From contig NZ_AQXG01000003.1 of assembly GCF_000375425.1 (NCBI RefSeq), positions 62,001-126,000 of the forward strand: a stretch of 64,000 nt of DNA, given 5' to 3'. The notes below the pieces were generated by a model. It was not told the DNA's origin. It saw nothing but the letters and a program-made list of their open reading frames with translations, and did not search any database. Each line of letters starts with the position of its first letter. The stretch's first letter is position 1. The position numbers and the translations under genes are program-made. This document shows positions 1-64,000 of this stretch, one piece after another. Origin of the DNA: Gracilimonas tropica DSM 19535 (GTDB taxonomy: Bacteria > Bacteroidota > Rhodothermia > Balneolales > Balneolaceae).

Positions 1-185
1 AACCGCATTACCTCAGATCCAAACCGTGAGGCATCGTAACGGGGGCCGGCGAAGGCCATCATTTCGATAGCGCAACAGGCTAAACCCATCGGCATAGGCC
101 AGGCTGCATTAGCCCGGGCCCAGTTAGTCAGAGCATCAATTTTTGTTGTGAAAAAACCTTCACCAAGTGCTGATTCAATTCCCAT
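1..185 (-). CDS. nuoB: NADH-quinone oxidoreductase subunit B, N-terminal part
   Basis: Only the first 61 codons are inside the window; the gene runs off the left edge. The visible peptide contains [11 protein letters not shown], the adjacent-cysteine motif that ligates the terminal N2 [4Fe-4S] cluster of respiratory complex I, so the family call is safe. NuoB sits in the peripheral arm and passes electrons to quinone. It starts with ATG at 185, nine bases after the stop of nuoA, which lies upstream on the same strand, as in the usual nuoA-nuoB order. Family knowledge supplies the role; the motif is seen directly. Confidence 0.95.
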
Positions 186-194
186 GGTAAATAA

Positions 195-569
195 TTATGC
201 TTTAAAGTGATTTAAGTCCCAATCCAAAGTGCCTTTCTTCAAGGTATAGAAGAGACCTACAAATAATACTACGATAAATACCATCATGGCCATGAACGTT
301 CCAAAACCAAGTTCTAAGTAACGTACTGCCCATGGATAGATGAAGACAACTTCCAGATCAAACACGATAAACTCCATAGCAACAAGATAAAAGCTAATGG
401 AATAACGATCGCGTGCTTCACCAACCGGATCCATGCCACTTTCATAGGGCTTTAGTTTGGTTTGGTTCGGGCGAAAAGGACCGAGAATTTTGGAAAGGGA
501 TAACAACACAAAAGCCAAAACAACGGCCACAATGGCAAGAATTAAAATCGGAAAATAATTTTCGAGCAT
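195..569 (-). CDS. nuoA: NADH-quinone oxidoreductase subunit A
   Basis: A 124-residue membrane protein with three hydrophobic segments (about residues 5-27, 61-81 and 88-110), the normal size and topology for NuoA. It contains the family signature around residues 40-80: a KPYESG motif followed by RYSISFYLVAMEFIVFDLE. NuoA is a small membrane-arm subunit next to the quinone site of complex I. It is the first nuo gene here and nuoB follows after nine bases, so this is the start of a nuo operon reading leftward. The upstream 221-base gap is shared with the divergent gene at 791. Confidence 0.95.
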   Translation of the reverse strand: MLENYFPILILAIVAVVLAFVLLSLSKILGPFRPNQTKLKPYESGMDPVGEARDRYSISFYLVAMEFIVFDLEVVFIYPWAVRYLELGFGTFMAMMVFIVVLFVGLFYTLKKGTLDWDLNHFKA

Positions 570-703
570 ATTCTGTAATGTTCTCGGTTAATAGGCTGAA
601 AAGTTAGCCTCAATGTTATGCAATGTCAACGAAAGTGGGCGAGAATATAGGCTTTATTTGAATTTTTATGGAAGAAAAAACCAAGAAATTTCAATAAACT
701 TTT

Positions 704-731
704 TTGAACCGTTAAAAGTTGGATTTATAAA
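704..731 (+). promoter_or_regulatory. Putative sigma70-like promoter of the 791 gene
   Basis: TTGAAC at 704-709 and TATAAA at 726-731 are separated by 16 bases, about 60 bases upstream of the ATG at 791. This is a pattern match only; the housekeeping sigma factor of Bacteroidota relatives prefers a different -7 element, so the call is weak. Confidence 0.3.
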
Positions 732-790
732 GAGCTTGGTTTAACACTTAACTAAAAATCATTACCTTTTAAACAAACATATATAAGTTC

Positions 791-1384
791 ATGGCAGGTG
801 AAGATTTGAGTAAGATCAGAATGGAAATTTTGGGACTTTCAACAAGTCCCAGCAGTGGTGGGGCATACGCACTAATATTAACCGAAGCTGAAGGGAACCA
901 ACGATTGCCAATTATCATTGGTTCTTTTGAAGCGCAAGCTATCGCACTTGAGCTTGAAAACATAAAACCACCGAGGCCAATGACGCACGACTTGCTTAAG
1001 AATTTTGTTCTGAGTTTCGATACTGAAGTGAAGCAAGTGTATATCAATGATTTGTCAGAAGGTACTTTTTATGCGCAGATCATTTATGAACGTGAGAACC
1101 AATTGATCGAGTTAGATGCACGGCCAAGCGATGCTATTGCACTTGCAGTCCGATTCAAAGCTCCTATTTTTGTGAATGAAAAAGTTCTTCAAGAAGCAGG
1201 TATTAGCACAGAGCCTGAACACCAAACGCTGGAACAAGCCCTGAAGTCGGAAGAGGGGGCCGCTGGACAAAAAGAACTTAGTCAACTCGAAAAATTAGAA
1301 GAAGAGCTTAAAACAGCGATAGAAACTGAAAACTATGAGAAGGCGGCAAAAATCAGAGACCGCATTTCAAAAATGAAAGGATAA
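791..1384 (+). CDS. Bifunctional nuclease (DUF151) with C-terminal UVR motif
   Basis: The first about 135 residues match the bifunctional nuclease/DUF151 family: an LPIIIGSFEAQAIALELE segment near residues 37-54 and the ELDARPSDAIALAVR core near 110-125. A linker is followed at about 160-195 by a UvrB/UvrC (UVR) motif, a short charged helical hairpin ending in NYEKAAKIRDRISKMKG. This BFN-UVR layout is common in the FCB group. Plant and thermophile homologues have DNase/RNase activity; the cellular role in bacteria is not settled. The next gene (bshC) begins four bases after the stop, so the two are probably co-transcribed, although no functional link is obvious. Confidence 0.85.
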   Translation: MAGEDLSKIRMEILGLSTSPSSGGAYALILTEAEGNQRLPIIIGSFEAQAIALELENIKPPRPMTHDLLKNFVLSFDTEVKQVYINDLSEGTFYAQIIYERENQLIELDARPSDAIALAVRFKAPIFVNEKVLQEAGISTEPEHQTLEQALKSEEGAAGQKELSQLEKLEEELKTAIETENYEKAAKIRDRISKMKG

Positions 1385-1387
1385 ATT

Positions 1388-3001
1388 TTGGATATATCTG
1401 GTTGTTCATTTACTGAACTTTCTTACTCAAACCTGTTCAACACATACATAAATAATTTTAAAAAGCTTGATAATTTCTATCAATATGACCCTCTTGATGA
1501 GCATCAGGTTAAAGATAGAGCAAAGGGATTAAGATCATCGGCTTACCTTAAAGATCTTATTCCGGCACTAAAGGCTTATCACGAGGAACTTGGGATATTA
1601 TCCGATCAATCAGAAGCCTTGAACAAATTGGGGGAAGATGGATCCTTGGTCGTAGTGACCGGGCAGCAATTAGGGATGTATGGCGGGCCGATTTATACGG
1701 TTTACAAAACTATGACCGCTGTGCTTTTAGCGCGAAAATATGAAAAGATATTGGGCCGCCCTGTAGTACCTGTTTTTTGGCTTGCTGACGAAGATCATGA
1801 TTTCGAGGAAATAGCCTGGACCGGAATATTCGGGCGCAACGATTTTCATAAGCTCAGATATGAAGGAGAAAGTCATAACCTGCCTGTTTCACAGGAAATC
1901 ATTTCTGAATACATAAGTACGTTTAGATCGAGTGTAAAGGAAGAACTTTTTGATACAGATTTTTCCGGGAAATTGTGGGAACAGCTGGATGAACATTATC
2001 AAAAAGGTAAAACGCACGTGCAGGCATTTGCCGGATTGATGAACGATTGGTTTGCTAAAGAGGGGGTACTGATCGCAGGAAGTAATTTCCCACAGATAAA
2101 AGCTTTGTTGAAAACTGATTTTCACCATTCCATTGCTGAATCAAAAGCTGTTTTTGATGCTATAGAATCAAAGAGTTCAGAAATAGAAAATGTGTTTCAC
2201 CGTCAGGTAATGAATGGAGATTCCAATTTATTTTATCTGTCTGAAGAAGAGGGCAGAACCAAGATCCATAAAACGGAGTATGGATGGAAAGCAGGCGAAA
2301 CCCAGTGGAAAGAGGAAGAACTGCTTGCCGAAATAAATGAATATCCATCTAAATTTTCTCCAAATGTATTCCTTCGTCCCATCATTCAGGATAAGCTGCT
2401 GCCAACATTGGGATATGTAGCAGGACCCGGAGAAATTGCTTATTACGGGCAAATGAAAAACTTGTATTCAGAGTTTAGCCTTGAAATGCCTCCGATCTTC
2501 CCGCGGTTCACAGCTACTTTGGTTGAATCCGGTATATCTCGCATTGTGGAAAAGCTCCCCTTTAAATTTTGTGAATATGACAAGCGTATTGAAGATTTAG
2601 AGTCTCAATATGTTGAACAAGCAGAGACCATAGATATCGAAGCTGTATTCTCTGAATGGAAGGAAAAGTTAGATGAGGTGGCTCAACAGCCGCAACAAAT
2701 CATTAACGATATAGACCCGACATTGGAAGGCACCGTTGGAAAAACAGTTGCCGGTTTTTCAAATGACCTGGATCGTTTAAAAGGGAAAGTATACCGGTCG
2801 GTTAAACAGCAAGAAGAAACTCAGCTAAAACGTATTGAAAAGATCAAGATCAATCTTTTTCCTGATGGCGGGCTTCAGGAGCGTTCGGTTTCGCCAATTT
2901 ATTTTATGAACAAATACGGGCTTGATATCTGGAGTAATTTATTAGCCGAAATTCAGGATAAGGGGTTAGATTTGACCCGTCATCATTTCATCGAATTATG
3001 A
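1388..3001 (+). CDS. bshC: Bacillithiol biosynthesis cysteine-adding enzyme BshC
   Basis: A 537-residue protein, normal for BshC, which is thought to add cysteine to GlcN-malate in the last step of bacillithiol synthesis. Recognisable family features are VVVTGQQLGMYGGP (residues 88-101), the WLADEDHDFEE block near 131-141, and a long C-terminal coiled coil followed by the closing segment rich in LFPDGGLQER. The start is TTG at 1388, because no ATG lies in frame near the expected N-terminus. It follows the nuclease gene by three bases and overlaps the next gene by four (ATGA). BshC implies that this organism uses bacillithiol, typical of Bacteroidota, Deinococcus and Firmicutes. Confidence 0.93.
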   Translation: MDISGCSFTELSYSNLFNTYINNFKKLDNFYQYDPLDEHQVKDRAKGLRSSAYLKDLIPALKAYHEELGILSDQSEALNKLGEDGSLVVVTGQQLGMYGGPIYTVYKTMTAVLLARKYEKILGRPVVPVFWLADEDHDFEEIAWTGIFGRNDFHKLRYEGESHNLPVSQEIISEYISTFRSSVKEELFDTDFSGKLWEQLDEHYQKGKTHVQAFAGLMNDWFAKEGVLIAGSNFPQIKALLKTDFHHSIAESKAVFDAIESKSSEIENVFHRQVMNGDSNLFYLSEEEGRTKIHKTEYGWKAGETQWKEEELLAEINEYPSKFSPNVFLRPIIQDKLLPTLGYVAGPGEIAYYGQMKNLYSEFSLEMPPIFPRFTATLVESGISRIVEKLPFKFCEYDKRIEDLESQYVEQAETIDIEAVFSEWKEKLDEVAQQPQQIINDIDPTLEGTVGKTVAGFSNDLDRLKGKVYRSVKQQEETQLKRIEKIKINLFPDGGLQERSVSPIYFMNKYGLDIWSNLLAEIQDKGLDLTRHHFIEL

Positions 3002-3576
3002 GTTCGCTCAAAGAACAAAAGCAAGAGTTAAGGGACGAGGTACTCACCAAAAGAGGAAAAATGCCGCAGAAAGAGTGGCTGTCAAAATCTTTACGGATCA
3101 CAGAGGCTCTCACGGATTCCAAATTCTATGATTCCTCGAAAGTAGTGCATACTTACATTTCTATGAATCAGCGCAAAGAGGTAAGTACCGATGAACTGAT
3201 CGAAGAGTTGTTTGAGAGTGATAAGAAAGTGGTTGTCCCCATCACAAATTTCTCGGATCATTCACTTACACATATAGAACTTCATTCTTTTGGGGAATTG
3301 ATCACCAATAAATGGGGTGTGCGGGAGCCTGGCAAAAAACAGGATATCGTTGCTGTGGAGGCTTTGGATTTGATCGTGATTCCCATGGCGGCAGCAGACC
3401 GGAAGGGAAACAGGTTGGGATATGGGAAAGGTTTTTACGATCGGTTTCTTGAGCAAAGCAAAGCATTAAAAGCTGGGTTGGTATTTTCAGATTTTGTTTA
3501 TGACGAAATACCTGTTGAAGATTTTGATGTAAAATTAGATGTAATAATTACTGAAGATGAACTCATTTTCCTGTAA
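2998..3576 (+). CDS. 5-formyltetrahydrofolate cyclo-ligase
   Basis: A 192-residue cytosolic enzyme that converts 5-formyl-THF to 5,10-methenyl-THF using ATP. The diagnostic segment GNRLGYGKGFYDRFL is at residues 137-151 and the N-terminal basic helix with RxxxLTKRG is present. Length is normal for the family (YgfA/FthC/MTHFS). The ATG at 2998 overlaps the bshC stop in an ATGA junction, indicating translational coupling. The start and family are both secure. Confidence 0.93.
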   Translation: MSSLKEQKQELRDEVLTKRGKMPQKEWLSKSLRITEALTDSKFYDSSKVVHTYISMNQRKEVSTDELIEELFESDKKVVVPITNFSDHSLTHIELHSFGELITNKWGVREPGKKQDIVAVEALDLIVIPMAAADRKGNRLGYGKGFYDRFLEQSKALKAGLVFSDFVYDEIPVEDFDVKLDVIITEDELIFL

Positions 3577-3616
3577 CATTCAAAAAAGAACTGCGTAGGG
3601 CATTGCGGAGGAAATT

Positions 3617-4342
3617 ATGGCAGAACGAACTAAATCATCGGCACAAACGAAATCACAAACCGGCACGGCTACGCTGGAATTCAATGAATTTGAACTGAAT
3701 TCTACCATGCAGGAGTTTCTTCAGGAAGAAGAGAAAGAAACGGGTAAAAGCATATGGAACATAGCAACTGTATCTGGAATGGTAATGATCTTCATGGCAC
3801 TCTCATTTCTGGTACAATGGGTTGGATTGGATATAGGTGAATTTGGTAATTTTGTAAATGGAGCCATAGGTGGATTACCTATTATTGGGGGTGCTCTCAT
3901 TACATTGATTGGTTTTGGATATCTTGTTGGTGATCGTAAAAAAGAACGAAAAGCTAAAAAGGCACGCAAGAAAAAAGAAGCATCTCAATCCGGCTACTCC
4001 GACATTCCGGGATCAGAAGAATTTTCTGCCACCTCCGGAAAATTAAACAACGCACTGGACTCTAAGTCAGGATCTGGGTCATCCGGTTATAAGACCTCCT
4101 CATCTATTGATTCATACGGTTATCGCACTTCCAAAAAATTAATGAAATCTCGAACAGACAAGAAGATATCCGGAGTTTGCGGCGGCTTAGCCAATTACTT
4201 CGGAATAAGCTCTACCGTTGTACGGTTCATATTTGTAGCGGCTTTCTTTATGGGATGGGGCGCCAGCCTTTTGATCTATCTTGGTCTTTCGATGGCTATG
4301 CCCAAAGAGCCTATCGAAATGATGGATGATTTCAGCTACTGA
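3617..4342 (+). CDS. PspC-domain membrane protein
   Basis: A 241-residue protein with three regions: an acidic N-terminus; two hydrophobic segments at about residues 48-70 and 84-104; a lysine-rich and then serine/glycine-rich linker (108-170); and a C-terminal PspC domain at about 175-231 with the DKKISGVCGGLANYFGI signature and a final transmembrane stretch. PspC domains act in envelope-stress sensing, but the extra N-terminal membrane pair is of unknown role. Unusually for this genome, there is a clear Shine-Dalgarno sequence (GGAGGA) about six bases before the ATG. Confidence 0.8.
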   Translation: MAERTKSSAQTKSQTGTATLEFNEFELNSTMQEFLQEEEKETGKSIWNIATVSGMVMIFMALSFLVQWVGLDIGEFGNFVNGAIGGLPIIGGALITLIGFGYLVGDRKKERKAKKARKKKEASQSGYSDIPGSEEFSATSGKLNNALDSKSGSGSSGYKTSSSIDSYGYRTSKKLMKSRTDKKISGVCGGLANYFGISSTVVRFIFVAAFFMGWGASLLIYLGLSMAMPKEPIEMMDDFSY

Positions 4343-4393
4343 GATTGGTAATAAAAATCAGTCAATTCAATCTGTTAATTAATTAATTTCAAT

Positions 4394-4401
4394 TAAATTT
4401 G
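4394..4401 (+). promoter_or_regulatory. Putative -7 element upstream of the signalling/Pel-like unit
   Basis: TAAATTTG at 4394-4401 fits the TAnnTTTG -7 consensus described for Bacteroidota housekeeping promoters, 58 bases before the first gene of the unit. No convincing -33 TTTG lies at the right distance, so this is only a candidate. Confidence 0.25.
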
Positions 4402-4459
4402 TTTAGATTAGTCGCTTAAATACATTCATCGGCTTTAACTAATCAAATATGAAATTTCA

Positions 4460-5599
4460 TTGGAGTTAAAAGACAGCTTAATTTTAATTGTTGATGACAC
4501 TGAGGCAAATCTGCATTTACTCTCTCGTGTTTTAGGCAAAGAAGGTTTTCGACATATTGAGGCAAGAGACGGACAAGAAGCTCTCGATATGGCCAAAGAG
4601 TATAAACCCGACCTTATATTGTTGGATATCATGATGCCTGATATTGACGGCTATGGTGTTATTCAACAGATCAAAAACTCACCCGAACTAAGTGATATTC
4701 CCGTCATTTTTCTGAGCTCACTCACCGAAACTGACGATAAAGTTCAGGCATTTAAAGCCGGCGGCGTAGATTATATCACCAAACCCTTTCAAAAAGAAGA
4801 AGCCTTAGCGAGAATTAAGACGCATTTACAGATTCGGTTTCTTCAACAGCAGCTCAATGAACGTATAAAAATCTTAAGGGAAAGAGAAGTTGAACTCAGC
4901 CGCTTGAACCAAAAGAAAGATGAACTGGTTAGGACGGTGAGCCATGATATCAAAAATCCACTTACCGGTATCATTGGATTAGTGAAGTTAATGAAAGACT
5001 CTGATCAGGTGTCCGAAGATGAAAAGAAACAAATGCTTTCTGTCATTGAAGAAAGTGGAACCAATTTATTGAACCTGGTGCGGGAGGTTCTTGATCGTGA
5101 ATCGCGTAAGGTACGATCCGAAGAACTGAACTATGAGGAAGTGGCTGTCTTTGAGATCATCGAACGTGTGATCTCTATGAACAAAGCTAAGTCTCTCGTG
5201 AAAAATATTGGCCTTGATTTCACCATTCAGCCCAAAAACATAATAGCTGAGGTTGATCAAAATAAAGTGGAAATAGCGGTGAATAACCTGGTTTCAAATG
5301 CTCTCAAGTTTACTCCATCGGGTGGAAAAGTTGCAGTACACGTTAGCTTAAAAGAGCAGGATGTTTTCATCGAAGTCAGGGACACAGGAATCGGAATACC
5401 TGAGAAAATGCTGCCGGATATTTTTACCAATAAAGATTATTCAACGACAGGCACAAGCGGAGAATTGGGAACCGGTCTTGGATTAGATATTGTCCTGCTT
5501 TATGTTGAGTTACACGGCGGAAAAATTTCAGTTCAATCGCAGCTTGATGAGGGAACTACTTTCGTTCTGCGTCTGCCTCAAAAAAGAAAAGATCACTAA
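4460..5599 (+). CDS. Hybrid REC-histidine kinase without sensor domain
   Basis: A 379-residue soluble protein. An N-terminal receiver domain (about 7-120) has acidic DD at 12-13, phospho-acceptor D56 in LLDIMMP and K108 in TKPF. A helical linker (120-155) leads to HisKA with H162 in SHDIKNP. The HATPase_c domain has NNLVSNALKF (275-284), DTGIG (308-312) and GTGLGL (337-342). No membrane segment or sensor is present, so input presumably arrives as phosphate on the receiver. The start is TTG at 4460; the nearby ATG at 4449 is out of frame. The next gene, another receiver protein, starts nine bases after the stop. The position directly before the Pel-like genes suggests control of exopolysaccharide, which is inference. 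Confidence 0.85.
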   Translation: MELKDSLILIVDDTEANLHLLSRVLGKEGFRHIEARDGQEALDMAKEYKPDLILLDIMMPDIDGYGVIQQIKNSPELSDIPVIFLSSLTETDDKVQAFKAGGVDYITKPFQKEEALARIKTHLQIRFLQQQLNERIKILREREVELSRLNQKKDELVRTVSHDIKNPLTGIIGLVKLMKDSDQVSEDEKKQMLSVIEESGTNLLNLVREVLDRESRKVRSEELNYEEVAVFEIIERVISMNKAKSLVKNIGLDFTIQPKNIIAEVDQNKVEIAVNNLVSNALKFTPSGGKVAVHVSLKEQDVFIEVRDTGIGIPEKMLPDIFTNKDYSTTGTSGELGTGLGLDIVLLYVELHGGKISVQSQLDEGTTFVLRLPQKRKDH

Positions 5600-5607
5600 T
5601 TTAGAAA

Positions 5608-6543
5608 ATGAAGTATAAAATTTTAGTTATCGACGATGATGAACCTATTCATCTGATGATCAAGAATCTTGTGAAAGATGAATTTACTGTAATATCTGCA
5701 CAGGATGTTCAACAAGCCATTGATATTCTTTCTGAGCAAAATGTAAATCTGATACTTTCGGATATACATATGCCTGGTATATCAGGGCTTGAATTTTTGG
5801 AATCTATACGACTTGATGAGGAAAAGAAAAAGATCCCTGTACTCATCATGACTAACTTACCAACCGTAGAGAAGGAGCAGAAAGCTCTTGACCTTGGAGC
5901 GGCTGATTTTATTAAAAAAGAGCTTCTTAATAACGACAAAGAGAAAGTCCGGGAGATCATCCGGATGAAGCTTGTGACCGATGTTAGGGTTGAGAACCTG
6001 GACGAAAGTCAGTCAAAGAAAAAAGATCAGCTTGTCATGCAGTTAATGGAAACGGCTATTTCGGGCACATTCCATGATACTATTGAAACGCTATGCAATG
6101 GCGTAAGAGAATTGGTTAATCCTCAGTTTGCCGGTTTTTGGATGATTCAGGATGGTAAAACGAATTTACTGCATTCTACTTCAAAGCGTGATATTGATAC
6201 TTCAGTATTCCAAAATTTAACAGCTGAAGATAGCTTTGATCATCTACAGGAACATAAAGAGTCGTACCTGAGCAACCATGTGTTTAACAAGGAGTTGGGG
6301 TTTTTTGTTGATTATTCTAAAGAACACGGTCTCGCAGCAGAAATAGGTGTCCCGCTCTTTGCTATCAGTGAGAGAGAGCTTTTGATGAACAACATGGAGG
6401 TCCCGGAAAACGCACCTATGTTTGGTTTGCTCATCATAAAAAGATCGGTATTGTTTTCATCAGAAGAATTTGAGCTGATCTCCAGGTTGATCAAACAATC
6501 CGGTTCAATTTTGTATCGTCTTTTTAAAAAATCGAACGCCTGA
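5608..6543 (+). CDS. Receiver domain fused to a GAF-like domain
   Basis: A 311-residue cytosolic protein. Residues 3-120 form a receiver domain with D9-D11 acidic cluster, D52 in LSDIHMP and the conserved lysine near 103. The rest (about 140-308) looks GAF-like: an alternation of strands and helices with VNPQFAGFWMIQDG near 172 and EIGVPLFAIS near 248, followed by a final helix. There is no DNA-binding, GGDEF, EAL or HD-GYP output, so it probably works by protein contacts. It is sandwiched between the hybrid kinase (9-base gap) and the first glycosyltransferase (10-base gap), and so likely belongs to the same transcript. Confidence 0.75.
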   Translation: MKYKILVIDDDEPIHLMIKNLVKDEFTVISAQDVQQAIDILSEQNVNLILSDIHMPGISGLEFLESIRLDEEKKKIPVLIMTNLPTVEKEQKALDLGAADFIKKELLNNDKEKVREIIRMKLVTDVRVENLDESQSKKKDQLVMQLMETAISGTFHDTIETLCNGVRELVNPQFAGFWMIQDGKTNLLHSTSKRDIDTSVFQNLTAEDSFDHLQEHKESYLSNHVFNKELGFFVDYSKEHGLAAEIGVPLFAISERELLMNNMEVPENAPMFGLLIIKRSVLFSSEEFELISRLIKQSGSILYRLFKKSNA

Positions 6544-6553
6544 TCTATTTTAT

Positions 6554-7744
6554 ATGCATGTGATGCTCATCATAGAAGGAACGTATCCGTGGTATAGAGG
6601 AGGTGTCAGTGAATGGGTTTATCAATATTTGAGTCATCTTTCGGATACTACATTCACTCTTATCCAGATTGCTACTGATGAATTTCAAGGACTGGATCCT
6701 AATGAAGCACTGTATCCTGTTACTCCCAATATTCAAGAATTTTTAAGGATTTCTCCACCTGAATTTTCGGAGGCTTCTTTTAACGGATTGGATAGCTGGT
6801 ATGAAGAATTCATCCAAACGATGAGTATAGATTCAGCCTCTTATGATTTGATTCATGTGGCTAATACCGGTTTTGCCGGCTGGCTTGGTGCAAAGTTATC
6901 CGAAGTGTTAGAGATTCCAATGTTGCTTACAGAGCATGCCATTTATTGGAAGGAAGTTCAAATGGGAGCATCGGCTTTGGAATGTGGATATAAGATTCCC
7001 ACAAATGAGATCAAAAAGCAAGAAACTGTAGGCTGGTTCAAAGAGCTTGCCAGATTTACTTATCAGCATGCCGATCAAGTTATTTCGGTATCGAAAGTGA
7101 ATATTTCAGAGCAACTAAAACTTGGGGCTAAAAATGTAGCGTATATCCCCAACGGCATTCCTGTTTCTTTCTTGGTGAGTGAGAAGTCAAGGAGGAAAGT
7201 TCCCCATATTGGGTGGGTAGGACGTTGTGCTGAAATGAAAAACCCACTTTCTTTTTTTGATTATGTAAGTGCTTTTCGGGAATTAGACATCGATCCGATT
7301 TTTACCATGTTGCTTAGTGATGCCAATGAGAAGGATCTTAAGCATCGGGTGATAGAAACTGCAAAAGCATTTCCTGAAGTTACTTTAGTCTGGAATAAGT
7401 CTGCTCGCTCTTATTTCCCCGAGTTTGATTTTCTACTGATCACAAGCCACAATGAATCTCAGCCTTTGGTAATGCTTGAGGCTTTAGCTTCAAAAGCGTT
7501 GCCGGCAGGATACCAGGTAGGGGATTTTGATCAAAAGTTTGGCCTTAGTTTTTCTGAAAAAACAACCATCTCGTATCACGTCGATGAGATAACAAGGCTT
7601 TGGAACTCAACAAATGAATTCAAAAAAGCGATAGAGTCTAAATTTAATTTGGTCCGAGATAATCATACCTGGTCCAAGCTCTTTGATGAATATCAGGAAC
7701 TGATGTCTTCTTTGGCAGCACATAAAAACACTGTTCGAAATTGA
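6554..7744 (+). CDS. PelF-like GT4 glycosyltransferase (first copy)
   Basis: A 396-residue GT-B glycosyltransferase. The N-terminus, EGTYPWYRGGVSEWVYQ at about residues 8-24, is the hallmark of the PelF/DUF3492 family, which has EGxYPY..GGVS..W in this place. The C-terminal half has VGRCAEMKNP near 223 and an EX7E catalytic pair (about E301 and E309 in NESQPLVMLEAL), typical of retaining GT4 enzymes. It is shorter than true PelF by about 130 residues. The next gene is a second PelF-like enzyme that overlaps its stop (TTGA junction). PelF polymerises UDP-GalNAc/GlcNAc in Pel synthesis; whether this copy acts with or instead of its neighbour is unknown. Confidence 0.8.
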   Translation: MHVMLIIEGTYPWYRGGVSEWVYQYLSHLSDTTFTLIQIATDEFQGLDPNEALYPVTPNIQEFLRISPPEFSEASFNGLDSWYEEFIQTMSIDSASYDLIHVANTGFAGWLGAKLSEVLEIPMLLTEHAIYWKEVQMGASALECGYKIPTNEIKKQETVGWFKELARFTYQHADQVISVSKVNISEQLKLGAKNVAYIPNGIPVSFLVSEKSRRKVPHIGWVGRCAEMKNPLSFFDYVSAFRELDIDPIFTMLLSDANEKDLKHRVIETAKAFPEVTLVWNKSARSYFPEFDFLLITSHNESQPLVMLEALASKALPAGYQVGDFDQKFGLSFSEKTTISYHVDEITRLWNSTNEFKKAIESKFNLVRDNHTWSKLFDEYQELMSSLAAHKNTVRN

Positions 7745-9324
7745 GCACCGATAAACCCCTCATATTATTCGAAACCGAAGGATCTTATCCTTACAGCGGA
7801 GGAGGTGTTTCTACCTGGGCGCATATATTATGTACGGAACTGAAGGAGAAGGTGGATTTTCACGTATTAGCCATCACCGGAAACCCTTATGTTGAAAGCC
7901 GTTACCGCTTGCCGGAAAACATCAAAAAAATCATTCATGTCCCTTTATGGGGCGTGGACGAACCTTCGGATTATTATGATAACGACCGTCCGTTTTCCCT
8001 TCAAATTCAAAGGAAATCTAAAGCAACAAAGCAGATAACCCAGACTTTATTCAAGCCAATTTTTGAAGATTTTATCGATTGTTTATTAAATCCGTATTCC
8101 GATGTTCAGCGAATAAGTGATGTGCTTTACGGCCTTTGGAAATACTTTCAGCATTTTGATTACAAACAAACGCTGCGCCAACCACTGTTATGGGTTGAGT
8201 TTAAAAGTGCAATCCTGAACTACTTTGAGGATGCCGATCTTCATGAAAGCGAAGAACCCAGAGTATTTGATCTCACTTTTGGAATGAGATGGCTGTATCA
8301 TTTTTTGATGCCCATTGCTGTTGATGTCTCAGAGGATATTGATGTATGCCATGCAACGCTTGCCGGTTTTCCTGCACTCAGTTCCATCGCCGCTAAATAC
8401 GAGTATGGAACTCCCGGAATAGTAACCGATCATGGGGTTTATATGCGAGAGCGCTTAATTAATGTGGGACAGGCAGATATGCCATTCTTTTCAAAGCGAC
8501 TATTGGTGGATCTGTCAACCCTGGTTAGTCGCTCGGTATATTTTACTGCAGACCAAATATCTCCGGTTACAACAGCTAATAAAGCATGGGAAAAAAGATT
8601 TGAAGCTAACGAGGAGAACATCAAACCCATCTATAATGGGGTAAATACGGATGTGTTCAAGCCGACTCCCAAGCCTCGTCAAACACGTGATACCCCAACC
8701 GTTATTGCAGTGGCTCAGGTATTTCCGCTTAAGGATATTGAAACAATGATAAGGTCTGCTGACCTAGTTAGAAAAGAGATCCCCGGTGTAAAATTCAAGA
8801 TTTATGGAAGCCTTGAAGTTGACAAACCATATGTGCAAAAATGCCGGAAGCTGGTTGAAGAATTGAATCTTGAGGATACTTTTGAATTCGGTGGATTTCA
8901 TGATCAACCCAGCATGATATTCAATGAAGGCGATATATCTATTCTAACGTCCATTTCAGAGGGATTTCCTTATACGGTCATTGAATCCATGAGCTGCGGC
9001 CGGCCTGTTGTAGCTACCGATGTGGGAGGAATTCGGGATGCACTTGAAGGTTGCGGAATATTGTGCAAGCCTCGTTCACCTCAGGATATAGCAAATGGAG
9101 TGATCAAGCTGTTGAAAGATGATGACCTGCGTCTGGAATACGGAAGGAAAGCAAGAGAAAGAGTGCTTCTGACGTTTAAGACAGAGATTTCTGTGGATGC
9201 TTATTATGAATCCTATCTTGATCTGTGTAGCAAAAAAAGAACTCCATTGCGTGAAAAGGTACAGGTAGAGTCTGTTAAAAACCTGTTGGAACATCTTGAA
9301 AGTATGGAGCCTGCCTATGTTTGA
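7741..9324 (+). CDS. PelF-type glycosyltransferase (second, full-length copy)
   Basis: A 527-residue protein, the usual PelF length. The DUF3492 N-terminal domain (about 1-275) opens with ETEGSYPYSGGGVSTWAH; the GT4 C-terminal domain (about 300-490) has AVAQVFPLKDIETMI near 320 and the EX7E pair near E407/E415 in ISEGFPYTVIES. In Pel systems this is the cytosolic synthase that makes the polymer from UDP-sugars at the inner membrane with PelG. Translation starts at TTG 7741, overlapping the upstream stop by four bases. A PelG-like gene follows immediately, which strengthens the assignment. The polymer itself cannot be read from sequence. Confidence 0.85.
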   Translation: MSTDKPLILFETEGSYPYSGGGVSTWAHILCTELKEKVDFHVLAITGNPYVESRYRLPENIKKIIHVPLWGVDEPSDYYDNDRPFSLQIQRKSKATKQITQTLFKPIFEDFIDCLLNPYSDVQRISDVLYGLWKYFQHFDYKQTLRQPLLWVEFKSAILNYFEDADLHESEEPRVFDLTFGMRWLYHFLMPIAVDVSEDIDVCHATLAGFPALSSIAAKYEYGTPGIVTDHGVYMRERLINVGQADMPFFSKRLLVDLSTLVSRSVYFTADQISPVTTANKAWEKRFEANEENIKPIYNGVNTDVFKPTPKPRQTRDTPTVIAVAQVFPLKDIETMIRSADLVRKEIPGVKFKIYGSLEVDKPYVQKCRKLVEELNLEDTFEFGGFHDQPSMIFNEGDISILTSISEGFPYTVIESMSCGRPVVATDVGGIRDALEGCGILCKPRSPQDIANGVIKLLKDDDLRLEYGRKARERVLLTFKTEISVDAYYESYLDLCSKKRTPLREKVQVESVKNLLEHLESMEPAYV

Positions 9325-10951
9325 GGATCCAAATATTCAAACTGATTCCATCTCATACGCAGAGGCGGTGAAAGAAATTACGGATCAGGTTCATGAGATG
9401 GTTGGCAATCCCCTTAGCAAATGGGCGGTGGCTGCAACCATAGAATCTTTAGGTATCAGGGACGTAGATGCCCGATCTGATTTCGGGTATGATACTGTAT
9501 TTGATCTTGCCGATGAGGTTTTTAATCGCATTAAGGATCGAATCAACCAAAAACCTGCCGAAAAGCTGCGAGAGGAGGAAGACTTTGAGTTTGGAGGATT
9601 CTTTCGGTCATTAAAACTCTTTTTGAAATACTACTCGCAAGGCATGGTGTTCTCGTTGCCCATGTTGTCACAGATCATAGCCATCATCATTTTTGAGTAT
9701 GCACTTTGGGCCTGGTTTGACTTCAACGAAGCGCAAGCAACCGTTGTAGCCTTGGGCACTATTATTTCGTTCATTGTTACCGGTGGCTTTATCCAAACTT
9801 TGGGCAGACTGGTTTCCAGGTATAAGGGAGAAGGGAACTATTATCTTGCCTCAAAAGCTACCTCGTCTGTAATGAAGCTCGCGGTTCCGGTAGTCTTGCT
9901 TGCTGCATTGGCGATCTTTACGCTGAACCTGATTCTGCCTTTCTACCCACAGCAGCTAATGATACTTTCCATGGTTTACATGGTTCTCATTTCATTCTTA
10001 TTACTTTCAGCGGCCATACTATTTGCCACTGAACAACGAACCATGATATTGGTGGGTATTTTGACAGGTACCGCCGTTGTTATTTTTGGGATGGATTTTG
10101 CCGAATTTGGAATCTATGTATCTCAATGGCTTGGAATTATTACCGGAACAGTCATTATGACACTTTATGCAGTTGTTTATTACCGGATAAAGATCCATGC
10201 TTTGCGGCAGGAATTGTTCAAACAATCGCTGCCGGAAGCAGAGGTGAATTACTACAACACCTATCGCTATTTCATCTATGGATTCTGCTACTTCACTTTT
10301 TTATTTATGGACCGATTGCTGGCCTGGTCAGCGGGGCCACCGCCTCCGGAATATATTATTTGGTTCAATACGCCATATGAGCTGGGAATGGACTGGGCGC
10401 TTTTAACCCTTGTAATCACAATTGCGATGCTTGAATACAGTATCCATTCTTTTTCGTTGAATTTGATACCGGTCCAAAAATCAGCCTTCATTTCAAAGAT
10501 TAAATCCTTTAATTCTTTTTTTAGAAGATTTTATGTGAAACAGGTTTTATTACTTTTGTTTATTAGCGGGGTATCAATTTTAGTGACATATTTTGGAGTT
10601 CTGAGCCTAAGGGCATTTGAAGATCAAGTCCCGGAAATTTCAGATTTTTTTGCTAATCCCATGACCTTTAAAGTGTTTTGGATGGCGAGTATTGGCTATG
10701 TCTTTTTAGTTTATGGTTTATTGAACAGCTTATTCTTTTTTACTCTCAATCGCCCTGAACTGGTGATATATGCTATGGCCGGGGCTTTATTCGTAAATTT
10801 TATAACCGGGTTTTTATGCAGCCGAATATTCGGACTGGAATATGCGGTGATCGGACTAATAGCCGGATCAGCTGTCTTTGCAATTACGACAGGTATCTTG
10901 GCAAAAAGATTTTTTAAACATTTGGATTACTTTTATTACTCTGCATTTTAG
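9317..10951 (+). CDS. PelG-like polysaccharide exporter with N-terminal extension
   Basis: A polytopic membrane protein of 544 residues with about twelve hydrophobic segments from residue 110 onward. The segment FTFLFMDRLLAWSAGP near 330 and the following YELGMDWALL are characteristic of PelG, the MOP-superfamily exporter that partners PelF. True PelG is about 450 residues; here roughly 100 extra soluble residues, including a helical acidic stretch, precede the first membrane segment. ATG 9317 was chosen: it overlaps the pelF-like stop by eight bases and is preferred to the TTG at 9296, which would add only seven residues. The downstream gene starts ten bases after the stop. Confidence 0.82.
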   Translation: MFEDPNIQTDSISYAEAVKEITDQVHEMVGNPLSKWAVAATIESLGIRDVDARSDFGYDTVFDLADEVFNRIKDRINQKPAEKLREEEDFEFGGFFRSLKLFLKYYSQGMVFSLPMLSQIIAIIIFEYALWAWFDFNEAQATVVALGTIISFIVTGGFIQTLGRLVSRYKGEGNYYLASKATSSVMKLAVPVVLLAALAIFTLNLILPFYPQQLMILSMVYMVLISFLLLSAAILFATEQRTMILVGILTGTAVVIFGMDFAEFGIYVSQWLGIITGTVIMTLYAVVYYRIKIHALRQELFKQSLPEAEVNYYNTYRYFIYGFCYFTFLFMDRLLAWSAGPPPPEYIIWFNTPYELGMDWALLTLVITIAMLEYSIHSFSLNLIPVQKSAFISKIKSFNSFFRRFYVKQVLLLLFISGVSILVTYFGVLSLRAFEDQVPEISDFFANPMTFKVFWMASIGYVFLVYGLLNSLFFFTLNRPELVIYAMAGALFVNFITGFLCSRIFGLEYAVIGLIAGSAVFAITTGILAKRFFKHLDYFYYSAF

Positions 10952-10960
10952 GGGTTCATT

Positions 10961-12589
10961 ATGATCAAAGACGTAAAAAGCTATATAAATACAGTCGGAA
11001 ACCGGCTAAGCAAAGCCTTTTCGATGGAGGCCTTTGGTACCGAAGAACAGCTTGAATTTTGGGAACTTTCAGCCGAACATTTTTCAAGAAAAGAGGTGCC
11101 CGCTTTTAGTGAAATAGTGAACTGGATGGATCACTTGTATAAAGCTCCGGTGCACTTTGTATACAAATTAAAGGATGAAAAGCTGATCTTGGATCGCAGG
11201 CACGTGATCACAAAGAACATCCTGCAAAAGAAGGAGAACGATAGGGAACCGCATGAAGAAAATCCTCAAGAAAAAGAATATGTAAAGAATTTTGAGCATC
11301 AGCTTCAAAACCTGGAAAAGAAAATGGGCATGGATGATGTGTTTCTGGAACAAGGCATCACTTCTCATGCTATCGGCCAATGTGAGCACATTCCATTATT
11401 CAATAAAGATGGGGAGTTCTGGGGAATTTATTGTGCCGGTCCTTATACCAAAAGCCCCGATCAGATCACCCCTAAATTATCAATTGTAGGGAGAATACTG
11501 TCCACATGGCTCATACAGCTCGAGGAACTCGAAAGTAATCCCCAAAAAGATTACAGGGAAAAGGTAAAACCTGTCATCTCAGATCTTGGCAGCGGACGAT
11601 TGAATACGCCCGGATTGGCTCAAGTTATGCTTCGGTACATGGTGCATTACCAAAAAGTAACATTTGGGGCAGTTGTTGAGCTTACCGATAAAGCTCATTC
11701 TGTTATTGCATCCTTTGGGGTGGATGAGGAAATAACAAAAGTGTTTAACCAAACCGGTGCAGAGCTTTTCATCAAAACTTCGGAAAATGAGGTGATATTA
11801 TCCGAAAAAGGGAGGTCTCTATCTGAACGTTTTCCTAATAAATTTGAAATGGTTCCTTTTGAAGAAAATGGTCATCGGGGAGTCCTGCTTTTAGAAAAAC
11901 CTGCTGACGGCCAAACAAATAAAACCATTGAGTTGAAAAGTTGGGCACGGGTTTTTAGTCGTTTATTGAAATATCAGCAGCAAAACCAATCTTTTTCGGA
12001 CGACTTGTTGAACTCCTATTACCAAATGATCCGTTTACTTGAAAAGCGAAGGGAAAAAACCCGGTTTCATACTCCGCGGATGATCTCTTTTGTTCAGAGG
12101 TTTGGAATGTTCTTTGGGCTTGAAGATGATGAGATGGAGATCATTAAACAAACAGCTAAACTGCATGATATCGGATATGTTGGAGCTCTTAGTGTTGATC
12201 CCGGAAAAACGATCGGAACTGAGATTGATCATCCAATTATTGGGGCCGACTTGATCGAACACCTTTCGGTTCATGATGATGTGATAGAAGGCATCAGAAC
12301 TCATCATGAGTGGGTGAATGGAAGCGGATCCCCCATGGGATTGAGCTCTGAAGAGATTCCATGGACCGGAAAGATCGTAGGCATGTTTGAGTATGTGGTT
12401 GATTTCATAGAATCAAATGAAGGGGATGAATCTAAAACGGGAGAAGAATGGATTAAACAACTATCAAATGGCCTTATGAAACGAGCAGATGTAGAATTTG
12501 ATATGGTGCTTATTCCAACTGCCATACAGCTTATTCAATCGTTAGGATGGGAAGCTTGCATTGCTTTAGGAACACAAGAGAATCAATGA
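10961..12589 (+). CDS. GAF-like/HD-GYP-domain protein of the Pel-like locus
   Basis: A 542-residue soluble protein. About 1-340 is sensor-like, with two stretches that resemble GAF folds (about 120-180, including IPLFNKDGEFWGIYCAG, and 205-320). Residues about 345-542 form an HD-GYP-type domain: HTPRM near 368, LHDIG with H401-D402, DHPIIG near 427 and HHEWVNGSGSP from H448. The HDIGK lysine is Y, GYP is GSP, and the late Asp metal ligand (usually in ADxFDA) is E, so phosphodiesterase activity may be reduced or lost. In classical Pel loci this role, cyclic-di-GMP sensing through a GAF protein, belongs to PelD. The possible substitution is inference. Confidence 0.75.
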   Translation: MIKDVKSYINTVGNRLSKAFSMEAFGTEEQLEFWELSAEHFSRKEVPAFSEIVNWMDHLYKAPVHFVYKLKDEKLILDRRHVITKNILQKKENDREPHEENPQEKEYVKNFEHQLQNLEKKMGMDDVFLEQGITSHAIGQCEHIPLFNKDGEFWGIYCAGPYTKSPDQITPKLSIVGRILSTWLIQLEELESNPQKDYREKVKPVISDLGSGRLNTPGLAQVMLRYMVHYQKVTFGAVVELTDKAHSVIASFGVDEEITKVFNQTGAELFIKTSENEVILSEKGRSLSERFPNKFEMVPFEENGHRGVLLLEKPADGQTNKTIELKSWARVFSRLLKYQQQNQSFSDDLLNSYYQMIRLLEKRREKTRFHTPRMISFVQRFGMFFGLEDDEMEIIKQTAKLHDIGYVGALSVDPGKTIGTEIDHPIIGADLIEHLSVHDDVIEGIRTHHEWVNGSGSPMGLSSEEIPWTGKIVGMFEYVVDFIESNEGDESKTGEEWIKQLSNGLMKRADVEFDMVLIPTAIQLIQSLGWEACIALGTQENQ

Positions 12590-13443
12590 GGTATTTTTTT
12601 TTACTTCTTTTTGTCATGAATCTGATCTTCGGTTGTTCTCAAATTAAGCCCGAAAAGCCTGAGCTGACCTCACTAACTCCCTTTGGTGTTTGTTACTCTA
12701 AGCTTTCTCCCAAAGAAGTTTCCCCCTATAAAATGGTTATTGTTGAACCGGATTTCTATAACAGCCAAGAGATCAAATCCTTAAAAGAAACAGGCACCCG
12801 GATCTTTGGATATGTTACTTTAGGGGAAGTTGATCCAAACCGCTGGTATTTCAACAAAATGGAAGAGCTCGGTTTTCGGGGTGAGAATAAAATTTGGCAA
12901 AGTTCTTATCTGGATTTAAAAAACCCGGCTGTACGTTCTTTATTACTCGATCAGGTTATACCGGCCGTTGTTGATAAAGGTATGGATGGGCTGTTTTTGG
13001 ATACCATTGATGCCGTTTCTCCAGAAACTGAAAGGGCAGATCTGCAGCCATACATGGCAGAGCTGATCCGTTCGCTTCGCCTTAAATATCCTAACCTATT
13101 CATCATTCAGAATGCAGGATTGTTTCTTTTGGACAGAACGGGCCCTTATATCGATGCTTTCCTTACGGAATCACTGGCCTCGGATTATGATTTTGAGAAC
13201 CGTGAGTATTTAATTCGTACGGATAGTGTTTTCAACCAAAGACTGGGGTATTTGAATGAATACATCCGGAATACGGAAATTCCTTTTTTGATTCTGGACT
13301 ATGCCGGGAATCCTATCCAAGTGCAACAAATACGATCGAGGTTAGATACCCTTGGGCGGCCTTATTTTATAAGTAACATCGCTCTCTCAAAGCTCCCTGA
13401 AAAGGTGGATTCTGTAGCCAATAGGTTAACACACGGGAGATGA
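12586..13443 (+). CDS. PelA-hydrolase-like (GH114-type) lipoprotein
   Basis: A 285-residue protein beginning with a short hydrophobic signal and an IFGC lipobox (C18), so it should be exported and lipidated. The mature part is a TIM-barrel glycosidase-like domain of the GH114/DUF297 type: GYVTLGEVDPNRW near 78-90, a WQSSYLDLKNPAVR stretch, DGLFLDTIDA near 134-143 and FLTES near 193. These positions correspond to acidic catalytic residues in the hydrolase half of PelA, which cleaves alpha-1,4-galactosamine links. The ATG at 12586 overlaps the upstream stop (ATGA) and leaves an intact signal peptide; starts further upstream would destroy it. The hydrolase is a stand-alone protein here, separate from the deacetylase. 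Confidence 0.78.
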   Translation: MRYFFLLLFVMNLIFGCSQIKPEKPELTSLTPFGVCYSKLSPKEVSPYKMVIVEPDFYNSQEIKSLKETGTRIFGYVTLGEVDPNRWYFNKMEELGFRGENKIWQSSYLDLKNPAVRSLLLDQVIPAVVDKGMDGLFLDTIDAVSPETERADLQPYMAELIRSLRLKYPNLFIIQNAGLFLLDRTGPYIDAFLTESLASDYDFENREYLIRTDSVFNQRLGYLNEYIRNTEIPFLILDYAGNPIQVQQIRSRLDTLGRPYFISNIALSKLPEKVDSVANRLTHGR

Positions 13444-15503
13444 TGAATTACGAGTTACAAGCCATATTTTCTCTGTTAAGGCTCCTGATTGGATTTTTGT
13501 TTGTATTTGGGGTGATCACACCGCTTTTCTTCAGGTTTATCAGTAAAAAAAGAGGCATTGACCGGTTGGTCTTCTCTTGGATTAGTCTTGGAGGCCTGTT
13601 AGTGGTGGGAAGTTTTTTGCTGGTTTCCCTGAACATATATGATTTCATCAGTATCCTTTTTTTCCTGTTAATGCTGCCTCTGTTGGTGAAATTCTTCAAA
13701 AGAACCTGGGAGGGGGAAAATATACCTGATATTTTCACTGCCGCTGAGCATGCATTGGTAGCCGGTCATATCCGGCTGATCGAGCAACTTAAAGAGCTTG
13801 GGCTTTCTGATATCCGTGATAAAATTAAAAGTAGTTTTACGTTTAGTGTATCCAATCCATATTCCATTGCTGCTATCCTGATTGCTTTAGCAGGGGCCGG
13901 TTTACGGATCATTCCTGCAATTCAAAATTCTGCTCCCTTTAGCCGTATCTGGTATTTTGAATTGGATGCAGTGAAGAATCTGAGTTTGCAACAATATTTT
14001 CAGGGATTTCCGGCCCCAAAGGGAATGCATTCACTTATTAATTTCTTCAGCACCATTACGCAAGTAAGTCCTGAGATGATCCTGCACTTAGCCGGCGGAC
14101 TGATCAGTTTCTTTTTGGCGGTCATTATTTATTGGATGATTCGGGATATCACTGGCCAAAAATATCCTGCTGCAGCGCTGTTTGGCACAATGCTTTACGC
14201 TGTGTTTCCTTCACTATTTTTACCGATTTCCATGGAGCTGGAATCCGGCTCGTCTTCCCTTGCCGTTGCCCTTAGTTTTGCACTTCCAACTATGCTTATG
14301 TTCTTGAGGAATATCAGATCAGGTGGAAGCACACCTTGGTTCTTTATCTTTATGGGGATCATTACAACGGGTTTGACAGATATTTTCGTTTTACTGATGG
14401 TTCTTGTTCCCTTTCTAATAATCGGTTTCATATCAATACCCGGCAGAAACTTCTGGAAAAATTTTGGGCGTATTATGGCTTACCTGATGGGAACCGTAAT
14501 GCTGACTCTCAGCCCGTTCATCCTGTATTGCTGGATAAATAGTATATCGGCTAAAACCTTTTTTCAGGATCAACTATTCAATACCCAGGTTTTTAGTTTT
14601 ACACCAAACCTGATTATCCCGCTGCAAGACCTAAGTATATATTATTTGATTTGGGGGATTGTACTTTTATTAGTGTTTGCTTTACGGCACATCATTCAAA
14701 AACAAAAAAGAGTGAGTGATCTGATCGTCTTTATTTCATTCTTTACCGTGCTCTCGTATGTGTACACGCCTTATTTTGGGTATCAATACATTTGGGTTGA
14801 TCCGGATCAGTTAAATATGGTGTATGGGATATTTATCAGTATAGTGGCTGGAATCAGTTTATACTCATTATTTTTGTTTCTTGAGTGGCTTCATTCCTCA
14901 TTCAAAAAAATTGTTCCTTACCTCTCGCCGGTGATAATGGTTGCAGCCGCTGCCGGCCTTTTGATATTTCAAGGAGGATTTGATCGTAACAGAATGTTCC
15001 CTCAAACACTGCCCAACGGTTTTTTTGAAGCCTATTATGAAATCATCAATGAAAGAGTGCCCTATACGTATGCAACGGTAGGACCTGAATTGGATAGAGA
15101 ACTTTCCTTAAACCGCCACTATTTTATGAATTATCAATATTTTCTAAATAATTATGGAGCTATTGATTCCTTGTATCAGCAATATTTAACTGTACCGGCA
15201 GAACAGCGAACAGAAGTACAGGAAGTTCCACCGGCCAGCATTTTTATATTTGTGGAGAAACCGCCTTATGGATCAATCCAACAAGGTATTTTATACGATG
15301 CTCAAAGTACGATGAGAGATATTGAACAATGGCTCGAATCATTCAGAGAACTGGAAGGGAGAAAACTTCAAGTATACCACGAGACCGATCAGGCTATTGT
15401 CTACGAGATTGTGAATCGGGAGGAAGAGTCTACTATAGACGGAGTATTAAAAAATATATATCCGGAGGATCAGGGACGTGCTGCACGCCTGCTTAAAAAA
15501 TAG
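13440..15503 (+). CDS. Large polytopic membrane protein of the Pel-like locus
   Basis: A 687-residue protein I do not recognise with certainty. It has about twelve hydrophobic segments between residues 8 and 520, a soluble insert around 85-135, and a C-terminal soluble domain of about 165 residues (520-687) that probably lies outside the cytoplasm. The alternation of an early extracytoplasmic loop and many helices resembles GT-C-type sugar transferases, but no catalytic motif can be named. It is translationally coupled to its neighbours: ATGA overlap with the hydrolase upstream and a 26-base overlap with the deacetylase gene downstream. By position it could replace the inner-membrane PelD/PelE components; that is a guess. 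Confidence 0.6.
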   Translation: MMNYELQAIFSLLRLLIGFLFVFGVITPLFFRFISKKRGIDRLVFSWISLGGLLVVGSFLLVSLNIYDFISILFFLLMLPLLVKFFKRTWEGENIPDIFTAAEHALVAGHIRLIEQLKELGLSDIRDKIKSSFTFSVSNPYSIAAILIALAGAGLRIIPAIQNSAPFSRIWYFELDAVKNLSLQQYFQGFPAPKGMHSLINFFSTITQVSPEMILHLAGGLISFFLAVIIYWMIRDITGQKYPAAALFGTMLYAVFPSLFLPISMELESGSSSLAVALSFALPTMLMFLRNIRSGGSTPWFFIFMGIITTGLTDIFVLLMVLVPFLIIGFISIPGRNFWKNFGRIMAYLMGTVMLTLSPFILYCWINSISAKTFFQDQLFNTQVFSFTPNLIIPLQDLSIYYLIWGIVLLLVFALRHIIQKQKRVSDLIVFISFFTVLSYVYTPYFGYQYIWVDPDQLNMVYGIFISIVAGISLYSLFLFLEWLHSSFKKIVPYLSPVIMVAAAAGLLIFQGGFDRNRMFPQTLPNGFFEAYYEIINERVPYTYATVGPELDRELSLNRHYFMNYQYFLNNYGAIDSLYQQYLTVPAEQRTEVQEVPPASIFIFVEKPPYGSIQQGILYDAQSTMRDIEQWLESFRELEGRKLQVYHETDQAIVYEIVNREEESTIDGVLKNIYPEDQGRAARLLKK

Positions 15504-18500
15504 AGATTTTACATTCAGCTCTGGCTTATTGATCACTTTGCTTTTGTTGATCATAACGATGAGTTTTTTATCGTGTAAAAACAGGGATGAGAGTCAATCC
15601 AAAATGCTTGAACTTCAATCAGAACCTATGGTTTTGATCCTGAAAAATCAGAATGAGGAATTAAGTAAAGGAACTTCTGACCAGGTAACAAAAGCGCTGG
15701 ATTACGCCAAGATACCTTTTCTTACAACTGATCTTGGGATCATTTCAAGAACGTTCAATATTCCGTCGAGTATCAGGACATTGGTTATTACAACTCCAAG
15801 TGTTGAGAATTTTGATGAGCAAGAGGTGCAAAACATATTAAAGTTTGTGGCAAAGGGAGGCTCATTGGTATTTACCAATCCGGTTTTGGATCAAAAGTAT
15901 AGCTTTTTACAAGGACTGAAACCGAATGCCGATTTTGTATTAGACTCGGTTAATTCAGGTTTTCATCTTTATGAAGAAGCGTTTCCCGGTATGAAAGGAC
16001 AAACGTTTGAGCAGCCCGGCCTACAAACACATTATGGTTTGATTGCCGGAGACTTTTCAAATGAAACAATGGTGCTGGCCGGAACCGCGACTAATACCGG
16101 CCAACCGTTCATAGTTTCCAATAAAATAGGGCTTGGGGAAGTTTTGACGATTAACAGTTTTATTATGAATGGTAAAGTCTATAGGGGAATCCTTTTTTCA
16201 ACTATTCTACGAACGCTTCCTGGCATTCCGTATCAGGTTGCCAATGTGAGTACAATTTTTTTGGATGATTTCCCGGCTCCTCTCTACAACGAAAAATTAC
16301 CTCCAATTGATAAGGAATATGACGTTACCCATGCTGAATTTGTAAGTAAGATTTGGTGGCCTGATATGAAAGCTTTAGCAGACTCTTTTGGGATAGACTA
16401 TTCTGCCATGGTAGCTTTTAATTATAATGCCAATGTAGTGCCTCCTTTTGATTTTCAGGAGTGGCGGCAGGGTTCTATAGTCTTCAATCAAAACATTATT
16501 CAGGGGAGTATCTTTTTGGCAAAAGATATCAGGGATACCCGTCACGAATTGGCCTTTCACGGTTATAATCATTTTTCGCTGTGGGATAATGACTGGGATA
16601 ATATCAATTTTATGATCTCAGCTCTTCAGGCAGCAAGGAAACGCTGGCAGGTAGATGATCTCGGAACATTACCGACCAACTACGTTCCCCCAACAAATGA
16701 GATCGACTCATTGGGACTTGAAGCCATTATTCGTGGAATGCCAAGCATCAATTATATGAGTTCTCTCTATTTCGGAGAAATAGAAGATGGAGGAGGTCGG
16801 GAGTTTGACCCTGATCCGTATGTGCCGGCTCATATTTTTAATTACCCAAGGATCAGCAGTGGGTTTACGATGAGTACAAATACCTTATTCAACCAACAGG
16901 GTTTACAGCTTTTGACAGGTATCTGGACACATTTTGTTCACCCGGATGATGTATTTCAGGTTATTCAGCGCTCCGAGGACGAGTACTCAAGCCGAAATCC
17001 ATTGGGGCTGGGATGGAAATCGAGTGAAGAACACAGTTATGGACTATATGATCTTTTAAGCAGAAGGATCAAATACACACTTCGCTACTACCCCCTAAAT
17101 GATTTTCTTTCTGCAACAGAAGGTGCAAAATATACTGAGGATTGGAGGAGGAGCCTTTCCGGGTACACCCTTGAAGGAAACTCAATGAAAGTAAGGGCAA
17201 CATTTAGGGACAATTATGAACCCAAAGTAGCTGACAGTACCCGTAGTTGGTTTATGTATGTTCCTGAAGATCGTGTGACGAAAGTTGAACAAGCCCTTGC
17301 CTCCGATAGCGTTTTGGCTGTCAGTACTGGATTTTGGGATGGGTTTTTGTTTCAATTCAAAACAGATAAAACATCTTTTACACTTCCTAATCCAGATATT
17401 TCACTCAGTTATGATCCTCAGTTTATAGCCTCTTTAACAAAACAGGTACAAACTGAATATCAGCAATTCAGACAGGCCGCAACAGTGCTTGAGGAATCAG
17501 AAGAAAAATGGAGGGATACCCGGCTGGAAGATGCACTAAGGGCACTCAGAAAAAATCCTGATAACAGAAATATTCAAGAGCAGGTCATAAATTTAAGCAT
17601 TGAGTTTGGCCAGGTTCAGCAAGCCATCAGTATTCTGGAAGACAGGCTGCTCGATTCTCAAGTATGGATAGAAGAAGATATTACACGCTTGCTTACATAC
17701 TATGGTTGGGAAGGGCTTCAGGGCCGGGCAGAGAACTTTTTGGAACAGCTTTGGAGTACCTATCAGAATAAAAAAGTAATTGATCTCAAAAATACGGCCG
17801 TTGAAAAACTTGGTTTATATGGCGAAAAATTCGAGCAAAGATGGCGGCAAAGAGAGCTGCGCTTGTCTCCGGATGACTATCAACTTAAGCTTAATTATAC
17901 CAAATCGATAGAATCTCAGGAGAACTGGCCAGAAATGAAACGAAATCTTCTTGAATTGCTTGAGATAAAACCCGATACCGACTCCCTGTATGCCTTCACT
18001 CTCCAACGGTCGATCTATTACGAGTCTCAGGATAGCACTCTGGCACTTATCGAAGAATTTCCTCCTTCAGCATACAGTCAGTTAACTCCCTTTGCCTCTA
18101 ACTTGGCTTTGATGTACGGGTTTACTGCCAATGATTACGAAAAAGCTCTTTTTTGGGCAAATAACGCTCCGGATTTTGACGAAAGAATAAAACTCTATTG
18201 GCTATCCCAACTTGATCTTGACCAACTGTACAAAGCGAAAGCTTTGGAGTTATTGGAAAGGAATCCGGATGACTCTGAGCTTAGATCTTTTGTGGGGACC
18301 AATCTCTTTTATGAGGGATTCACTAAAGAATCTTATCAAGTTCTATATCCACTTTTCGAAAGGGAGCAAGAACAAGGTTTTACTGCCGACACACTTTTAC
18401 GCAATGAAATAGGATATATGGGATATGAAAAGAAAAAAGATTTCTATGAGCGATATCCTCTTTTCTTTGATGATGATCAAAGGGAAGGTCTTCAGCGGCA

Positions 18501-19401
18501 ATACAGGCTAAATGAGGGAATCAGGGGACAGGTGTTTGGCGAATACCGGGACGATAACTTTAACAATACTTTTGCGCGGGGTGGGATTTCTGCTCAATTT
18601 GGAAATCGAACAAAAAACACTCATTTACTTAAAACAGAATACCTCATTTTTGCAGATGACAATCCTCAAACAAATGAAATTCTACAATATCAGGGATTGG
18701 GTTATGAATTTGCATCCCGTTCGAATAACCAACAAATAGAATTCCGGGTTGCCCCAACTGTATTATTTGGAGAAAGTGACTTCATCCCGCAAGCATTGAT
18801 ATCACTGGGAGTCAGTAAAGATTCAGCATACACTTCTTTGCAATTAACTGGTGGTTCAGAACTGACATCCACTTCACTACAGAATGATTACTATCAAGCA
18901 CAACTTCAGTTTTACCGGCAGGATTTTTGGTTCAGAGGAGCACTGATGACTTCATTATCCGGCAGCGGAAAATATTATACCAACGATGTTTTCAGCTATG
19001 GAGGTCAGACACGTTTATATCTCGACCTTATGGAGGCAAAATGGAGACTACGCCCTGTTGTAGAAATAGGCTATGCTGATGCCACCGTTAGTTACATCAG
19101 CGGAATACCTTATTATACGCCAGATAATTATTTTTCGCAGGGATTGGGTGTTGACCTTCAGTTTAGAAACCCCGATAGTTTTGAATATCGCACTCAGCTA
19201 ACCGGCGAGATTATGGGAAAACATGAAAGCAGGGAAGGATTTTTTGCATCAGGCCGTATTCAGCTTGAACATAAATTTCAGAATTTTTGGGAAATTAGTA
19301 TTGGTTCAGAATTCTCTACAAGCAGTATTTACCGATCAAACCGCATTTTCTTTACCATTTCGCACTACTTTCCAAGATCAATCAACAAGTTAAAACGGTA
19401 A
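15478..19401 (+). CDS. DUF2194-like deacetylase fused to TPR and outer-membrane barrel (PelA/PelB-like)
   Basis: A 1307-residue exported protein. A hydrophobic signal with an FLSC lipobox-like site lies near residues 15-34. Residues about 40-255 look like an amidotransferase/ThuA-like fold; 255-640 form a polysaccharide-deacetylase domain of the PelA/DUF2194 type with LDDFPAP (D263, D264), HGYNH (H361-H365) and THFVHPDD (484-491). About 680-1010 is TPR-like helical repeat, and about 1015-1300 is beta-rich with alternating aromatic strands ending in FFTISHYF, like the porin of PelB. In classical Pel these are two proteins, periplasmic PelA and outer-membrane PelB. The start is GTG 15478 inside the upstream gene; a TTG near 15527 is an alternative. 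Confidence 0.75.
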   Translation: MLHACLKNRDFTFSSGLLITLLLLIITMSFLSCKNRDESQSKMLELQSEPMVLILKNQNEELSKGTSDQVTKALDYAKIPFLTTDLGIISRTFNIPSSIRTLVITTPSVENFDEQEVQNILKFVAKGGSLVFTNPVLDQKYSFLQGLKPNADFVLDSVNSGFHLYEEAFPGMKGQTFEQPGLQTHYGLIAGDFSNETMVLAGTATNTGQPFIVSNKIGLGEVLTINSFIMNGKVYRGILFSTILRTLPGIPYQVANVSTIFLDDFPAPLYNEKLPPIDKEYDVTHAEFVSKIWWPDMKALADSFGIDYSAMVAFNYNANVVPPFDFQEWRQGSIVFNQNIIQGSIFLAKDIRDTRHELAFHGYNHFSLWDNDWDNINFMISALQAARKRWQVDDLGTLPTNYVPPTNEIDSLGLEAIIRGMPSINYMSSLYFGEIEDGGGREFDPDPYVPAHIFNYPRISSGFTMSTNTLFNQQGLQLLTGIWTHFVHPDDVFQVIQRSEDEYSSRNPLGLGWKSSEEHSYGLYDLLSRRIKYTLRYYPLNDFLSATEGAKYTEDWRRSLSGYTLEGNSMKVRATFRDNYEPKVADSTRSWFMYVPEDRVTKVEQALASDSVLAVSTGFWDGFLFQFKTDKTSFTLPNPDISLSYDPQFIASLTKQVQTEYQQFRQAATVLEESEEKWRDTRLEDALRALRKNPDNRNIQEQVINLSIEFGQVQQAISILEDRLLDSQVWIEEDITRLLTYYGWEGLQGRAENFLEQLWSTYQNKKVIDLKNTAVEKLGLYGEKFEQRWRQRELRLSPDDYQLKLNYTKSIESQENWPEMKRNLLELLEIKPDTDSLYAFTLQRSIYYESQDSTLALIEEFPPSAYSQLTPFASNLALMYGFTANDYEKALFWANNAPDFDERIKLYWLSQLDLDQLYKAKALELLERNPDDSELRSFVGTNLFYEGFTKESYQVLYPLFEREQEQGFTADTLLRNEIGYMGYEKKKDFYERYPLFFDDDQREGLQRQYRLNEGIRGQVFGEYRDDNFNNTFARGGISAQFGNRTKNTHLLKTEYLIFADDNPQTNEILQYQGLGYEFASRSNNQQIEFRVAPTVLFGESDFIPQALISLGVSKDSAYTSLQLTGGSELTSTSLQNDYYQAQLQFYRQDFWFRGALMTSLSGSGKYYTNDVFSYGGQTRLYLDLMEAKWRLRPVVEIGYADATVSYISGIPYYTPDNYFSQGLGVDLQFRNPDSFEYRTQLTGEIMGKHESREGFFASGRIQLEHKFQNFWEISIGSEFSTSSIYRSNRIFFTISHYFPRSINKLKR

Positions 19402-19431
19402 CTTTAATTCAGTTTGAACGTAGCCTTTTTC

Positions 19432-19740
19432 ATGAAAGCATTTCGAAAACATATAGAGTGGATGGTTTTTCTAACAGGTTTAGTTCTGCTTGCTTTTATG
19501 AATCCGGAAAGCTCCGGCACTTCATTTTGTGTATTTGATCTTCTCGGATTCGATTTTTGTCCCGGTGAAGGCTTGGGACATTCGATCGCTTACAGTTTCA
19601 GAGGGAATTTTGATGCTGCTATTCAAGCTCATATTGCCGGTCCCGCTGCAATCCTTATACTGTCAGGTCGAATTCTTTCTATTTGGCGTACCCTTTATTA
19701 CTCATCAACCTTAACAAAAGAAACAGAGAACAATGGCTAA
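19432..19740 (+). CDS. DUF2752 small membrane protein
   Basis: A 102-residue protein with two hydrophobic segments (about 10-28 and 69-86). The middle carries the DUF2752 signature CVFDLLGFDFCPG followed by GLGHS; the usual CPGCG is CPGEG here, losing one of the conserved cysteines. ATG 19432 was chosen over TTG 19414 because the extra six residues add nothing recognisable. It overlaps the following TM2-domain gene by eight bases, and DUF2752 with TM2 is a common pairing. The function of either is unknown. It may be a passenger at the end of the Pel-like unit. Confidence 0.7.
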   Translation: MKAFRKHIEWMVFLTGLVLLAFMNPESSGTSFCVFDLLGFDFCPGEGLGHSIAYSFRGNFDAAIQAHIAGPAAILILSGRILSIWRTLYYSSTLTKETENNG

Positions 19741-20077
19741 CGTAATTGATCACCTCCCTGAAATTGAAGGCGATGAAATGATTTATATCAATAAACTTCT
19801 TGAAGGATTAAATGAAGAAGAAGCAGGGAAATTTACCAACGTTTACAGAGCAAGGCGAAAAGACCCTCAGCTGATATTGATCACTTGTCTTTTGGGATTT
19901 TTGGGATTTGCCGGAATCCACCGACTTATAATTAATCAGCTTGGGATGGGTATTCTCTATTTATTTACCGGTGGTTTATGTGTAATTGGAACCGTGGTAG
20001 ATCTTGTCAATTATAAAGATCTTGCTTTTCAGTATAACCGTCAGGTTGCTAAAGAAGTACTTTCATACATTAAATAA
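19733..20077 (+). CDS. TM2-domain protein
   Basis: A 114-residue protein. A soluble N-terminal helix region (1-45) is followed by a TM2 domain: LLGFLGFAGIHRLIINQLGMGILYLFTGGLC spans two closely spaced membrane helices separated by the polar GIHR turn, then a terminal cytosolic helix. TM2 proteins are widespread and of unknown molecular role. It starts eight bases inside the DUF2752 gene and ends four bases before the convergent cytochrome gene, so no independent terminator fits between them. Confidence 0.75.
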   Translation: MANVIDHLPEIEGDEMIYINKLLEGLNEEEAGKFTNVYRARRKDPQLILITCLLGFLGFAGIHRLIINQLGMGILYLFTGGLCVIGTVVDLVNYKDLAFQYNRQVAKEVLSYIK

Positions 20078-20080
20078 CGA

Positions 20081-20746
20081 TTACTTTGTAAGCGTCATTT
20101 TTTGTGATTCAAGGAAAAAGGATCGGTTTCCTGAGGTGATCTTCACACGGTAAATATAAATACCAGATGGGAGGTCGTTCATGTTTACCTGTACTTGTGT
20201 TTTGGGATTATTGGTTACTCCCGAAAATTCTCTGATTAACACGCCCGTTGCGTTATATACATTCAGATTGTAAGCAGATGTAACAGGCGATGTAAAAGAT
20301 ATAATGGTTTGAGGGTTGAATGGGTTTGGGTAATTGTCAATCATTTCAAATCCTTCGGGTACTTCTGAAATCATTTCATTGGATACTGCGACCTCGTTGG
20401 CTCCTTCTGCAATCCAGTTTCTAATTAGGTCAATCTCATCGTTGGATAAAAAAGGTCCGCCTTGAGGCATTCTTGATCCTATTTCAGGGGAAGGCTCTAT
20501 TTTATCTACCAAAGGACTTTGGTTTGGGTTCCCGGGAACTACGATTTCTGTTCCATATTGATCACCAACGCTGTTCATGACGGCATCATAATTAGCCAAA
20601 TTCACTCCGCTTGTGGAACCATGACACGAAACACAACTTGCGTCAAATATTGGCTGGATGTCTTTTTCGTAGTCTACCTGGGCAAATGTGTCAGCTCCAA
20701 AAAAGGAAAAATACAGAAGAACGGTAAGAGGGGTAAGTGTTTTCAT
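20081..20746 (-). CDS. Secreted c-type cytochrome-like protein with T9SS sorting domain
   Basis: A 221-residue protein with a signal peptide (1-22), a small haem domain containing CVSCH (C38, C41, H42) and a GSRMP motif near 90 that may provide the methionine ligand, and a C-terminal type IX secretion type A domain from about 135 (YPNPFNPQTIISF near 140, then PSGIYIYRV). The last domain predicts export through T9SS and surface attachment. The haem part is a clear paralogue of the lipoprotein at 22168-22578. It is last in a four-gene unit with YceI and a DUF5777 barrel, which suggests a surface electron-transfer or oxidative module; the actual substrate is unknown. Confidence 0.8.
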   Translation of the reverse strand: MKTLTPLTVLLYFSFFGADTFAQVDYEKDIQPIFDASCVSCHGSTSGVNLANYDAVMNSVGDQYGTEIVVPGNPNQSPLVDKIEPSPEIGSRMPQGGPFLSNDEIDLIRNWIAEGANEVAVSNEMISEVPEGFEMIDNYPNPFNPQTIISFTSPVTSAYNLNVYNATGVLIREFSGVTNNPKTQVQVNMNDLPSGIYIYRVKITSGNRSFFLESQKMTLTK

Positions 20747-20761
20747 AATATGGGAGTTTAG

Positions 20762-21622
20762 TTAGAGTCCAAAAAATCGGTTGATGTTGAATCCGAATCG
20801 TAAATCAAGATCCAGAAAATCCCGGTCTGTTCGTGCCATTAAATGCTGTTCAGTAAACCATCTTCCAGACATGAAAAACAGCTGAAATACGTGACCTCCG
20901 GTGTCAATCTCATAAGAAATGGCAGCGTGGTTTTTAGTGCCGGTATTTCTGTTTCCAAAAACGGGAAGAAACTCAAAAGCTAATGCATTGCGCTCATTCA
21001 ATTTATACCTTCCAGCTATTCCTATTCCAAAGAGAGTATGGTAAAGTTTTTGGTCTTGTTGTTCTTTTACCACCGTGTTGTGATGAGAAACCACCGGTGC
21101 TAATTGAAGACTAATCCGGTCAGTAAATTTTTTTGCGATCATTATAGTACCGAAGTAGTTAAGCCGTTCAGTGAAGCTATAGCTGAATCTTCTTTCACGT
21201 TGGGTTGAGATCCCAATATCTCCTTTAAAAGTTATTTGAATAGGAATTTTATTCGATTTTAATTGCTGCAGTAATACATATTTAGCTCGAATGTCAACCA
21301 CATTTTCCAGGCTTGTACGGCCAATGCCGATGTCCAATCGGTCTGTGATGCCATAGTCTATCCCAAGCCGAACCGCTGCTCCTGCATCGAGTCCAAAGAA
21401 TTGATCAATTCCTCCTGAAAGTAACCCAAAATTATGCATGACCATTGTGTTCATATTTCCCTTGGGCAGAGCATTAGCAGTGCTTAACCCTGCAATACTG
21501 CCTGCGAGAAATATATCTTCAACAGGACCATCTTTAGCTGCTTTTCTACGCTCCATTTGTCCGAATACCGTGGCTGAGGTCAAGATGAATATCAGTATTA
21601 AGGAAGTGAGATTTTTCATCAT
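20762..21622 (-). CDS. DUF5777 family outer-membrane beta-barrel
   Basis: A 286-residue exported protein: signal peptide ending about AFG-Q at 22, then many amphipathic beta strands and a closing RFGFNINRFFGL C-terminus with terminal aromatic pattern. The segment GSIAGLSTANALPKGNMNTMVMHNFG is typical of DUF5777. Function is unknown; DUF5777 barrels often occur next to YceI and small cytochromes in Bacteroidota, as here. It overlaps the YceI gene by one base (TAATG) and ends 15 bases before the cytochrome gene. Confidence 0.75.
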   Translation of the reverse strand: MMKNLTSLILIFILTSATVFGQMERRKAAKDGPVEDIFLAGSIAGLSTANALPKGNMNTMVMHNFGLLSGGIDQFFGLDAGAAVRLGIDYGITDRLDIGIGRTSLENVVDIRAKYVLLQQLKSNKIPIQITFKGDIGISTQRERRFSYSFTERLNYFGTIMIAKKFTDRISLQLAPVVSHHNTVVKEQQDQKLYHTLFGIGIAGRYKLNERNALAFEFLPVFGNRNTGTKNHAAISYEIDTGGHVFQLFFMSGRWFTEQHLMARTDRDFLDLDLRFGFNINRFFGL

Positions 21623-22167
21623 TAATTGTCTTCTAAAGGTTTTAGCATTGCATTGATCTCAATCTTTTGCTCCTGATCAACTTTTACAAATAAAAGGCTT
21701 GGAGGTACGATATCGTAGTCTTTTAGTAAAAGAACCCAGGAAGCTTCCAATAATAAACCGTCATCGGTCATGGTTAACGTACCTTTATACGTAGTGTCTT
21801 TGGATACACCATGAATTTTAAATGCACCTTGAACAGTTACATCCTGTGGGGTTTGTAAATTCGGGTCAAAAGGGGAGATCATCTTCCCATAAAACTCAGC
21901 GAAAGGAAATTGATCGGTTTCAAGCGTTTCTCTCATGTCGCGATCTCTTTTAGCAATACCCGTATCTAAAGTGGTGAGATCAAGGTAGAAGTCAACAATC
22001 TTGGTATCCAGGTCAATTTTACCCGTCAAATAGTTTGAGGTGCCCGAGAAAGTGTGCAAAGGTACTTCAGAATGAAAAATAGCAGTTCCACTTTCTGTGT
22101 AGTAAGCCTGGGAGTAAGCATTTACTGAAGCTGCAAGGCTAAACAATATTATAGATAAGATCCGCAT
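21622..22167 (-). CDS. YceI-family periplasmic protein
   Basis: A 181-residue protein with an N-terminal signal (1-19) and a YceI lipocalin-like fold: AYYTESGTAIFHSEVPLHTFSG start, ETDQFPFAEFYGKMISPFD centre and FKIHGVSKDTTYKGTLT near the C-terminal half. YceI proteins bind polyisoprenoid or similar lipids in the periplasm. The gene abuts the haem lipoprotein upstream (its ATG at 22167 lies directly next to the stop at 22168) and is coupled to the DUF5777 gene below. A link with isoprenoid-quinone electron carriers would fit the surrounding cytochromes, but this is inference. Confidence 0.85.
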   Translation of the reverse strand: MRILSIILFSLAASVNAYSQAYYTESGTAIFHSEVPLHTFSGTSNYLTGKIDLDTKIVDFYLDLTTLDTGIAKRDRDMRETLETDQFPFAEFYGKMISPFDPNLQTPQDVTVQGAFKIHGVSKDTTYKGTLTMTDDGLLLEASWVLLLKDYDIVPPSLLFVKVDQEQKIEINAMLKPLEDN

Positions 22168-22578
22168 TTAATTATCCTCCGCTCCGCCTTCTATCCATGC
22201 CTTTATTTTACCAACCTCATCATTGGTCAAATATGGACCACCAAGCGGCATCCTGCTGCCAAATCTTGGGTTCGGTTCAATTTTATCTACCAATGGGCTG
22301 ATCTCAGGGTTTCCGGGTGTGACGATATTTTCTCCATAAGATGAACCGACACTATTTATTACAGAATTGTAGGAAGATAGATTTACCCCATTGACAGCAC
22401 TTCCAACATGACATCCGCTGCCTCCGCAGCTTTCATTGAAGATCGGTTGTATGTCTGCTGAGTAACTTATTTCTGAAGGATTGTAATCTGAAGTTTCAGA
22501 AATATCTTCTACATTATTGATACAACCTTGTAAAGCAAGAATAATAATTGGAATAAATATGTGAGGCTGATATTTCAT
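22168..22578 (-). CDS. Haem-binding lipoprotein with CX4CH motif
   Basis: A 136-residue lipoprotein (LQGC lipobox, C19) with one c-type haem domain. The binding motif is CGGSGCH (C51, C56, H57), that is C-X4-CH instead of the usual C-X2-CH. The downstream part, VTPGNPEISPLVDKIEP and GSRMPLGGP, is shared almost exactly with the T9SS-linked paralogue at 20081. It is the first gene of a four-gene unit (haem lipoprotein, YceI, DUF5777, haem-T9SS). Both proteins probably pass electrons at the outer membrane or surface; the partner is not evident. Confidence 0.78.
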   Translation of the reverse strand: MKYQPHIFIPIIILALQGCINNVEDISETSDYNPSEISYSADIQPIFNESCGGSGCHVGSAVNGVNLSSYNSVINSVGSSYGENIVTPGNPEISPLVDKIEPNPRFGSRMPLGGPYLTNDEVGKIKAWIEGGAEDN

Positions 22579-22674
22579 AGTTTAGCTTCGGTTAAAAAAT
22601 ACTTTAGTTGTACTAATACATTACTTCAATGTTAAATGAAAATGTTTCACATATGCAAACTTTAATTTTTATCT

Positions 22675-23220
22675 ATGAATTCTTCTGAAAGAGAAAAATC
22701 AATTCACTTGTTAAATACATACATCAAAAATGAAAGTTTACTCAATCACAGCCATATGGTAGCAACCGCTATGGAGGAATATGCTCGTCATCTTCAAAAG
22801 ACTAATACGGAAATTGAAGAGTGGTGGATTGCCGGTTTGTTACATGACCTGGATTGGGAAATGTTTCCAGAAGAACATCCAAATAAAGCGGTGAATGAAA
22901 TACTGCCTGAGCAAGGCTATCCGGAGAAGATATTGGAAGCGATAAAAGCTCATGCTCCGGAGAGGACTGGAAAACATCCTGAAACTGAAATAGAGCGATA
23001 TCTTTTTGCTTGTGACGAGCTCTCGGGTTTTATGAATGCGGTGTCGTTAATGCGTCCAAACGGGTTTGAGGACATGAAGGTGAAATCGGTTACTAAAAAG
23101 CTAAAGGATGCTAAATTTGCCGCCAATGTTCCAAGAGAAGACATTAAGAAAGGCGCAGAATTGATAGGAAAAGAATTGAATGAACACATCCGGTTTATGA
23201 TCGATGTGTTCCGTAGATAG
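22675..23220 (+). CDS. HD-domain phosphohydrolase-like protein
   Basis: A 181-residue soluble protein of the HD superfamily. It has NHSHMVATAMEEYA near 25, LLHDLDWEMFPEEHP with H57-D58, and KAHAPER near 97, giving the metal-binding H...HD...H...D series. The pattern matches the small HDIG-type hydrolases of unknown substrate. It stands alone, 97 bases from the divergent haem module and 77 bases from the next gene. Function beyond phosphohydrolase-like cannot be inferred. Confidence 0.7.
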   Translation: MNSSEREKSIHLLNTYIKNESLLNHSHMVATAMEEYARHLQKTNTEIEEWWIAGLLHDLDWEMFPEEHPNKAVNEILPEQGYPEKILEAIKAHAPERTGKHPETEIERYLFACDELSGFMNAVSLMRPNGFEDMKVKSVTKKLKDAKFAANVPREDIKKGAELIGKELNEHIRFMIDVFRR

Positions 23221-23297
23221 GGTGAAATTTCTATTTTTAATATAATTGAATTACATTCTTGGAAGTGGTACATAATAAATAATAAAATAGAGAACTT

Positions 23298-24563
23298 ATG
23301 AGAGCAATAATTAGCACTTCCGTACTTGTACTAAGCCTATCGCTTAGCGTTGCAGCACAGCATCAGAATTCGCGTATTTCTCTGAATGTAAACTTATACG
23401 AAGGAGTAGATCAGTCCTTTTACTCTAAAAGCACTTTTGGAACAAAAAATCCTGTTTATGGGGCTTTTCCGGTAACTTCCATGCTTCGTCATAACCGAGT
23501 TGACGGACTTTTTCTCGGATATCAGGAGGATAAAATGGGATGGAGTCGTTCCGATTTTTTAGGAATTGAAAGCATTGATATTCATGGCATGGCCGGCTAT
23601 TCAGTGGCTCAGCAGAATTTTCAATACTCAATCGGAGCAGAAAAGAGTATAGGAAACCGCCATAAATGGTTGCTTATAGGCGGGCAAATGCACAGTACTA
23701 CCACAACAGAAGATTATTGGAGAACGGGATTATATGAAAACAGCATTAGTTCCTTTGCGGCGGGATTTGATTACCATGATTACTACAAAGCAGATGGTTA
23801 TGGTTTTTATGCACTCATTCGGCCTTTTCAGATGTTGGAGATAGGTACTTCTTTTAATTCTGATCAATACAGTTCTTTAGAACTGAATACCGATTTTGCG
23901 TTGATCTCCAGATATTCAACAGTAAGACTAAATCCTGCTATCGATCCTAACTTTGATCAAATTGATCAGCAGAGTGTGACTGTTGGTGCAACAATAAATC
24001 CATTCATGCTAACCAAATCGTTTATAAGCACTACGATATCTGCCAAAGCTGAATTGGCAGGTATTGGGGGATTTGAGAACGATTTCTCATATAACAAGTG
24101 GCAACTGGAATCTAAATCCTCATTACGTTTGGATAATAGTACCGTTGTTAAGTGGAGGTTTATGGCAGGTGTTATCACAGGTCAAGCTCCTATGTTTAAA
24201 GAATTTGCACTGGGCGGTATAGGCAGTATGCGGGCTTTTGGATACAAGTCCATGCAAGGAAACCAAATGCTCATGAGTAACTTTGAAATGCAGTTCGGCA
24301 AAAGTTCTCATTACCAAAATGGCTGGCCTGATCTGAAATCTACCTACCTCACGCTGTTCCTTGATTCCGGAACATCTTCATTTAACCATGCATTGACCTC
24401 TTCCGGTAACCCCATCTCAGATTTTGATATCTCGTTTTCTGAGTTTTCCCATAATGTCGGAGTAGGATTAGGCCTTGGAGCCGTTCGATTTGAGGTAGCA
24501 CAACCTATTTATGGATCGGGAGGGATGACCACTTTTTGGATTAGATTAAATCCGAGCTTTTAA
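23298..24563 (+). CDS. POTRA-less Omp85/D15-like outer-membrane barrel
   Basis: A 421-residue protein with a cleavable signal (1-20, ends VAAQ) and beta-rich sequence throughout. Near 308-322 is GGIGSMRAFGYKSMQGN, resembling the conserved RGY strand/loop of Omp85 (BamA, TamA, TpsB, patatin-linked) barrels, and the C-terminus ends in a strand with terminal F (FWIRLNPSF), as recognised by the BAM complex. There is no POTRA domain and the N-terminal 290 residues look like barrel strands. Role unknown. A strong terminator follows. Confidence 0.7.
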   Translation: MRAIISTSVLVLSLSLSVAAQHQNSRISLNVNLYEGVDQSFYSKSTFGTKNPVYGAFPVTSMLRHNRVDGLFLGYQEDKMGWSRSDFLGIESIDIHGMAGYSVAQQNFQYSIGAEKSIGNRHKWLLIGGQMHSTTTTEDYWRTGLYENSISSFAAGFDYHDYYKADGYGFYALIRPFQMLEIGTSFNSDQYSSLELNTDFALISRYSTVRLNPAIDPNFDQIDQQSVTVGATINPFMLTKSFISTTISAKAELAGIGGFENDFSYNKWQLESKSSLRLDNSTVVKWRFMAGVITGQAPMFKEFALGGIGSMRAFGYKSMQGNQMLMSNFEMQFGKSSHYQNGWPDLKSTYLTLFLDSGTSSFNHALTSSGNPISDFDISFSEFSHNVGVGLGLGAVRFEVAQPIYGSGGMTTFWIRLNPSF

Positions 24564-24580
24564 AACTATTCATCAAAAAG

Positions 24581-24613
24581 AAACCCGGACCGATCAGGAT
24601 CCGGGTTTTTTTC
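24581..24613 (+). terminator. Rho-independent terminator after the Omp85-like gene
   Basis: AAACCCGGA at 24581-24589 pairs with TCCGGGTTT at 24600-24608 around a ten-base loop, followed by a run of T residues. It lies 18 bases after the stop at 24563. Confidence 0.9.
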
Positions 24614-24762
24614 TTTAGGGCATTTGGTGCTTTGCAGCATCCAAAGCTCTTTGTTGCTCTTCAATGGACGATTACGGCCTTCATTACGTATTGTTACATT
24701 GAACTTCAAAAAAACAGGGCAATAGCATTATTCTATTTTTAAACGTATTTGTATCTTCAAGT

Positions 24763-25842
24763 ATGAATCTACAGCAAAAAATTGCCCTTACTAAATCGGA
24801 GCTGGTTTCTACGATCTTGGTTTTTGTAGTGATCCTGTTCCTTGTAATGAGTTCCCGGCTGTCGAGGCTGACCTCTGACTCTTCCTTGATATTTCAAGAG
24901 CAAACTGAAATGGTTTTGACGGATCAAACCGATCTGGAAGAATTGATTTTATTGCTCAACAATGGTGGTATAGATGTTGATAAAGAGGAGTTCCGTTGGG
25001 CCGCGAAAATTTTAGGTTGGCGAACTTTTTTAAGAGGCCGATATGTATTTGAAGGGGACTATTCTTACAATGGAATGCTGTCAAAAATGGCAAGGGGAAT
25101 TCAGGATCCTGCCAGCATTGTTATTTTGCCTGGTTCAACCCCTGAACGAGTCGCTGAGACGGTATCTGATAAGCTACATTTCGATACCGAAGATTTCCTT
25201 TCCATGTTGCAAGATAGTGTCTTTAGGGCTGAGCAAGGTTTGAAGGAAGGGCAGCTTTTTGCCAGAATGTTGCCTGAGACCTATCTGGCGTATTGGACTA
25301 ATTCTCCAAAAGATTTTATCACAAAGGTGCTCAGAGAGTTTGACCGGGCTATCCCTGAATCCTTTCATTCTCGTGCAGAATCAATGGGGTATTCAATGGA
25401 TGAGATACTTACGCTTGCTTCAATTGTAGAATGGGAGGCGAAGCTTGAAGAAGAAAAAGCTATGATCAGTGGCTTGTATTGGAATCGTTTAAATCGAGGA
25501 ATGCGTCTTCAGGCCGATCCTACCATTAATTTTGCTTTAGGAGAACGACGACGATTACTTTTTGAGGATTATCAGATTGACCATCCTTACAACACTTATT
25601 TAAAGAGGGGATTGCCTCCGGGACCTATCACTAATCCAAGCTATTCTACGATCGAGGCCACTTTGTTTCCGGAGGATCATAATTATCTGTATATGGTAGC
25701 CAATCCCGAAGGGGGCCACACCTTCACCAGAACATTCCAGGAGCATCAGGCGGAAAGTGAAAAATGGCGTATCTGGTTGAGGGAACAATACCGAATAAAA
25801 CGACAAAGGGAAGCTCAGGAAGCCGAGCAAGCAGCCAGTTGA
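24763..25842 (+). CDS. mltG: Endolytic murein transglycosylase MltG
   Basis: A 359-residue protein with a single N-terminal membrane anchor (about 15-33) and a periplasmic YceG/MltG domain. It shows ASIVEWEAKLEEE near 219 with the catalytic glutamate (about E222), GMRLQADPTINFALG, YNTYLKRGLPPGPITNPS and a closing GGHTFTRTFQEH. MltG cleaves nascent glycan strands at the inner membrane and ends peptidoglycan chains. It has its own 150-base upstream region after a terminator and is convergent with the next gene, 14 bases away. Confidence 0.92.
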   Translation: MNLQQKIALTKSELVSTILVFVVILFLVMSSRLSRLTSDSSLIFQEQTEMVLTDQTDLEELILLLNNGGIDVDKEEFRWAAKILGWRTFLRGRYVFEGDYSYNGMLSKMARGIQDPASIVILPGSTPERVAETVSDKLHFDTEDFLSMLQDSVFRAEQGLKEGQLFARMLPETYLAYWTNSPKDFITKVLREFDRAIPESFHSRAESMGYSMDEILTLASIVEWEAKLEEEKAMISGLYWNRLNRGMRLQADPTINFALGERRRLLFEDYQIDHPYNTYLKRGLPPGPITNPSYSTIEATLFPEDHNYLYMVANPEGGHTFTRTFQEHQAESEKWRIWLREQYRIKRQREAQEAEQAAS

Positions 25843-25856
25843 AATACTTTACGCGC

Positions 25857-27569
25857 TTATTCAACCCTTTTTAGCTTTTTTAGCTGTTTTACCTTCACAT
25901 TTTGGTTGATGTGAGTACCATCAAAATTAACATTCATGATCAACCCTTTGTAGTCCTTCAATTGTTTGAAACCTTCCTTTAAGTATGCGGGATTTTGAAT
26001 CTTTTTAAGTGTTTCTAATACTACATTAGCTGCATCGTATCCTATATAGGCAAAACGATTTGGAGTAACATCAAACCGTAAGCGAAAAGCACTTTCAAAA
26101 TCAGAAATGGATGTGTTACCGGTGTTTCTTTCAAAAGTTTTTGTAAAGTAGATATTGCTTTCCGGTAATCTTCTGGAATTCAGATCCTCAGTTTCCCACT
26201 CTTCCGATCCTAATACCGTCATATTACTCTCCATAGCTTCGAGACTGGTAAGTAAATTGTTGATCAAGGTTTCGGCAATATTTCCGGTAAAGGGGGCATA
26301 GACTGCATCAATATTGTAATTGAAAACAGTATCTACTTCCGGATCAAAGTATTGTACGTATTCCGTGATGTCGTATCCCTGCGAGGCTAATTCTTCAACA
26401 TAGTACCGAACCACTTGTGCGTCCAGTTTTCGGGCTTCATCCAAAAAGGCATGAGCTGAAGGTTCTCCAAGAGAACCTTTTTCTGCGATCACAGCCAAGG
26501 TATCAAAGCCCAGATTTTGGATAGCATAACGAGCTATTTTTCGACCCTGAACGGCGAAAGTGGGGTTAAGCTGGAAGGTGTAATTCAGATCCAGATTAAT
26601 TTGGTCAGAATTAGCCAAGGGAGTGAGCATGGGTATTTCATACCTTTCAGCCAAAGTGGACATTTCCTGAGCCATTTCCGAGAAAAGGGGGCCAATAACA
26701 ACATCTGCACCATGATTCCAAACCAAGTCGTTCATGATTTCGGCGGCCTTAGAGGGATCCATTTTTGTATCCCGGTAAGAGATGAAAGCTTTGTAATCGG
26801 TATTTTCACTGTTGAAGTTTTCGACTGCAAGCTGAATACCAAAATACAGATGCTGTGATATTTCATATTGTGGAGCATCCACCTCAAAGGAAGGGAGGGC
26901 TACTCCAATATTATAAGCAATTCCCTTGGGAGCTTTAGCATAACGACCGGGCATGTAGCGTTGAGCGTAGGCTACTGAATCTTTCAGCAATGTACTAAGT
27001 GAACGGTAAGCGGAAGTATCGACATCTACGACCGAATTTTTATATTTATTGAACAGTACATTCGCTGAAGCCCAATCTATTTTCCCCATAGCTGCTTCTA
27101 TAAGGTCGAATCGTACCTCATTATATTTAGTGGCATTGAAAGCATTGTGACGCTGTTCAAGTGTCAGGTAATCAATCAAGGAATTATAGAAGCTATAGGC
27201 TTCTCTTGAAACGGTGGCGGAAGGAGAAGACTCATTTAACTGATATAACGCATCAAGGGCTGCTGAAAAGTTCTTTAATTGAAAATCAGCTAAAGCGGCA
27301 GTGTAGTTTGCTTCATCCAGGATCAGTTTGTCGGATGATTCCCTAATCCTACTAAGATATTGTTTAGCCTTCAGGAAGTTATTGAGTGCATAATGGCTTT
27401 TCCCTGCAAATAAAATGGCTTCTGGATCATCTATTTCTTCGAAGACCCGAAGCGCCCTCTCGTAATTACCTTCCTCATAAAACCTGATTCCGGTCTCCAG
27501 CGACTGGCCGAATACGAGTGTTAAATTTGCGGTGCAAAGTACAATTGAAAGTACGATTAGTTTTTTCAT
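25857..27569 (-). CDS. TPR plus periplasmic-binding-fold protein (LppC/PBP-activator-like)
   Basis: A 570-residue exported protein: signal peptide from ATG 27569 (KKLIVLSIVLCTANLTLVFGQ), TPR-like helical repeats at about 20-190, then a type I periplasmic-binding fold (about 210-560) with DVVIGPLFSEMAQEMSTLAE and the AYIGYDAANVVLETL segment. The two-part layout resembles LpoA/LppC, the outer-membrane activator of penicillin-binding protein 1A, although it could be a receptor-family amino-acid-binding protein. A start at 27644 would bury the signal peptide in 25 preceding residues and was rejected. The convergent neighbour MltG also acts on peptidoglycan. Confidence 0.72.
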   Translation of the reverse strand: MKKLIVLSIVLCTANLTLVFGQSLETGIRFYEEGNYERALRVFEEIDDPEAILFAGKSHYALNNFLKAKQYLSRIRESSDKLILDEANYTAALADFQLKNFSAALDALYQLNESSPSATVSREAYSFYNSLIDYLTLEQRHNAFNATKYNEVRFDLIEAAMGKIDWASANVLFNKYKNSVVDVDTSAYRSLSTLLKDSVAYAQRYMPGRYAKAPKGIAYNIGVALPSFEVDAPQYEISQHLYFGIQLAVENFNSENTDYKAFISYRDTKMDPSKAAEIMNDLVWNHGADVVIGPLFSEMAQEMSTLAERYEIPMLTPLANSDQINLDLNYTFQLNPTFAVQGRKIARYAIQNLGFDTLAVIAEKGSLGEPSAHAFLDEARKLDAQVVRYYVEELASQGYDITEYVQYFDPEVDTVFNYNIDAVYAPFTGNIAETLINNLLTSLEAMESNMTVLGSEEWETEDLNSRRLPESNIYFTKTFERNTGNTSISDFESAFRLRFDVTPNRFAYIGYDAANVVLETLKKIQNPAYLKEGFKQLKDYKGLIMNVNFDGTHINQNVKVKQLKKLKRVE

Positions 27570-27661
27570 GAATTTGTTTGGATAAAACCTTGAAAATAAT
27601 GCAGGGGTGAAACTAAAAAGTTCTGCAATGGAATGCTTCCTCATTACTGAATTATATCAAA

Positions 27662-27699
27662 AAAGGGATCAGAGGTTTCCTAATATTTCTGATCCCTTT
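27662..27699 (-). terminator. Rho-independent terminator after abgT-like gene
   Basis: AAAGGGATCAGA (27662-27673) and TCTGATCCCTTT (27688-27699) form a 12-base-pair stem with a 14-base loop. On the minus strand the stem is followed by a T run, so it ends the transcript of the transporter gene whose stop is at 27704. Confidence 0.85.
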
Positions 27700-27703
27700 A
27701 GAA

Positions 27704-29290
27704 TTAAGGTGCAGGGTATACATAGTTTGATTCAAAGCTAAGCGGAATACCGATCCACCAATATAGTAGAAGGAATATGGTCCAAACTACCATGAAAATG
27801 ACAGAATATGGAAGCATCATAGAGATCAAGGTTCCAATGCCGGTTTTCTTAACATATCGCTGACAGAACACTACTACAAGCGGGAAATAAGGCAACAAGG
27901 GAGTAATGATGTTTGATACCGAATCGCCTACACGGTAAGCAGCCTGTGTGAGGTCAGGGGAGATACCAAGCTGCATGAGCATGGGAACAAAAATTGGGGC
28001 GATCAACGCCCATTTAGCTGAGGCAGAGCCTACCAATAGGTTTACAATGGCGCTTAAAATAATAATTCCTACAATAGTGATTTCTCCCGGCATGGCTAAA
28101 GACTGAAGAAAATTAGCCCCTTTGAGAGCTACCAATAAACCAATATTTGAATTCCCAAAGGCATCAATGAACAGAGCGCAGAAAAAGGCCATAACAATAT
28201 AGTATCCCATACTCTCCATAGATTTTTTCATGTTGTCGATCATATCCTTTGAGCTTTCATATTTTCCTGAGGCCCAACCGTAAACAACTCCGGGAATGAG
28301 GAGTAGAATAAAAATAAGGGGAACTATGGCTCGCATAAGCGGGGCCTGAAAAGAGAACAAAGAACTCACATCCGGGTTATTCCAATTTGGATCCCGAAGT
28401 GCAGAGTTTTCCGGCCATGCCCATAGAAAAAGTCCGATAAGCCCGAGAACCATCGCTCCAAAACCCAACCAGAACGCACGGCTCTCTTTGCCTGATACTT
28501 TTTCCATTTGCGGCATTTCATCTTCATCGCCATCTACTTCAACATTAGAAAGCCGGGGTTCAACGATCTTGTCCGTAATATACCAGCCAACGAGTGTTAT
28601 GATAACGCTCGAAGCAGCAGTGAAGTAATAATTGTTAAGTGGGTTGAGAGCGATATCAGGGTCTAAAATTCTGGCGGCTTCCAGGGTAAAGCTCATGATA
28701 AGCGGATCTATGGCAGCCGGGACAAAGTTGGCAGAAAAGCCCCCGCTTACTCCTGCAAAAGCAGCAGCGATACCCGCAAGGGGATGTCTGCCCGCTGCAT
28801 AAAAAATTACACCTCCCAAGGGAATCACCAATACATAGCCGGCATCGGCGGCAGTATGGGAGACGATCGCTATAAGTATAAGCATAGGGGTTAAAAATGC
28901 TTTTGGGGTGAAATTAAGCAGTTTCTTAAGCCCTGCATCTATCCAACCGGAGTGCTCGGCAACTCCTACTCCAAGCATAGCTACCAATACAATACCCAGG
29001 GGAGCAAAAAGAACAAAGGTGTTGATCATATTTGCTAAAAAGGAAGCCATTTGAGCTCCGGTAAGGAGGTTATTTACGGATAATTCCTCACCGGTTAATG
29101 GGTGGACTTCCCCAAAATCAATTGGAGAAAGTATGGCAGACAAGATCCAAACCAAGACTAACAGTAGGAAGAATAACATTGCAGGATCAGGTAATTTATT
29201 TCCTGATTTCTCAATGAAATTCAAAAAGGTGTCAAAGAACGAATTTTTCTTTTTTTCAGGTTTTTTGGGGGTCTTTTCTTCTTTTTTCAC
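27704..29290 (-). CDS. AbgT-family transporter
   Basis: A 528-residue inner-membrane protein with a basic, lysine-rich cytosolic start, and about twelve membrane segments. It has the AbgT signatures NKLPDPAMLFFLLL near 30 and GDSVSNIITPLLPYFPLVVVF near 455, and GSASAKWALIAPIFVPM near 415. Founding members import p-aminobenzoyl-glutamate (E. coli AbgT) or export sulfonamides (MtrF), powered by the proton or sodium gradient. The start codon is GTG at 29288-29290, preferred because the KKKEEKTPKK tail is typical. A separate terminator lies downstream, so it is probably a monocistronic gene. Confidence 0.88.
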   Translation of the reverse strand: MKKEEKTPKKPEKKKNSFFDTFLNFIEKSGNKLPDPAMLFFLLLVLVWILSAILSPIDFGEVHPLTGEELSVNNLLTGAQMASFLANMINTFVLFAPLGIVLVAMLGVGVAEHSGWIDAGLKKLLNFTPKAFLTPMLILIAIVSHTAADAGYVLVIPLGGVIFYAAGRHPLAGIAAAFAGVSGGFSANFVPAAIDPLIMSFTLEAARILDPDIALNPLNNYYFTAASSVIITLVGWYITDKIVEPRLSNVEVDGDEDEMPQMEKVSGKESRAFWLGFGAMVLGLIGLFLWAWPENSALRDPNWNNPDVSSLFSFQAPLMRAIVPLIFILLLIPGVVYGWASGKYESSKDMIDNMKKSMESMGYYIVMAFFCALFIDAFGNSNIGLLVALKGANFLQSLAMPGEITIVGIIILSAIVNLLVGSASAKWALIAPIFVPMLMQLGISPDLTQAAYRVGDSVSNIITPLLPYFPLVVVFCQRYVKKTGIGTLISMMLPYSVIFMVVWTIFLLLYWWIGIPLSFESNYVYPAP

Positions 29291-29429
29291 TATGATTACA
29301 TTTGTTCCCGTTTATTTTATAAGCCAAGAAAATAACATATTCGGACATCTATGCAATAGATAAATGCGCCTTGCTTAATAATTAAGGGATCACTTAATTG
29401 CAATCGGTTATTACACAACGGGCAACAAC

Positions 29430-30104
29430 ATGTTCAAGAAATTTTTCAGAAAAATAGCTCACAATCATCATCAAACTCTTCAAAGTCGACTTGAGGAATT
29501 TGATGATCCTATTGCAAAGCGTATAGATTGGTCACCTCTAAAAGGCGGAGGCACAAATTTCAAAACTCATACTTTGGTAAAAGATATCTACCGTATGAGT
29601 TACAAAGCGAGTAAAGGAGCCCTTCTTTTTGGAGCTGTGTTTGCAGTATTTGGAGCAGGAATTCCCGGCTGGATCTTATATGAGAACTTTATTCAGGGTT
29701 ATAGTATTTCTCATACTGAAAATCTTATTATAGGTGGCTTTGGTGTCTTATTTTTAGGTGTGGGAATATTCATGCTGAAGCGATTTACAAATCCGGTTAC
29801 TTTTGATAAACATATTGGCTTTTTTGGGAAGGGAAAGAAGGAACCTGAATTGTACGGGCGTGATAATCCAAAAGAGGCTTTGCGAATTTCCGATATTCAT
29901 GCACTGCAGTTAGTTACGGAAAGGGTAAAAGGGGATAAAAGCTCTTATTTCAGCTACGAGATCAATATTGTAACTAAGGATGGCAAGAGAATGAATGTTA
30001 TTGACCACGGGGATCATCAATCCATTTATGAAGATATCCAAACGCTTTCAACATTTTTGGATGTTCCTATATGGCACCTTAATGCAAAAACTAACCGTGC
30101 CTGA
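29430..30104 (+). CDS. Hypothetical two-helix membrane protein
   Basis: A 224-residue protein of no recognised family. It has a basic, histidine-containing N-terminus (1-60), two membrane segments (about 62-85 and 98-117) separated by a short loop, and a soluble C-terminal domain of about 105 residues with a beta-rich YEINIVTKDGKRMNVI stretch that resembles a small PH-like or DUF fold. It ends one base before the convergent guaA stop, and no terminator is visible between them. It looks real: no competing frame, ATG start and codon use like its neighbours. Confidence 0.55.
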   Translation: MFKKFFRKIAHNHHQTLQSRLEEFDDPIAKRIDWSPLKGGGTNFKTHTLVKDIYRMSYKASKGALLFGAVFAVFGAGIPGWILYENFIQGYSISHTENLIIGGFGVLFLGVGIFMLKRFTNPVTFDKHIGFFGKGKKEPELYGRDNPKEALRISDIHALQLVTERVKGDKSSYFSYEINIVTKDGKRMNVIDHGDHQSIYEDIQTLSTFLDVPIWHLNAKTNRA

Positions 30105-31655
30105 TCATTCCCACTCGATAGTGGCCGGAGGCTTTGAGCTGACATCATAAACCACTCTGTTGATCCCTTTGATCTCATTAATTATGCGGTTGGAGACATG
30201 AGCTAAAAATTCATAGGGAAGGTGAGCCCAGTCAGCCGTCATTCCATCCACACTGGTTACAGCACGTAGGGCTACCGTAAATTCATAGGTTCGCTCATCG
30301 CCCATTACACCTACACTTTGAACGGGCAGCAGAACTGCAAGAGCCTGCCAAACTTCATCGTAGAGATTCTGCTTTTCAAGTTCTTCAATGAAGATGTGGT
30401 CAGCTTCGCGAAGCAAGTCAAGTCGTTCCTTGCTCAGATCTCCCAATACCCTTATACCTAGCCCCGGGCCAGGAAAAGGATGTCTGCCAATGAAATGTTC
30501 AGGAATTCCCAATTCTTTACCTACTTCGCGGACTTCATCCTTAAATAATTCCCGTACCGGCTCAATAAGATCCAGCTTCATTTTTTCAGGAAGTCCTCCC
30601 ACATTGTGATGAGACTTAATAGTTGCAGACGGACCTTTGAAAGAAACGCTCTCGATCACATCTGGATAAAGGGTACCTTGAGCCAGATATTTAAAGTCAG
30701 AGTCGTGATCAATTTCTTTCTCAAATACATCAATGAACGTATTGCCGATGATCTTCCGTTTTTCTTCGGGATCAGAGATACCATGCAAGCGTTCAAGGAA
30801 CAGATCTGATGCATCTACACCTCGAACAGGAAGGTGGAGGTCGCGGGTATAAAGATGCATTACATTTTCAAACTCATTTCTGCGGAGTAGTCCGTTATCC
30901 ACGAACATACACTGCAATTGATCTCCCAGAGCTTTATGTAGCAATGTGGCCACTACGGTTGAATCAACACCTCCTGAAAGAGCGCAAAGCACTTTATCGG
31001 TACCGACTTTTTCACGGATAGCTCGCACTTGCTCATCAATAAATGATTTAGAGGTCCAGTCTCCCTTTAAACCGCATATATCGTAAGCAAAGTTTTGAAG
31101 CAGTTGTTTTCCGTGGTCGGTATGGGCTACTTCAGGATGAAACTGGACGCCATATATATGATTTTCTTTGTGGCGAACGGCAGCCACTTTAGCGTTCGCT
31201 GTGTGGCCTATGATCTCATACGATTCCGGTAATTCATGGATATGATCTCCATGACTCATCCAAACCACACTTTTATTCGGAATGTCTTTCAGCAGATCTT
31301 CGCTGTTATCGATCAATAAGTTAGCGCGACCGTATTCTCTTTTTTCAGCTTTCTCCACGCTTCCGGGAATTTCCGTGTGCGCAAGCAGTTGTAGTCCGTA
31401 GCAGACACCCAAAACCGGAACATCCCAGTCAAAAATCTCTTTCTGAAGATGCGGAGCTTCGTCGTCATTTACACTCATTGGGCCGCCTGATAAAATGACG
31501 CCACCGGGAGTGGGTTGCGACACTTCAGTGAGATCTACATTAAACGGGTGGATCTCACAATAAATATGAAGTTCCCGAAGGCGGCGGGCGATGAGCTGAG
31601 TAAATTGAGATCCGTAATCGAGGATGAGGATCCATTCCGAATGTCGGCTGTGCAT
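30105..31655 (-). CDS. guaA: GMP synthase (glutamine-hydrolysing)
   Basis: A 516-residue bifunctional enzyme converting XMP to GMP. The class I glutamine amidotransferase part (about 8-195) has [11 protein letters not shown] with the nucleophile Cys near 84 and QFHPEVAHT with the catalytic His. The ATP-pyrophosphatase part has the SGGVDST P-loop near 226, followed by the synthetase C-terminus ending PPATIEWE. Length and motifs are standard. A 126-base gap with an inverted repeat separates it from gcvH; no operon partner is apparent. Confidence 0.97.
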
Positions 31656-31698
31656 TTGTATGAGATATGTAATTGTTAAAGGGTAAATACAAATTAAA

Positions 31699-31763
31699 AA
31701 ACCTGTCAGGGTTTAAATGAGATGCACCGAAGAATCCGATACATTCTAAAACCTGACAGGTTT
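31699..31763. repeat. Inverted pair of AAACCTGACAGGTTT-type palindromes
   Basis: AAACCTGTCAGG at 31699-31710 and CCTGACAGGTTT at 31752-31763 are inverted copies 41 bases apart, in the gap between guaA and gcvH. Each copy is itself nearly palindromic, so either two small hairpins or one long one can form. It is downstream of gcvH on the minus strand and may serve as its transcription end; no T run follows, so that is uncertain. Confidence 0.6.
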
Positions 31764-31781
31764 GATCAAGCCTGAAAGTGA

Positions 31782-32162
31782 TCAGGCGATAACGTCTTCG
31801 TATTCTTCAGCTGAAAGCAAGTCATCTAACTGAGACTCATCGGAGATTTTGAATTTAACCATCCAACCGTCTCCGTAAGGATCGTCGTTAACCAGCTCTG
31901 GCTCGTCTTCGAGCTGATCATTGATCTCAAGGATCTCACCGTCAACAGGAGCATAAAGGTCAGAAACGGTTTTTACAGCCTCAACGGTTCCGAAAGTGTC
32001 ATCCTGATCAACCTCAGTTCCTTCCGGTTCCAGTTCTACAAAAACAATATCACCAAGTTCACCTTGCGCAAAGTCGGTGATACCAACAGTTACCGTTCCG
32101 TCGCCATTGTCTTTCACCCATTCGTGTTCACGGGTATATTTTAGATCTGCTGGGATACTCAT
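31782..32162 (-). CDS. gcvH: Glycine cleavage system H protein
   Basis: A 126-residue lipoyl carrier, the normal size. The lipoylation site is the lysine in VEAVKTVSDLYAPV near residue 64; the N-terminal YTREHEWV and the DPYGDGWMVKFK segment complete the signature. GcvH shuttles the aminomethyl intermediate between P, T and L proteins and can also carry lipoyl groups for other complexes. Its ATG overlaps the accC stop by one base (TAATG), so it is the last gene of an efp-accB-accC-gcvH unit. No gcvT or gcvP gene is in the window. Confidence 0.95.
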   Translation of the reverse strand: MSIPADLKYTREHEWVKDNGDGTVTVGITDFAQGELGDIVFVELEPEGTEVDQDDTFGTVEAVKTVSDLYAPVDGEILEINDQLEDEPELVNDDPYGDGWMVKFKISDESQLDDLLSAEEYEDVIA

Positions 32163-33514
32163 TAATCTTTCTCCGGTTTAAATTTAAATTCTCTTTCCAA
32201 ATATTTGGTATCAAAAGTACCTTTGATGAAGTTCTCGTCATCCATAAGCTGGATGTGATAGGGTATAGTGGTTTTAATACCTTCTACCACAAACTCACCC
32301 AGTGCACGTTTCATCTTTTTGATGGCATCCAATCTTGTCGGGGCACTAACAATGAGCTTAGCGATCATAGAATCATAGTGTGGAGGAATACGGTAGCCGG
32401 AGTAAGCATGGGTGTCTAATCTTACGCCATGGCCTCCGGGTGGGTGAAACACGGTAATCTCTCCGGCAGATGGCCGAAAGTTATACTCCGGGTCTTCGGC
32501 GTTGATACGACATTCGATAGCGTGATTATTGAATTCCAACTCAAAGGGTTCAATTTCTTGCCCGGCTGCTACTTTGATCTGTTGCTCAATAAGATCAATT
32601 CCGGTTACTTCTTCTGTCACCGGATGTTCTACCTGAATTCGGGTATTCATCTCCATGAAGTAGAAGTTATGGTCATCATCTACAAGAAACTCTACGGTTC
32701 CGGCACCTTCATAGTCGACTGCCTTGGCAGCATTTGTTGCTGCTGTTCCCATTCTTTCCCGTAGTTCTTCAGTCATAAGGGGAGAAGGGGATTCTTCCAA
32801 TACTTTCTGATGACGACGCTGCAACGAACAATCCCGTTCACCCAAATGGATATGGTTTCCATGCTGATCAGACAGGACCTGTATCTCAACGTGGTGGGGA
32901 TTGGTTACGAACCGTTCAATGTATACGGCAGGATTATTAAAAGCAGTCTCTGCTTCCTGGCGACACATTTTATAGTTCTTTTCAAGATCTTCGGCTTCCA
33001 TAACAAGACGCATTCCACGGCCGCCACCACCGGCAGATGCTTTAATAATTACAGGAAAACCGATCTCGTCACATACTTTTTTTGCGTCCTCGTAAGATTC
33101 AACGACTCCGTCACTTCCGGGTACAACCGGAACATTATTTGCAATCATAGTAGCTTTAGCTACAGCTTTATCGCCCATTTTGCTAATAGCTTCCGGTGAA
33201 GGGCCAATGAACTTGAGGTCATGTTCCCGGCAGATTCGAGAAAACTCAGCATTCTCAGAAAGGAAACCATAGCCGGGGTGGATAGCCTCCGCATTTGTGA
33301 TCTCTGCCGCTGCCAGAATACTTGGGATTTTTAAATAACTGTCTTTACCTGCCGGCGGACCAATACAAACAGCTTCATCCGCAAACTTAACGTGCAAGCT
33401 GTCAGCATCAGCGGTTGAGTAAACAGCCACTGTTTTGATGCCCATTTCCTGGCACGTGCGGATAATTCGCAGTGCAATTTCTCCTCGGTTGGCAATCAGA
33501 ATTTTATTAAACAT
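32162..33514 (-). CDS. accC: Acetyl-CoA carboxylase, biotin carboxylase subunit
   Basis: A 450-residue enzyme that carboxylates the biotin on AccB with ATP and bicarbonate, the first half-reaction of malonyl-CoA synthesis for fatty acids. It has the N-terminal [14 protein letters not shown], the ATP-grasp glycine loop [12 protein letters not shown] near 159-170, the [15 protein letters not shown] segment near 229 and the [14 protein letters not shown] active-site block near 287. It lies nine bases after accB and overlaps gcvH by one base, so the three are co-translated. Confidence 0.97.
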
Positions 33515-33523
33515 GAAGCCGTT

Positions 33524-34006
33524 TTAATCTTTTTTGATGATGAATAGCGGTTGGTCAAATTCTACGGGAGTTCCATCACTTACTAATATTTTCTGAATGG
33601 TTCCTCCGAATTCAGCTTCAATCTCATTCATGATCTTCATGGCTTCAACAATACAAAGAGTATCTCCTTTTGAAACGGTGTCGCCAACTTTTACAAAAGC
33701 ATCAGAATCAGGGGATGGAGCTTCATAAAAAGTACCAACAATAGGAGATTTTAAAACATCTCCCTCGGGTTGATCATCGCCACCGGATTGTTCACCTTCG
33801 GAGGCATTTTGATGTTGAGGCTGTGCAGAAGAGGCGGGTTGAGCCGGAGCCTGTGGGGCTGCAGCAGCGGGTTGAGTATATGCAACCTGTTGCACCTCAC
33901 CTTGCTTTTTAACCTTAATTTTGAAGTCACCTTCTTCCAGTGATACTTCGTTTACATCGCTTTCCGCGATCATCTCTAAAATGTTTTTGATCAGTTTTAA
34001 ATCCAT
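33524..34006 (-). CDS. accB: Acetyl-CoA carboxylase biotin carboxyl carrier protein
   Basis: A 160-residue carrier: N-terminal dimerisation segment [21 protein letters not shown], an alanine/proline/glutamine-rich flexible linker (about 38-75), and the biotinyl domain with the biotinylation site EAMKIMNEI (lysine near 124). Length and layout match standard AccB. It lies eight bases after efp and nine before accC, in the frequent efp-accB-accC order of bacteria. Confidence 0.97.
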
Positions 34007-34014
34007 GGTAAGTG

Positions 34015-34584
34015 TTATTTTGCTCGTTCTATATATTCTCCGGTTCGGGTATCAACACGAATCTTTTCTCCTTCGTTGATAAAAAGTGGCACATTCACTG
34101 TTGCCCCGGATTCAAGAGTTGCCGGTTTACTGCCACCCTGGGCAGTATCTCCACGAACTCCCGGATCGGTTTTTTCAACAACAACATCAATGTGATCTTT
34201 TGGCTCTACATAAAGTACACTCTCTTCATCAGCGTTGATGACAACGGTGCAATTCTGTCCGTCCACAAAGTAACCTTTTCGTTCAACTTGAGAGGCATTG
34301 ACGGGCACTTGCTCATAAGTATCGGTATGCATGAGATAGTAGATCTCTCCGTCGTTATAAAGATATTGGTATTCGCGTGTTTCAACCCGAACTGCTTCGG
34401 CATTTTCACCTGATCGCCAGGTTTTATCTATATTTTTGCCGTTAACAATTCCTTTTAATTTGGTGCGGACAAAAGCAGGTCCCTTGCCCGGTTTTACGTG
34501 TTGAAATTCGGTTATGGAGTAAAGTTCTCCGTCCATATCAAGAACCATACCGTTCCTGAAATCCGATGTAGATACTTTAGACAT
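34015..34584 (-). CDS. efp: Elongation factor P
   Basis: A 189-residue, three-domain (KOW/S1-like) factor that rescues ribosomes stalled at polyproline. The modification loop reads [10 protein letters not shown] with the acceptor-position lysine near residue 33, so the lysine-type EF-P is expected. No gene for the modifying enzyme is present here. It is first in the efp-accB-accC-gcvH unit; the promoter should be in the 67-base gap before the transporter stop. Confidence 0.95.
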
Positions 34585-34629
34585 TTAGTTTTGTTTCCTC
34601 AGATTAAATTCGCCCAAAAATACCACCTG

Positions 34630-34650
34630 CCGGTTTGGATAACAAACCGG
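34630..34650 (-). terminator. Possible terminator after the NSS transporter gene
   Basis: CCGGTTTG (34630-34637) and CAAACCGG (34643-34650) form an eight-base-pair hairpin two bases past the transporter stop. On the minus strand the T run begins only about ten bases after the stem, so the strength is doubtful. Confidence 0.4.
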
Positions 34651-34651
34651 T

Positions 34652-35995
34652 TTAGATGAAATTCGTGATCAGGTTATAAAGGATGGCTGCAGGACAAATA
34701 TACTTGATGAAAACAGGCCAAACTTTTACAAAAAGTGTTTGTTTGATGCCGGCAAAACCATATTCCATCTCATTGATAGCATTCTCCGTTTTCCAGAAAT
34801 ATCCCACAAAAAGACAGATCAGAAATCCACCTAAAGGCAATCCGATACTGCTGAATAAGTAATCAAACCATCCAATCATTACAGGGAAGAAGGCAACGAG
34901 TGCAGAGATCACGAAGATACCGCCGCCAACCGACCAAGCGGCTTTTTTACGTTTAACTCCAAATTCGTCGATCACATATGAAACTGGAACTTCAAGAAGG
35001 GAAATCGTTGATGTAAGTGCTGCAATACTTAACAAGAGGAAGAAGGTTACACCGAGCAGCATTCCTACGCCACCGCCAATGGTATGGAACAGGGCGGGGA
35101 GGATCTGAAAAACCAGATCTGTGCTCGAAGCAAGTGAACCACCCGCAGAAATATTTATTCCCTGGCTTTGAGCCAAATACATAGCTGGAACAATCAATAA
35201 ACCGGCAAGAAATGCAATTCCTACGTCAGCTAAAGTAACAAAAGCAGCAGCTTGAGGGATATTCTCTTTTTTATTGAGGTAGGAACCATAGGTAATCAAA
35301 GCACCCATTCCCAGTGAAAGGGAAAAGAAGGCCTGACCCATTGCAGAAAAAATAAGTCCGGCATTGATCTTACTGAAATCAGGTAACAGATACGCGCGTA
35401 CTCCCTCTGAACTTCCCGGTTGCATTAGCACATAAACGATCATGATCACGATGATTCCGATCAATAAAGGCATCATAGCTTTAGTTGCCCGTTCAATTCC
35501 GTCACTTACACCACCTGTTATAATCTTAATGGTACCGAACATAAAAACAGCCGCGATAATCGCATTCTTGAGCCCATTGCCGGTATCGGTTAGCCAATCT
35601 GCTGCTGCCGACCAGCCAAAAAAGTAGAAGATCTCTTCGAAAGCAAAACCAAATGCCCATCCAGCGATCACCGTGTAAAAGGAGAGGATCATAACACCGC
35701 AAACAACGCCCCATAATCCTACTAAAGGGAAAAATTTATTATCGCTGATAGCTCGGAAAGCACCCACCGGGTTTTTTCCGGAACGTCGGCCTATAGTTAT
35801 CTCTGCTGCCATTACCGGAAATCCGATAGCAAATGTACATAAGAGGTAAATGAGAAGATATGCCGCACCGCCTTCAGTGGCTACTTTTGTAGGGAATGCC
35901 CAGATGTTACCAAGACCTACAGCAGAACCTGCCGCTGCAAGGATAAATCCAAGTTTTGAGTTCCATGAACCGCGATCAGTTGTAGTTACAGCCAA
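34652..35995 (-). CDS. Sodium-dependent transporter, NSS family
   Basis: A 447-residue membrane protein with about eleven to twelve helices. The start has LGFILAAAGSAVGLGNIWAFP, the sodium-binding unwound first helix of the neurotransmitter:sodium symporter family (LeuT fold), and GRRSGKNPVGAF at the first cytosolic loop. Bacterial members usually take up amino acids; the substrate is unknown. The start codon is TTG at 35993-35995, supported by a strong AGGAGG site seven bases before it. The upstream gene (pullulanase-type) ends 46 bases away on the same strand. Confidence 0.9.
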   Translation of the reverse strand: MAVTTTDRGSWNSKLGFILAAAGSAVGLGNIWAFPTKVATEGGAAYLLIYLLCTFAIGFPVMAAEITIGRRSGKNPVGAFRAISDNKFFPLVGLWGVVCGVMILSFYTVIAGWAFGFAFEEIFYFFGWSAAADWLTDTGNGLKNAIIAAVFMFGTIKIITGGVSDGIERATKAMMPLLIGIIVIMIVYVLMQPGSSEGVRAYLLPDFSKINAGLIFSAMGQAFFSLSLGMGALITYGSYLNKKENIPQAAAFVTLADVGIAFLAGLLIVPAMYLAQSQGINISAGGSLASSTDLVFQILPALFHTIGGGVGMLLGVTFFLLLSIAALTSTISLLEVPVSYVIDEFGVKRKKAAWSVGGGIFVISALVAFFPVMIGWFDYLFSSIGLPLGGFLICLFVGYFWKTENAINEMEYGFAGIKQTLFVKVWPVFIKYICPAAILYNLITNFI

Positions 35996-36041
35996 GTGTT
36001 TTCCTCCTTAGGATATGATTTAATTAGAGACTTAAAATATT

Positions 36042-38072
36042 TTAAGCATTGCTCACACGCAACTTTCTTAAAACTACCCCTGAGCTTGGGGCAACCGTAT
36101 ATTTATTTTGTACGCTTTTGATGGTATCAGAGCCTGCCATTTTATGGTCTACTACAAGTTCCCAATACTTACCGGGAAGAGTTATTTCATGGCCCTTCTC
36201 CGTATTGGCGTTCAATGATACAAAGTAATCGTACATATCTCCCGAACTTTTTCCATCAATTGAAAAAGTAATATGCAGGGGGTCATCATAGACTTTAAAA
36301 TTAATCTCTTCAGGCTCTGCTTTTCTAATAGCAGGAGATTGTAACCTTAAGTCTATCAAACCTTTATAGTATTCAAATAAATTATTATTAAGTTGTATTT
36401 CGTTGAAATTCAGCCAATTAGTTTCATCATCTTTATTGTAACTATCATGATCGATCCGGCCTTTTTTTGGATCAATATTGAGCGGATCACTTATGATTTT
36501 TGAGCGTGCCCATTCCTGTCCGGCGTGCACCATTATCATGCCCTGAGATATGAACAGACATAATGCAGCAAACATCGAAATTTGCAGCTCTTTCTTATTT
36601 AATGATGTAGCCTGAAAGGGGTCTTCAAAAACCTTGTCCGCTTTTTCAGGCTGGAGGACAATTCTTATGTAATCTCCAAGCGTGTACCCGTCGTGGCTTT
36701 CGAGATAATTTACCGAGTGCCCGGAATGATTGAATAAACCTTGTTCGCCGGATTTCAATGTACCACGAATAAGATTCTCAATTCCATATCTGGTTTTATT
36801 GGAGTCCCAAACCCCGAAAATAAGTCCTTTATTTTCTTTAGGATGATACCCTTTGAAGGTATTTCGGATACGGTCGTTCCAGGCTGCCCACCCGTGATCG
36901 GAATATCTGTCAGGCACATAATGTTGCCCCCAGGGCTCAGCGATCAGGATCACGTTGGGATTTATATCTTGTACTTCTTGCTTGATAAGATCTACCGTTT
37001 CCCAATCTATCAAACCTGCAAGATCAAACCGAAACCCATCGATATGGAATTCTTCCATCCAATACTTTACGGATTCGATAATTAGGCTGCGTGCATACTC
37101 GGCTTGTGTATTAATATCATTACCCGTCCAACTGTCATTTAGGAAATTACCCTTGTTATCTAACCTGAAATAGTGATCCTTAGCTGTGTATTTAAGTGGA
37201 TTTAGATCATAATGGGAAGCATGATTATATACCACATCCATGATTACAGCAATTCCTTGTTTATGCAACTCATTCACCAGTTGCTTAAGCTCCAACTCCG
37301 CATTTTGGGTTGAACCGATGACCGCATTGGCCTCCAGTGAAGCCTCAGAGCTATATAAGGTCTCCGGAGCAAAATGAAAGGAGGTCATATATCCCCAATA
37401 GTTACGCGCATATGGATTCCAGGTATTCTTGACACCTTCAGGAGTTGCTTTTTCGAAGGGAGGTTCGAAATAGGCAAATTTCTGCAATGGTAGAAATTCA
37501 ACTGCATTAATTCCTAATCGTTTTAAATGGGAGATACCTCCAACCTCTGCTTCTCTGAAATCATTATAAATACCATGAACATAGGTTTTGGCAGACGGGT
37601 GAGCCACCATATCTTTTATATGAGTCTCGTAGATAACAAGATCCCGGGTGTCCATGGGAGGACTGAAGTCCTCATCTTCCCATTTGAAGCCTGATTTGTT
37701 TGCGATCTTTGTTTTTGCAAATTGCAGATAATGGTTTTTCGTAGTCACTTGCTTGCTTAGGGGATCAGCAATAGGATAGGAGGTATTTTTAAAATAAGGA
37801 TCATCCTCGGGACCGTCGATCAGATAAGCATACCATTTTCCTTCAAAAGAGCTTTGTATAAGAGTCTCCCAAACTCCTTTGGAATTCTTCTCTAAGGGGA
37901 ATTCAAGTCCGTCTTCATCTTCATAGCGTTCATAGATGACCACTGTAACTGATTCCGCTTTTGGAGAAAATAGCCTGAAAACCGTTTCAGAATTAGAAAA
38001 AGTGCAACCCATCGGATAGGAATCCAATCCTTTGATGGTACAAGTATCAATATCTTTGGAAGGTGTGCTCAA
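36042..38072 (-). CDS. Pullulanase-type (GH13) alpha-glucan debranching enzyme
   Basis: A 676-residue GH13 enzyme with an N-terminal CBM48/E-set-like domain (about 15-110) and a catalytic barrel. Conserved regions seen: MDVVYNHASH (region I), DGFRFDLAGLID (region II with the nucleophile Asp), VILIAEPWGQ (region III with the acid Glu) and YLESHDGYTL (region IV). The YARNYWGYMTSFHFAPE stretch is the type I pullulanase/isoamylase-like YNWGY signature. It cuts alpha-1,6 links in glycogen or pullulan. No secretion signal is seen, so it is probably cytosolic and acts on glycogen. The start is TTG 38072, with no ATG at a suitable position. Confidence 0.85.
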   Translation of the reverse strand: MSTPSKDIDTCTIKGLDSYPMGCTFSNSETVFRLFSPKAESVTVVIYERYEDEDGLEFPLEKNSKGVWETLIQSSFEGKWYAYLIDGPEDDPYFKNTSYPIADPLSKQVTTKNHYLQFAKTKIANKSGFKWEDEDFSPPMDTRDLVIYETHIKDMVAHPSAKTYVHGIYNDFREAEVGGISHLKRLGINAVEFLPLQKFAYFEPPFEKATPEGVKNTWNPYARNYWGYMTSFHFAPETLYSSEASLEANAVIGSTQNAELELKQLVNELHKQGIAVIMDVVYNHASHYDLNPLKYTAKDHYFRLDNKGNFLNDSWTGNDINTQAEYARSLIIESVKYWMEEFHIDGFRFDLAGLIDWETVDLIKQEVQDINPNVILIAEPWGQHYVPDRYSDHGWAAWNDRIRNTFKGYHPKENKGLIFGVWDSNKTRYGIENLIRGTLKSGEQGLFNHSGHSVNYLESHDGYTLGDYIRIVLQPEKADKVFEDPFQATSLNKKELQISMFAALCLFISQGMIMVHAGQEWARSKIISDPLNIDPKKGRIDHDSYNKDDETNWLNFNEIQLNNNLFEYYKGLIDLRLQSPAIRKAEPEEINFKVYDDPLHITFSIDGKSSGDMYDYFVSLNANTEKGHEITLPGKYWELVVDHKMAGSDTIKSVQNKYTVAPSSGVVLRKLRVSNA

Positions 38073-38162
38073 ATAATTTGACCTAACTTAAATTACTATC
38101 GTACTGAATATCAGATTGAAAAAATGAACGTTTCGATCTTAAATAAAAGATCCCAAGTCCAT

Positions 38163-40196
38163 TTATGTGATAGGACTTCCGGGTTCAGCGTCTGTCTCAA
38201 CAAATTTCAATTCTCCATTCGGGGTTTCAGCCATTAGGATCATGCCCTGACTTTCAACGCCCATTAGTTTTTTAGGAGCAAGATTGGCAACCACACTCAC
38301 TTTTTGTCCGGGAAGATCTTCAGGTTTGAAATGCTTGGAAATTCCAGAAACAATGGTGCGTTTTTCCAGCCCGATATCAACGGTGAGTTTAAGGAGTTTA
38401 TCGGCTTTTTCGATCTTTTCTGCTTTAAGGATTTCACCGGCACGCAGATCCAGCTTCATGAAATCTCCAAAGTCAATGTTATCCTTCAGTTCTGGAACAT
38501 CAGGGGCAGGATCTGCAGCTGCTGCTTTATCATGTAGTTTTTGAATTTGTTCTTCGATAGTTTCGTCCTCAATTTTTTCAAATAAGATATCACCCTGCGA
38601 TACAGTTTGGCCAACTTCCAGCATATTTGGGGTGATGTCATCCCAACTGAAATCATCGGAAAGACCAAGCTGCGCCCTCAATTCTTTCATTTTTGCCGGA
38701 AGAATCGGATCAAACAAACAAGATAACGCAGCACTGATCTGTAAGCTTACATGCAATGTGTTCCCTGCTTTTATTGGTTCGGTCTTGCGTGTTTTCCAGG
38801 GCTCGGTTTCGGTGAAATACCGGTTCCCGATGCGAGCCAGATTCATCGTTTCAGCGATGGCTTCCTTAAACCGGAAATTCTCGTACGCTTGGGTGATCTT
38901 ATCTTTCTGATCTTCTATGGCCTGAAGAGCTTCTTGGTCCACATCCGAAGGCTCGATCAGTTCGGGAACTTTGCCATCCGCATAATTTACGGTAAAGGAC
39001 AACGAGCGGTTCGTGAAATTCCCCAGCACATCCGCTAATTCGGTGTTGATGTGCATCTGGAAATCTTTCCAGGAAAAATCAGAATCTTTGGATTCGGGAA
39101 GCGTGGTTCCCAATGCGTATCGAAGCAGATCCGGCTCAAAATCTTCTAAATATTCATATAGCCAAACCGCCCAGCCTCGGGAAGTGGATAATTTCTTACC
39201 CTCTAGATTCAAAAACTCATTGGCAGGTACGTTTTTAGGAAGTACATAATCACCGTGTTCCATCAGTACCACCGGAAACATGATACAGTGAAAAACGATG
39301 TTGTCTTTGCCGATAAAGTGATACAGTTCGGTGTCTTCATTTTGCCAATAATCTTTCCACAACTCCGGATTTCCTTGTTCCTGTGCCCATTCTTTAGTGG
39401 CCGAAACATAACCGATAGGCGCATCAAACCAAACGTAAAGTACTTTTCCTTTGGCTTCTTCAAGTGGAACAGGAACGCCCCAGCTTAAATCACGAGTGGC
39501 GGCCCGATCTGCAAGTCCGTCGTTAAGCCAGCTTTTGACCTGACCCATGACATTGGGTTTCCAGTTTTCCCGGGTTTCCAGCCATTTCTCGAGCTTGGGC
39601 TGAACATCGCCAAGCGGCATGTACCAATGTTCGGTTTTCTTTAGCTCGGGCCTCTCTCCGGAAAGTGCACTCACAGGGTTGATCAATTCAGTTGGAGAGA
39701 GGGAGGTTCCGCATTTCTCACACTGATCGCCATAGGCTTCTTCATACCCACAATTCGGACAGGTTCCTTTTACATATCGGTCAGGTAAAAACATTTCTGA
39801 CTTTGGATCATACAACTGCTCTTCGGTCTTCTTTTTGAAGAAGCCTTTTTCATAAAGAGTAGTGAAGAATTCCTGGGAAGTCTGATGATGCACTTTGGAA
39901 CTGGTGCGACCGTAATAATCAAAGGAGATTCCAAAATCCTCAAATACCTTTTTATTCATTCCGTGGTAGCGATCCACAATATCCTGAGGGGTAACGCCTT
40001 CTTTTTCTGCTGCAATGGTTATGGGAACTCCATGTTCATCCGAGCCGCAGATAAACGCGACATCGGCATCGGTTCTTCTTTTATAGCGAACATAAAAATC
40101 GGGAGTGAGATAAGCTCCGGCAAGGTGGCCAAGGTGAATGGGTCCGTTGGCATAAGGCAGGGCCGAAGTAACAAGAATTCGTTTTTTATCGGGCAT
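38163..40196 (-). CDS. metG: Methionyl-tRNA synthetase
   Basis: A 677-residue class I synthetase. It has HLGH at 21-24 (HIGH motif), the four-cysteine zinc knuckle CPNCGY..CEKCG near 145-161, KKLSTSRG near 340 as the KMSKS-equivalent loop, an anticodon-binding domain, and a C-terminal EMAPII-like tRNA-binding domain (about 560-677, with DLRAGEILKAEKIEKADKL). The extra domain makes a homodimer in related bacteria. It stands alone on this strand, 90 bases from the pullulanase-type gene's start. Confidence 0.97.
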   Translation of the reverse strand: MPDKKRILVTSALPYANGPIHLGHLAGAYLTPDFYVRYKRRTDADVAFICGSDEHGVPITIAAEKEGVTPQDIVDRYHGMNKKVFEDFGISFDYYGRTSSKVHHQTSQEFFTTLYEKGFFKKKTEEQLYDPKSEMFLPDRYVKGTCPNCGYEEAYGDQCEKCGTSLSPTELINPVSALSGERPELKKTEHWYMPLGDVQPKLEKWLETRENWKPNVMGQVKSWLNDGLADRAATRDLSWGVPVPLEEAKGKVLYVWFDAPIGYVSATKEWAQEQGNPELWKDYWQNEDTELYHFIGKDNIVFHCIMFPVVLMEHGDYVLPKNVPANEFLNLEGKKLSTSRGWAVWLYEYLEDFEPDLLRYALGTTLPESKDSDFSWKDFQMHINTELADVLGNFTNRSLSFTVNYADGKVPELIEPSDVDQEALQAIEDQKDKITQAYENFRFKEAIAETMNLARIGNRYFTETEPWKTRKTEPIKAGNTLHVSLQISAALSCLFDPILPAKMKELRAQLGLSDDFSWDDITPNMLEVGQTVSQGDILFEKIEDETIEEQIQKLHDKAAAADPAPDVPELKDNIDFGDFMKLDLRAGEILKAEKIEKADKLLKLTVDIGLEKRTIVSGISKHFKPEDLPGQKVSVVANLAPKKLMGVESQGMILMAETPNGELKFVETDAEPGSPIT

Positions 40197-40307
40197 TGAG
40201 TGCGTTTGATGATCTTTTTTCTATTTCAAGCCGAAGATAAGAAATGGTGGCTTTAATGTTTAAGGTGCAGGAAGAATAATTTTTAACCACCAAGGGAATG
40301 GTCTTCT

Positions 40308-40368
40308 CGTTGCGGCGCTCTGCTCCGCAATGCTTCTCCTATAGGTTCCGCAGCAGAGCAACGGAACC
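40308..40368. repeat. Intergenic inverted-repeat element upstream of tmk
   Basis: The 234-base gap between metG and tmk holds two hairpins: TTGCGG (40310-40315) with CCGCAA (40325-40330), and GGTTCCG (40344-40350) with CGGAACC (40362-40368). The GGTTCC/GGAACC pair and the GAGCAACG core recur near the trp operon (59089-59113 and 60690-60712), so it is probably one copy of a dispersed REP-like element. Confidence 0.6.
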
Positions 40369-40430
40369 AGGAATAAAAATGACTTCCAGTAATAATTTAT
40401 CTAAACCTCATTTCTCCGTAACTTTGCCCC

Positions 40431-41036
40431 ATGCTAATAACATTTGAAGGAATAGACGGTAGTGGGAAGTCCACACAGATTTCCCTGTTAAAAGAAGAAC
40501 TTAACAAAAAGGGGCACAGGGTAGAGGTATTTCGTGAACCGGGAGGGACGGATGTGTCGGAAATGATTCGCGGCATGTTGCTCAATCCAGAGATCGACAT
40601 TGACCCAATTACGGAGCTATTGCTGTTTTCTTCAGCAAGATCACAACTCGTAGCAGAAAAAGTACTTCCTTTACTTAAAGAAAATGTAGTAGTAATTCTC
40701 GATCGTTTTTATGATTCTACGACGGCTTATCAGGGCTATGGTAGAAGAAGTATTCCCATCGATCAAATAGACCAGATCAACGCAACAGCTACGCACGGAC
40801 TCAAGCCTGATATTACATTTTATTTACGACTCACTCCCGAAACGGCTGCTGAAAGAACCAAGAATTTTGAGAAAGATCGTATGGAACAGTCCGGTGATTC
40901 ATTCTTTAAACGCGTATATGATGGTTTTGAGAGTCTGTCCAAGTCTGAACCCCGCTTCAAAACGATTGATGCTGAACAGGATATTGAAGCTATTCACGCA
41001 CAGATTTTGAAAGCAACACTTTCAAAGCTAAAATGA
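40431..41036 (+). CDS. tmk: Thymidylate kinase
   Basis: A 201-residue kinase that phosphorylates dTMP to dTDP. The P-loop GIDGSGKST is at 6-14, the DR motif in ILDRFYDSTTAYQGYGR is near 95-110, and an arginine-containing LID segment lies near 145. Length and motifs are standard. It starts the plus-strand run of metabolic genes that continues to pssA. Confidence 0.96.
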   Translation: MLITFEGIDGSGKSTQISLLKEELNKKGHRVEVFREPGGTDVSEMIRGMLLNPEIDIDPITELLLFSSARSQLVAEKVLPLLKENVVVILDRFYDSTTAYQGYGRRSIPIDQIDQINATATHGLKPDITFYLRLTPETAAERTKNFEKDRMEQSGDSFFKRVYDGFESLSKSEPRFKTIDAEQDIEAIHAQILKATLSKLK

Positions 41037-41101
41037 ATCTTTCCGGGAAGATTTGAGTGTTCACAGGATTACAATTTATAGATAAGATTCTAAAAAACTT
41101 T

Positions 41102-41227
41102 ATGAAATCCGATTTTTATAGGGGAAGAACATTGAGGCTTAATCATATTATCCGTAAATTTGGAACAATCTGGATGAGTCCTGCCTATTTCCATGACAAC
41201 CAGTTCATCAAAAGAATACAATTCTAA
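41102..41227 (+). CDS. Possible 41-residue small protein
   Basis: An ATG-to-TAA reading frame (MKSDFYRGRTLRLN..., 41 residues, basic, two aromatic stretches) in the 217-base gap between tmk and the SRPBCC gene. It matches nothing I recognise and has no upstream ribosome-binding site. It may be coding or chance; nothing else supports it. Confidence 0.2.
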   Translation: MKSDFYRGRTLRLNHIIRKFGTIWMSPAYFHDNQFIKRIQF

Positions 41228-41253
41228 CGATCATAACTACCAAGTAATTAATT

Positions 41254-41742
41254 ATGGCGCACGAAAGAATCGAAATTGATTTACCTCTTGCCAAAGTTTA
41301 CGAACTTCTAAGTAATCCGGTTGAATTCCCTAAGTTCTTGGAGCGCATCGACAGAGTAGAACGCATTAATTCTCAAACGTTCGAATATCACACTGAAATC
41401 GGTGGCGAAGAGTACAAATGGACAACTAACATCATTGATAATCTGAGAAACACTCGTTTTGCCTGGATTACCATCAATGGTAACTTAAACCAAACCGGCA
41501 CGATCCGTTTTACTCCATTAGATAATGGCGAACGCACACGTGTTGAGTTTTCTTTGGATTACCGAACATTCTTTGGCGATCCTGAAGACGAATTAGCTTC
41601 TTTCATTGAAGATTCTCCTGCTCAGCTTGCTAAAGACCTTGCCAAATTCAAGGAATTAGCTGAAGGCGGAACCTTCAAAGAAATGTCATTAGAACCAAAA
41701 GATAATGACAAGGAAGAAACTGAAGAAGAAGTGACCGCATAA
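41254..41742 (+). CDS. SRPBCC/START-like protein
   Basis: A 162-residue protein with the SRPBCC (polyketide-cyclase/START-like) fold: AHERIEIDLPLAKVYELLSNPVEFPKFL opens with a helix-grip strand and the VYELLS loop, and the C-terminal helix has SPAQLAKDLAKFKELAEGG. The acidic tail DNDKEETEEEV is unusual. It probably binds a hydrophobic ligand; the ligand is unknown. A strong terminator follows at 41774. Confidence 0.75.
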   Translation: MAHERIEIDLPLAKVYELLSNPVEFPKFLERIDRVERINSQTFEYHTEIGGEEYKWTTNIIDNLRNTRFAWITINGNLNQTGTIRFTPLDNGERTRVEFSLDYRTFFGDPEDELASFIEDSPAQLAKDLAKFKELAEGGTFKEMSLEPKDNDKEETEEEVTA

Positions 41743-41773
41743 GGTATTTCAACTATATTTTATACATTACTTG

Positions 41774-41804
41774 ATGCGCATCCTCACCGATGCGCATTTT
41801 TTTT
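41774..41804 (+). terminator. Rho-independent terminator before aroE
   Basis: ATGCGCATC (41774-41782) pairs with GATGCGCAT (41789-41797) around a six-base loop, followed by eight T residues. It ends the SRPBCC transcript and places the aroE start downstream: a TTG at 41771 in the same frame would lie in the terminator. Confidence 0.88.
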
Positions 41805-41821
41805 GTCAAGATATTCCACCT

Positions 41822-42673
41822 ATGGACTTTAGTAAATTTCTACAATCTGCATCGAGCCAAAAGCCACATTATTTATTGATTGGCAGCCCCATAAGCCACA
41901 GCGTTTCTCCGCTGATGCACAACACAGCACTTCAGCATCATGGACTTAAAGCTGAATATCATGCCGTGGCGGTTCGTCAAAGCGAGATGTCAACTTTGAT
42001 CGCGCACTTTAATCGCCTTGAATTTTTGGGAGCAAACATAACGATTCCATATAAGGAGACATTATTTGATGCAATGGACACACTTGGTATGGAAGCTGCT
42101 CAAATTGAAGCCATCAATACGATCGTAAAAAGGGATGGCAAGATCATTGGCGAAAACACAGATGAATATGGTTTTCGGGTTCCTATTGAAGAATATGAAG
42201 ATGAACTGGCCGGAGAACGAGCCATTATTTTTGGAACAGGTGGTGCTACCAAAGCCATTTGTTATGCACTTCGCGAAATGGGGATTGAAGAAATTGTGAT
42301 GGTTTCACGTCGGCCCGGACAGTATGATGTAGTTTCGGATATCATCATGTGTAATTACGAAAACTGGAGCGCATACGGTGAAGAGGCGGCTATCATTATA
42401 AATGCTACGCCACTTGGCATGACGCCAAACACGGAGGCCTCTCCGGTGGATGATGATTTGGTAGAAATTCTGAGCGGTAAAATCTGCTACGATGCAGTTT
42501 ACAATCCCAGGGAAACAAAATTTCTGAAACAGGCAAAATCTGTGGATGGCATTCCCGTTGGAGGATTGGATATGTTAATTCACCAGGGAGCCAAATCCTT
42601 CAAGCTTTGGACGGGACAAGAATTTCCTTTAGGACTCATAAAAATGAAACTCGATGATGTCTTCCCAAATTGA
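41822..42673 (+). CDS. aroE: Shikimate dehydrogenase
   Basis: A 283-residue enzyme reducing 3-dehydroshikimate with NADPH. The substrate site IGSPISHSVSPLMHN is near 22-36, the catalytic lysine is in NITIPYKE, and the NADPH-binding glycines are in IFGTGGATKAI near 136. The start ATG at 41822 follows the terminator; an in-frame TTG at 41771 would read through the terminator stem. The gene overlaps pgeF by twenty bases. Confidence 0.95.
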   Translation: MDFSKFLQSASSQKPHYLLIGSPISHSVSPLMHNTALQHHGLKAEYHAVAVRQSEMSTLIAHFNRLEFLGANITIPYKETLFDAMDTLGMEAAQIEAINTIVKRDGKIIGENTDEYGFRVPIEEYEDELAGERAIIFGTGGATKAICYALREMGIEEIVMVSRRPGQYDVVSDIIMCNYENWSAYGEEAAIIINATPLGMTPNTEASPVDDDLVEILSGKICYDAVYNPRETKFLKQAKSVDGIPVGGLDMLIHQGAKSFKLWTGQEFPLGLIKMKLDDVFPN

Positions 42674-43418
42674 TTTTATAAGGCCTAAATTGCTTAATGA
42701 CGAGCATGTTTCAAGCTGGTTCAGTCTGCGGAATCGGGAATCGGTTCACCCCGAAAGAACTATTCCTGGCTTAAACTTGGGGTTGAATACAGAGGAGGAA
42801 GAAGACGTAATTCTCAACAATCGGGAGCAGTTATTGGCTAAAATTGGCTTGGATGCTCATCAGATTGCATACGCTGTTCAGGTTCACAAAACACATGTTG
42901 AAGAAGTAAATCATGGCGGCACTTATCCCAATACGGATGCTTTTGTGACCACCAAGCCAAACCTCGCTTTGGCCATTCAGGTTGCCGATTGTGCAGCTTT
43001 ATTATTTGCAGATCCGGTTAATCATGTGATTGGCGCTGCTCATGCGGGATGGCGAGGTGCAGCCGGAAATATCGTCCCAAAAACCATCAATAAAATGAAG
43101 GAGTTGGGAGCGGAAGTTGAACAAATTAAGGTATTTGTAAGTCCGTGTATCTCCCTGAAAAATTTTGAAGTGGGGGAGGAAGTCGCTGAGCAATTTCCGG
43201 ATGAATTCGTGGACCGAACGAATTACGAAAAGTCGCACGTTGACCTGAAGGAATTTTTACGATGGCAGTTGCTGGAGGAGGGAATGATGGAATCTAAAAT
43301 TGAATTGGATACACAGTGTACCATCTCAGATTCGCAATTTTATTCCTACCGCAGACAAAAGGAAAAAAGCGGACGTATGATGGCCATCATAAAACTAAAC
43401 CAAGCTTCTGATTCTTGA
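42654..43418 (+). CDS. pgeF: Multicopper-laccase-fold (YfiH/PgeF) protein
   Basis: A 254-residue cytosolic protein. It has AVQVHKTHV near 77, the VADCAALL motif near 111 and HAGWRGAAG near 126-134, which form the zinc site of the YfiH/Cut1/PgeF family. Family members are purine nucleoside phosphorylases and, in E. coli, a peptidoglycan-editing factor that removes misincorporated serine from UDP-MurNAc. Which job it does here is not decided by sequence. The ATG 42654 (or 42657) lies inside the aroE end; the next gene overlaps its stop by TTGA. Confidence 0.92.
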   Translation: MMSSQIDFIRPKLLNDEHVSSWFSLRNRESVHPERTIPGLNLGLNTEEEEDVILNNREQLLAKIGLDAHQIAYAVQVHKTHVEEVNHGGTYPNTDAFVTTKPNLALAIQVADCAALLFADPVNHVIGAAHAGWRGAAGNIVPKTINKMKELGAEVEQIKVFVSPCISLKNFEVGEEVAEQFPDEFVDRTNYEKSHVDLKEFLRWQLLEEGMMESKIELDTQCTISDSQFYSYRRQKEKSGRMMAIIKLNQASDS

Positions 43419-44314
43419 GAGTAAGTTACAGTCCCGGCTACGTAGCAGATATCCCCGATAGTCACGTCTTCCCAATGAAGAAGTTCAGCGGATTACACGC
43501 ATATCTAACTCAAAATGGTATCGTGAGTGAGTCAGAAGTCGTAGAACCTTCCATGGTGGATATTTCCAATCTAATCACAGCGCACACGAGCCGTTATGCG
43601 AATGCGGTATGGACGGGAGCGCTCGACCGAAAGGAAATACGAAGAATGGGGTTGCCGTGGAGCAAATCGTTGGCTATACGCTCAAGATTGGCGGTACAAG
43701 GAACGATAAATGCAGCATTGATGGCACTGCAGGAGGGTTTGGCCGGGAATTTAGCTGGAGGTACACACCACTCTATGCCGGATCACGGTGAAGGGTTTTG
43801 CGTGTATAATGACGTGGCTGTGGCTATCAAAGTTTTGAAGCAGTCGATGTGGGTGAACAAGGTTTTAGTGATCGATTGCGATGTACATCAGGGAAACGGA
43901 ACAGCTTATATTTTTCGGAATGACCCGGATGTGTTCACATTTTCCATTCACGGGGAAAAGAATTATCCATTCAAGAAACCTCCTTCGGATTTGGATATTG
44001 GACTTCCTGATAAAACCGGCGATTCAGAATATCATCAAACTCTTATTGATGCCTTAGATCATATATTTGACCAATTTACTCCTGATCTGGTGTTCTATTT
44101 GGGAGGAATAGATCCGTTGGAAACCGATCATTTTGGAAGGCTTGCCTTAACCCTAAAAGGACTTCGGGAAAGAGATCGAATTGTAATCGAAACCGTTACC
44201 AGGCGTGATCTTCCTTTGACTTTATTATTGTCAGGCGGATATGCTCCCAGCGTGGAAGAAACAGTAATTGCCCACGCCCAGATGTATGAAGTGGCAAAAG
44301 AGATGGGTTTCTGA
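43415..44314 (+). CDS. Histone-deacetylase-family (arginase/deacetylase fold) protein
   Basis: A 299-residue enzyme of the arginase/deacetylase superfamily. It has GGTHHSMPDHGEGFCVYNDVA near 120-140, the metal-binding DCDVHQGNGT near 157-166 and GGIDPLETDHFG near 230. Prokaryotic members deacetylate amines, polyamines, acetoin-type substrates or proteins. The substrate here is unknown. The start is TTG 43415, which overlaps the pgeF stop (TTGA). Confidence 0.82.
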   Translation: MRVSYSPGYVADIPDSHVFPMKKFSGLHAYLTQNGIVSESEVVEPSMVDISNLITAHTSRYANAVWTGALDRKEIRRMGLPWSKSLAIRSRLAVQGTINAALMALQEGLAGNLAGGTHHSMPDHGEGFCVYNDVAVAIKVLKQSMWVNKVLVIDCDVHQGNGTAYIFRNDPDVFTFSIHGEKNYPFKKPPSDLDIGLPDKTGDSEYHQTLIDALDHIFDQFTPDLVFYLGGIDPLETDHFGRLALTLKGLRERDRIVIETVTRRDLPLTLLLSGGYAPSVEETVIAHAQMYEVAKEMGF

Positions 44315-44357
44315 ACTTCAATGCTTATTTTGAACTGAATTTAAAGCAACATAGATT

Positions 44358-45503
44358 TTGAAAAAACAAAGACTGGCTATTCTTGGATCAACAGGATCCA
44401 TTGGTACGCAATCACTTGAGATCATCAGGCAACATCCTGATAAGTTTGATGTCGTTTATTTGACGGGAAACTCAAACTGGAAATTACTCGCCGAGCAAAT
44501 TCAGGAATTCACCCCTCAAAAAGCTCTCATTGCAACCGAAGATCATCTCGATGATTTAAAAGCCGTGGCGGGTAATACTGAAATTGTAACCGGAGCAGAT
44601 TATTTACCTGAACTCGCCTCATCCGATGATGTTGACACTGTTCTAAATGCGCTGGTTGGTTTTGCGGGATTTGACTCAACACTAGCAGCCATCAAAGCCG
44701 GGAAAAAAGTAGCCCTGGCAAATAAAGAGTCGCTGGTTGTTGGGGGTGAGATCATCACAGAAGCCCTTAAAAAATCATCAGCGGAACTTATTCCCGTTGA
44801 TTCTGAGCACAGTGCAATGTTACAATGTTTAGTTGGTGAAAATTATGATGAGATAGAGAAGATCATCATTACCGCCAGTGGTGGGCCGTTTCGGGAGTTC
44901 ACAAAACAGCAAATGCAGAATGTAACGGTGCAGCAAGCTTTGAAGCATCCCAACTGGAGCATGGGCGCCAAGATTACCGTTGATTCTTCTACGATGATGA
45001 ACAAAGGGCTGGAAATCATCGAAGCACATTGGCTGTTTGATATACCGGTCGAGAAAATTGAGCCTGTGATTCATCCGCAAAGCATTATTCATTCGATGAT
45101 CACGTTTATTGACGGTTCAAGCAAAGCACAGTTGGGACTTCCTGATATGAAAGTTCCGATTATTTATGCTCTTAGTCATCCCGAGCGTTTTCCCCTGGAA
45201 ACGCCCCGCATGAACTGGCAGAAAGCACAAAAATTGACCTTTGAGCCGGTAGATTATGAGAAATTTCCCTGCGTAAAACTGGCAATGGAAAGCATAGAGG
45301 CAGGGGGATATGCTTCAGTAGTTTTAAACGCTGCAAACGAAGTAGCCGTAGAGCGATTTTTGAAGGAAGAAATTGGTTATATTCAAATCCCTGAAATCGT
45401 AGAAAAAAGTTTGGCTAACATTCAATGGAATGATAGTTTGGACCCCGAGACTTTAAAAGAAATAGACAAAGAGACGCGCACGTTCGCACAATCATTAAAA
45501 TAA
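44358..45503 (+). CDS. dxr: 1-deoxy-D-xylulose 5-phosphate reductoisomerase
   Basis: A 381-residue enzyme that makes 2-C-methyl-D-erythritol 4-phosphate in the MEP isoprenoid pathway. The Rossmann loop ILGSTGSIGTQSLEI opens the protein, and the VDSEHSAMLQ block near 146, TASGGPFR near 169 and the ALKHPNWSMGAKITVDSSTMMNKGLE segment near 189 carry the active site. The start is TTG 44358; the gap of 43 bases after the upstream stop has no ATG in frame. Three bases separate it from rseP. Confidence 0.95.
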   Translation: MKKQRLAILGSTGSIGTQSLEIIRQHPDKFDVVYLTGNSNWKLLAEQIQEFTPQKALIATEDHLDDLKAVAGNTEIVTGADYLPELASSDDVDTVLNALVGFAGFDSTLAAIKAGKKVALANKESLVVGGEIITEALKKSSAELIPVDSEHSAMLQCLVGENYDEIEKIIITASGGPFREFTKQQMQNVTVQQALKHPNWSMGAKITVDSSTMMNKGLEIIEAHWLFDIPVEKIEPVIHPQSIIHSMITFIDGSSKAQLGLPDMKVPIIYALSHPERFPLETPRMNWQKAQKLTFEPVDYEKFPCVKLAMESIEAGGYASVVLNAANEVAVERFLKEEIGYIQIPEIVEKSLANIQWNDSLDPETLKEIDKETRTFAQSLK

Positions 45504-45506
45504 TAT

Positions 45507-46847
45507 ATGGACTGGTTTTTAAGCTTATTGAATACTCTGCTCATTTTTGGCGGAGCACTTATGATTCTCGTTTTTGTACACGAGCTCGGCCACTTTTTAG
45601 CGGCCAAGTTCTTCGGAATGCGAGTAGAGCGATTTTCGATCGGATTTCCACCTCGGATATGGGGTTTTCAGAAAGGAGATACTGATTATTGCATCGGAGC
45701 AACGCCTCTTGGTGGCTATGTGAAAATATCCGGGATGATCGATGAAAGCATGGATACCGAGCATCTCGATAAGGAGCCGGAAGAGTGGGAATACCGAAGT
45801 AAACCTGTTTGGCAGCGAATTATCACCATCACGGCAGGAGTCATTTTCAATATGATCCTCGCGTTTGTGATCTATTTTGGGATGACCTATACGAATGGCA
45901 AATCAGTGTTACCGATTCAAGAAACGGCTGGCATATATGTGCCAGAAACGTCTATCCTTCATGAGATTGGTTTTGAAACCGGTGATAAGATTGTTGGGGT
46001 GAATGGACAACAAGTAACCTACTTTAACGAATTGGTTTCCGCTTCCGAACTCACCGCTGATAACCTGAGTTATACCGTTATTCGAAATGGACAGGAAATG
46101 AATGTTCCTGTAGCCTCAAATTATTTGGATAGTCTTCAAACTCGTGGCTTTTTAGATGTGGCATACATGTATCCAAGTAAAATATCTTCCGTACCCGCGG
46201 GTCGACCTGCAGCTGAAGCAGGCCTTCAGGCAGGTGATCAGATCGTCTCTGCAAACGGCGATTCCGTTTTATACTGGATACAGTTAGTAGAGATCATCCA
46301 AAATGCAGATAGTGCCATCAATTTTGGGGTAATGCGGGGAGATTCGCTTTTCTATGCATCCATTACGCCAGATCCCGAAACAAAAACCATTGGAATTGCA
46401 TCTCCAAGCCTCCAGACTTTGGGAATTGAAACCATTGATTACGGCTTTTTTGAATCCATTGGGGAAGGATATAATCAAACGATCGAACAGACGGTAGGTA
46501 TTCTTCAGGGTTTTGCCCGTATGATCACCGGCGATATTTCTGTAACTCAAAATTTAGGTGGCCCGATCGCCATTGCAAGTATCACTCGCGAGGCCACCGA
46601 TCAGGCTGGCTGGATCGGTTTCTGGAATATTACGGCACTGCTAAGTATTACCCTGGCTATCATCAATATTCTACCAATCCCTGCTTTAGATGGCGGACAC
46701 CTTGTCTTTCTGCTATATGAAGGAATAACACGGCGTGAACCTTCAGAAAAGGTTCGAATGGTCGCCCAACAGATCGGTTTCTTCCTTATGATCGGCCTCT
46801 TTATTTTTGTAATGTTTAACGACGCATTTAGATATTTCGGATTATAA
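45507..46847 (+). CDS. rseP: RIP metalloprotease RseP
   Basis: A 446-residue site-2 protease in the inner membrane. HELGH (25-29) in the first helix binds zinc, the third metal ligand is in ILPIPALDGGHL near 398, and two PDZ regions lie around 130-220 and 220-300. RseP cleaves anti-sigma factors and signal-peptide remnants. Its position between dxr and the phospholipid genes is a common one in bacteria. Two bases separate it from psd. Confidence 0.95.
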   Translation: MDWFLSLLNTLLIFGGALMILVFVHELGHFLAAKFFGMRVERFSIGFPPRIWGFQKGDTDYCIGATPLGGYVKISGMIDESMDTEHLDKEPEEWEYRSKPVWQRIITITAGVIFNMILAFVIYFGMTYTNGKSVLPIQETAGIYVPETSILHEIGFETGDKIVGVNGQQVTYFNELVSASELTADNLSYTVIRNGQEMNVPVASNYLDSLQTRGFLDVAYMYPSKISSVPAGRPAAEAGLQAGDQIVSANGDSVLYWIQLVEIIQNADSAINFGVMRGDSLFYASITPDPETKTIGIASPSLQTLGIETIDYGFFESIGEGYNQTIEQTVGILQGFARMITGDISVTQNLGGPIAIASITREATDQAGWIGFWNITALLSITLAIINILPIPALDGGHLVFLLYEGITRREPSEKVRMVAQQIGFFLMIGLFIFVMFNDAFRYFGL

Positions 46848-46848
46848 C

Positions 46849-47502
46849 ATGATTTCTCGAGAAGGCTTTGCCACCATATTTGTTGTTGGTTTAGTTTCCA
46901 TCCTAATCTCTGTTTTTGCGGGATATTTTTTACCGGAATGGGTGGCCATTATAATTTATATCATCTTTGGCGGATTGACACTTCTTACCATTTTCTTTTT
47001 TCGTGATCCAGACCGGGAATCTCCGGAAGGACAAAACCTCATCATTTCTCCAGCGGATGGAAAAGTCGTATTTGTGAAAGAAGTGGAAGAAGATGTTTAC
47101 CTAAAGGACAAAGCAACCCAAATCAGTATTTTTCTTTCTCCATTGAATGTACATGTCAACCGAAACCCGGTTTCCGGTTTGCTGGAATATGTGAAATATC
47201 ATCCCGGAGAGTATTTAATGGCCTGGACAGAACACGCCTCAGAACTCAATGAAAGAGCCGATTTCGGAGTCCTCCATCCATCCAAAACCAAGATTTTCTT
47301 TCGTCAGATCACCGGATTTTTAGCTCGTAGAATTGTCTATAATATATCAGAAGGCGATCAGCTAAAAGCAGGTGAACGTTTTGGAATCATGAAATTTGGA
47401 TCACGAATGGATGTGGTTGTTCCAGGAAATGTAGAAGTAAAAGTAAAGCCGGGAGATACCACACGAGCGGGTGAATCAATTCTCGGGGTTATTAAATCAT
47501 GA
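46849..47502 (+). CDS. psd: Phosphatidylserine decarboxylase proenzyme
   Basis: A 217-residue short-type enzyme with two N-terminal membrane helices (about 8-45), the FFRDPDRESP linker, the FLSPLNVHVNRNPVSG segment near 95, and the autoprocessing site in KFGSRMDVVVPG near 182, where the serine becomes the pyruvoyl group. It makes phosphatidylethanolamine from phosphatidylserine. It overlaps pssA by four bases (ATGA), so the two steps are coupled. Confidence 0.95.
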   Translation: MISREGFATIFVVGLVSILISVFAGYFLPEWVAIIIYIIFGGLTLLTIFFFRDPDRESPEGQNLIISPADGKVVFVKEVEEDVYLKDKATQISIFLSPLNVHVNRNPVSGLLEYVKYHPGEYLMAWTEHASELNERADFGVLHPSKTKIFFRQITGFLARRIVYNISEGDQLKAGERFGIMKFGSRMDVVVPGNVEVKVKPGDTTRAGESILGVIKS

Positions 47503-48329
47503 AATATCCGATCCAAAAAAAATATCATTCCTTTAAAGAACGCCGAAAACGCCGTAAGAATAACAAGCCGCCCGTAAATAAGAAAATTGCTGTTCCCAGT
47601 TTTTTTACGCTGATGAATCTTTTTAGCGGTTTCCTGGCCATTATTTCAGTTTCTCAGGGCGACTTTGTCCGCGCAGCCTGGTTGATCGCATTAGCCGGTT
47701 TGTTTGATGTTTTTGACGGCTTGATGGCCCGCCTTGCCAATGCCACCAGCGATTTTGGTATTGAGCTTGATTCCATCAGCGATATGGTTTCATTCGGGGT
47801 TGCTCCGGGATTCCTGATCTATTCCTGGTCACTTTATGAGCTTGGTTTTGTAGGTATCATCGTCAGTGCTTTACCACCGTTGTGTGGAGCTGTTCGGCTT
47901 GCACGATTTAACGTGAATGCCAGATTACAACCAACCAAAGATCATTTTATCGGATTACCCATTCCGGCTCAAGCCATCATTTTAGGGGCCTTTTTTCTGA
48001 CCTTCCGGAATTCCTTAGAATTCTTTTCTTTTCTAGAAAATGGAGTGAATTCTGCTTTGATTCCCATCATTGTAATCATCTCATTCCTGATGGTCAGCAC
48101 CTTACCATTCGATAAAATTCCCCGTTTTGACCGGGATACTATCCGAAAGAAAAAAGGCAAATTCATATTATTCCTGATATACCTGATACTGATTCTCATG
48201 TTCAGAGAATATGGCCTCATGCTGGTTTTCACCATCTTTGTGTTGAAGGGAATTACAGTGGGTGCCATCCAGTTTTATACCGACGATTACGGCCCGGAAG
48301 GGGTAGACGAGTTCCAGGATTACAGCTGA
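47499..48329 (+). CDS. pssA: CDP-diacylglycerol-serine O-phosphatidyltransferase
   Basis: A 276-residue membrane enzyme (about six to seven hydrophobic segments) with a basic N-terminus (RRKRRKNNKPP). The CDP-alcohol phosphatidyltransferase signature DGLMARLANATSDFGIELDSISD (near 71-93) is complete. It supplies phosphatidylserine for Psd just upstream. Its 3' end overlaps the convergent wecB 3' end by ten bases, so no terminator can fit and read-through of antisense RNA is likely. Confidence 0.94.
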   Translation: MKYPIQKKYHSFKERRKRRKNNKPPVNKKIAVPSFFTLMNLFSGFLAIISVSQGDFVRAAWLIALAGLFDVFDGLMARLANATSDFGIELDSISDMVSFGVAPGFLIYSWSLYELGFVGIIVSALPPLCGAVRLARFNVNARLQPTKDHFIGLPIPAQAIILGAFFLTFRNSLEFFSFLENGVNSALIPIIVIISFLMVSTLPFDKIPRFDRDTIRKKKGKFILFLIYLILILMFREYGLMLVFTIFVLKGITVGAIQFYTDDYGPEGVDEFQDYS

Positions 48330-49420
48330 TTCAGGATAACATCCCGGATTTTCAATGCTGCCTTACCATTTCCAAAAATTGATGTAGCAGATGGATTGAA
48401 TTGCTCCTTATGCTCAAGATGCCACATAGTTCGTTTGATAATTTTTGAGGAATCGGTTCCCACTAATTCTCCCAAGCCCGACTTTATCAGTTCTTGTCTT
48501 TCAGTTTCATTCCGTAAAACCAATACCGACTTTCCAAGAGCGGAGGCTTCTTCCTGGATACCGCCTGAATCCGTTAAGATCAAATTTGCCCGATCTAAAA
48601 TGTGTAGAAAGGAAAGATAATCGAAAGGCGTGGTTTGAATGAAGCGATCATTAGATATACCTGTACTATCGATAGCTTTTTGCACAGCTGGATTCGGATG
48701 AGCGGGAAAAATCACCTTCAGATCTTTGTGGGCATCTAAAATTTTTAATACGGCCGTAAATATTTGTTCGAGCGGCTTTCCATGATTTTCTCTTCGATGA
48801 GCCGTTAGCACAACCAAAGGGTCTTCTTTCCCAATTTGTTGTAAAATCTCAGGTTGCGAATTTCCATATTGATCAGAATCTTGAATGTAATGAAGTGCAT
48901 CTATTACCGTATTTCCGGTTACGGTGATAATTGATTCTGAAATTCCTTCCCGCAATAGATTTTTCTTATTCAACTCCGTTGGTGCAAAATGATGTGCGGC
49001 CAAATGTGTGATTTGCGTACGGTTCATCTCTTCCGGAAATGGGTAGTAAGGATCGTGGCTGCGAAGTCCTGCTTCTACATGGAGCACCGGGATTTTTTGA
49101 TAAAAAGCAGCCAAAGCAGTGAGGTAAGAAGTGGAAGTATCTCCCTGAACCATCACGAAATCCGGCTTACTTTTCTGTAATTCATCCCGAAGTTTAGGAA
49201 GTAAGTTCTGGGTGAGGTCAAAAAGATCCTGTCCCGGCTGCATGATGCCAAGGTTTACATCCGGATCAAATCCAAACAGTTTAAACATTGGTTCTGTAAG
49301 CTCCTTGTGCTGTCCCGAGTGAAGCAAAGTTAGGGTGCAGTTTTCTTTCAGTGCTTTAATAACCGGTGCCAATTTGATGACTTCCGGCCGTGTTCCGAAT
49401 GCAATGAGAACGTGCTTCAT
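48320..49420 (-). CDS. wecB: UDP-N-acetylglucosamine 2-epimerase
   Basis: A 366-residue GT-B-fold epimerase that makes UDP-ManNAc from UDP-GlcNAc. It has AFGTRPEVIKLAPVI near 7, VQGDTSTS near 93, HVEAGLRSHDPYYPFPEEMNR near 117 and the SGGIQEEA block near 289. It is the last gene of the packed glycan run on this strand; the next gene upstream ends two bases away. ManNAc derivatives are often found in surface glycans, which matches the context. Confidence 0.92.
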   Translation of the reverse strand: MKHVLIAFGTRPEVIKLAPVIKALKENCTLTLLHSGQHKELTEPMFKLFGFDPDVNLGIMQPGQDLFDLTQNLLPKLRDELQKSKPDFVMVQGDTSTSYLTALAAFYQKIPVLHVEAGLRSHDPYYPFPEEMNRTQITHLAAHHFAPTELNKKNLLREGISESIITVTGNTVIDALHYIQDSDQYGNSQPEILQQIGKEDPLVVLTAHRRENHGKPLEQIFTAVLKILDAHKDLKVIFPAHPNPAVQKAIDSTGISNDRFIQTTPFDYLSFLHILDRANLILTDSGGIQEEASALGKSVLVLRNETERQELIKSGLGELVGTDSSKIIKRTMWHLEHKEQFNPSATSIFGNGKAALKIRDVILNQL

Positions 49421-49421
49421 C

Positions 49422-50450
49422 TTACTTTAATAATCGTTGGTACTGCGTTGCGGTTTTTTGGGCAACTTTATCCCAGGTGAATTTATATAAAATCATTTCT
49501 TTCAAGTCAGAAGCAGGCTTTGAGAGTGCATTTTGAATACCTTTTAAAAGAGATTCTGATGATTCCGGGTTGATGTATTCGGCATAATCATCAAAATAAT
49601 CTTTTGTTCCGCCACGCTCTGTGATCACAATTTGGGAACCGGTTAAAGCTGCTTCAAGAGCTGCGATCCCGGGAGTTTCGTATTGGGAGGGAAGTACGAA
49701 TACTTTGCTTGCGGCATAGGCGGAGGCCAGCATTTCGGCATGGTGGTCTAAAGTGGGAATCAATGTGACGTTTGTTGCTTTTTTAGCCAGCGAAAGACAT
49801 TCTTTACTATAAGCATCTTTACCAAAGCTTCCGATAATTACTACAGGAACATCCAAATCGGGAGCTACCCTCAAAAGCTGTATCACATTTTTTCGTGGAG
49901 CTGATGCTTGTCCGGTAAATAGCACAAAATCTTCGATCCCGTATTCTTTTACGAAAGCATCCTTTGTTGCTTCACTAAAACGTTTTTCTACGCCATTTGG
50001 AACGATCTCTATTTTCGGTTTTGGAACTTCAAATCCTTCCATGATCAGGTTGGCTTCTTCGGAAGTATTGGGCAATAGCAGATTTACCCGGTTGCACAAC
50101 GATGCTTTGATACTGAAATCGGAACGAATACCGCTTCCAAACCTGAATAGGAATTTTTCCAAGTGAATGAAATTTCGAATCGTAGAAGCTTTGCGGTTGG
50201 AATAGAATACCGGAGAGAGAACAACAGGAATATTCAGGTCCTGAATCTTTGGGATGATCTCTGAATTCTCAACTGATGCACCAAAAACGTGAACAAGATC
50301 CAGTGAAACAGGCTTAATTTCTTCCCAGGGAGAAAGCAAAACCGGTTCAACCCCAAATTCTTTGATGTGTTGAATTGTGAAAGACGCCTGAGTTCTGACA
50401 CCCCCGTTAACGGTGGCTACACTCATCGGTACCACATAGCCAACCTTCAT
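49422..50450 (-). CDS. GT4-type glycosyltransferase
   Basis: A 342-residue GT-B glycosyltransferase. GYVVPMSVATVNGGVRTQAS opens the donor/acceptor fold, PNGVEKRFSEA near 157 and FTGQASAPRKN near 182 are GT4 landmarks, and the EX7E pair is in QYETPGIAALEAAL near 262-270. The start is ATG 50450, which overlaps the deacetylase stop by ATGA; an in-frame start 21 bases earlier was rejected for that reason. Sugar specificity is unknown. Confidence 0.85.
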   Translation of the reverse strand: MKVGYVVPMSVATVNGGVRTQASFTIQHIKEFGVEPVLLSPWEEIKPVSLDLVHVFGASVENSEIIPKIQDLNIPVVLSPVFYSNRKASTIRNFIHLEKFLFRFGSGIRSDFSIKASLCNRVNLLLPNTSEEANLIMEGFEVPKPKIEIVPNGVEKRFSEATKDAFVKEYGIEDFVLFTGQASAPRKNVIQLLRVAPDLDVPVVIIGSFGKDAYSKECLSLAKKATNVTLIPTLDHHAEMLASAYAASKVFVLPSQYETPGIAALEAALTGSQIVITERGGTKDYFDDYAEYINPESSESLLKGIQNALSKPASDLKEMILYKFTWDKVAQKTATQYQRLLK

Positions 50451-51973
50451 AGCCGGTTCCTGTTTTTCCAATCCATAAGTGATGTTTTAATAAACTTGAA
50501 ATCCATTTTATGAAGCCATTCTACCGTTTTTCTATCAGGAAGATAGGAGTTGGAATATTGAAATTCGTGGTTTTTTTGAAGATCGACCTTTGTTCCACCC
50601 TCAACCAGCATAAAACCTTGAGAGGAATTTGATACCTGGTATTTAACGGAAGAAGGTTCGGCTTCTATATAGACATTCCCTCGGTTTACAAAAGCCTCAA
50701 ATTTTTGGTGCTTGCGATCCATCCAGAATTCAGCAAATTCATTGAAAGTCATTTTGTGAAGCCCTTCCTCATTCACCTTTTCAAAAATATGCTCCCAAAC
50801 CTTAAGCCCCGGTTGCAGCGGGTGGTGATAAAAGAAAACCGGTTCATACCTTCCCAGTTTATGTTTCAAAGTTTGAGCAAAATATGCAGCCATAGAGGCC
50901 TCATCGTATCTTTTTCGGCTTAAACTACCCGTACAGATAGGATGGATGGGGATTTGAAGAGGAAGCCCTTCAATCATCTGCAGTGGAAGGCCATCATAAA
51001 GCCATGAAAATTCGGAGGAATACTGGAAATCAAATTCCTTCAAAGCATAAGCGAGCGCCTTATTCCAAATTCCATAGGGAGCACAAAAACCTTTTGGAGA
51101 AATGGTGTGATCAGATAACACCTTTAAACCCGTACGAATATTCTGCTTTGTCTTGGATAAACTTCCCGAAACTCCATGCTCATATCCATGAAGCGCCAAT
51201 TCCTGTTCTTTCATTCCGGTGAATTCTGAAAGCCAGTCTTCATGAGCTTTCACATGCAAAAACCAGGTTCCTTTGATTTCATTTTTGTGAAGTGTCCTAT
51301 ACAGGGCCTTTATGGATGCTTGGTCCCCGTAATCTGTATCAATGCGGAACCCAAAAACGGGTTTTATAGTGGGAGAAGACCACTTTTGAATGAATGGCAA
51401 TGATCGCCGGAAATGAAGTTGTTTTAATAAAACGGTAAAAGCTTGTATAAGTTCTTGCTTTGATACTTTACTTACGATCTCATCAGGATGGAGGCCTGCA
51501 TCACTGTAGAAACGTTTCCTTCGATAGCCTGAACGAGCTATAAGTTGTGAAATATCGGCTCCGAAAAAACTAATTATGCCACGCTTCCAAACCTGGAAGT
51601 GAATCATTCCACCAAATAAATCTGAATCATCGTGGACCTCAATTTCTTCATAAATATCTAATCCGGAGATGTGCCTGAAATCAGGATTTGAGCTTTTATT
51701 TATTAAATAAGTGGTTTCTTTCCGGGAAAAAAGCCGCCTGTTCAAAAAGGGATGAATACCTTTTGTTTCAATTAAAGCCCCTCCATCTTGTAAATACGAG
51801 TGAAGAGCGGATATGGAGTCAGAATCAGGCCGTTTGTTCAGTATGATAACACTATAGTTTTCTATCAGGTCACGACTGTAATCAACTTCTTCATAGCATA
51901 CTCCAATTTGGTCCAGTATAATCGACCAGGGTTGGGTTAACTCTTGAAGACCTATGCAAATGCGGTGCTTCAT
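50447..51973 (-). CDS. ThuA/GATase-like plus polysaccharide-deacetylase protein
   Basis: A 508-residue protein. Residues about 1-150 look like an amidotransferase/ThuA-type fold (ALHSYLQDGGALIETKG near 55). About 190-430 is a NodB-type deacetylase: FRIDTDYGD near 209 (catalytic Asp pair), ALHGYEHG near 258 (zinc His), FCAPYGIWN near 287 and FYHHPLQPG near 375. No signal peptide is evident, which is odd for a NodB enzyme. The same two-domain order appears in the Pel-like protein at 15478. It lies in the glycan run, coupled by ATGA overlaps both sides. Confidence 0.78.
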   Translation of the reverse strand: MKHRICIGLQELTQPWSIILDQIGVCYEEVDYSRDLIENYSVIILNKRPDSDSISALHSYLQDGGALIETKGIHPFLNRRLFSRKETTYLINKSSNPDFRHISGLDIYEEIEVHDDSDLFGGMIHFQVWKRGIISFFGADISQLIARSGYRRKRFYSDAGLHPDEIVSKVSKQELIQAFTVLLKQLHFRRSLPFIQKWSSPTIKPVFGFRIDTDYGDQASIKALYRTLHKNEIKGTWFLHVKAHEDWLSEFTGMKEQELALHGYEHGVSGSLSKTKQNIRTGLKVLSDHTISPKGFCAPYGIWNKALAYALKEFDFQYSSEFSWLYDGLPLQMIEGLPLQIPIHPICTGSLSRKRYDEASMAAYFAQTLKHKLGRYEPVFFYHHPLQPGLKVWEHIFEKVNEEGLHKMTFNEFAEFWMDRKHQKFEAFVNRGNVYIEAEPSSVKYQVSNSSQGFMLVEGGTKVDLQKNHEFQYSNSYLPDRKTVEWLHKMDFKFIKTSLMDWKNRNRL

Positions 51974-53376
51974 TCAACTAATTTTTGTTTTGCCCAGGCA
52001 TAATGTTCCTTGTCAATGATATTCGTCCACCAAATTATGGCAGTAAAAATTGATCCGGCCAGGATCATATTTAAAAAACCGTTGAAGGGGAGCCAGGCGC
52101 ATAAAAAGAACAAGGCCAAAGCAGTTGAATAACTGATCAAAATCGGGCGTAGAAAATTGAGGGGTACAGCTTTTCGAAACCAGAAAAAAGTAAATGAAGT
52201 GATGATGACCTCAGAAACAGATACAGCCGCTGCTGCCATCAATACATTTCCTAAAGCCGCAAAACTAAAAATAACGATGGCTGAAATTGTCCCTCCAAAA
52301 CAAGTTGCTAAAAAGTATTCCCTGTCTTTATTGGTAGCGATCAAGCCAAATGAAAAAAGGCTGTTAATAAAAGTAACAGCTATCATAACTGAAAGTAACT
52401 GTAGCAAGGGAACGCTGTTTTGGTATTCATTCCCATATAATAAACCGATGATCTCTTCCGCACCAACTGCAGTTAGCAAGGCAATAAAAGCACCTCCGGC
52501 TGCTGTAAACCGAAATACGATAGCGATCTTTTGCATGGCCGTATTTCGGTCAATGCTCCAAATGGAAGCCAGATTTGGCAATAAGAGGTTCACGAAAACA
52601 CGGTCTATCATCATGGCAACAATCACAATTCGAAATGCAGCTCCGTATAAACCGGCATCTTTTAAAGATAAAACAGCCCCTATAAGAATGGGGGGAAGCA
52701 GATGTACGATCTGTGCAAAAAACTGCCCCATCCCCAAAATGGAACTGGATTTTAACAGATCCGGATAGATCTGAAGTCCCCTAGATGGCAACGCAAATGG
52801 TTTTTCTTGAATCGCAAAGGTTCCAAGAGTTAAAGCCGCTACAGAAACACCCACAGTGTATAAAACGGGCACCAAGGTGACATCTTCCATGTTATCAACC
52901 AGGAAGAATACCAACAGAAAGTAAAATAATCCGTTTAAAACTTTTGATAGAGCGATCTTGCCAAACTGCTGTTTACCGGAATAGAACCAATCCAAAAGTG
53001 CCATATAAGGTATGATGGAATACAAATATCCCAAAACGACCTGCTTTTCAATTTCTCCCATATCAATCATGGAAACGACCAAAGTAGAGCCGATCAAGAC
53101 AAGGGTTCCCAAAAAGAGTTTGGTCCTGAAGATCTCAAGTACCCGGAAAATTCGTTTTGAGGGTTCTTTAGCTGTCTCTCTGGTTCCGATGTTATTCAAT
53201 CCAAGGTCTGAAATCCAGGTAGCGTAACCCAGGATGGAAATAGCGACTGTGATCAATCCGTAGAATTCCGATCCCAGGGTACGGGCGAGATAAATGGAGG
53301 TAACGAATGATAGTCCTCTGCCTGCTATATCACCTACGGCGATCCAAAATGCTTTTTCTTTAAGTTTAGCGGCCAT
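51970..53376 (-). CDS. Polysaccharide flippase (Wzx-like)
   Basis: A 468-residue membrane protein with about twelve to fourteen helices and the MOP-superfamily N-terminus (FWIAVGDIAGRGLSFVTSIYLARTLGSEFYG). Such proteins flip lipid-linked oligosaccharides across the inner membrane. It is between a glycosyltransferase upstream (11-base overlap) and the deacetylase downstream (ATGA). No polymerase (Wzy) is visible in the window. Confidence 0.85.
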   Translation of the reverse strand: MAAKLKEKAFWIAVGDIAGRGLSFVTSIYLARTLGSEFYGLITVAISILGYATWISDLGLNNIGTRETAKEPSKRIFRVLEIFRTKLFLGTLVLIGSTLVVSMIDMGEIEKQVVLGYLYSIIPYMALLDWFYSGKQQFGKIALSKVLNGLFYFLLVFFLVDNMEDVTLVPVLYTVGVSVAALTLGTFAIQEKPFALPSRGLQIYPDLLKSSSILGMGQFFAQIVHLLPPILIGAVLSLKDAGLYGAAFRIVIVAMMIDRVFVNLLLPNLASIWSIDRNTAMQKIAIVFRFTAAGGAFIALLTAVGAEEIIGLLYGNEYQNSVPLLQLLSVMIAVTFINSLFSFGLIATNKDREYFLATCFGGTISAIVIFSFAALGNVLMAAAAVSVSEVIITSFTFFWFRKAVPLNFLRPILISYSTALALFFLCAWLPFNGFLNMILAGSIFTAIIWWTNIIDKEHYAWAKQKLVE

Positions 53377-54388
53377 TTTCGAAAGATCTAAGGAATGAAG
53401 ATAACAAGTCTTTCAGCTCGTTTTCGTTTGAAAATAGGTCCACATTTGGCCGGTTATGTTCTTCAGACAAGCATCCTTTGTCCGGGGCCATAACTTTTTT
53501 ACCGTACGATTTTGCCATATGATATCCCCCAGAAGAAAGAATTTCACGGTAATAAAATACGCAAAGATCGGCAGCGGAATAAAACCAGGGGAGATGTTCC
53601 TCCGGTATAAACTTTGCGATCAATAAGATATTTTTATGTGCTCCTGCTTTTTCGGAAAGTTCTTCGAAAAGGTTTTGATTTCCTTTTTTAACCGGTCCCA
53701 CGATCATGAGTGTACAGTCTAATTTCTCTTCAATAACAATATCAGCTACCCGTTCTAATTGTTTGTAGCCACTTATGTTACCAAACATCAATAAAATTGG
53801 CGAGTGCTCTTCCAGAGCACAGTTGTAGGTTTCGTTGAGGTGTTGTATCGCCTTGTTTTTTGGGATTGGAAAAGCAGGAAAATCCGGGTGGGGAATAAGG
53901 CGAAATTTTTGAGTTGAGGTATTCAGGCGGCTACTCATTATTTCAACGGCAGTTTTACAATGCACGTGAAGAATATCAGCCCATTGCGCCATTTTTTTAT
54001 GCAGAAAAGTATGCAGTTTCAGAAAACGGCGGTCATGAGGAAATTCATTGTGAAGCGTCCATACTATATTTCCACCAAGTTTGTGGAACAAGTAAATGCA
54101 TAAGATCTTCCAGGGCATTCCGGCCAACGATCTCAAATCCTGAAATTCCAGCCAATGATAATGAAGAACTGCTTCTCTTTTATTTAATAAAAGGCCGACA
54201 ACGATCTTAAAGTGGTTGAAGACGCTGATCGACTTAATATCAAACTCAGAATCCTCAATCAGATCTTTATAAAGCAGGTAAAGATAATCCGATTTTTTTA
54301 CGTTGAACCGGATCAGGGGGACTACAAATATAGTTTTTGCCTCCGAATTAATTGATGCATAAATCTCCTTAAGAGAAGTTGCCTGCAT
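53366..54388 (-). CDS. Glycosyltransferase-like protein without EX7E motif
   Basis: A 340-residue GT-B-like protein. The N-terminal half has LHYHWLEFQDLRSLAG and VWTLHNEFPHDRRF, typical of GT4-type acceptors, and the C-terminal half has LMFGNISGYKQLERVADIV and YSAADLCVFYYREILSSGG. The second glutamate of the canonical EX7E motif is not present in the expected place, so the activity may be unusual. It begins 20 bases after the PorV-like gene and overlaps the flippase gene by 11. Confidence 0.7.
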   Translation of the reverse strand: MQATSLKEIYASINSEAKTIFVVPLIRFNVKKSDYLYLLYKDLIEDSEFDIKSISVFNHFKIVVGLLLNKREAVLHYHWLEFQDLRSLAGMPWKILCIYLFHKLGGNIVWTLHNEFPHDRRFLKLHTFLHKKMAQWADILHVHCKTAVEIMSSRLNTSTQKFRLIPHPDFPAFPIPKNKAIQHLNETYNCALEEHSPILLMFGNISGYKQLERVADIVIEEKLDCTLMIVGPVKKGNQNLFEELSEKAGAHKNILLIAKFIPEEHLPWFYSAADLCVFYYREILSSGGYHMAKSYGKKVMAPDKGCLSEEHNRPNVDLFSNENELKDLLSSFLRSFENGR

Positions 54389-54408
54389 AAATGTCCCAAA
54401 CAGTCTGA

Positions 54409-55356
54409 TTAAAATTTATACTGTAATCCGATGGAATGTACAGTTCCGTAGCCTGTATTAAAAGGGATAAGTGCATAATTAAAAGCAAGCTCACTCAATT
54501 GTAATTCTACCCCAAAAGAAACGGGACGCACTTCATCATCGGGCTTAAATCCACCGCTGACTTCAATAATTTCGGCAATGTTGAAAGCCAGGCCGAGGTT
54601 GAAGTATGGATCGCCAGCCGAATAATCAGCAAAGTCTTTTCCCTGCGTATCCTGAAGGGGATACACGTAATCGGCGAATACTTTTACAAGGATGGGAAGA
54701 TCATCATTTTTAGGGGGAAGAAACCGGATCACATCTGCAGATGTACCTATCCGAAAATTTGTGGGGAGGGTTGTCGCCTCCGTGACCAACACTTGCATCT
54801 CGCCAAGATTGGAGACGGAAGCTCCGGCTCTGATCCTGTCATCCAGAAATTGACTGGCAATACCCAGGTTGAATGCATAGCCATTGGCTCTGTAGGTGTA
54901 GTTTTGTTCGTTCAGGAATTGAAAAGAGCCACCCAAAGAGAAATAATTAAAATCATAAGCATAGGCTGCTGCAATAGAGATATAACCTATGGAAAAAGTA
55001 CCGTTTGAAGGGCCGGGATTGTTTCTTTGCTCATAATCATTAGCTCCGGAAGTGTAAAAGGAAAATGCAATGGCTCTTTTTCCATTTTTGAAATTAACCC
55101 CTCCAAAAATGTTATTGACGCCTGCAATCCATGCAGAATATCCGAGATCTATGGATGAAAATTCATTCATAGAAAGCAGTGCAGGATTCGAATAAATGGA
55201 GGCGGCTCCATCTGTTACAGAAACAGTGGCTTCTGCTTTGGAAAGTGCATACGGAGTAGGAGAAATGTTTAACAGCTCAAAACCTGAATTCTGAGCAAAA
55301 AGTGATACTTGTCCTGCCATTAAAAATAGCAATACGGTCAAAAAAGTTGATTTCAT
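54409..55356 (-). CDS. PorV/PorQ-family outer-membrane protein (second copy)
   Basis: A 315-residue barrel with a signal peptide (1-22). It has ATVSVTDGAASIYSNPALLSM near 43-63, the GAxSxYxNPA signature of the PorV/PorQ (UPF0164) family, alternating aromatic strands and a closing YGTVHSIGLQYKF. PorV is part of the type IX secretion shuttle and attachment system. It is coupled to the PorV-like copy upstream (ATGA at 55353-55356). Two PorV-like genes together are common in T9SS-bearing bacteria. Confidence 0.8.
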   Translation of the reverse strand: MKSTFLTVLLFLMAGQVSLFAQNSGFELLNISPTPYALSKAEATVSVTDGAASIYSNPALLSMNEFSSIDLGYSAWIAGVNNIFGGVNFKNGKRAIAFSFYTSGANDYEQRNNPGPSNGTFSIGYISIAAAYAYDFNYFSLGGSFQFLNEQNYTYRANGYAFNLGIASQFLDDRIRAGASVSNLGEMQVLVTEATTLPTNFRIGTSADVIRFLPPKNDDLPILVKVFADYVYPLQDTQGKDFADYSAGDPYFNLGLAFNIAEIIEVSGGFKPDDEVRPVSFGVELQLSELAFNYALIPFNTGYGTVHSIGLQYKF

Positions 55357-56408
55357 AGGTTCAGTCGAAGTGAGAAAACATGCATGTTTGAAATTCGATA
55401 GGGCTCTATCACAAAAGCATAATCAATAGAAGGAGAAAATACATCAAATGGCAAATGAATAGAAAATCCGGAGCTTAATCCCCAGCTATCAAAATTTGTT
55501 GTTTCCGGCAGATTCCATCCGCCACGCAAGGTAAATCGTTCGTGGGCTTTCCAGGATGCTCCTACCCGGAATTGAGTTGAACTGGTGTTGATGGTTTCGG
55601 ATGAAATGATCTCTGTAAGCATTCCATTATCAACAAAAACTTCGGTTTGAGTGACCTCAGAAGTATAAGTTTGAATCTCAAAATCACCGGAAAGCGTGAA
55701 CTGTTCTTCTTGCCAAGCTAATCCGAAAATAATCCGTGTCGGAAAATTGTTAATTACATTCTTGCCTTGCTCCAAATCATACAGATCCTGAGAATTCCAT
55801 GAATAATTGGCAAAAAGATCCCGAACGGAACCGGCAACATTCAGCCTGGGACTAATCTCATATAAAAATCCAAGATCCACACCTACGGCTACGGCATTGC
55901 TTAATTCCTGGTGATAATCGGCCAGGTTAAACTTCAAACCAATGCCGGCATTGAATTTTTCGCTGAGCCGAATTCCAAAGTTGCTGGCCAATTGATATTC
56001 TGAAGCATCAAAAGTTCCGGTTGGATAGCCGCTGAGGGTACGGCCATCAATGTCATTCACGCCGGTTCGTAATAAGGTAAATGAAAGTCCGGCTGTGGGA
56101 GGCAGGGCAAATTGGGCTCCTGCACTTTGCAGAACCCGGTCAAATGATAATAAGCCAACGGTGAAATCGGTTTGCTGAGCTCCTCTTTCCAGCGCTGCTT
56201 GTGCGGGGTTGTAGTAGGAAAAAGCACCTTCTGAAGTTACAGCCGACATGGCATTTCCCATGGCCAACCCACGGGCAGAATAACCGAGTCGGGTGGAAGC
56301 TCCGGCAAAACCGCCATTCTGGGCAGCTACTTCGGCAGGATGGAATCCAAAGGACAACATTGCTGCCAAAAATAGCAGGAGAAAAGTATGAGAGAAAGAA
56401 TTTTTCAT
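55353..56408 (-). CDS. PorV/PorQ-family outer-membrane protein (first copy)
   Basis: A 351-residue barrel with a signal peptide (1-29, ends AAQ). LGYSARGLAMGNAMSAVTSEGAFSYYNPA (about 42-70) is the PorV/UPF0164 signature; the rest is strand-rich and ends with SNMHVFSLRLNL. It is 1 base into the upstream BNR-repeat gene (TAATG). Together with the T9SS-tagged protein it points to a surface secretion or anchoring step. Confidence 0.8.
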   Translation of the reverse strand: MKNSFSHTFLLLFLAAMLSFGFHPAEVAAQNGGFAGASTRLGYSARGLAMGNAMSAVTSEGAFSYYNPAQAALERGAQQTDFTVGLLSFDRVLQSAGAQFALPPTAGLSFTLLRTGVNDIDGRTLSGYPTGTFDASEYQLASNFGIRLSEKFNAGIGLKFNLADYHQELSNAVAVGVDLGFLYEISPRLNVAGSVRDLFANYSWNSQDLYDLEQGKNVINNFPTRIIFGLAWQEEQFTLSGDFEIQTYTSEVTQTEVFVDNGMLTEIISSETINTSSTQFRVGASWKAHERFTLRGGWNLPETTNFDSWGLSSGFSIHLPFDVFSPSIDYAFVIEPYRISNMHVFSLRLNL

Positions 56409-57997
56409 TATTCAACCACTAAAATTTTACCGCTTATTTGCCGATTCCCCATTTCCACTACATAGATATAAGGTCCATTGGCCACTTTTCGGCCTTTGCC
56501 GTCATAACCGTCCCAAACGGCTTCGTAATTACCGGGGGAATAGGAACCATCTGTTTCCAATTCACGAACTAAATTCATTCCCACATCGAAAATACGAACG
56601 TTAACATTTGCCTGTTTTTGCACTTCAAATTTAATTCGAACGATGCGATGAACATCCATAGAAAAAGGGTTCGGATAAGCATAACTATTTACGGATTTGG
56701 CATCCGGGGCAAATATATTTCCTCCTTTCAAAGGGAAATCGACGCGTGTTATTTGCCAATCATCAAATTCTTGTCCTTGAACACAACATTGATGTGAAGC
56801 AATTCCATCATCGGTTCCGATCCATATTCGGTTGGTTGTAGCCGCAACCGTATAATATGCTGCGGAAGGTTTTATAAATGTATTGGGACTTTTGATTTGG
56901 GGAGATTTGATCCATGTTTTCCCTCCGTTAGATGAAATGAAGAGTCCATTATCGCCGGTGGCAAATACGTAGCCATCCTTGAACCCTATATCATTAATGC
57001 GTTCTCCAATCAACATTTGGGTGAACGTCTGTCCGCCATCTTCGGTAAAAACGATGCCTTGTTTTTGGGGTGATGAGGCGATCCAGTTGGTCATCCAGAT
57101 TCGCCCGGTACCGGGTTCTTCTTTGATGGAGATGATCCAATCACCCAGCAACCCATCCTGTGTGTTGTCAGAGCGGATGTGCCGCCAGGAAATACTATCA
57201 ATTGGAGCTTCCAAAGCATTTTCGGAAACATTAATGCCACCCGCACTACCAAACCAAACCCTTTGTTGAGAATCTACTAAAACTCCAAATCCCTTAAGAT
57301 TGTCGTCATCAACGGAATTATATTTATTTATGGATTCAATACAATTCCCTTCATCATCCCTGTCAGTACAAGTTACCCAGTAGTAATTATCCCGCTCTGG
57401 CGAAAGCTCGAGTTCTGAAAAAGGGGGTAGGATTATACGCTCCCAGGTTGAACCCAGATCCATGCTTCGCAGTAAACCGGAAGCCCAGTTAGCTGAAAAT
57501 AAAACATCTCCCTCAAAGTCGACGGCATACGGAGGCGACTGCTGCGGGACGGTAATTCTAATTCGGTCATACACCTGTCCGCCATAAACAAAGGTTGTAT
57601 CATTATCGCCTTTTGGATCGGTGAGGAAATCATTGAAAACCCATGTTTCTCCGCCATCAATGGAGCGATAATAGCCATAAGCTGCAGGTACGCTCCCATT
57701 TTCAATTTCAGCGGTATAGCCTAACCCGGCAACCACCGTATCCTTAGCTAAATCGATAGAAAAAACGCGCCCGATTCCTGTCAATATACTATCCGCATTT
57801 TCAGGCGTGTACCATTCGGGGCGATTATCAATATTTCGATTTAAAGATGGGCTGATCCAAACCGTATCACCTATTGCTTTTATGGTACTTACACCATTTT
57901 GGCGGATGGAGTTGAATTGGCTATTTGTAGGCCCAAGAACTTGAGCAATGAGTGATAGCGGCAATAAAATGAAGAATAATGTGATCAGGTATCTCAT
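56408..57997 (-). CDS. Secreted BNR/sialidase-like repeat protein with T9SS C-terminal domain
   Basis: A 529-residue protein: signal peptide (1-19), BNR/Asp-box-type repeats along about 40-400 (RSIDGGETWVFNDF, RSMDLGSTWERI, FTEDGGQTFTQM, SSNGGKTWIKS) that predict a beta propeller, and a C-terminal type IX domain from about 440 (YPNPFSMDVHRIVRIKFEVQ, ending ANGPYIYVVEMGNRQISGKILVVE). It looks surface-exposed; the propeller ligand is unknown. The gene abuts the lipoprotein upstream with no gap. Confidence 0.8.
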   Translation of the reverse strand: MRYLITLFFILLPLSLIAQVLGPTNSQFNSIRQNGVSTIKAIGDTVWISPSLNRNIDNRPEWYTPENADSILTGIGRVFSIDLAKDTVVAGLGYTAEIENGSVPAAYGYYRSIDGGETWVFNDFLTDPKGDNDTTFVYGGQVYDRIRITVPQQSPPYAVDFEGDVLFSANWASGLLRSMDLGSTWERIILPPFSELELSPERDNYYWVTCTDRDDEGNCIESINKYNSVDDDNLKGFGVLVDSQQRVWFGSAGGINVSENALEAPIDSISWRHIRSDNTQDGLLGDWIISIKEEPGTGRIWMTNWIASSPQKQGIVFTEDGGQTFTQMLIGERINDIGFKDGYVFATGDNGLFISSNGGKTWIKSPQIKSPNTFIKPSAAYYTVAATTNRIWIGTDDGIASHQCCVQGQEFDDWQITRVDFPLKGGNIFAPDAKSVNSYAYPNPFSMDVHRIVRIKFEVQKQANVNVRIFDVGMNLVRELETDGSYSPGNYEAVWDGYDGKGRKVANGPYIYVVEMGNRQISGKILVVE

Positions 57998-58801
57998 TTA
58001 CTCAGTTATATAAAAGATAGATTTTAAAGTATCACTCACTAAACCACCACGATCTACAGCATAAAATTCGACATCATACTCATCCGGCTCATTACCGGCA
58101 TTGAATTGAAACCCTCTTGAGAAAACAGAATCCATAGCAACGCGGTCTCCATTTGTACCGTTGTCATATAATAAAAAAGGAGAGCTGGATAATTCGCCGG
58201 TAGTACGGCTGATCAATCTTAAGAACACTCCTTCCAGGGAAGCTAATCCCTCTTGATCAGAAACCTTTGCTTGAAATAAAACAGATTTTGCATTTTCACC
58301 TGCAGCGGGGAGCCGTACTGAATCCGGATGATTAATTTCAAGAATTTCAGGGGGAAAAACTGAAAATCCATGAATATTTATCAATCCTTCCGCATACCCA
58401 GTATTTCTCGTTGATTCCGAGATACGCGCGAAAACTTTAAAGTCGTGAAAAAAAGTAGTTGGCGTTTCAAACTCAAACTGAGTTTCAAAGCTGAGATCGT
58501 TTTCCGAAATATCCAGTGTTTCTTCTTTATACAAAACTCCTGAATTTTGATCGAAAATACTTACAACCACTTTTTGATCCGGAGAGATAAAATCAGCTTT
58601 TCCGCTAATTAGTATGGTAACAGTGGTATCTTTTATGCCATCGCTTGAGGTGAAATTTACATCAGATGGGACTATATCAAAGCTTTTGATTGCAGGTGAA
58701 TCAGCCAATGGGTTTTCCGGTGAAGTAGTTGAATCGCAGGAAATAAAACCCATGGTAATAACCAATAAAATGGGGTAGATGAATAGAGATCGCAAGCTCA
58801 A
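57998..58801 (-). CDS. Hypothetical lipoprotein with Ig-like segments
   Basis: A 267-residue exported lipoprotein (signal ending MGFISC, C22) that I do not recognise. The mature part is beta-rich, with repeated strand patterns that suggest two Ig-like/cohesin-type domains (about 45-145 and 150-262). It is first in the ten-gene run. The start is TTG 58801, since no ATG precedes the signal in frame; a TTG two codons later is an alternative. Confidence 0.6.
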   Translation of the reverse strand: MSLRSLFIYPILLVITMGFISCDSTTSPENPLADSPAIKSFDIVPSDVNFTSSDGIKDTTVTILISGKADFISPDQKVVVSIFDQNSGVLYKEETLDISENDLSFETQFEFETPTTFFHDFKVFARISESTRNTGYAEGLINIHGFSVFPPEILEINHPDSVRLPAAGENAKSVLFQAKVSDQEGLASLEGVFLRLISRTTGELSSSPFLLYDNGTNGDRVAMDSVFSRGFQFNAGNEPDEYDVEFYAVDRGGLVSDTLKSIFYITE

Positions 58802-58892
58802 GGGACTATGAAAATTAATTTCTTAATGGTAAGAATTCGTACTTCTTAAATCCAATACGTATTCACCTTTTACAAATTGTGCAGAATCAATA

Positions 58893-58921
58893 TTGCATGT
58901 ACTTGTTGAGCCTTTTATATT
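58893..58921 (+). promoter_or_regulatory. Putative trp promoter
   Basis: TTGCAT (58893-58898) and TATATT (58916-58921) are 17 bases apart, a good sigma70-like spacing, just before the leader peptide. The predicted transcription start (about 58928) would leave almost no leader before the ATG at 58931, so the true start may lie further upstream. Confidence 0.35.
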
Positions 58922-58930
58922 CTGCGCGTT

Positions 58931-59005
58931 ATGAAAAACCGAATTGCTGAATTACATACCTGGTGGTGGCCTGTTATTGGATATAACAGTGGGACTGCTA
59001 TGTAA
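58931..59005 (+). CDS. trpL: trp leader peptide
   Basis: A 24-residue frame, MKNRIAELHTWWWPVIGYNS followed by GTAM, with three consecutive TGG codons (58961-58969). It lies directly in front of a perfect attenuator and 185 bases before trpE. Stretches of Trp codons at this position are the hallmark of ribosome-mediated attenuation of tryptophan synthesis. Function is therefore predicted from position and composition, not from a family match. There is no Shine-Dalgarno sequence, in keeping with the neighbours. Confidence 0.85.
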   Translation: MKNRIAELHTWWWPVIGYNSGTAM

Positions 59006-59065
59006 TTGAGCAATTTAGAAAGAATTAAAGAAAACCCACTGTTCAGCCGAATGGTGGGTTTTTTT
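58971..59065 (+). promoter_or_regulatory. trp attenuator (1:2, 2:3 and 3:4 pairings)
   Basis: Segment 1, CTGTTA (58971-58976), pairs with TAACAG (58984-58989) just after the Trp codons. Segment 2, AACAGTGGG (58985-58993), is a perfect nine-base complement of segment 3, CCCACTGTT (59035-59043): the antiterminator. Segments 3 and 4, AAAACCCAC (59031-59039) and GTGGGTTTT (59054-59062), make the terminator hairpin, extended by three pairs, followed by more T residues. A ribosome stalled at the Trp codons would cover segment 1, free segment 2 and so let transcription proceed into trpE. Folding is read from the sequence; regulation is inferred. Confidence 0.85.
59031..59065 (+). terminator. trp operon attenuation terminator
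   Basis: The 3:4 hairpin: nine Watson-Crick pairs (59031-59039 with 59054-59062) plus three weaker ones, a loop of about eight bases and a T-rich tail through 59065. Confidence 0.88.
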
Positions 59066-59088
59066 GTTTGTAGTAGCATAGCCCTATT

Positions 59089-59173
59089 GGTTCCAACGCG
59101 GAGCGTAGGAACCAGTAATTTGATATGGAAGAAATGATATATGACCTCGTTCCACATGTTTTGCGTTGGAACG
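59089..59173. repeat. Two short inverted-repeat elements before trpE
   Basis: GGTTCC (59089-59094)/GGAACC (59108-59113), and CGTTCCA (59148-59154)/TGGAACG (59167-59173), both between the attenuator and the trpE start. The first matches the GGTTCC...GGAACC arm of the tmk-side element at 40344-40368, and its internal GCGGAGCG resembles it too. They fill most of the 125-base space after the attenuator. Confidence 0.55.
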
Positions 59174-59190
59174 GATGAACGAATGACCAA

Positions 59191-60651
59191 ATGAATAAAG
59201 AACAGTTTTTAAAACTTAGTAAAGTGTACACGGCGGTTCCGGTGTTCCGGAGATTGCTGGCCGATGTTTTGACCCCGGTTTCCCTCTTTATGAACATCAG
59301 GGAAGGAGCTAACTATCCGTTTTTGCTGGAATCGGTGGAAGGCGGGGAACAGTTAGCCCGATATTCTTTTATCGGACGAAATCCTTATCAGATTCTGAAA
59401 TTTAACGGACAAGAAACCACACTTTCTCAGAATAACGAAACCGAAAAAGTAGAGGCTTCCTATTTCAATAAACTCAAAGAACTCACCACGGCATATTCTG
59501 AGCCAACGCTTCCTGAACTCCCCAGATTGAAAGGCGGAGCCGTAGGATTTTCAGCCTATGACACCTTTCGCCTGGTGGAAGATCTTCCCAATGTTCCTGA
59601 AGATGACCTGAATCTCCCCGAAGCCATCTGGGCTTTTTATGATGAGATCTTTGCCTTCGATCACGTGAAGCATCAGGTCGTATTGATTAAAACGGTGTTT
59701 GTGGAAGAAGAGGATGATCTGGAGGAAGCCTATCAAAAAGCACAACAGAGTTTGGATGAAATGGAGAATGCTGCCTTGGATTCCAATTACCAGAATCGTC
59801 CTTTTAGTATTGACACGGATTCCCTTGCAAGTAATATGAAGCAGGATTACTTCGAGCAGATCGTACAGAAAGGGAAAGAATATATTTACGAAGGCGATAT
59901 CTTCCAGGTAGTTTTATCCCAGCGTTTTCAAGCTGATATGAGTGGGGATCCTTTTATGTTGTACCGGGCTTTGAGGATGGTGAACCCATCTCCATATCTC
60001 TTTTATTTAGATTTTGAGGGTTTTCAGCTGGTCGGTTCATCGCCGGAAGTGTTGGTGCGTGTGCAGGAAGGAGAGACAAGAGTTTTGCCGATTGCCGGAA
60101 CCCGTCCCCGTGGGAAAACACATGAAGAAGATTTAGCGTTGGAAGAAGATCTCAAGAACGATCCCAAAGAAGTGGCCGAACACATCATGCTGGTGGATCT
60201 TGGCCGAAATGATCTTTCCAGAGTATGTAAGCCGGGCACGGTAAAGATGGAACGAAATCAGGTCATCGAGCGCTATTCGCACGTGATGCATATCGTCAGC
60301 GATGTAGTAGGTGAGTTGCAGGATGATCAAACTTCGGTGGATGCCCTAATGCAATGTTTCCCCGCTGGAACGGTAAGTGGTGCTCCTAAAATTCGTGCCA
60401 TGGAGATCATTGATGAGCTGGAACCTACCAAGCGTGGAGTCTATGCCGGAGCCGTTGGCTATTTCGATTTTTCCGGAAATATGGACACATGTATTGCGAT
60501 CCGCACGATGGTTGTCACCGATAACAAAGCGTATATTCAGGCCGGAGCCGGGATCGTCGCGGATAGCGATCCCACCAAAGAATTCGAAGAAACCCAAAAC
60601 AAAGCGGGCGCACTCATTCAGGCGCTCAGTGTAGCTTTAGATATTCAATGA
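59191..60651 (+). CDS. trpE: Anthranilate synthase component I
   Basis: A 486-residue enzyme that turns chorismate into anthranilate with TrpG. The LLES motif near 45-48 and the following ARYSFIGRNP form the tryptophan feedback site. The chorismate-binding core holds VVLSQRFQADMSGDP, PSPYLFYLDFEGFQLVGSSPEVLV, LPIAGTRPRG near 296 and the PAGTVSGAPKIRAMEIIDELEP block near 390. Length is normal. It is the first structural gene, with a leader-peptide attenuator before it; trpS follows after a 101-base gap containing a repeat. Confidence 0.97.
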   Translation: MNKEQFLKLSKVYTAVPVFRRLLADVLTPVSLFMNIREGANYPFLLESVEGGEQLARYSFIGRNPYQILKFNGQETTLSQNNETEKVEASYFNKLKELTTAYSEPTLPELPRLKGGAVGFSAYDTFRLVEDLPNVPEDDLNLPEAIWAFYDEIFAFDHVKHQVVLIKTVFVEEEDDLEEAYQKAQQSLDEMENAALDSNYQNRPFSIDTDSLASNMKQDYFEQIVQKGKEYIYEGDIFQVVLSQRFQADMSGDPFMLYRALRMVNPSPYLFYLDFEGFQLVGSSPEVLVRVQEGETRVLPIAGTRPRGKTHEEDLALEEDLKNDPKEVAEHIMLVDLGRNDLSRVCKPGTVKMERNQVIERYSHVMHIVSDVVGELQDDQTSVDALMQCFPAGTVSGAPKIRAMEIIDELEPTKRGVYAGAVGYFDFSGNMDTCIAIRTMVVTDNKAYIQAGAGIVADSDPTKEFEETQNKAGALIQALSVALDIQ

Positions 60652-60656
60652 TTTTG

Positions 60657-60712
60657 AACCACGGAGAACACAGAGTTACACGGAGTTTTAGAACCTGCGA
60701 GCGTTGCTCTCA
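60657..60712. repeat. ACGGAGAACACAGAG-type intergenic repeat
   Basis: The gap between trpE and trpS begins with CCACGGAGAACACAGAG and TTACACGGAG, a sequence type that recurs in many unrelated bacterial genomes, followed by GAACCTGCGAGCGTTGCTCT, which shares the GAGCAACG core (reverse complement) with the element at 40308. It does not encode anything. Confidence 0.6.
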
Positions 60713-60752
60713 AAGAAATTGAAGTAAATTTAAGAACAGATAAAACTGATCA

Positions 60753-61739
60753 ATGAGTAAAACAAAGACCATACTTTCAGGTATTCAGCCATCCGGTAAA
60801 TTGCATATCGGGAATTATTTTGGTGCCATTCGTCAACATATTGCCATGCAGGAGGAAGGCGAGGCTTTTTATTTTATTGCCAACTATCACTCACTGACCT
60901 CTTTGAATGACGGTGAACAGCTTCGCCAAAATACCATTGATGTCACCTTAGACTATCTGGCTTTAGGATTAGACCCCAAAAAAGCAACCTTCTTTGCGCA
61001 ATCTGATGTTCCCCAAGTGACTGAACTGGCCTGGATCCTTGGAACCTTAACTCCGGTTTCCCTGATGGAAAAAGGCGTTTCCTACAAAGACAAGATCGCT
61101 GCGGGACTCAGCCCAAACATCGGACTATTCACTTACCCGATCCTCCAGGCAGCCGATATCCTTATTTATCATTCTGATATTGTACCGGTAGGGGAAGATC
61201 AAAAACAGAATATTGAGATCACCCGAGATCTGGCCGGGAAATTTAATCACGCCTACGATGGTGAATACTTGAAGCTTCCTGAAGAGCACATTGTAAAATC
61301 AGTGGCGGTAGTTCCGGGTATCGATGGTCGTAAGATGAGTAAGAGTTACGGAAACACCATCAATATTTTTGCAGAAGGAAAAGCACTGAAGAAGCGGGTA
61401 ATGTCTATTGAAACAGATTCTACACCACTGGATGATCCCAAAGATCCGGACAGTGATAATGTTTTTGCCCTCATTAAGCTGTTTGCGGATAAGGAAACAC
61501 AGGATGAGATCGCTGAGAAATATCGCGCGGGTGGGTATGGATACGGTCATGCCAAGAAGGAACTCTTAGGCATGATCGAGGATTACTTTGGTGAAGCCCG
61601 AGAACGCCGTCATGAACTGGCCAAAGATCTTGATTACGTGCATGATGTACTTCGCGAAGGAGGGAAGAAAGCCCGTGAACGTGCCGAAGAAGTCATGGAG
61701 CCGATCCGTGAAGTAACCGGCATTGTGAGACATTTTTAA
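60753..61739 (+). CDS. trpS: Tryptophanyl-tRNA synthetase
   Basis: A 328-residue class I synthetase. GIQPSGKLHIGNYFGA (8-23) carries the HIGN motif, PVGEDQKQNIEITRDLA near 147 binds Trp, and the KMSKS motif is intact in IDGRKMSKSYGNT near 195. It is placed inside the trp operon between trpE and trpG, three bases before trpG, so it should share the trp attenuator. That would couple charging capacity to tryptophan supply. Confidence 0.97.
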   Translation: MSKTKTILSGIQPSGKLHIGNYFGAIRQHIAMQEEGEAFYFIANYHSLTSLNDGEQLRQNTIDVTLDYLALGLDPKKATFFAQSDVPQVTELAWILGTLTPVSLMEKGVSYKDKIAAGLSPNIGLFTYPILQAADILIYHSDIVPVGEDQKQNIEITRDLAGKFNHAYDGEYLKLPEEHIVKSVAVVPGIDGRKMSKSYGNTINIFAEGKALKKRVMSIETDSTPLDDPKDPDSDNVFALIKLFADKETQDEIAEKYRAGGYGYGHAKKELLGMIEDYFGEARERRHELAKDLDYVHDVLREGGKKARERAEEVMEPIREVTGIVRHF

Positions 61740-61742
61740 GCT

Positions 61743-62306
61743 ATGATATTGATCATCGATAATTACGATTCATTTACTTACAACCTTGTACATCTGGTAG
61801 CAGCTGAAACAGATGATTATAAAGTCATTCGTAATGATGCTATGACGCTGGATGAAGTACGTGAACTCAACCCTGATAAGATCCTTATTTCGCCGGGACC
61901 GGGTCGACCAGATGAGGCAGGAATCACCGAAGAAATTATTCGCGAGCTCGGTAAACAGACGCCGATTCTGGGAGTTTGTTTAGGGCATCAAGCTATTGGT
62001 GAGGTGTTTGGAGCAAAAGTAGTGCATGCGCCTAAACTCATGCATGGCAAAGTATCACGAGTTTCACATGATGATCAGTTTATATTTTCCGGAGTTGCCA
62101 AAGACTTCACCGCAACCCGATATCATTCTTTAGTTTTAGATCCCGATACCATTCCCGAAGTACTCCAGATCACCGCGCATTCTGATGATGGAGTGATACA
62201 AGGCGTACGACATAAGGAGTATCCAATTCAGGGAATTCAATTTCATCCAGAAAGTATTTTGACAATCGAAGGACCCAAAATCATTCAAAACTGGTTACGA
62301 CAATAA
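61743..62306 (+). CDS. trpG: Anthranilate synthase component II (glutamine amidotransferase)
   Basis: A 187-residue class I amidotransferase. LIIDNYDSFTYNLVH opens the protein, SPGPGRPDEAG (52-62) and LGVCLGHQAIGE with the nucleophile Cys near 80 follow, and QFHPESILT carries the catalytic His. It supplies ammonia to TrpE; a shared role in p-aminobenzoate synthesis (pabA) is possible. It overlaps trpD by one base (TAATG). Confidence 0.94.
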   Translation: MILIIDNYDSFTYNLVHLVAAETDDYKVIRNDAMTLDEVRELNPDKILISPGPGRPDEAGITEEIIRELGKQTPILGVCLGHQAIGEVFGAKVVHAPKLMHGKVSRVSHDDQFIFSGVAKDFTATRYHSLVLDPDTIPEVLQITAHSDDGVIQGVRHKEYPIQGIQFHPESILTIEGPKIIQNWLRQ

Positions 62307-63346
62307 TGGATTTTAAAAGTATTCTTAACAAACTCTCTTTTTCTGAAGATCTCACTGAAATTGAAGCAGAAGCGGCTATGAACCTGATCATGTCAGGGGA
62401 AATTTCTGAGCCTAAGATTGCCTCATTCCTTACAGCAATGCGCTTAAAAGGCGAAACCGTAGAGGAACTCACCGCTTTCGTAAAGGTGATGCGCTCCAAG
62501 GCCGTTAAGGTTGATGTAGATGTGACCGGAGCTATTGACCTGGTAGGAACCGGAGGAGATCAATCCGGAACCTTTAATATCTCCACGGCCGCTTCTTTTA
62601 TTACCGCTGCGGCGGGCGTGCCGGTAATCAAACATGGAAATCGCAGTGCCTCCAGTAAATGTGGAAGTGCCGATGTATTGGAGCACTTGGGGGCGTCCAT
62701 CGAGCTTGGAAAGGAACAAGTAGAACAGGTCTTTGATGAAGTGGGTATGGCCTTTATGTTTGCCCCCATGTTCCACCCGGCTATGAAATATGTGATGCCG
62801 GCACGTCGGGAAATTGGGTTTCGTACCTTCTTTAATATTTTAGGTCCTATGGTAAACCCTGCAGGCGTTCAGCGATATGTGATCGGAGCCTTTAACAAGA
62901 ATGTGGCTGAAAAAATGGTCCATATTTTAGCCAATCTTGAAACCGATTTTGCCTACACCTTTAACGCTCATGACGGACTGGATGAAGTAAGTTTAACATC
63001 TCAATCAGAGATCTTTGAGTTGAAAGATAAGGTAGTCTCAACTTCAATTATTTTCGATCCTGAATCTATTGGCTTTCAGAAAGTTGAAATGAAGGATATT
63101 ATGGGAGGAGGTAAAGAAGAAAATGCTGAGATCCTGATCAATATCATGGCTAATAAGGCGGATGAGGCTAAACAGAATATTGCCTTATTGAATGCCGCTT
63201 TTGCCATTCAAGCCTCCGGCAAAGTTGAAACATTAGAAGAAGGAAAAGAACTGGCTGAAGAAGCTTTGAGATCCGGTAAAGCCCGTAAATTGTTCAATGA
63301 TTTTGTGGACGCTACGAATGATGCAATGGGAACTTTTAAATATTAA
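62306..63346 (+). CDS. trpD: Anthranilate phosphoribosyltransferase
   Basis: A 346-residue enzyme that joins anthranilate to PRPP. The PRPP-binding loop GTGGDQSGTFNISTAASF near 75-92 and VIKHGNRSASSKCGSADVLEHLG near 108 are standard, and the C-terminal half is typical of the family. It is coupled to trpG. A 157-base gap with an inverted-repeat element separates it from trpC. Confidence 0.96.
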   Translation: MDFKSILNKLSFSEDLTEIEAEAAMNLIMSGEISEPKIASFLTAMRLKGETVEELTAFVKVMRSKAVKVDVDVTGAIDLVGTGGDQSGTFNISTAASFITAAAGVPVIKHGNRSASSKCGSADVLEHLGASIELGKEQVEQVFDEVGMAFMFAPMFHPAMKYVMPARREIGFRTFFNILGPMVNPAGVQRYVIGAFNKNVAEKMVHILANLETDFAYTFNAHDGLDEVSLTSQSEIFELKDKVVSTSIIFDPESIGFQKVEMKDIMGGGKEENAEILINIMANKADEAKQNIALLNAAFAIQASGKVETLEEGKELAEEALRSGKARKLFNDFVDATNDAMGTFKY

Positions 63347-63372
63347 TTAACAGAAGACTTATAGGATATTGT

Positions 63373-63482
63373 AATGGAATACGGATGACACGTATCAGGC
63401 AGATTTCCGTAGATTTTTTTGATGAATCACATAATTTCAAATCTGTGACTAACCGTACCACCAGTGTTATCCGCGTTCCATT
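63373..63482. repeat. 110-base inverted-repeat element between trpD and trpC
   Basis: The ends AATGGAATACGGATGACAC (63373-63391) and GTGTTATCCGCGTTCCATT (63464-63482) are complementary at 16 of 19 positions. An inner pair, CAGATTT near 63409 and AAATCTG near 63439, would extend the stem. The ATCCG/CGGAT words with TTCCGTAGATTTTTTTGAT resemble a class of non-coding repeats seen in many bacterial genomes. It may be a small non-autonomous element. Confidence 0.65.
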
Positions 63483-63503
63483 TAAGACTTTTTAATTAGA
63501 AAA

Positions 63504-64000
63504 ATGTCGAACATTTTAGAAAAAATAACTATACAAACGGCTGAGGATCTGGCAAAAAGGAAGCGAAAAGTTTCCCTGGCAGACTTCAATTCTTTTGAAG
63601 GATATGAAAAGGACCGTATCTCATTTAAAAATGCTTTATCCGGAAATGATGCTGTTTCCATCATAGCGGAAGTCAAAAAGGCTTCGCCATCCAAAGGCAT
63701 TATTCGTGCTGATTTTGATCCGGTGGATATTGCACTTAGATATGAGGAGGGAGGCGCATCTGCCATTTCTGTGCTTACGGATGAACCGTTTTTTAAGGGT
63801 GATTTGAAGTTTCTCGAAGCCATATCCAAACGTGTTCAACTCCCAGTTTTACGCAAAGATTTTATTATCGATCCCTATCAAATAAAAGAAGCACGGGCTC
63901 ATGGAGCTGATGCGGTATTGATCATCGTGGCCATCACGGAAGGTAATCAGCTTACAGAACTACAACACGCCGCCCAAGAATTTGGAATGAATGCATTGGT
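63504..64000 (+). CDS. trpC: Indole-3-glycerol phosphate synthase, N-terminal part
   Basis: An open frame from ATG 63504 to the right edge (165 codons). It contains IIAEVKKASPSKG near 52-64 (the catalytic lysine motif of IGPS), FDPVDIALRYEEGGASAISVLTDEPFFKG near 69-98 and LPVLRKDFIIDPYQI near 111-125, all typical of TrpC. It closes the ring in the indole-glycerol step. It continues beyond the window, so its end and any fusion to TrpF cannot be seen. Confidence 0.95.
   Translation, partial: MSNILEKITIQTAEDLAKRKRKVSLADFNSFEGYEKDRISFKNALSGNDAVSIIAEVKKASPSKGIIRADFDPVDIALRYEEGGASAISVLTDEPFFKGDLKFLEAISKRVQLPVLRKDFIIDPYQIKEARAHGADAVLIIVAITEGNQLTELQHAAQEFGMNAL

Follow-up and report, generated by a model that had tools for sequence, protein, structure and literature searches.

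The closest described systems are the pel loci of Pseudomonas aeruginosa and Bacillus cereus. In the canonical pelABCDEFG operon, PelA carries hydrolase and deacetylase in one chain. PelA and PelB of P. aeruginosa are separate, interacting proteins (PMC12022489); the PelA deacetylase is of the CE21 type and binds the pore. The B. cereus operon is pelDEADAFG, pelD and pelE lying upstream of the deacetylase gene. In Gram-positive pel loci the hydrolase and the deacetylase are already split (PMC7112168). For Gram-negative Pel, the link from synthesis through deacetylation to export is called unclear in PMC13254593.

The window, that is, the whole 64,000-nucleotide stretch of Gracilimonas tropica DSM 19535 that was analysed, holds an operon of 11 tightly packed genes (4460-20077, + strand) by its open frames. 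The core combines PelF and a divergent PelG with three further proteins: a GH114 hydrolase, a polytopic membrane protein and one of 1307 aa. We read the locus as a Pel-like, synthase-dependent machine for an exopolysaccharide of the biofilm matrix, with a probability of about 0.78. Its new features are the deacetylase-exporter fusion, a co-occurring polytopic partner that is weakly GT-C-like, an operon in which neither PelD nor PelE can be recognised, and an HD-GYP-like protein in some lineages. The genes, and the parts of the fused protein, are as follows.

4460..5599, + strand: response regulator-histidine kinase hybrid (Pfam Response_reg, HisKA, HATPase_c)
5608..6543, + strand: response regulator (Response_reg, 2.7e-21; 20/29 loci as displayed)
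6554..7744, + strand: PelF-a, short second DUF3492/GT4 glycosyltransferase, 396 aa (PF11997, 6.4e-31)
7741..9324, + strand: PelF-b, full-length PelF-type glycosyltransferase, polymerase candidate (DUF3492, 4.9e-42; NF038011)
9296..10951, + strand: divergent PelG-type inner-membrane exporter with an N-terminal extension of ~110 aa (family-level PF16933, hhalign)
10961..12589, + strand: HD-GYP-like signalling protein (Pfam HD_5, 9.3e-10; 22/29 loci)
12586..13443, + strand: GH114 hydrolase (PF03537, 8.8e-14; mechanical ORF 12547-13443)
13440..15503, + strand: polytopic membrane protein, possibly of GT-C fold (hydropathy)
15478..19401, + strand: fused deacetylase-TPR-outer-membrane barrel protein, 1307 aa (profiles and model)
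15553..16962, + strand: its DUF2194 region, homologous to the CBM114+CE26 part of PelADA (PF09960, residues 26-495)
17416..18516, + strand: its helical TPR-like scaffold, residues 647-1013 (AlphaFold2 model)
18523..19368, + strand: its modelled 16-stranded outer-membrane barrel, residues 1016-1297
19414..19740, + strand: small DUF2752 protein (Pfam; 18/29 loci)
19733..20077, + strand: small TM2-domain membrane protein (Pfam; 18/29 loci)

From 6554 onward the genes follow the mechanical ORFs, except that the GH114 gene is started at the ATG at 12586, which precedes a signal sequence. The sequence-only reading had placed a divergent, rearranged Pel-like architecture of the FCB group at 6554..20077. 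The open frames, all on the + strand, confirm its positions and the tight packing, and family identities, gene order and the fusion bear out the architecture. Its 5' end had to be moved: the genes at 4460 and 5608 adjoin the 6554 gene and recur with it, and the operon therefore most likely starts at 4460. The hybrid gene at this position, likely the first of the operon, has a 117-base gap upstream and an 8-base gap downstream; it was matched in 18/29 loci as displayed, several stretches starting inside that gene. A promoter and terminator scan gave sites not above the number in shuffled sequence.

The sole criterion for picking the 29 loci compared was a DUF2194 gene; two Bacillus loci (L009/L010) and L005, a 5 kb contig with a fused frame of 1309 aa and no neighbours, are excluded from the count. 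The order PelF-b, PelG, polytopic protein, fused protein is kept in all 29. Since the set was picked by DUF2194 alone, this recurring four-gene order is more than chance. GH114 is present in 28 of the 29, in two pieces in L062. Strong DUF2194 matches occur in 27/395 genomes sampled from the phylum, every one inside such a long fused frame; left out of the 27 are 19 further genomes with weak partial matches (E 1.3e-7 to 8.3e-4, frames of 132-842 aa), one of them above the cut-off.

Profile searches matched DUF3492, GH114 and DUF2194 directly, PelG via relatives and TPR weakly. Both glycosyltransferases are of the PelF/DUF3492 type, as had been proposed. PelF-b scores 156.6 bits against the NCBIfam PelF equivalog NF038011 (cut-off 100) and in this respect resembles canonical PelF, though it belongs to a separate clade; PelF-a, at 97.8 bits, is just below the cut-off. 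Aligned by hhalign with seven other PelF, they give 1.8e-71 (PelF-b) and 1.9e-57 (PelF-a), and the E-x7-E pattern is found in 30/30 PelF-b and 21/23 PelF-a. PelF-a accompanies PelF-b in 22/29 loci; the other seven have one glycosyltransferase only. In a tree rooted at the midpoint only, PelF-b clusters with PelF of Deinococcus, Streptomyces and Thermus (support 100/99), apart from canonical PelF. With its PelF-b placed outside the remaining PelF, the locus may make a polymer other than Pel. The corresponding loci of Deinococcus sp. QL22, Streptomyces californicus and Thermus brockianus (L097-L099) share the PelF clade, GH114 genes and a membrane protein with the PelG N-terminal extension, the last significant only in Streptomyces. 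They differ in having an Agd3/CE18-type deacetylase (clear in 2/3), and no DUF2194, relative of the 13440 protein or fused exporter was seen in the stretches fetched. Sugar-nucleotide genes lie in the Deinococcus and Streptomyces loci.

The PelG assignment is a probable one, made at the level of the family. The window's 9296 product has no Pfam match at E 0.1 and none to PF16933, whereas 7/15 relatives match PF16933 (best 1.4e-9, matches to E 10 counted). The family aligns by hhalign with six other PelG at E 6.1e-5 (probability 64.9, 400 columns), and not significantly with two Bacillus PelG. Among 390 genomes, nine PF16933 matches span at least 400 of 452 positions, and all nine are at these loci, as are all matches above the cut-off (5/390 genomes). 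On the relatives, the near-full matches and the alignment, the alternative that 9296 is unrelated to PelG was rejected. The same search gave no support for a second, canonical Pel locus in the 390 genomes; its maximum was 37.5 bits, against 459 bits for a Bacillus PelG, and it also misses the window's own PelG. The N-terminal extension is common to a Streptomyces membrane protein (5.1e-6) and would point the same way as the PelF tree, clearly only for Streptomyces.

The 15478 product carries, in one frame, the deacetylase-TPR-barrel arrangement that the sequence-only reading had recognised. Its head matches Pfam DUF2194 at 1.9e-62. The closest solved chain is 9zau_A (1.7e-32; 5.6e-78 with a profile), which we take to be B. 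cereus PelADA. B. cereus PelADA is reported to deacetylate alpha-1,4-GalNAc oligomers (PMC13254593). Nine active-site residues (D263, D264, H361, H365, P405, R458, H488, D490 and D491) are kept in 30/30 proteins. On sequence grounds the deacetylase is thus of the Pel (CE26) type with an intact active site, and not CE18. A lipobox pattern occurs in 20/30 proteins of this type.

The export half of the protein is seen mainly by structure prediction. TPR profile matches are weak (best E 0.0027), and the Pfam PelB barrel is not matched; PF24604 had no match in the organism's own genome either, in a search that was also empty in all control genomes. The AlphaFold2 model (pTM 0.44) has TPR-like helices followed by a barrel of 16 strands. 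In structural searches this barrel comes closest to PgaA, PelB and BcsC, with other porins scoring far lower; by model only, the barrel would be of the exporter type. PgaA (PNAG) and BcsC (cellulose) share with the modelled 15478 product a TPR scaffold and a 16-stranded barrel. Neither exporter is known to be fused to a deacetylase. In the model a short helix lies between strands 7 and 8 and the longest strand-strand loop between strands 11 and 12, a placement resembling that of Plug-I and Plug-O of PelB (PMC12141448).

The hydrolase and the deacetylase are split here, as had been noted: GH114 lies in the 12547 frame and DUF2194 in 15478. In the GH114 set of 30, which includes second copies from L048 and L054, E94, D147 and D152 are present in 30/30 aligned proteins and E208 in 28/30. 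The expected lipoprotein character is seen as a lipobox-like sequence in the window and a lipobox pattern in 16/30. The family profile also recovers hydrolase genes near two Bacillus loci (1.4e-34 and 6e-32). As a new feature the split was rejected, being present in Gram-positive pel loci (PMC7112168). For the arrangement as a whole, which it was thought may not have been described, no description was found in the literature searched, which covered few subscription journals and, for the longer listings, the best-ranked papers.

The absence of an obvious PelC, PelD and PelE stands for the operon: no protein scanned matched PelD, no gene reads as PelE, and no candidate PelC lipoprotein was noticed. 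Profile comparisons of five PelE with the PelG, PelF-a, PelF-b and HD-GYP-like families were negative. For PelD the genome search (PF16963) was blank in the organism itself and also in all 14 controls. With P. aeruginosa the locus would share PelF/PelG-type synthesis, periplasmic deacetylation and, by model, a PelB-like 16-stranded barrel with TPR (PMC12022489 and PMC12141448). It differs in that the GH114 hydrolase stands alone, that the deacetylase is CE26-type and joined to the pore, and that no PelC, PelD or PelE gene is seen in the operon. Shared with B. cereus are PelF, a probable PelG, a separate hydrolase and a CE26/CBM114-type deacetylase with the same active-site residues (PMC7112168 and PMC13254593). 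In contrast to B. cereus, no PelD or PelE gene is seen in the operon, the deacetylase is fused to a TPR-barrel exporter, an extra polytopic protein is present and the polymer has to pass an outer membrane; the deacetylase gene is preceded by the HD-GYP-like, GH114 and 13440 genes instead of pelD and pelE.

The proposed pathway, in which substrate, polymer, order of steps, regulation and the role of 13440 are what we infer, would run as follows. PelF-b, with PelF-a in some lineages, would act in the cytoplasm and polymerise a UDP-HexNAc, probably UDP-GalNAc, with alpha-1,4 linkage, and the PelG-type protein would move the chain across the inner membrane. The 13440 protein would act at this membrane, either as a GT-C-fold transferase or as a partner replacing PelD/PelE. 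On the periplasmic side, the CBM114/CE26-type head of 15478 would bind and partly deacetylate the chain, which would then run along the TPR scaffold into the 16-stranded pore of the same protein. The GH114 protein may cut or clear the chain, and in Balneola-type loci the two-component and HD-GYP-like proteins would regulate the process.

Two components of this pathway allow different readings. Twelve membrane helices and a C-terminal soluble domain are predicted for 13440 by hydropathy, in line with the expected polytopic protein. It has no Pfam match at E 0.1 (15 relatives gave chance matches only), none in a PDB profile search, and nothing was found by tblastn against plasmids. The structure prediction that had been suggested for it (AlphaFold2, five rows) gave a poor model (pLDDT 48), for which Foldseek returned no match at E 0.001. 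In a VIA fold search, 19 of the 50 rows listed are by title oligosaccharyltransferases (the chain being presumably STT3-type), ALG9, AftA, AftD or DPY19, and the other 31 are a mixture that includes receptors, transporters and designed proteins, with Z below 8 in all rows; from such a model, 13440 possibly has a GT-C fold. These matches speak against a second, tentative view, somewhat short of even odds, in which 13440 has no enzymatic role and instead stands in for PelD/PelE as a scaffold binding PelF, PelG and the periplasmic deacetylase. That view is favoured by the co-occurrence with strong DUF2194 in the same 27 genomes (27/27; 390 searched) and by the loop after helix 140-161, which holds no fully conserved acid (position 174 is acidic in 22/30, 176 in 16/30 and 212, at the loop end, in 29/30); the only acids invariant in 30/30, D576 and E656, sit in the C-terminal domain. 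The HD-GYP-like protein could likewise be a c-di-GMP hydrolase, and so a brake, instead of a c-di-GMP receptor in place of PelD. The HD residues are conserved (H370, H402, D403, H424 and H448 in 23/23, H449 in 20/23) and the genome has a single GGDEF protein, but the GYP tyrosine is kept in just 1/23 and the gene is absent from 7/29 loci, which leaves the brake doubtful. Of the earlier description as a GAF/HD-GYP protein, the HD part is confirmed; GAF has no Pfam match in the 10961 product, its N-terminal GAF being a reading by eye, and GAF_2 in the 5608 product is sub-threshold (18.1 bits, cut-off 28.6).

The polymer itself could be other than Pel: a galactosaminogalactan-like or other decorated heteropolymer. 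In that case a pair of GT4 enzymes would work with a GT-C-type transferase to build a branched or mixed chain, which the Pel-type deacetylase and pore would only finish and export. The second glycosyltransferase of most loci fits this, as do the GT-C enzymes that head the structural matches of 13440 and, in the PelF-b clade, the GH114 genes, Agd3/CE18-type deacetylases and sugar-nucleotide genes. We consider it unlikely, given a deacetylase of the CE26 and not the CE18 type, seven loci with a single glycosyltransferase, the low confidence of the 13440 model and the midpoint root of the PelF tree. Conceivable, at somewhat less than an even chance, is a third Pel-like class that arose by mixing. 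It would join PelF and PelG from a clade shared with GH114/CE18 loci to a Gram-positive-type CE26 deacetylase fused with a PelB-type pore, add a membrane partner of no assigned class (perhaps a GT-C transferase), and produce a decorated polymer with no need of PelD, PelE or PelC. If true, this class would be the prevailing Pel-like system of the sampled phylum.

As a Pel-like machine, the locus extends such systems to Bacteroidota-type lineages (27/395 sampled genomes), and 13440, present in all 27 genomes with fused DUF2194, represents an unstudied membrane protein family. With deacetylase and predicted pore in one protein, a physical coupling of polymer trimming to export is suggested. The fusion fixes the ratio of enzyme to pore at one to one. 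A natural deacetylase-pore fusion is evolutionary evidence for a link between deacetylation and export, and it offers a single polypeptide in which to study that link.

The operon most likely extends beyond the interval 6554..20077 proposed by a sequence-only reading. Its genes are separated by gaps of 8, 10, 9 and 12 bases, and all remaining joints are overlaps; thus the unit most likely runs from a kinase gene at 4460 to the end of a TM2 gene at 20077, so that the proposed 3' end stands and the 5' end moves upstream. The genes listed in that reading are present as open frames:

6554..7744 (+), PelF-a glycosyltransferase
7741..9324 (+), PelF-b glycosyltransferase
9296..10951 (+), PelG-type exporter
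10961..12589 (+), HD-GYP-like protein
12586..13443 (+), GH114 protein
13440..15503 (+), polytopic membrane protein
15478..19401 (+), fused deacetylase-TPR-barrel protein (DUF2194)

The GH114 frame opens mechanically at 12547, and its true start is most likely the ATG at 12586, directly ahead of a predicted signal sequence. The next gene after the operon lies on the opposite strand (20081-20746, convergent); its cytochrome c-like product carries a type IX secretion tail. The genome holding the operon is 3.83 Mb and 98.8% complete.

Profile searches covered a phylum sample, presumably GTDB Bacteroidota (NCBI treats Balneolota as a separate phylum). DUF2194 matched in 46 of 395 genomes at E 0.001, in 28 above the curated cut-off, and in 27, G. 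tropica included, below 1e-50. The strongly matching frames are 1268-1349 aa long in all 27, compared with 616 and 603 aa (Bacillus), 612 aa (Cetobacterium) and 593 aa (9zau) for unfused DUF2194 proteins outside the sample. Of 390 genomes searched for the polytopic family, 27 have a member, and these are exactly the genomes with a strong DUF2194 match. The polytopic protein has 12 membrane helices by hydropathy. Its structure model is poor, and with that model as query the top structural matches, all under the tool's trust level, are GT-C enzymes (AftA, PglB, oligosaccharyltransferases, ALG9, AftD, DPY19).

A gene-neighbourhood survey, as suggested by the earlier reading, showed a conserved core: the order PelF-b, PelG, polytopic protein, fused protein is kept in 29/29 loci, every one selected by its DUF2194 gene (25 of the 26 other strong-match genomes plus L004, L006, L007 and L008). 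The G. tropica genome is related to a Balneola sp. MAG (L004), whose fused protein is 69% identical to that of G. tropica. The L008 contig is labelled Limnohabitans and its PelF falls among flavobacterial rows; it is probably a misbinned Bacteroidota contig. GH114 lies between the PelG and polytopic genes in 28 loci (in two pieces in L062) and is absent from L041. PelF-a and the HD-GYP-like gene occur in 22 of the 29, and L006, L007, L008, L042, L048, L054 and L064 carry a five-gene core without either. Additional genes were also seen. Two fragments resembling the polytopic protein lie upstream of one locus (L055:18277-19499), and one family, represented by three loci, has a second GH114-like gene directly ahead of pelF in two of them (L048:15271-16269, L054:3546-4559). 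In two flavobacterial loci (L006:13986-15623, L007:13820-15460) the core adjoins a gene whose product contains DUF4832 and DUF4874 and carries a type IX secretion tail, the tail match in L007 being below the profile cut-off; DUF4832 is an accessory of Gram-positive pel loci too.

The residue after HDIG in the HD-GYP motif is usually Lys. In the HD-GYP-like protein this position is Y, L or M; the HD residues are kept, and Tyr occupies the GYP place in 1 of 23. Control of the locus by c-di-GMP is possible, because the G. tropica genome has one GGDEF match. In L041, regulator genes are inserted between the polytopic and fused-protein genes; genes for a HATPase, a GAF-SpoIIE phosphatase and a STAS protein are interspersed with the pel genes (L041:124-10895), which suggests partner-switch control in place of PelD.

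Both glycosyltransferases align with seven other PelF proteins (hhalign 1.8e-71 for PelF-b, 1.9e-57 for PelF-a), one of which, from Sulfitobacter, shows no other pel genes in the stretch viewed. In a midpoint-rooted 31-row tree, PelF-b forms a single group (support 100/99) that joins the Deinococcus, Streptomyces and Thermus PelF on a long stem (100/99), separate from other PelF, which themselves group together with weak support (69/93). The PelF-a row of L041 may be misplaced by long branches. The joining sequences come from plasmid loci with genes for a PelF relative, an Agd3/CE18-type deacetylase, a multi-pass membrane protein and GH114:

L097:8992-18003, Deinococcus sp. QL22
L098:6711-16146, Streptomyces californicus (deacetylase match not significant)
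L099:6930-13240, Thermus brockianus

The fungal Agd3 deacetylase matches the Deinococcus (5.8e-16) and Thermus (3.4e-7) proteins, and the Streptomyces match is not significant (0.028). The N-terminal extension of the PelG-type protein was found in the Streptomyces membrane protein (5.1e-6), with insignificant hits only in Thermus and Deinococcus. Judged by gene content, these loci seem to be the bacterial equivalent of the galactosaminogalactan pathway known from fungi.

Cetobacterium, a member of the Fusobacteriota, possesses an outer membrane. A Cetobacterium block (L104:2779-11118) holds GH114, a GAF protein, unfused DUF2194, a hypothetical protein, PelF and PelG, with no exporter gene annotated beside DUF2194.

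The idea of a divergent, possibly undescribed Pel architecture is supported, with qualifications. Literature searches found no published description of the arrangement, for several searches among the matches listed, and the two papers found to mention DUF2194 have titles unrelated to Pel systems. A stand-alone deacetylase, however, was already described in Gram-positive pel loci in 2020 (PMC7112168). PMC7112194 notes pelB fission and pelA/pelB rearrangements in other bacteria; its main text contains neither 'Bacteroidetes' nor 'Chlorobi'. PMC12022489 reports full-length PelA homologues in 16 phyla, with gamma-, beta- and epsilonproteobacteria, Aquificota and Verrucomicrobiota among those named.

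In contrast to pelABCDEFG, the locus has no two-domain PelA, and in contrast to pelDEADAFG, it has no pelDE upstream. It thus belongs to neither type and is classed as a new variant among Pel-like systems. It appears likely, at a probability of roughly 0.78, that the locus encodes a Pel-like machine for a deacetylated aminosugar polymer in which deacetylation and export are coupled; that the polymer is Pel itself is less likely.
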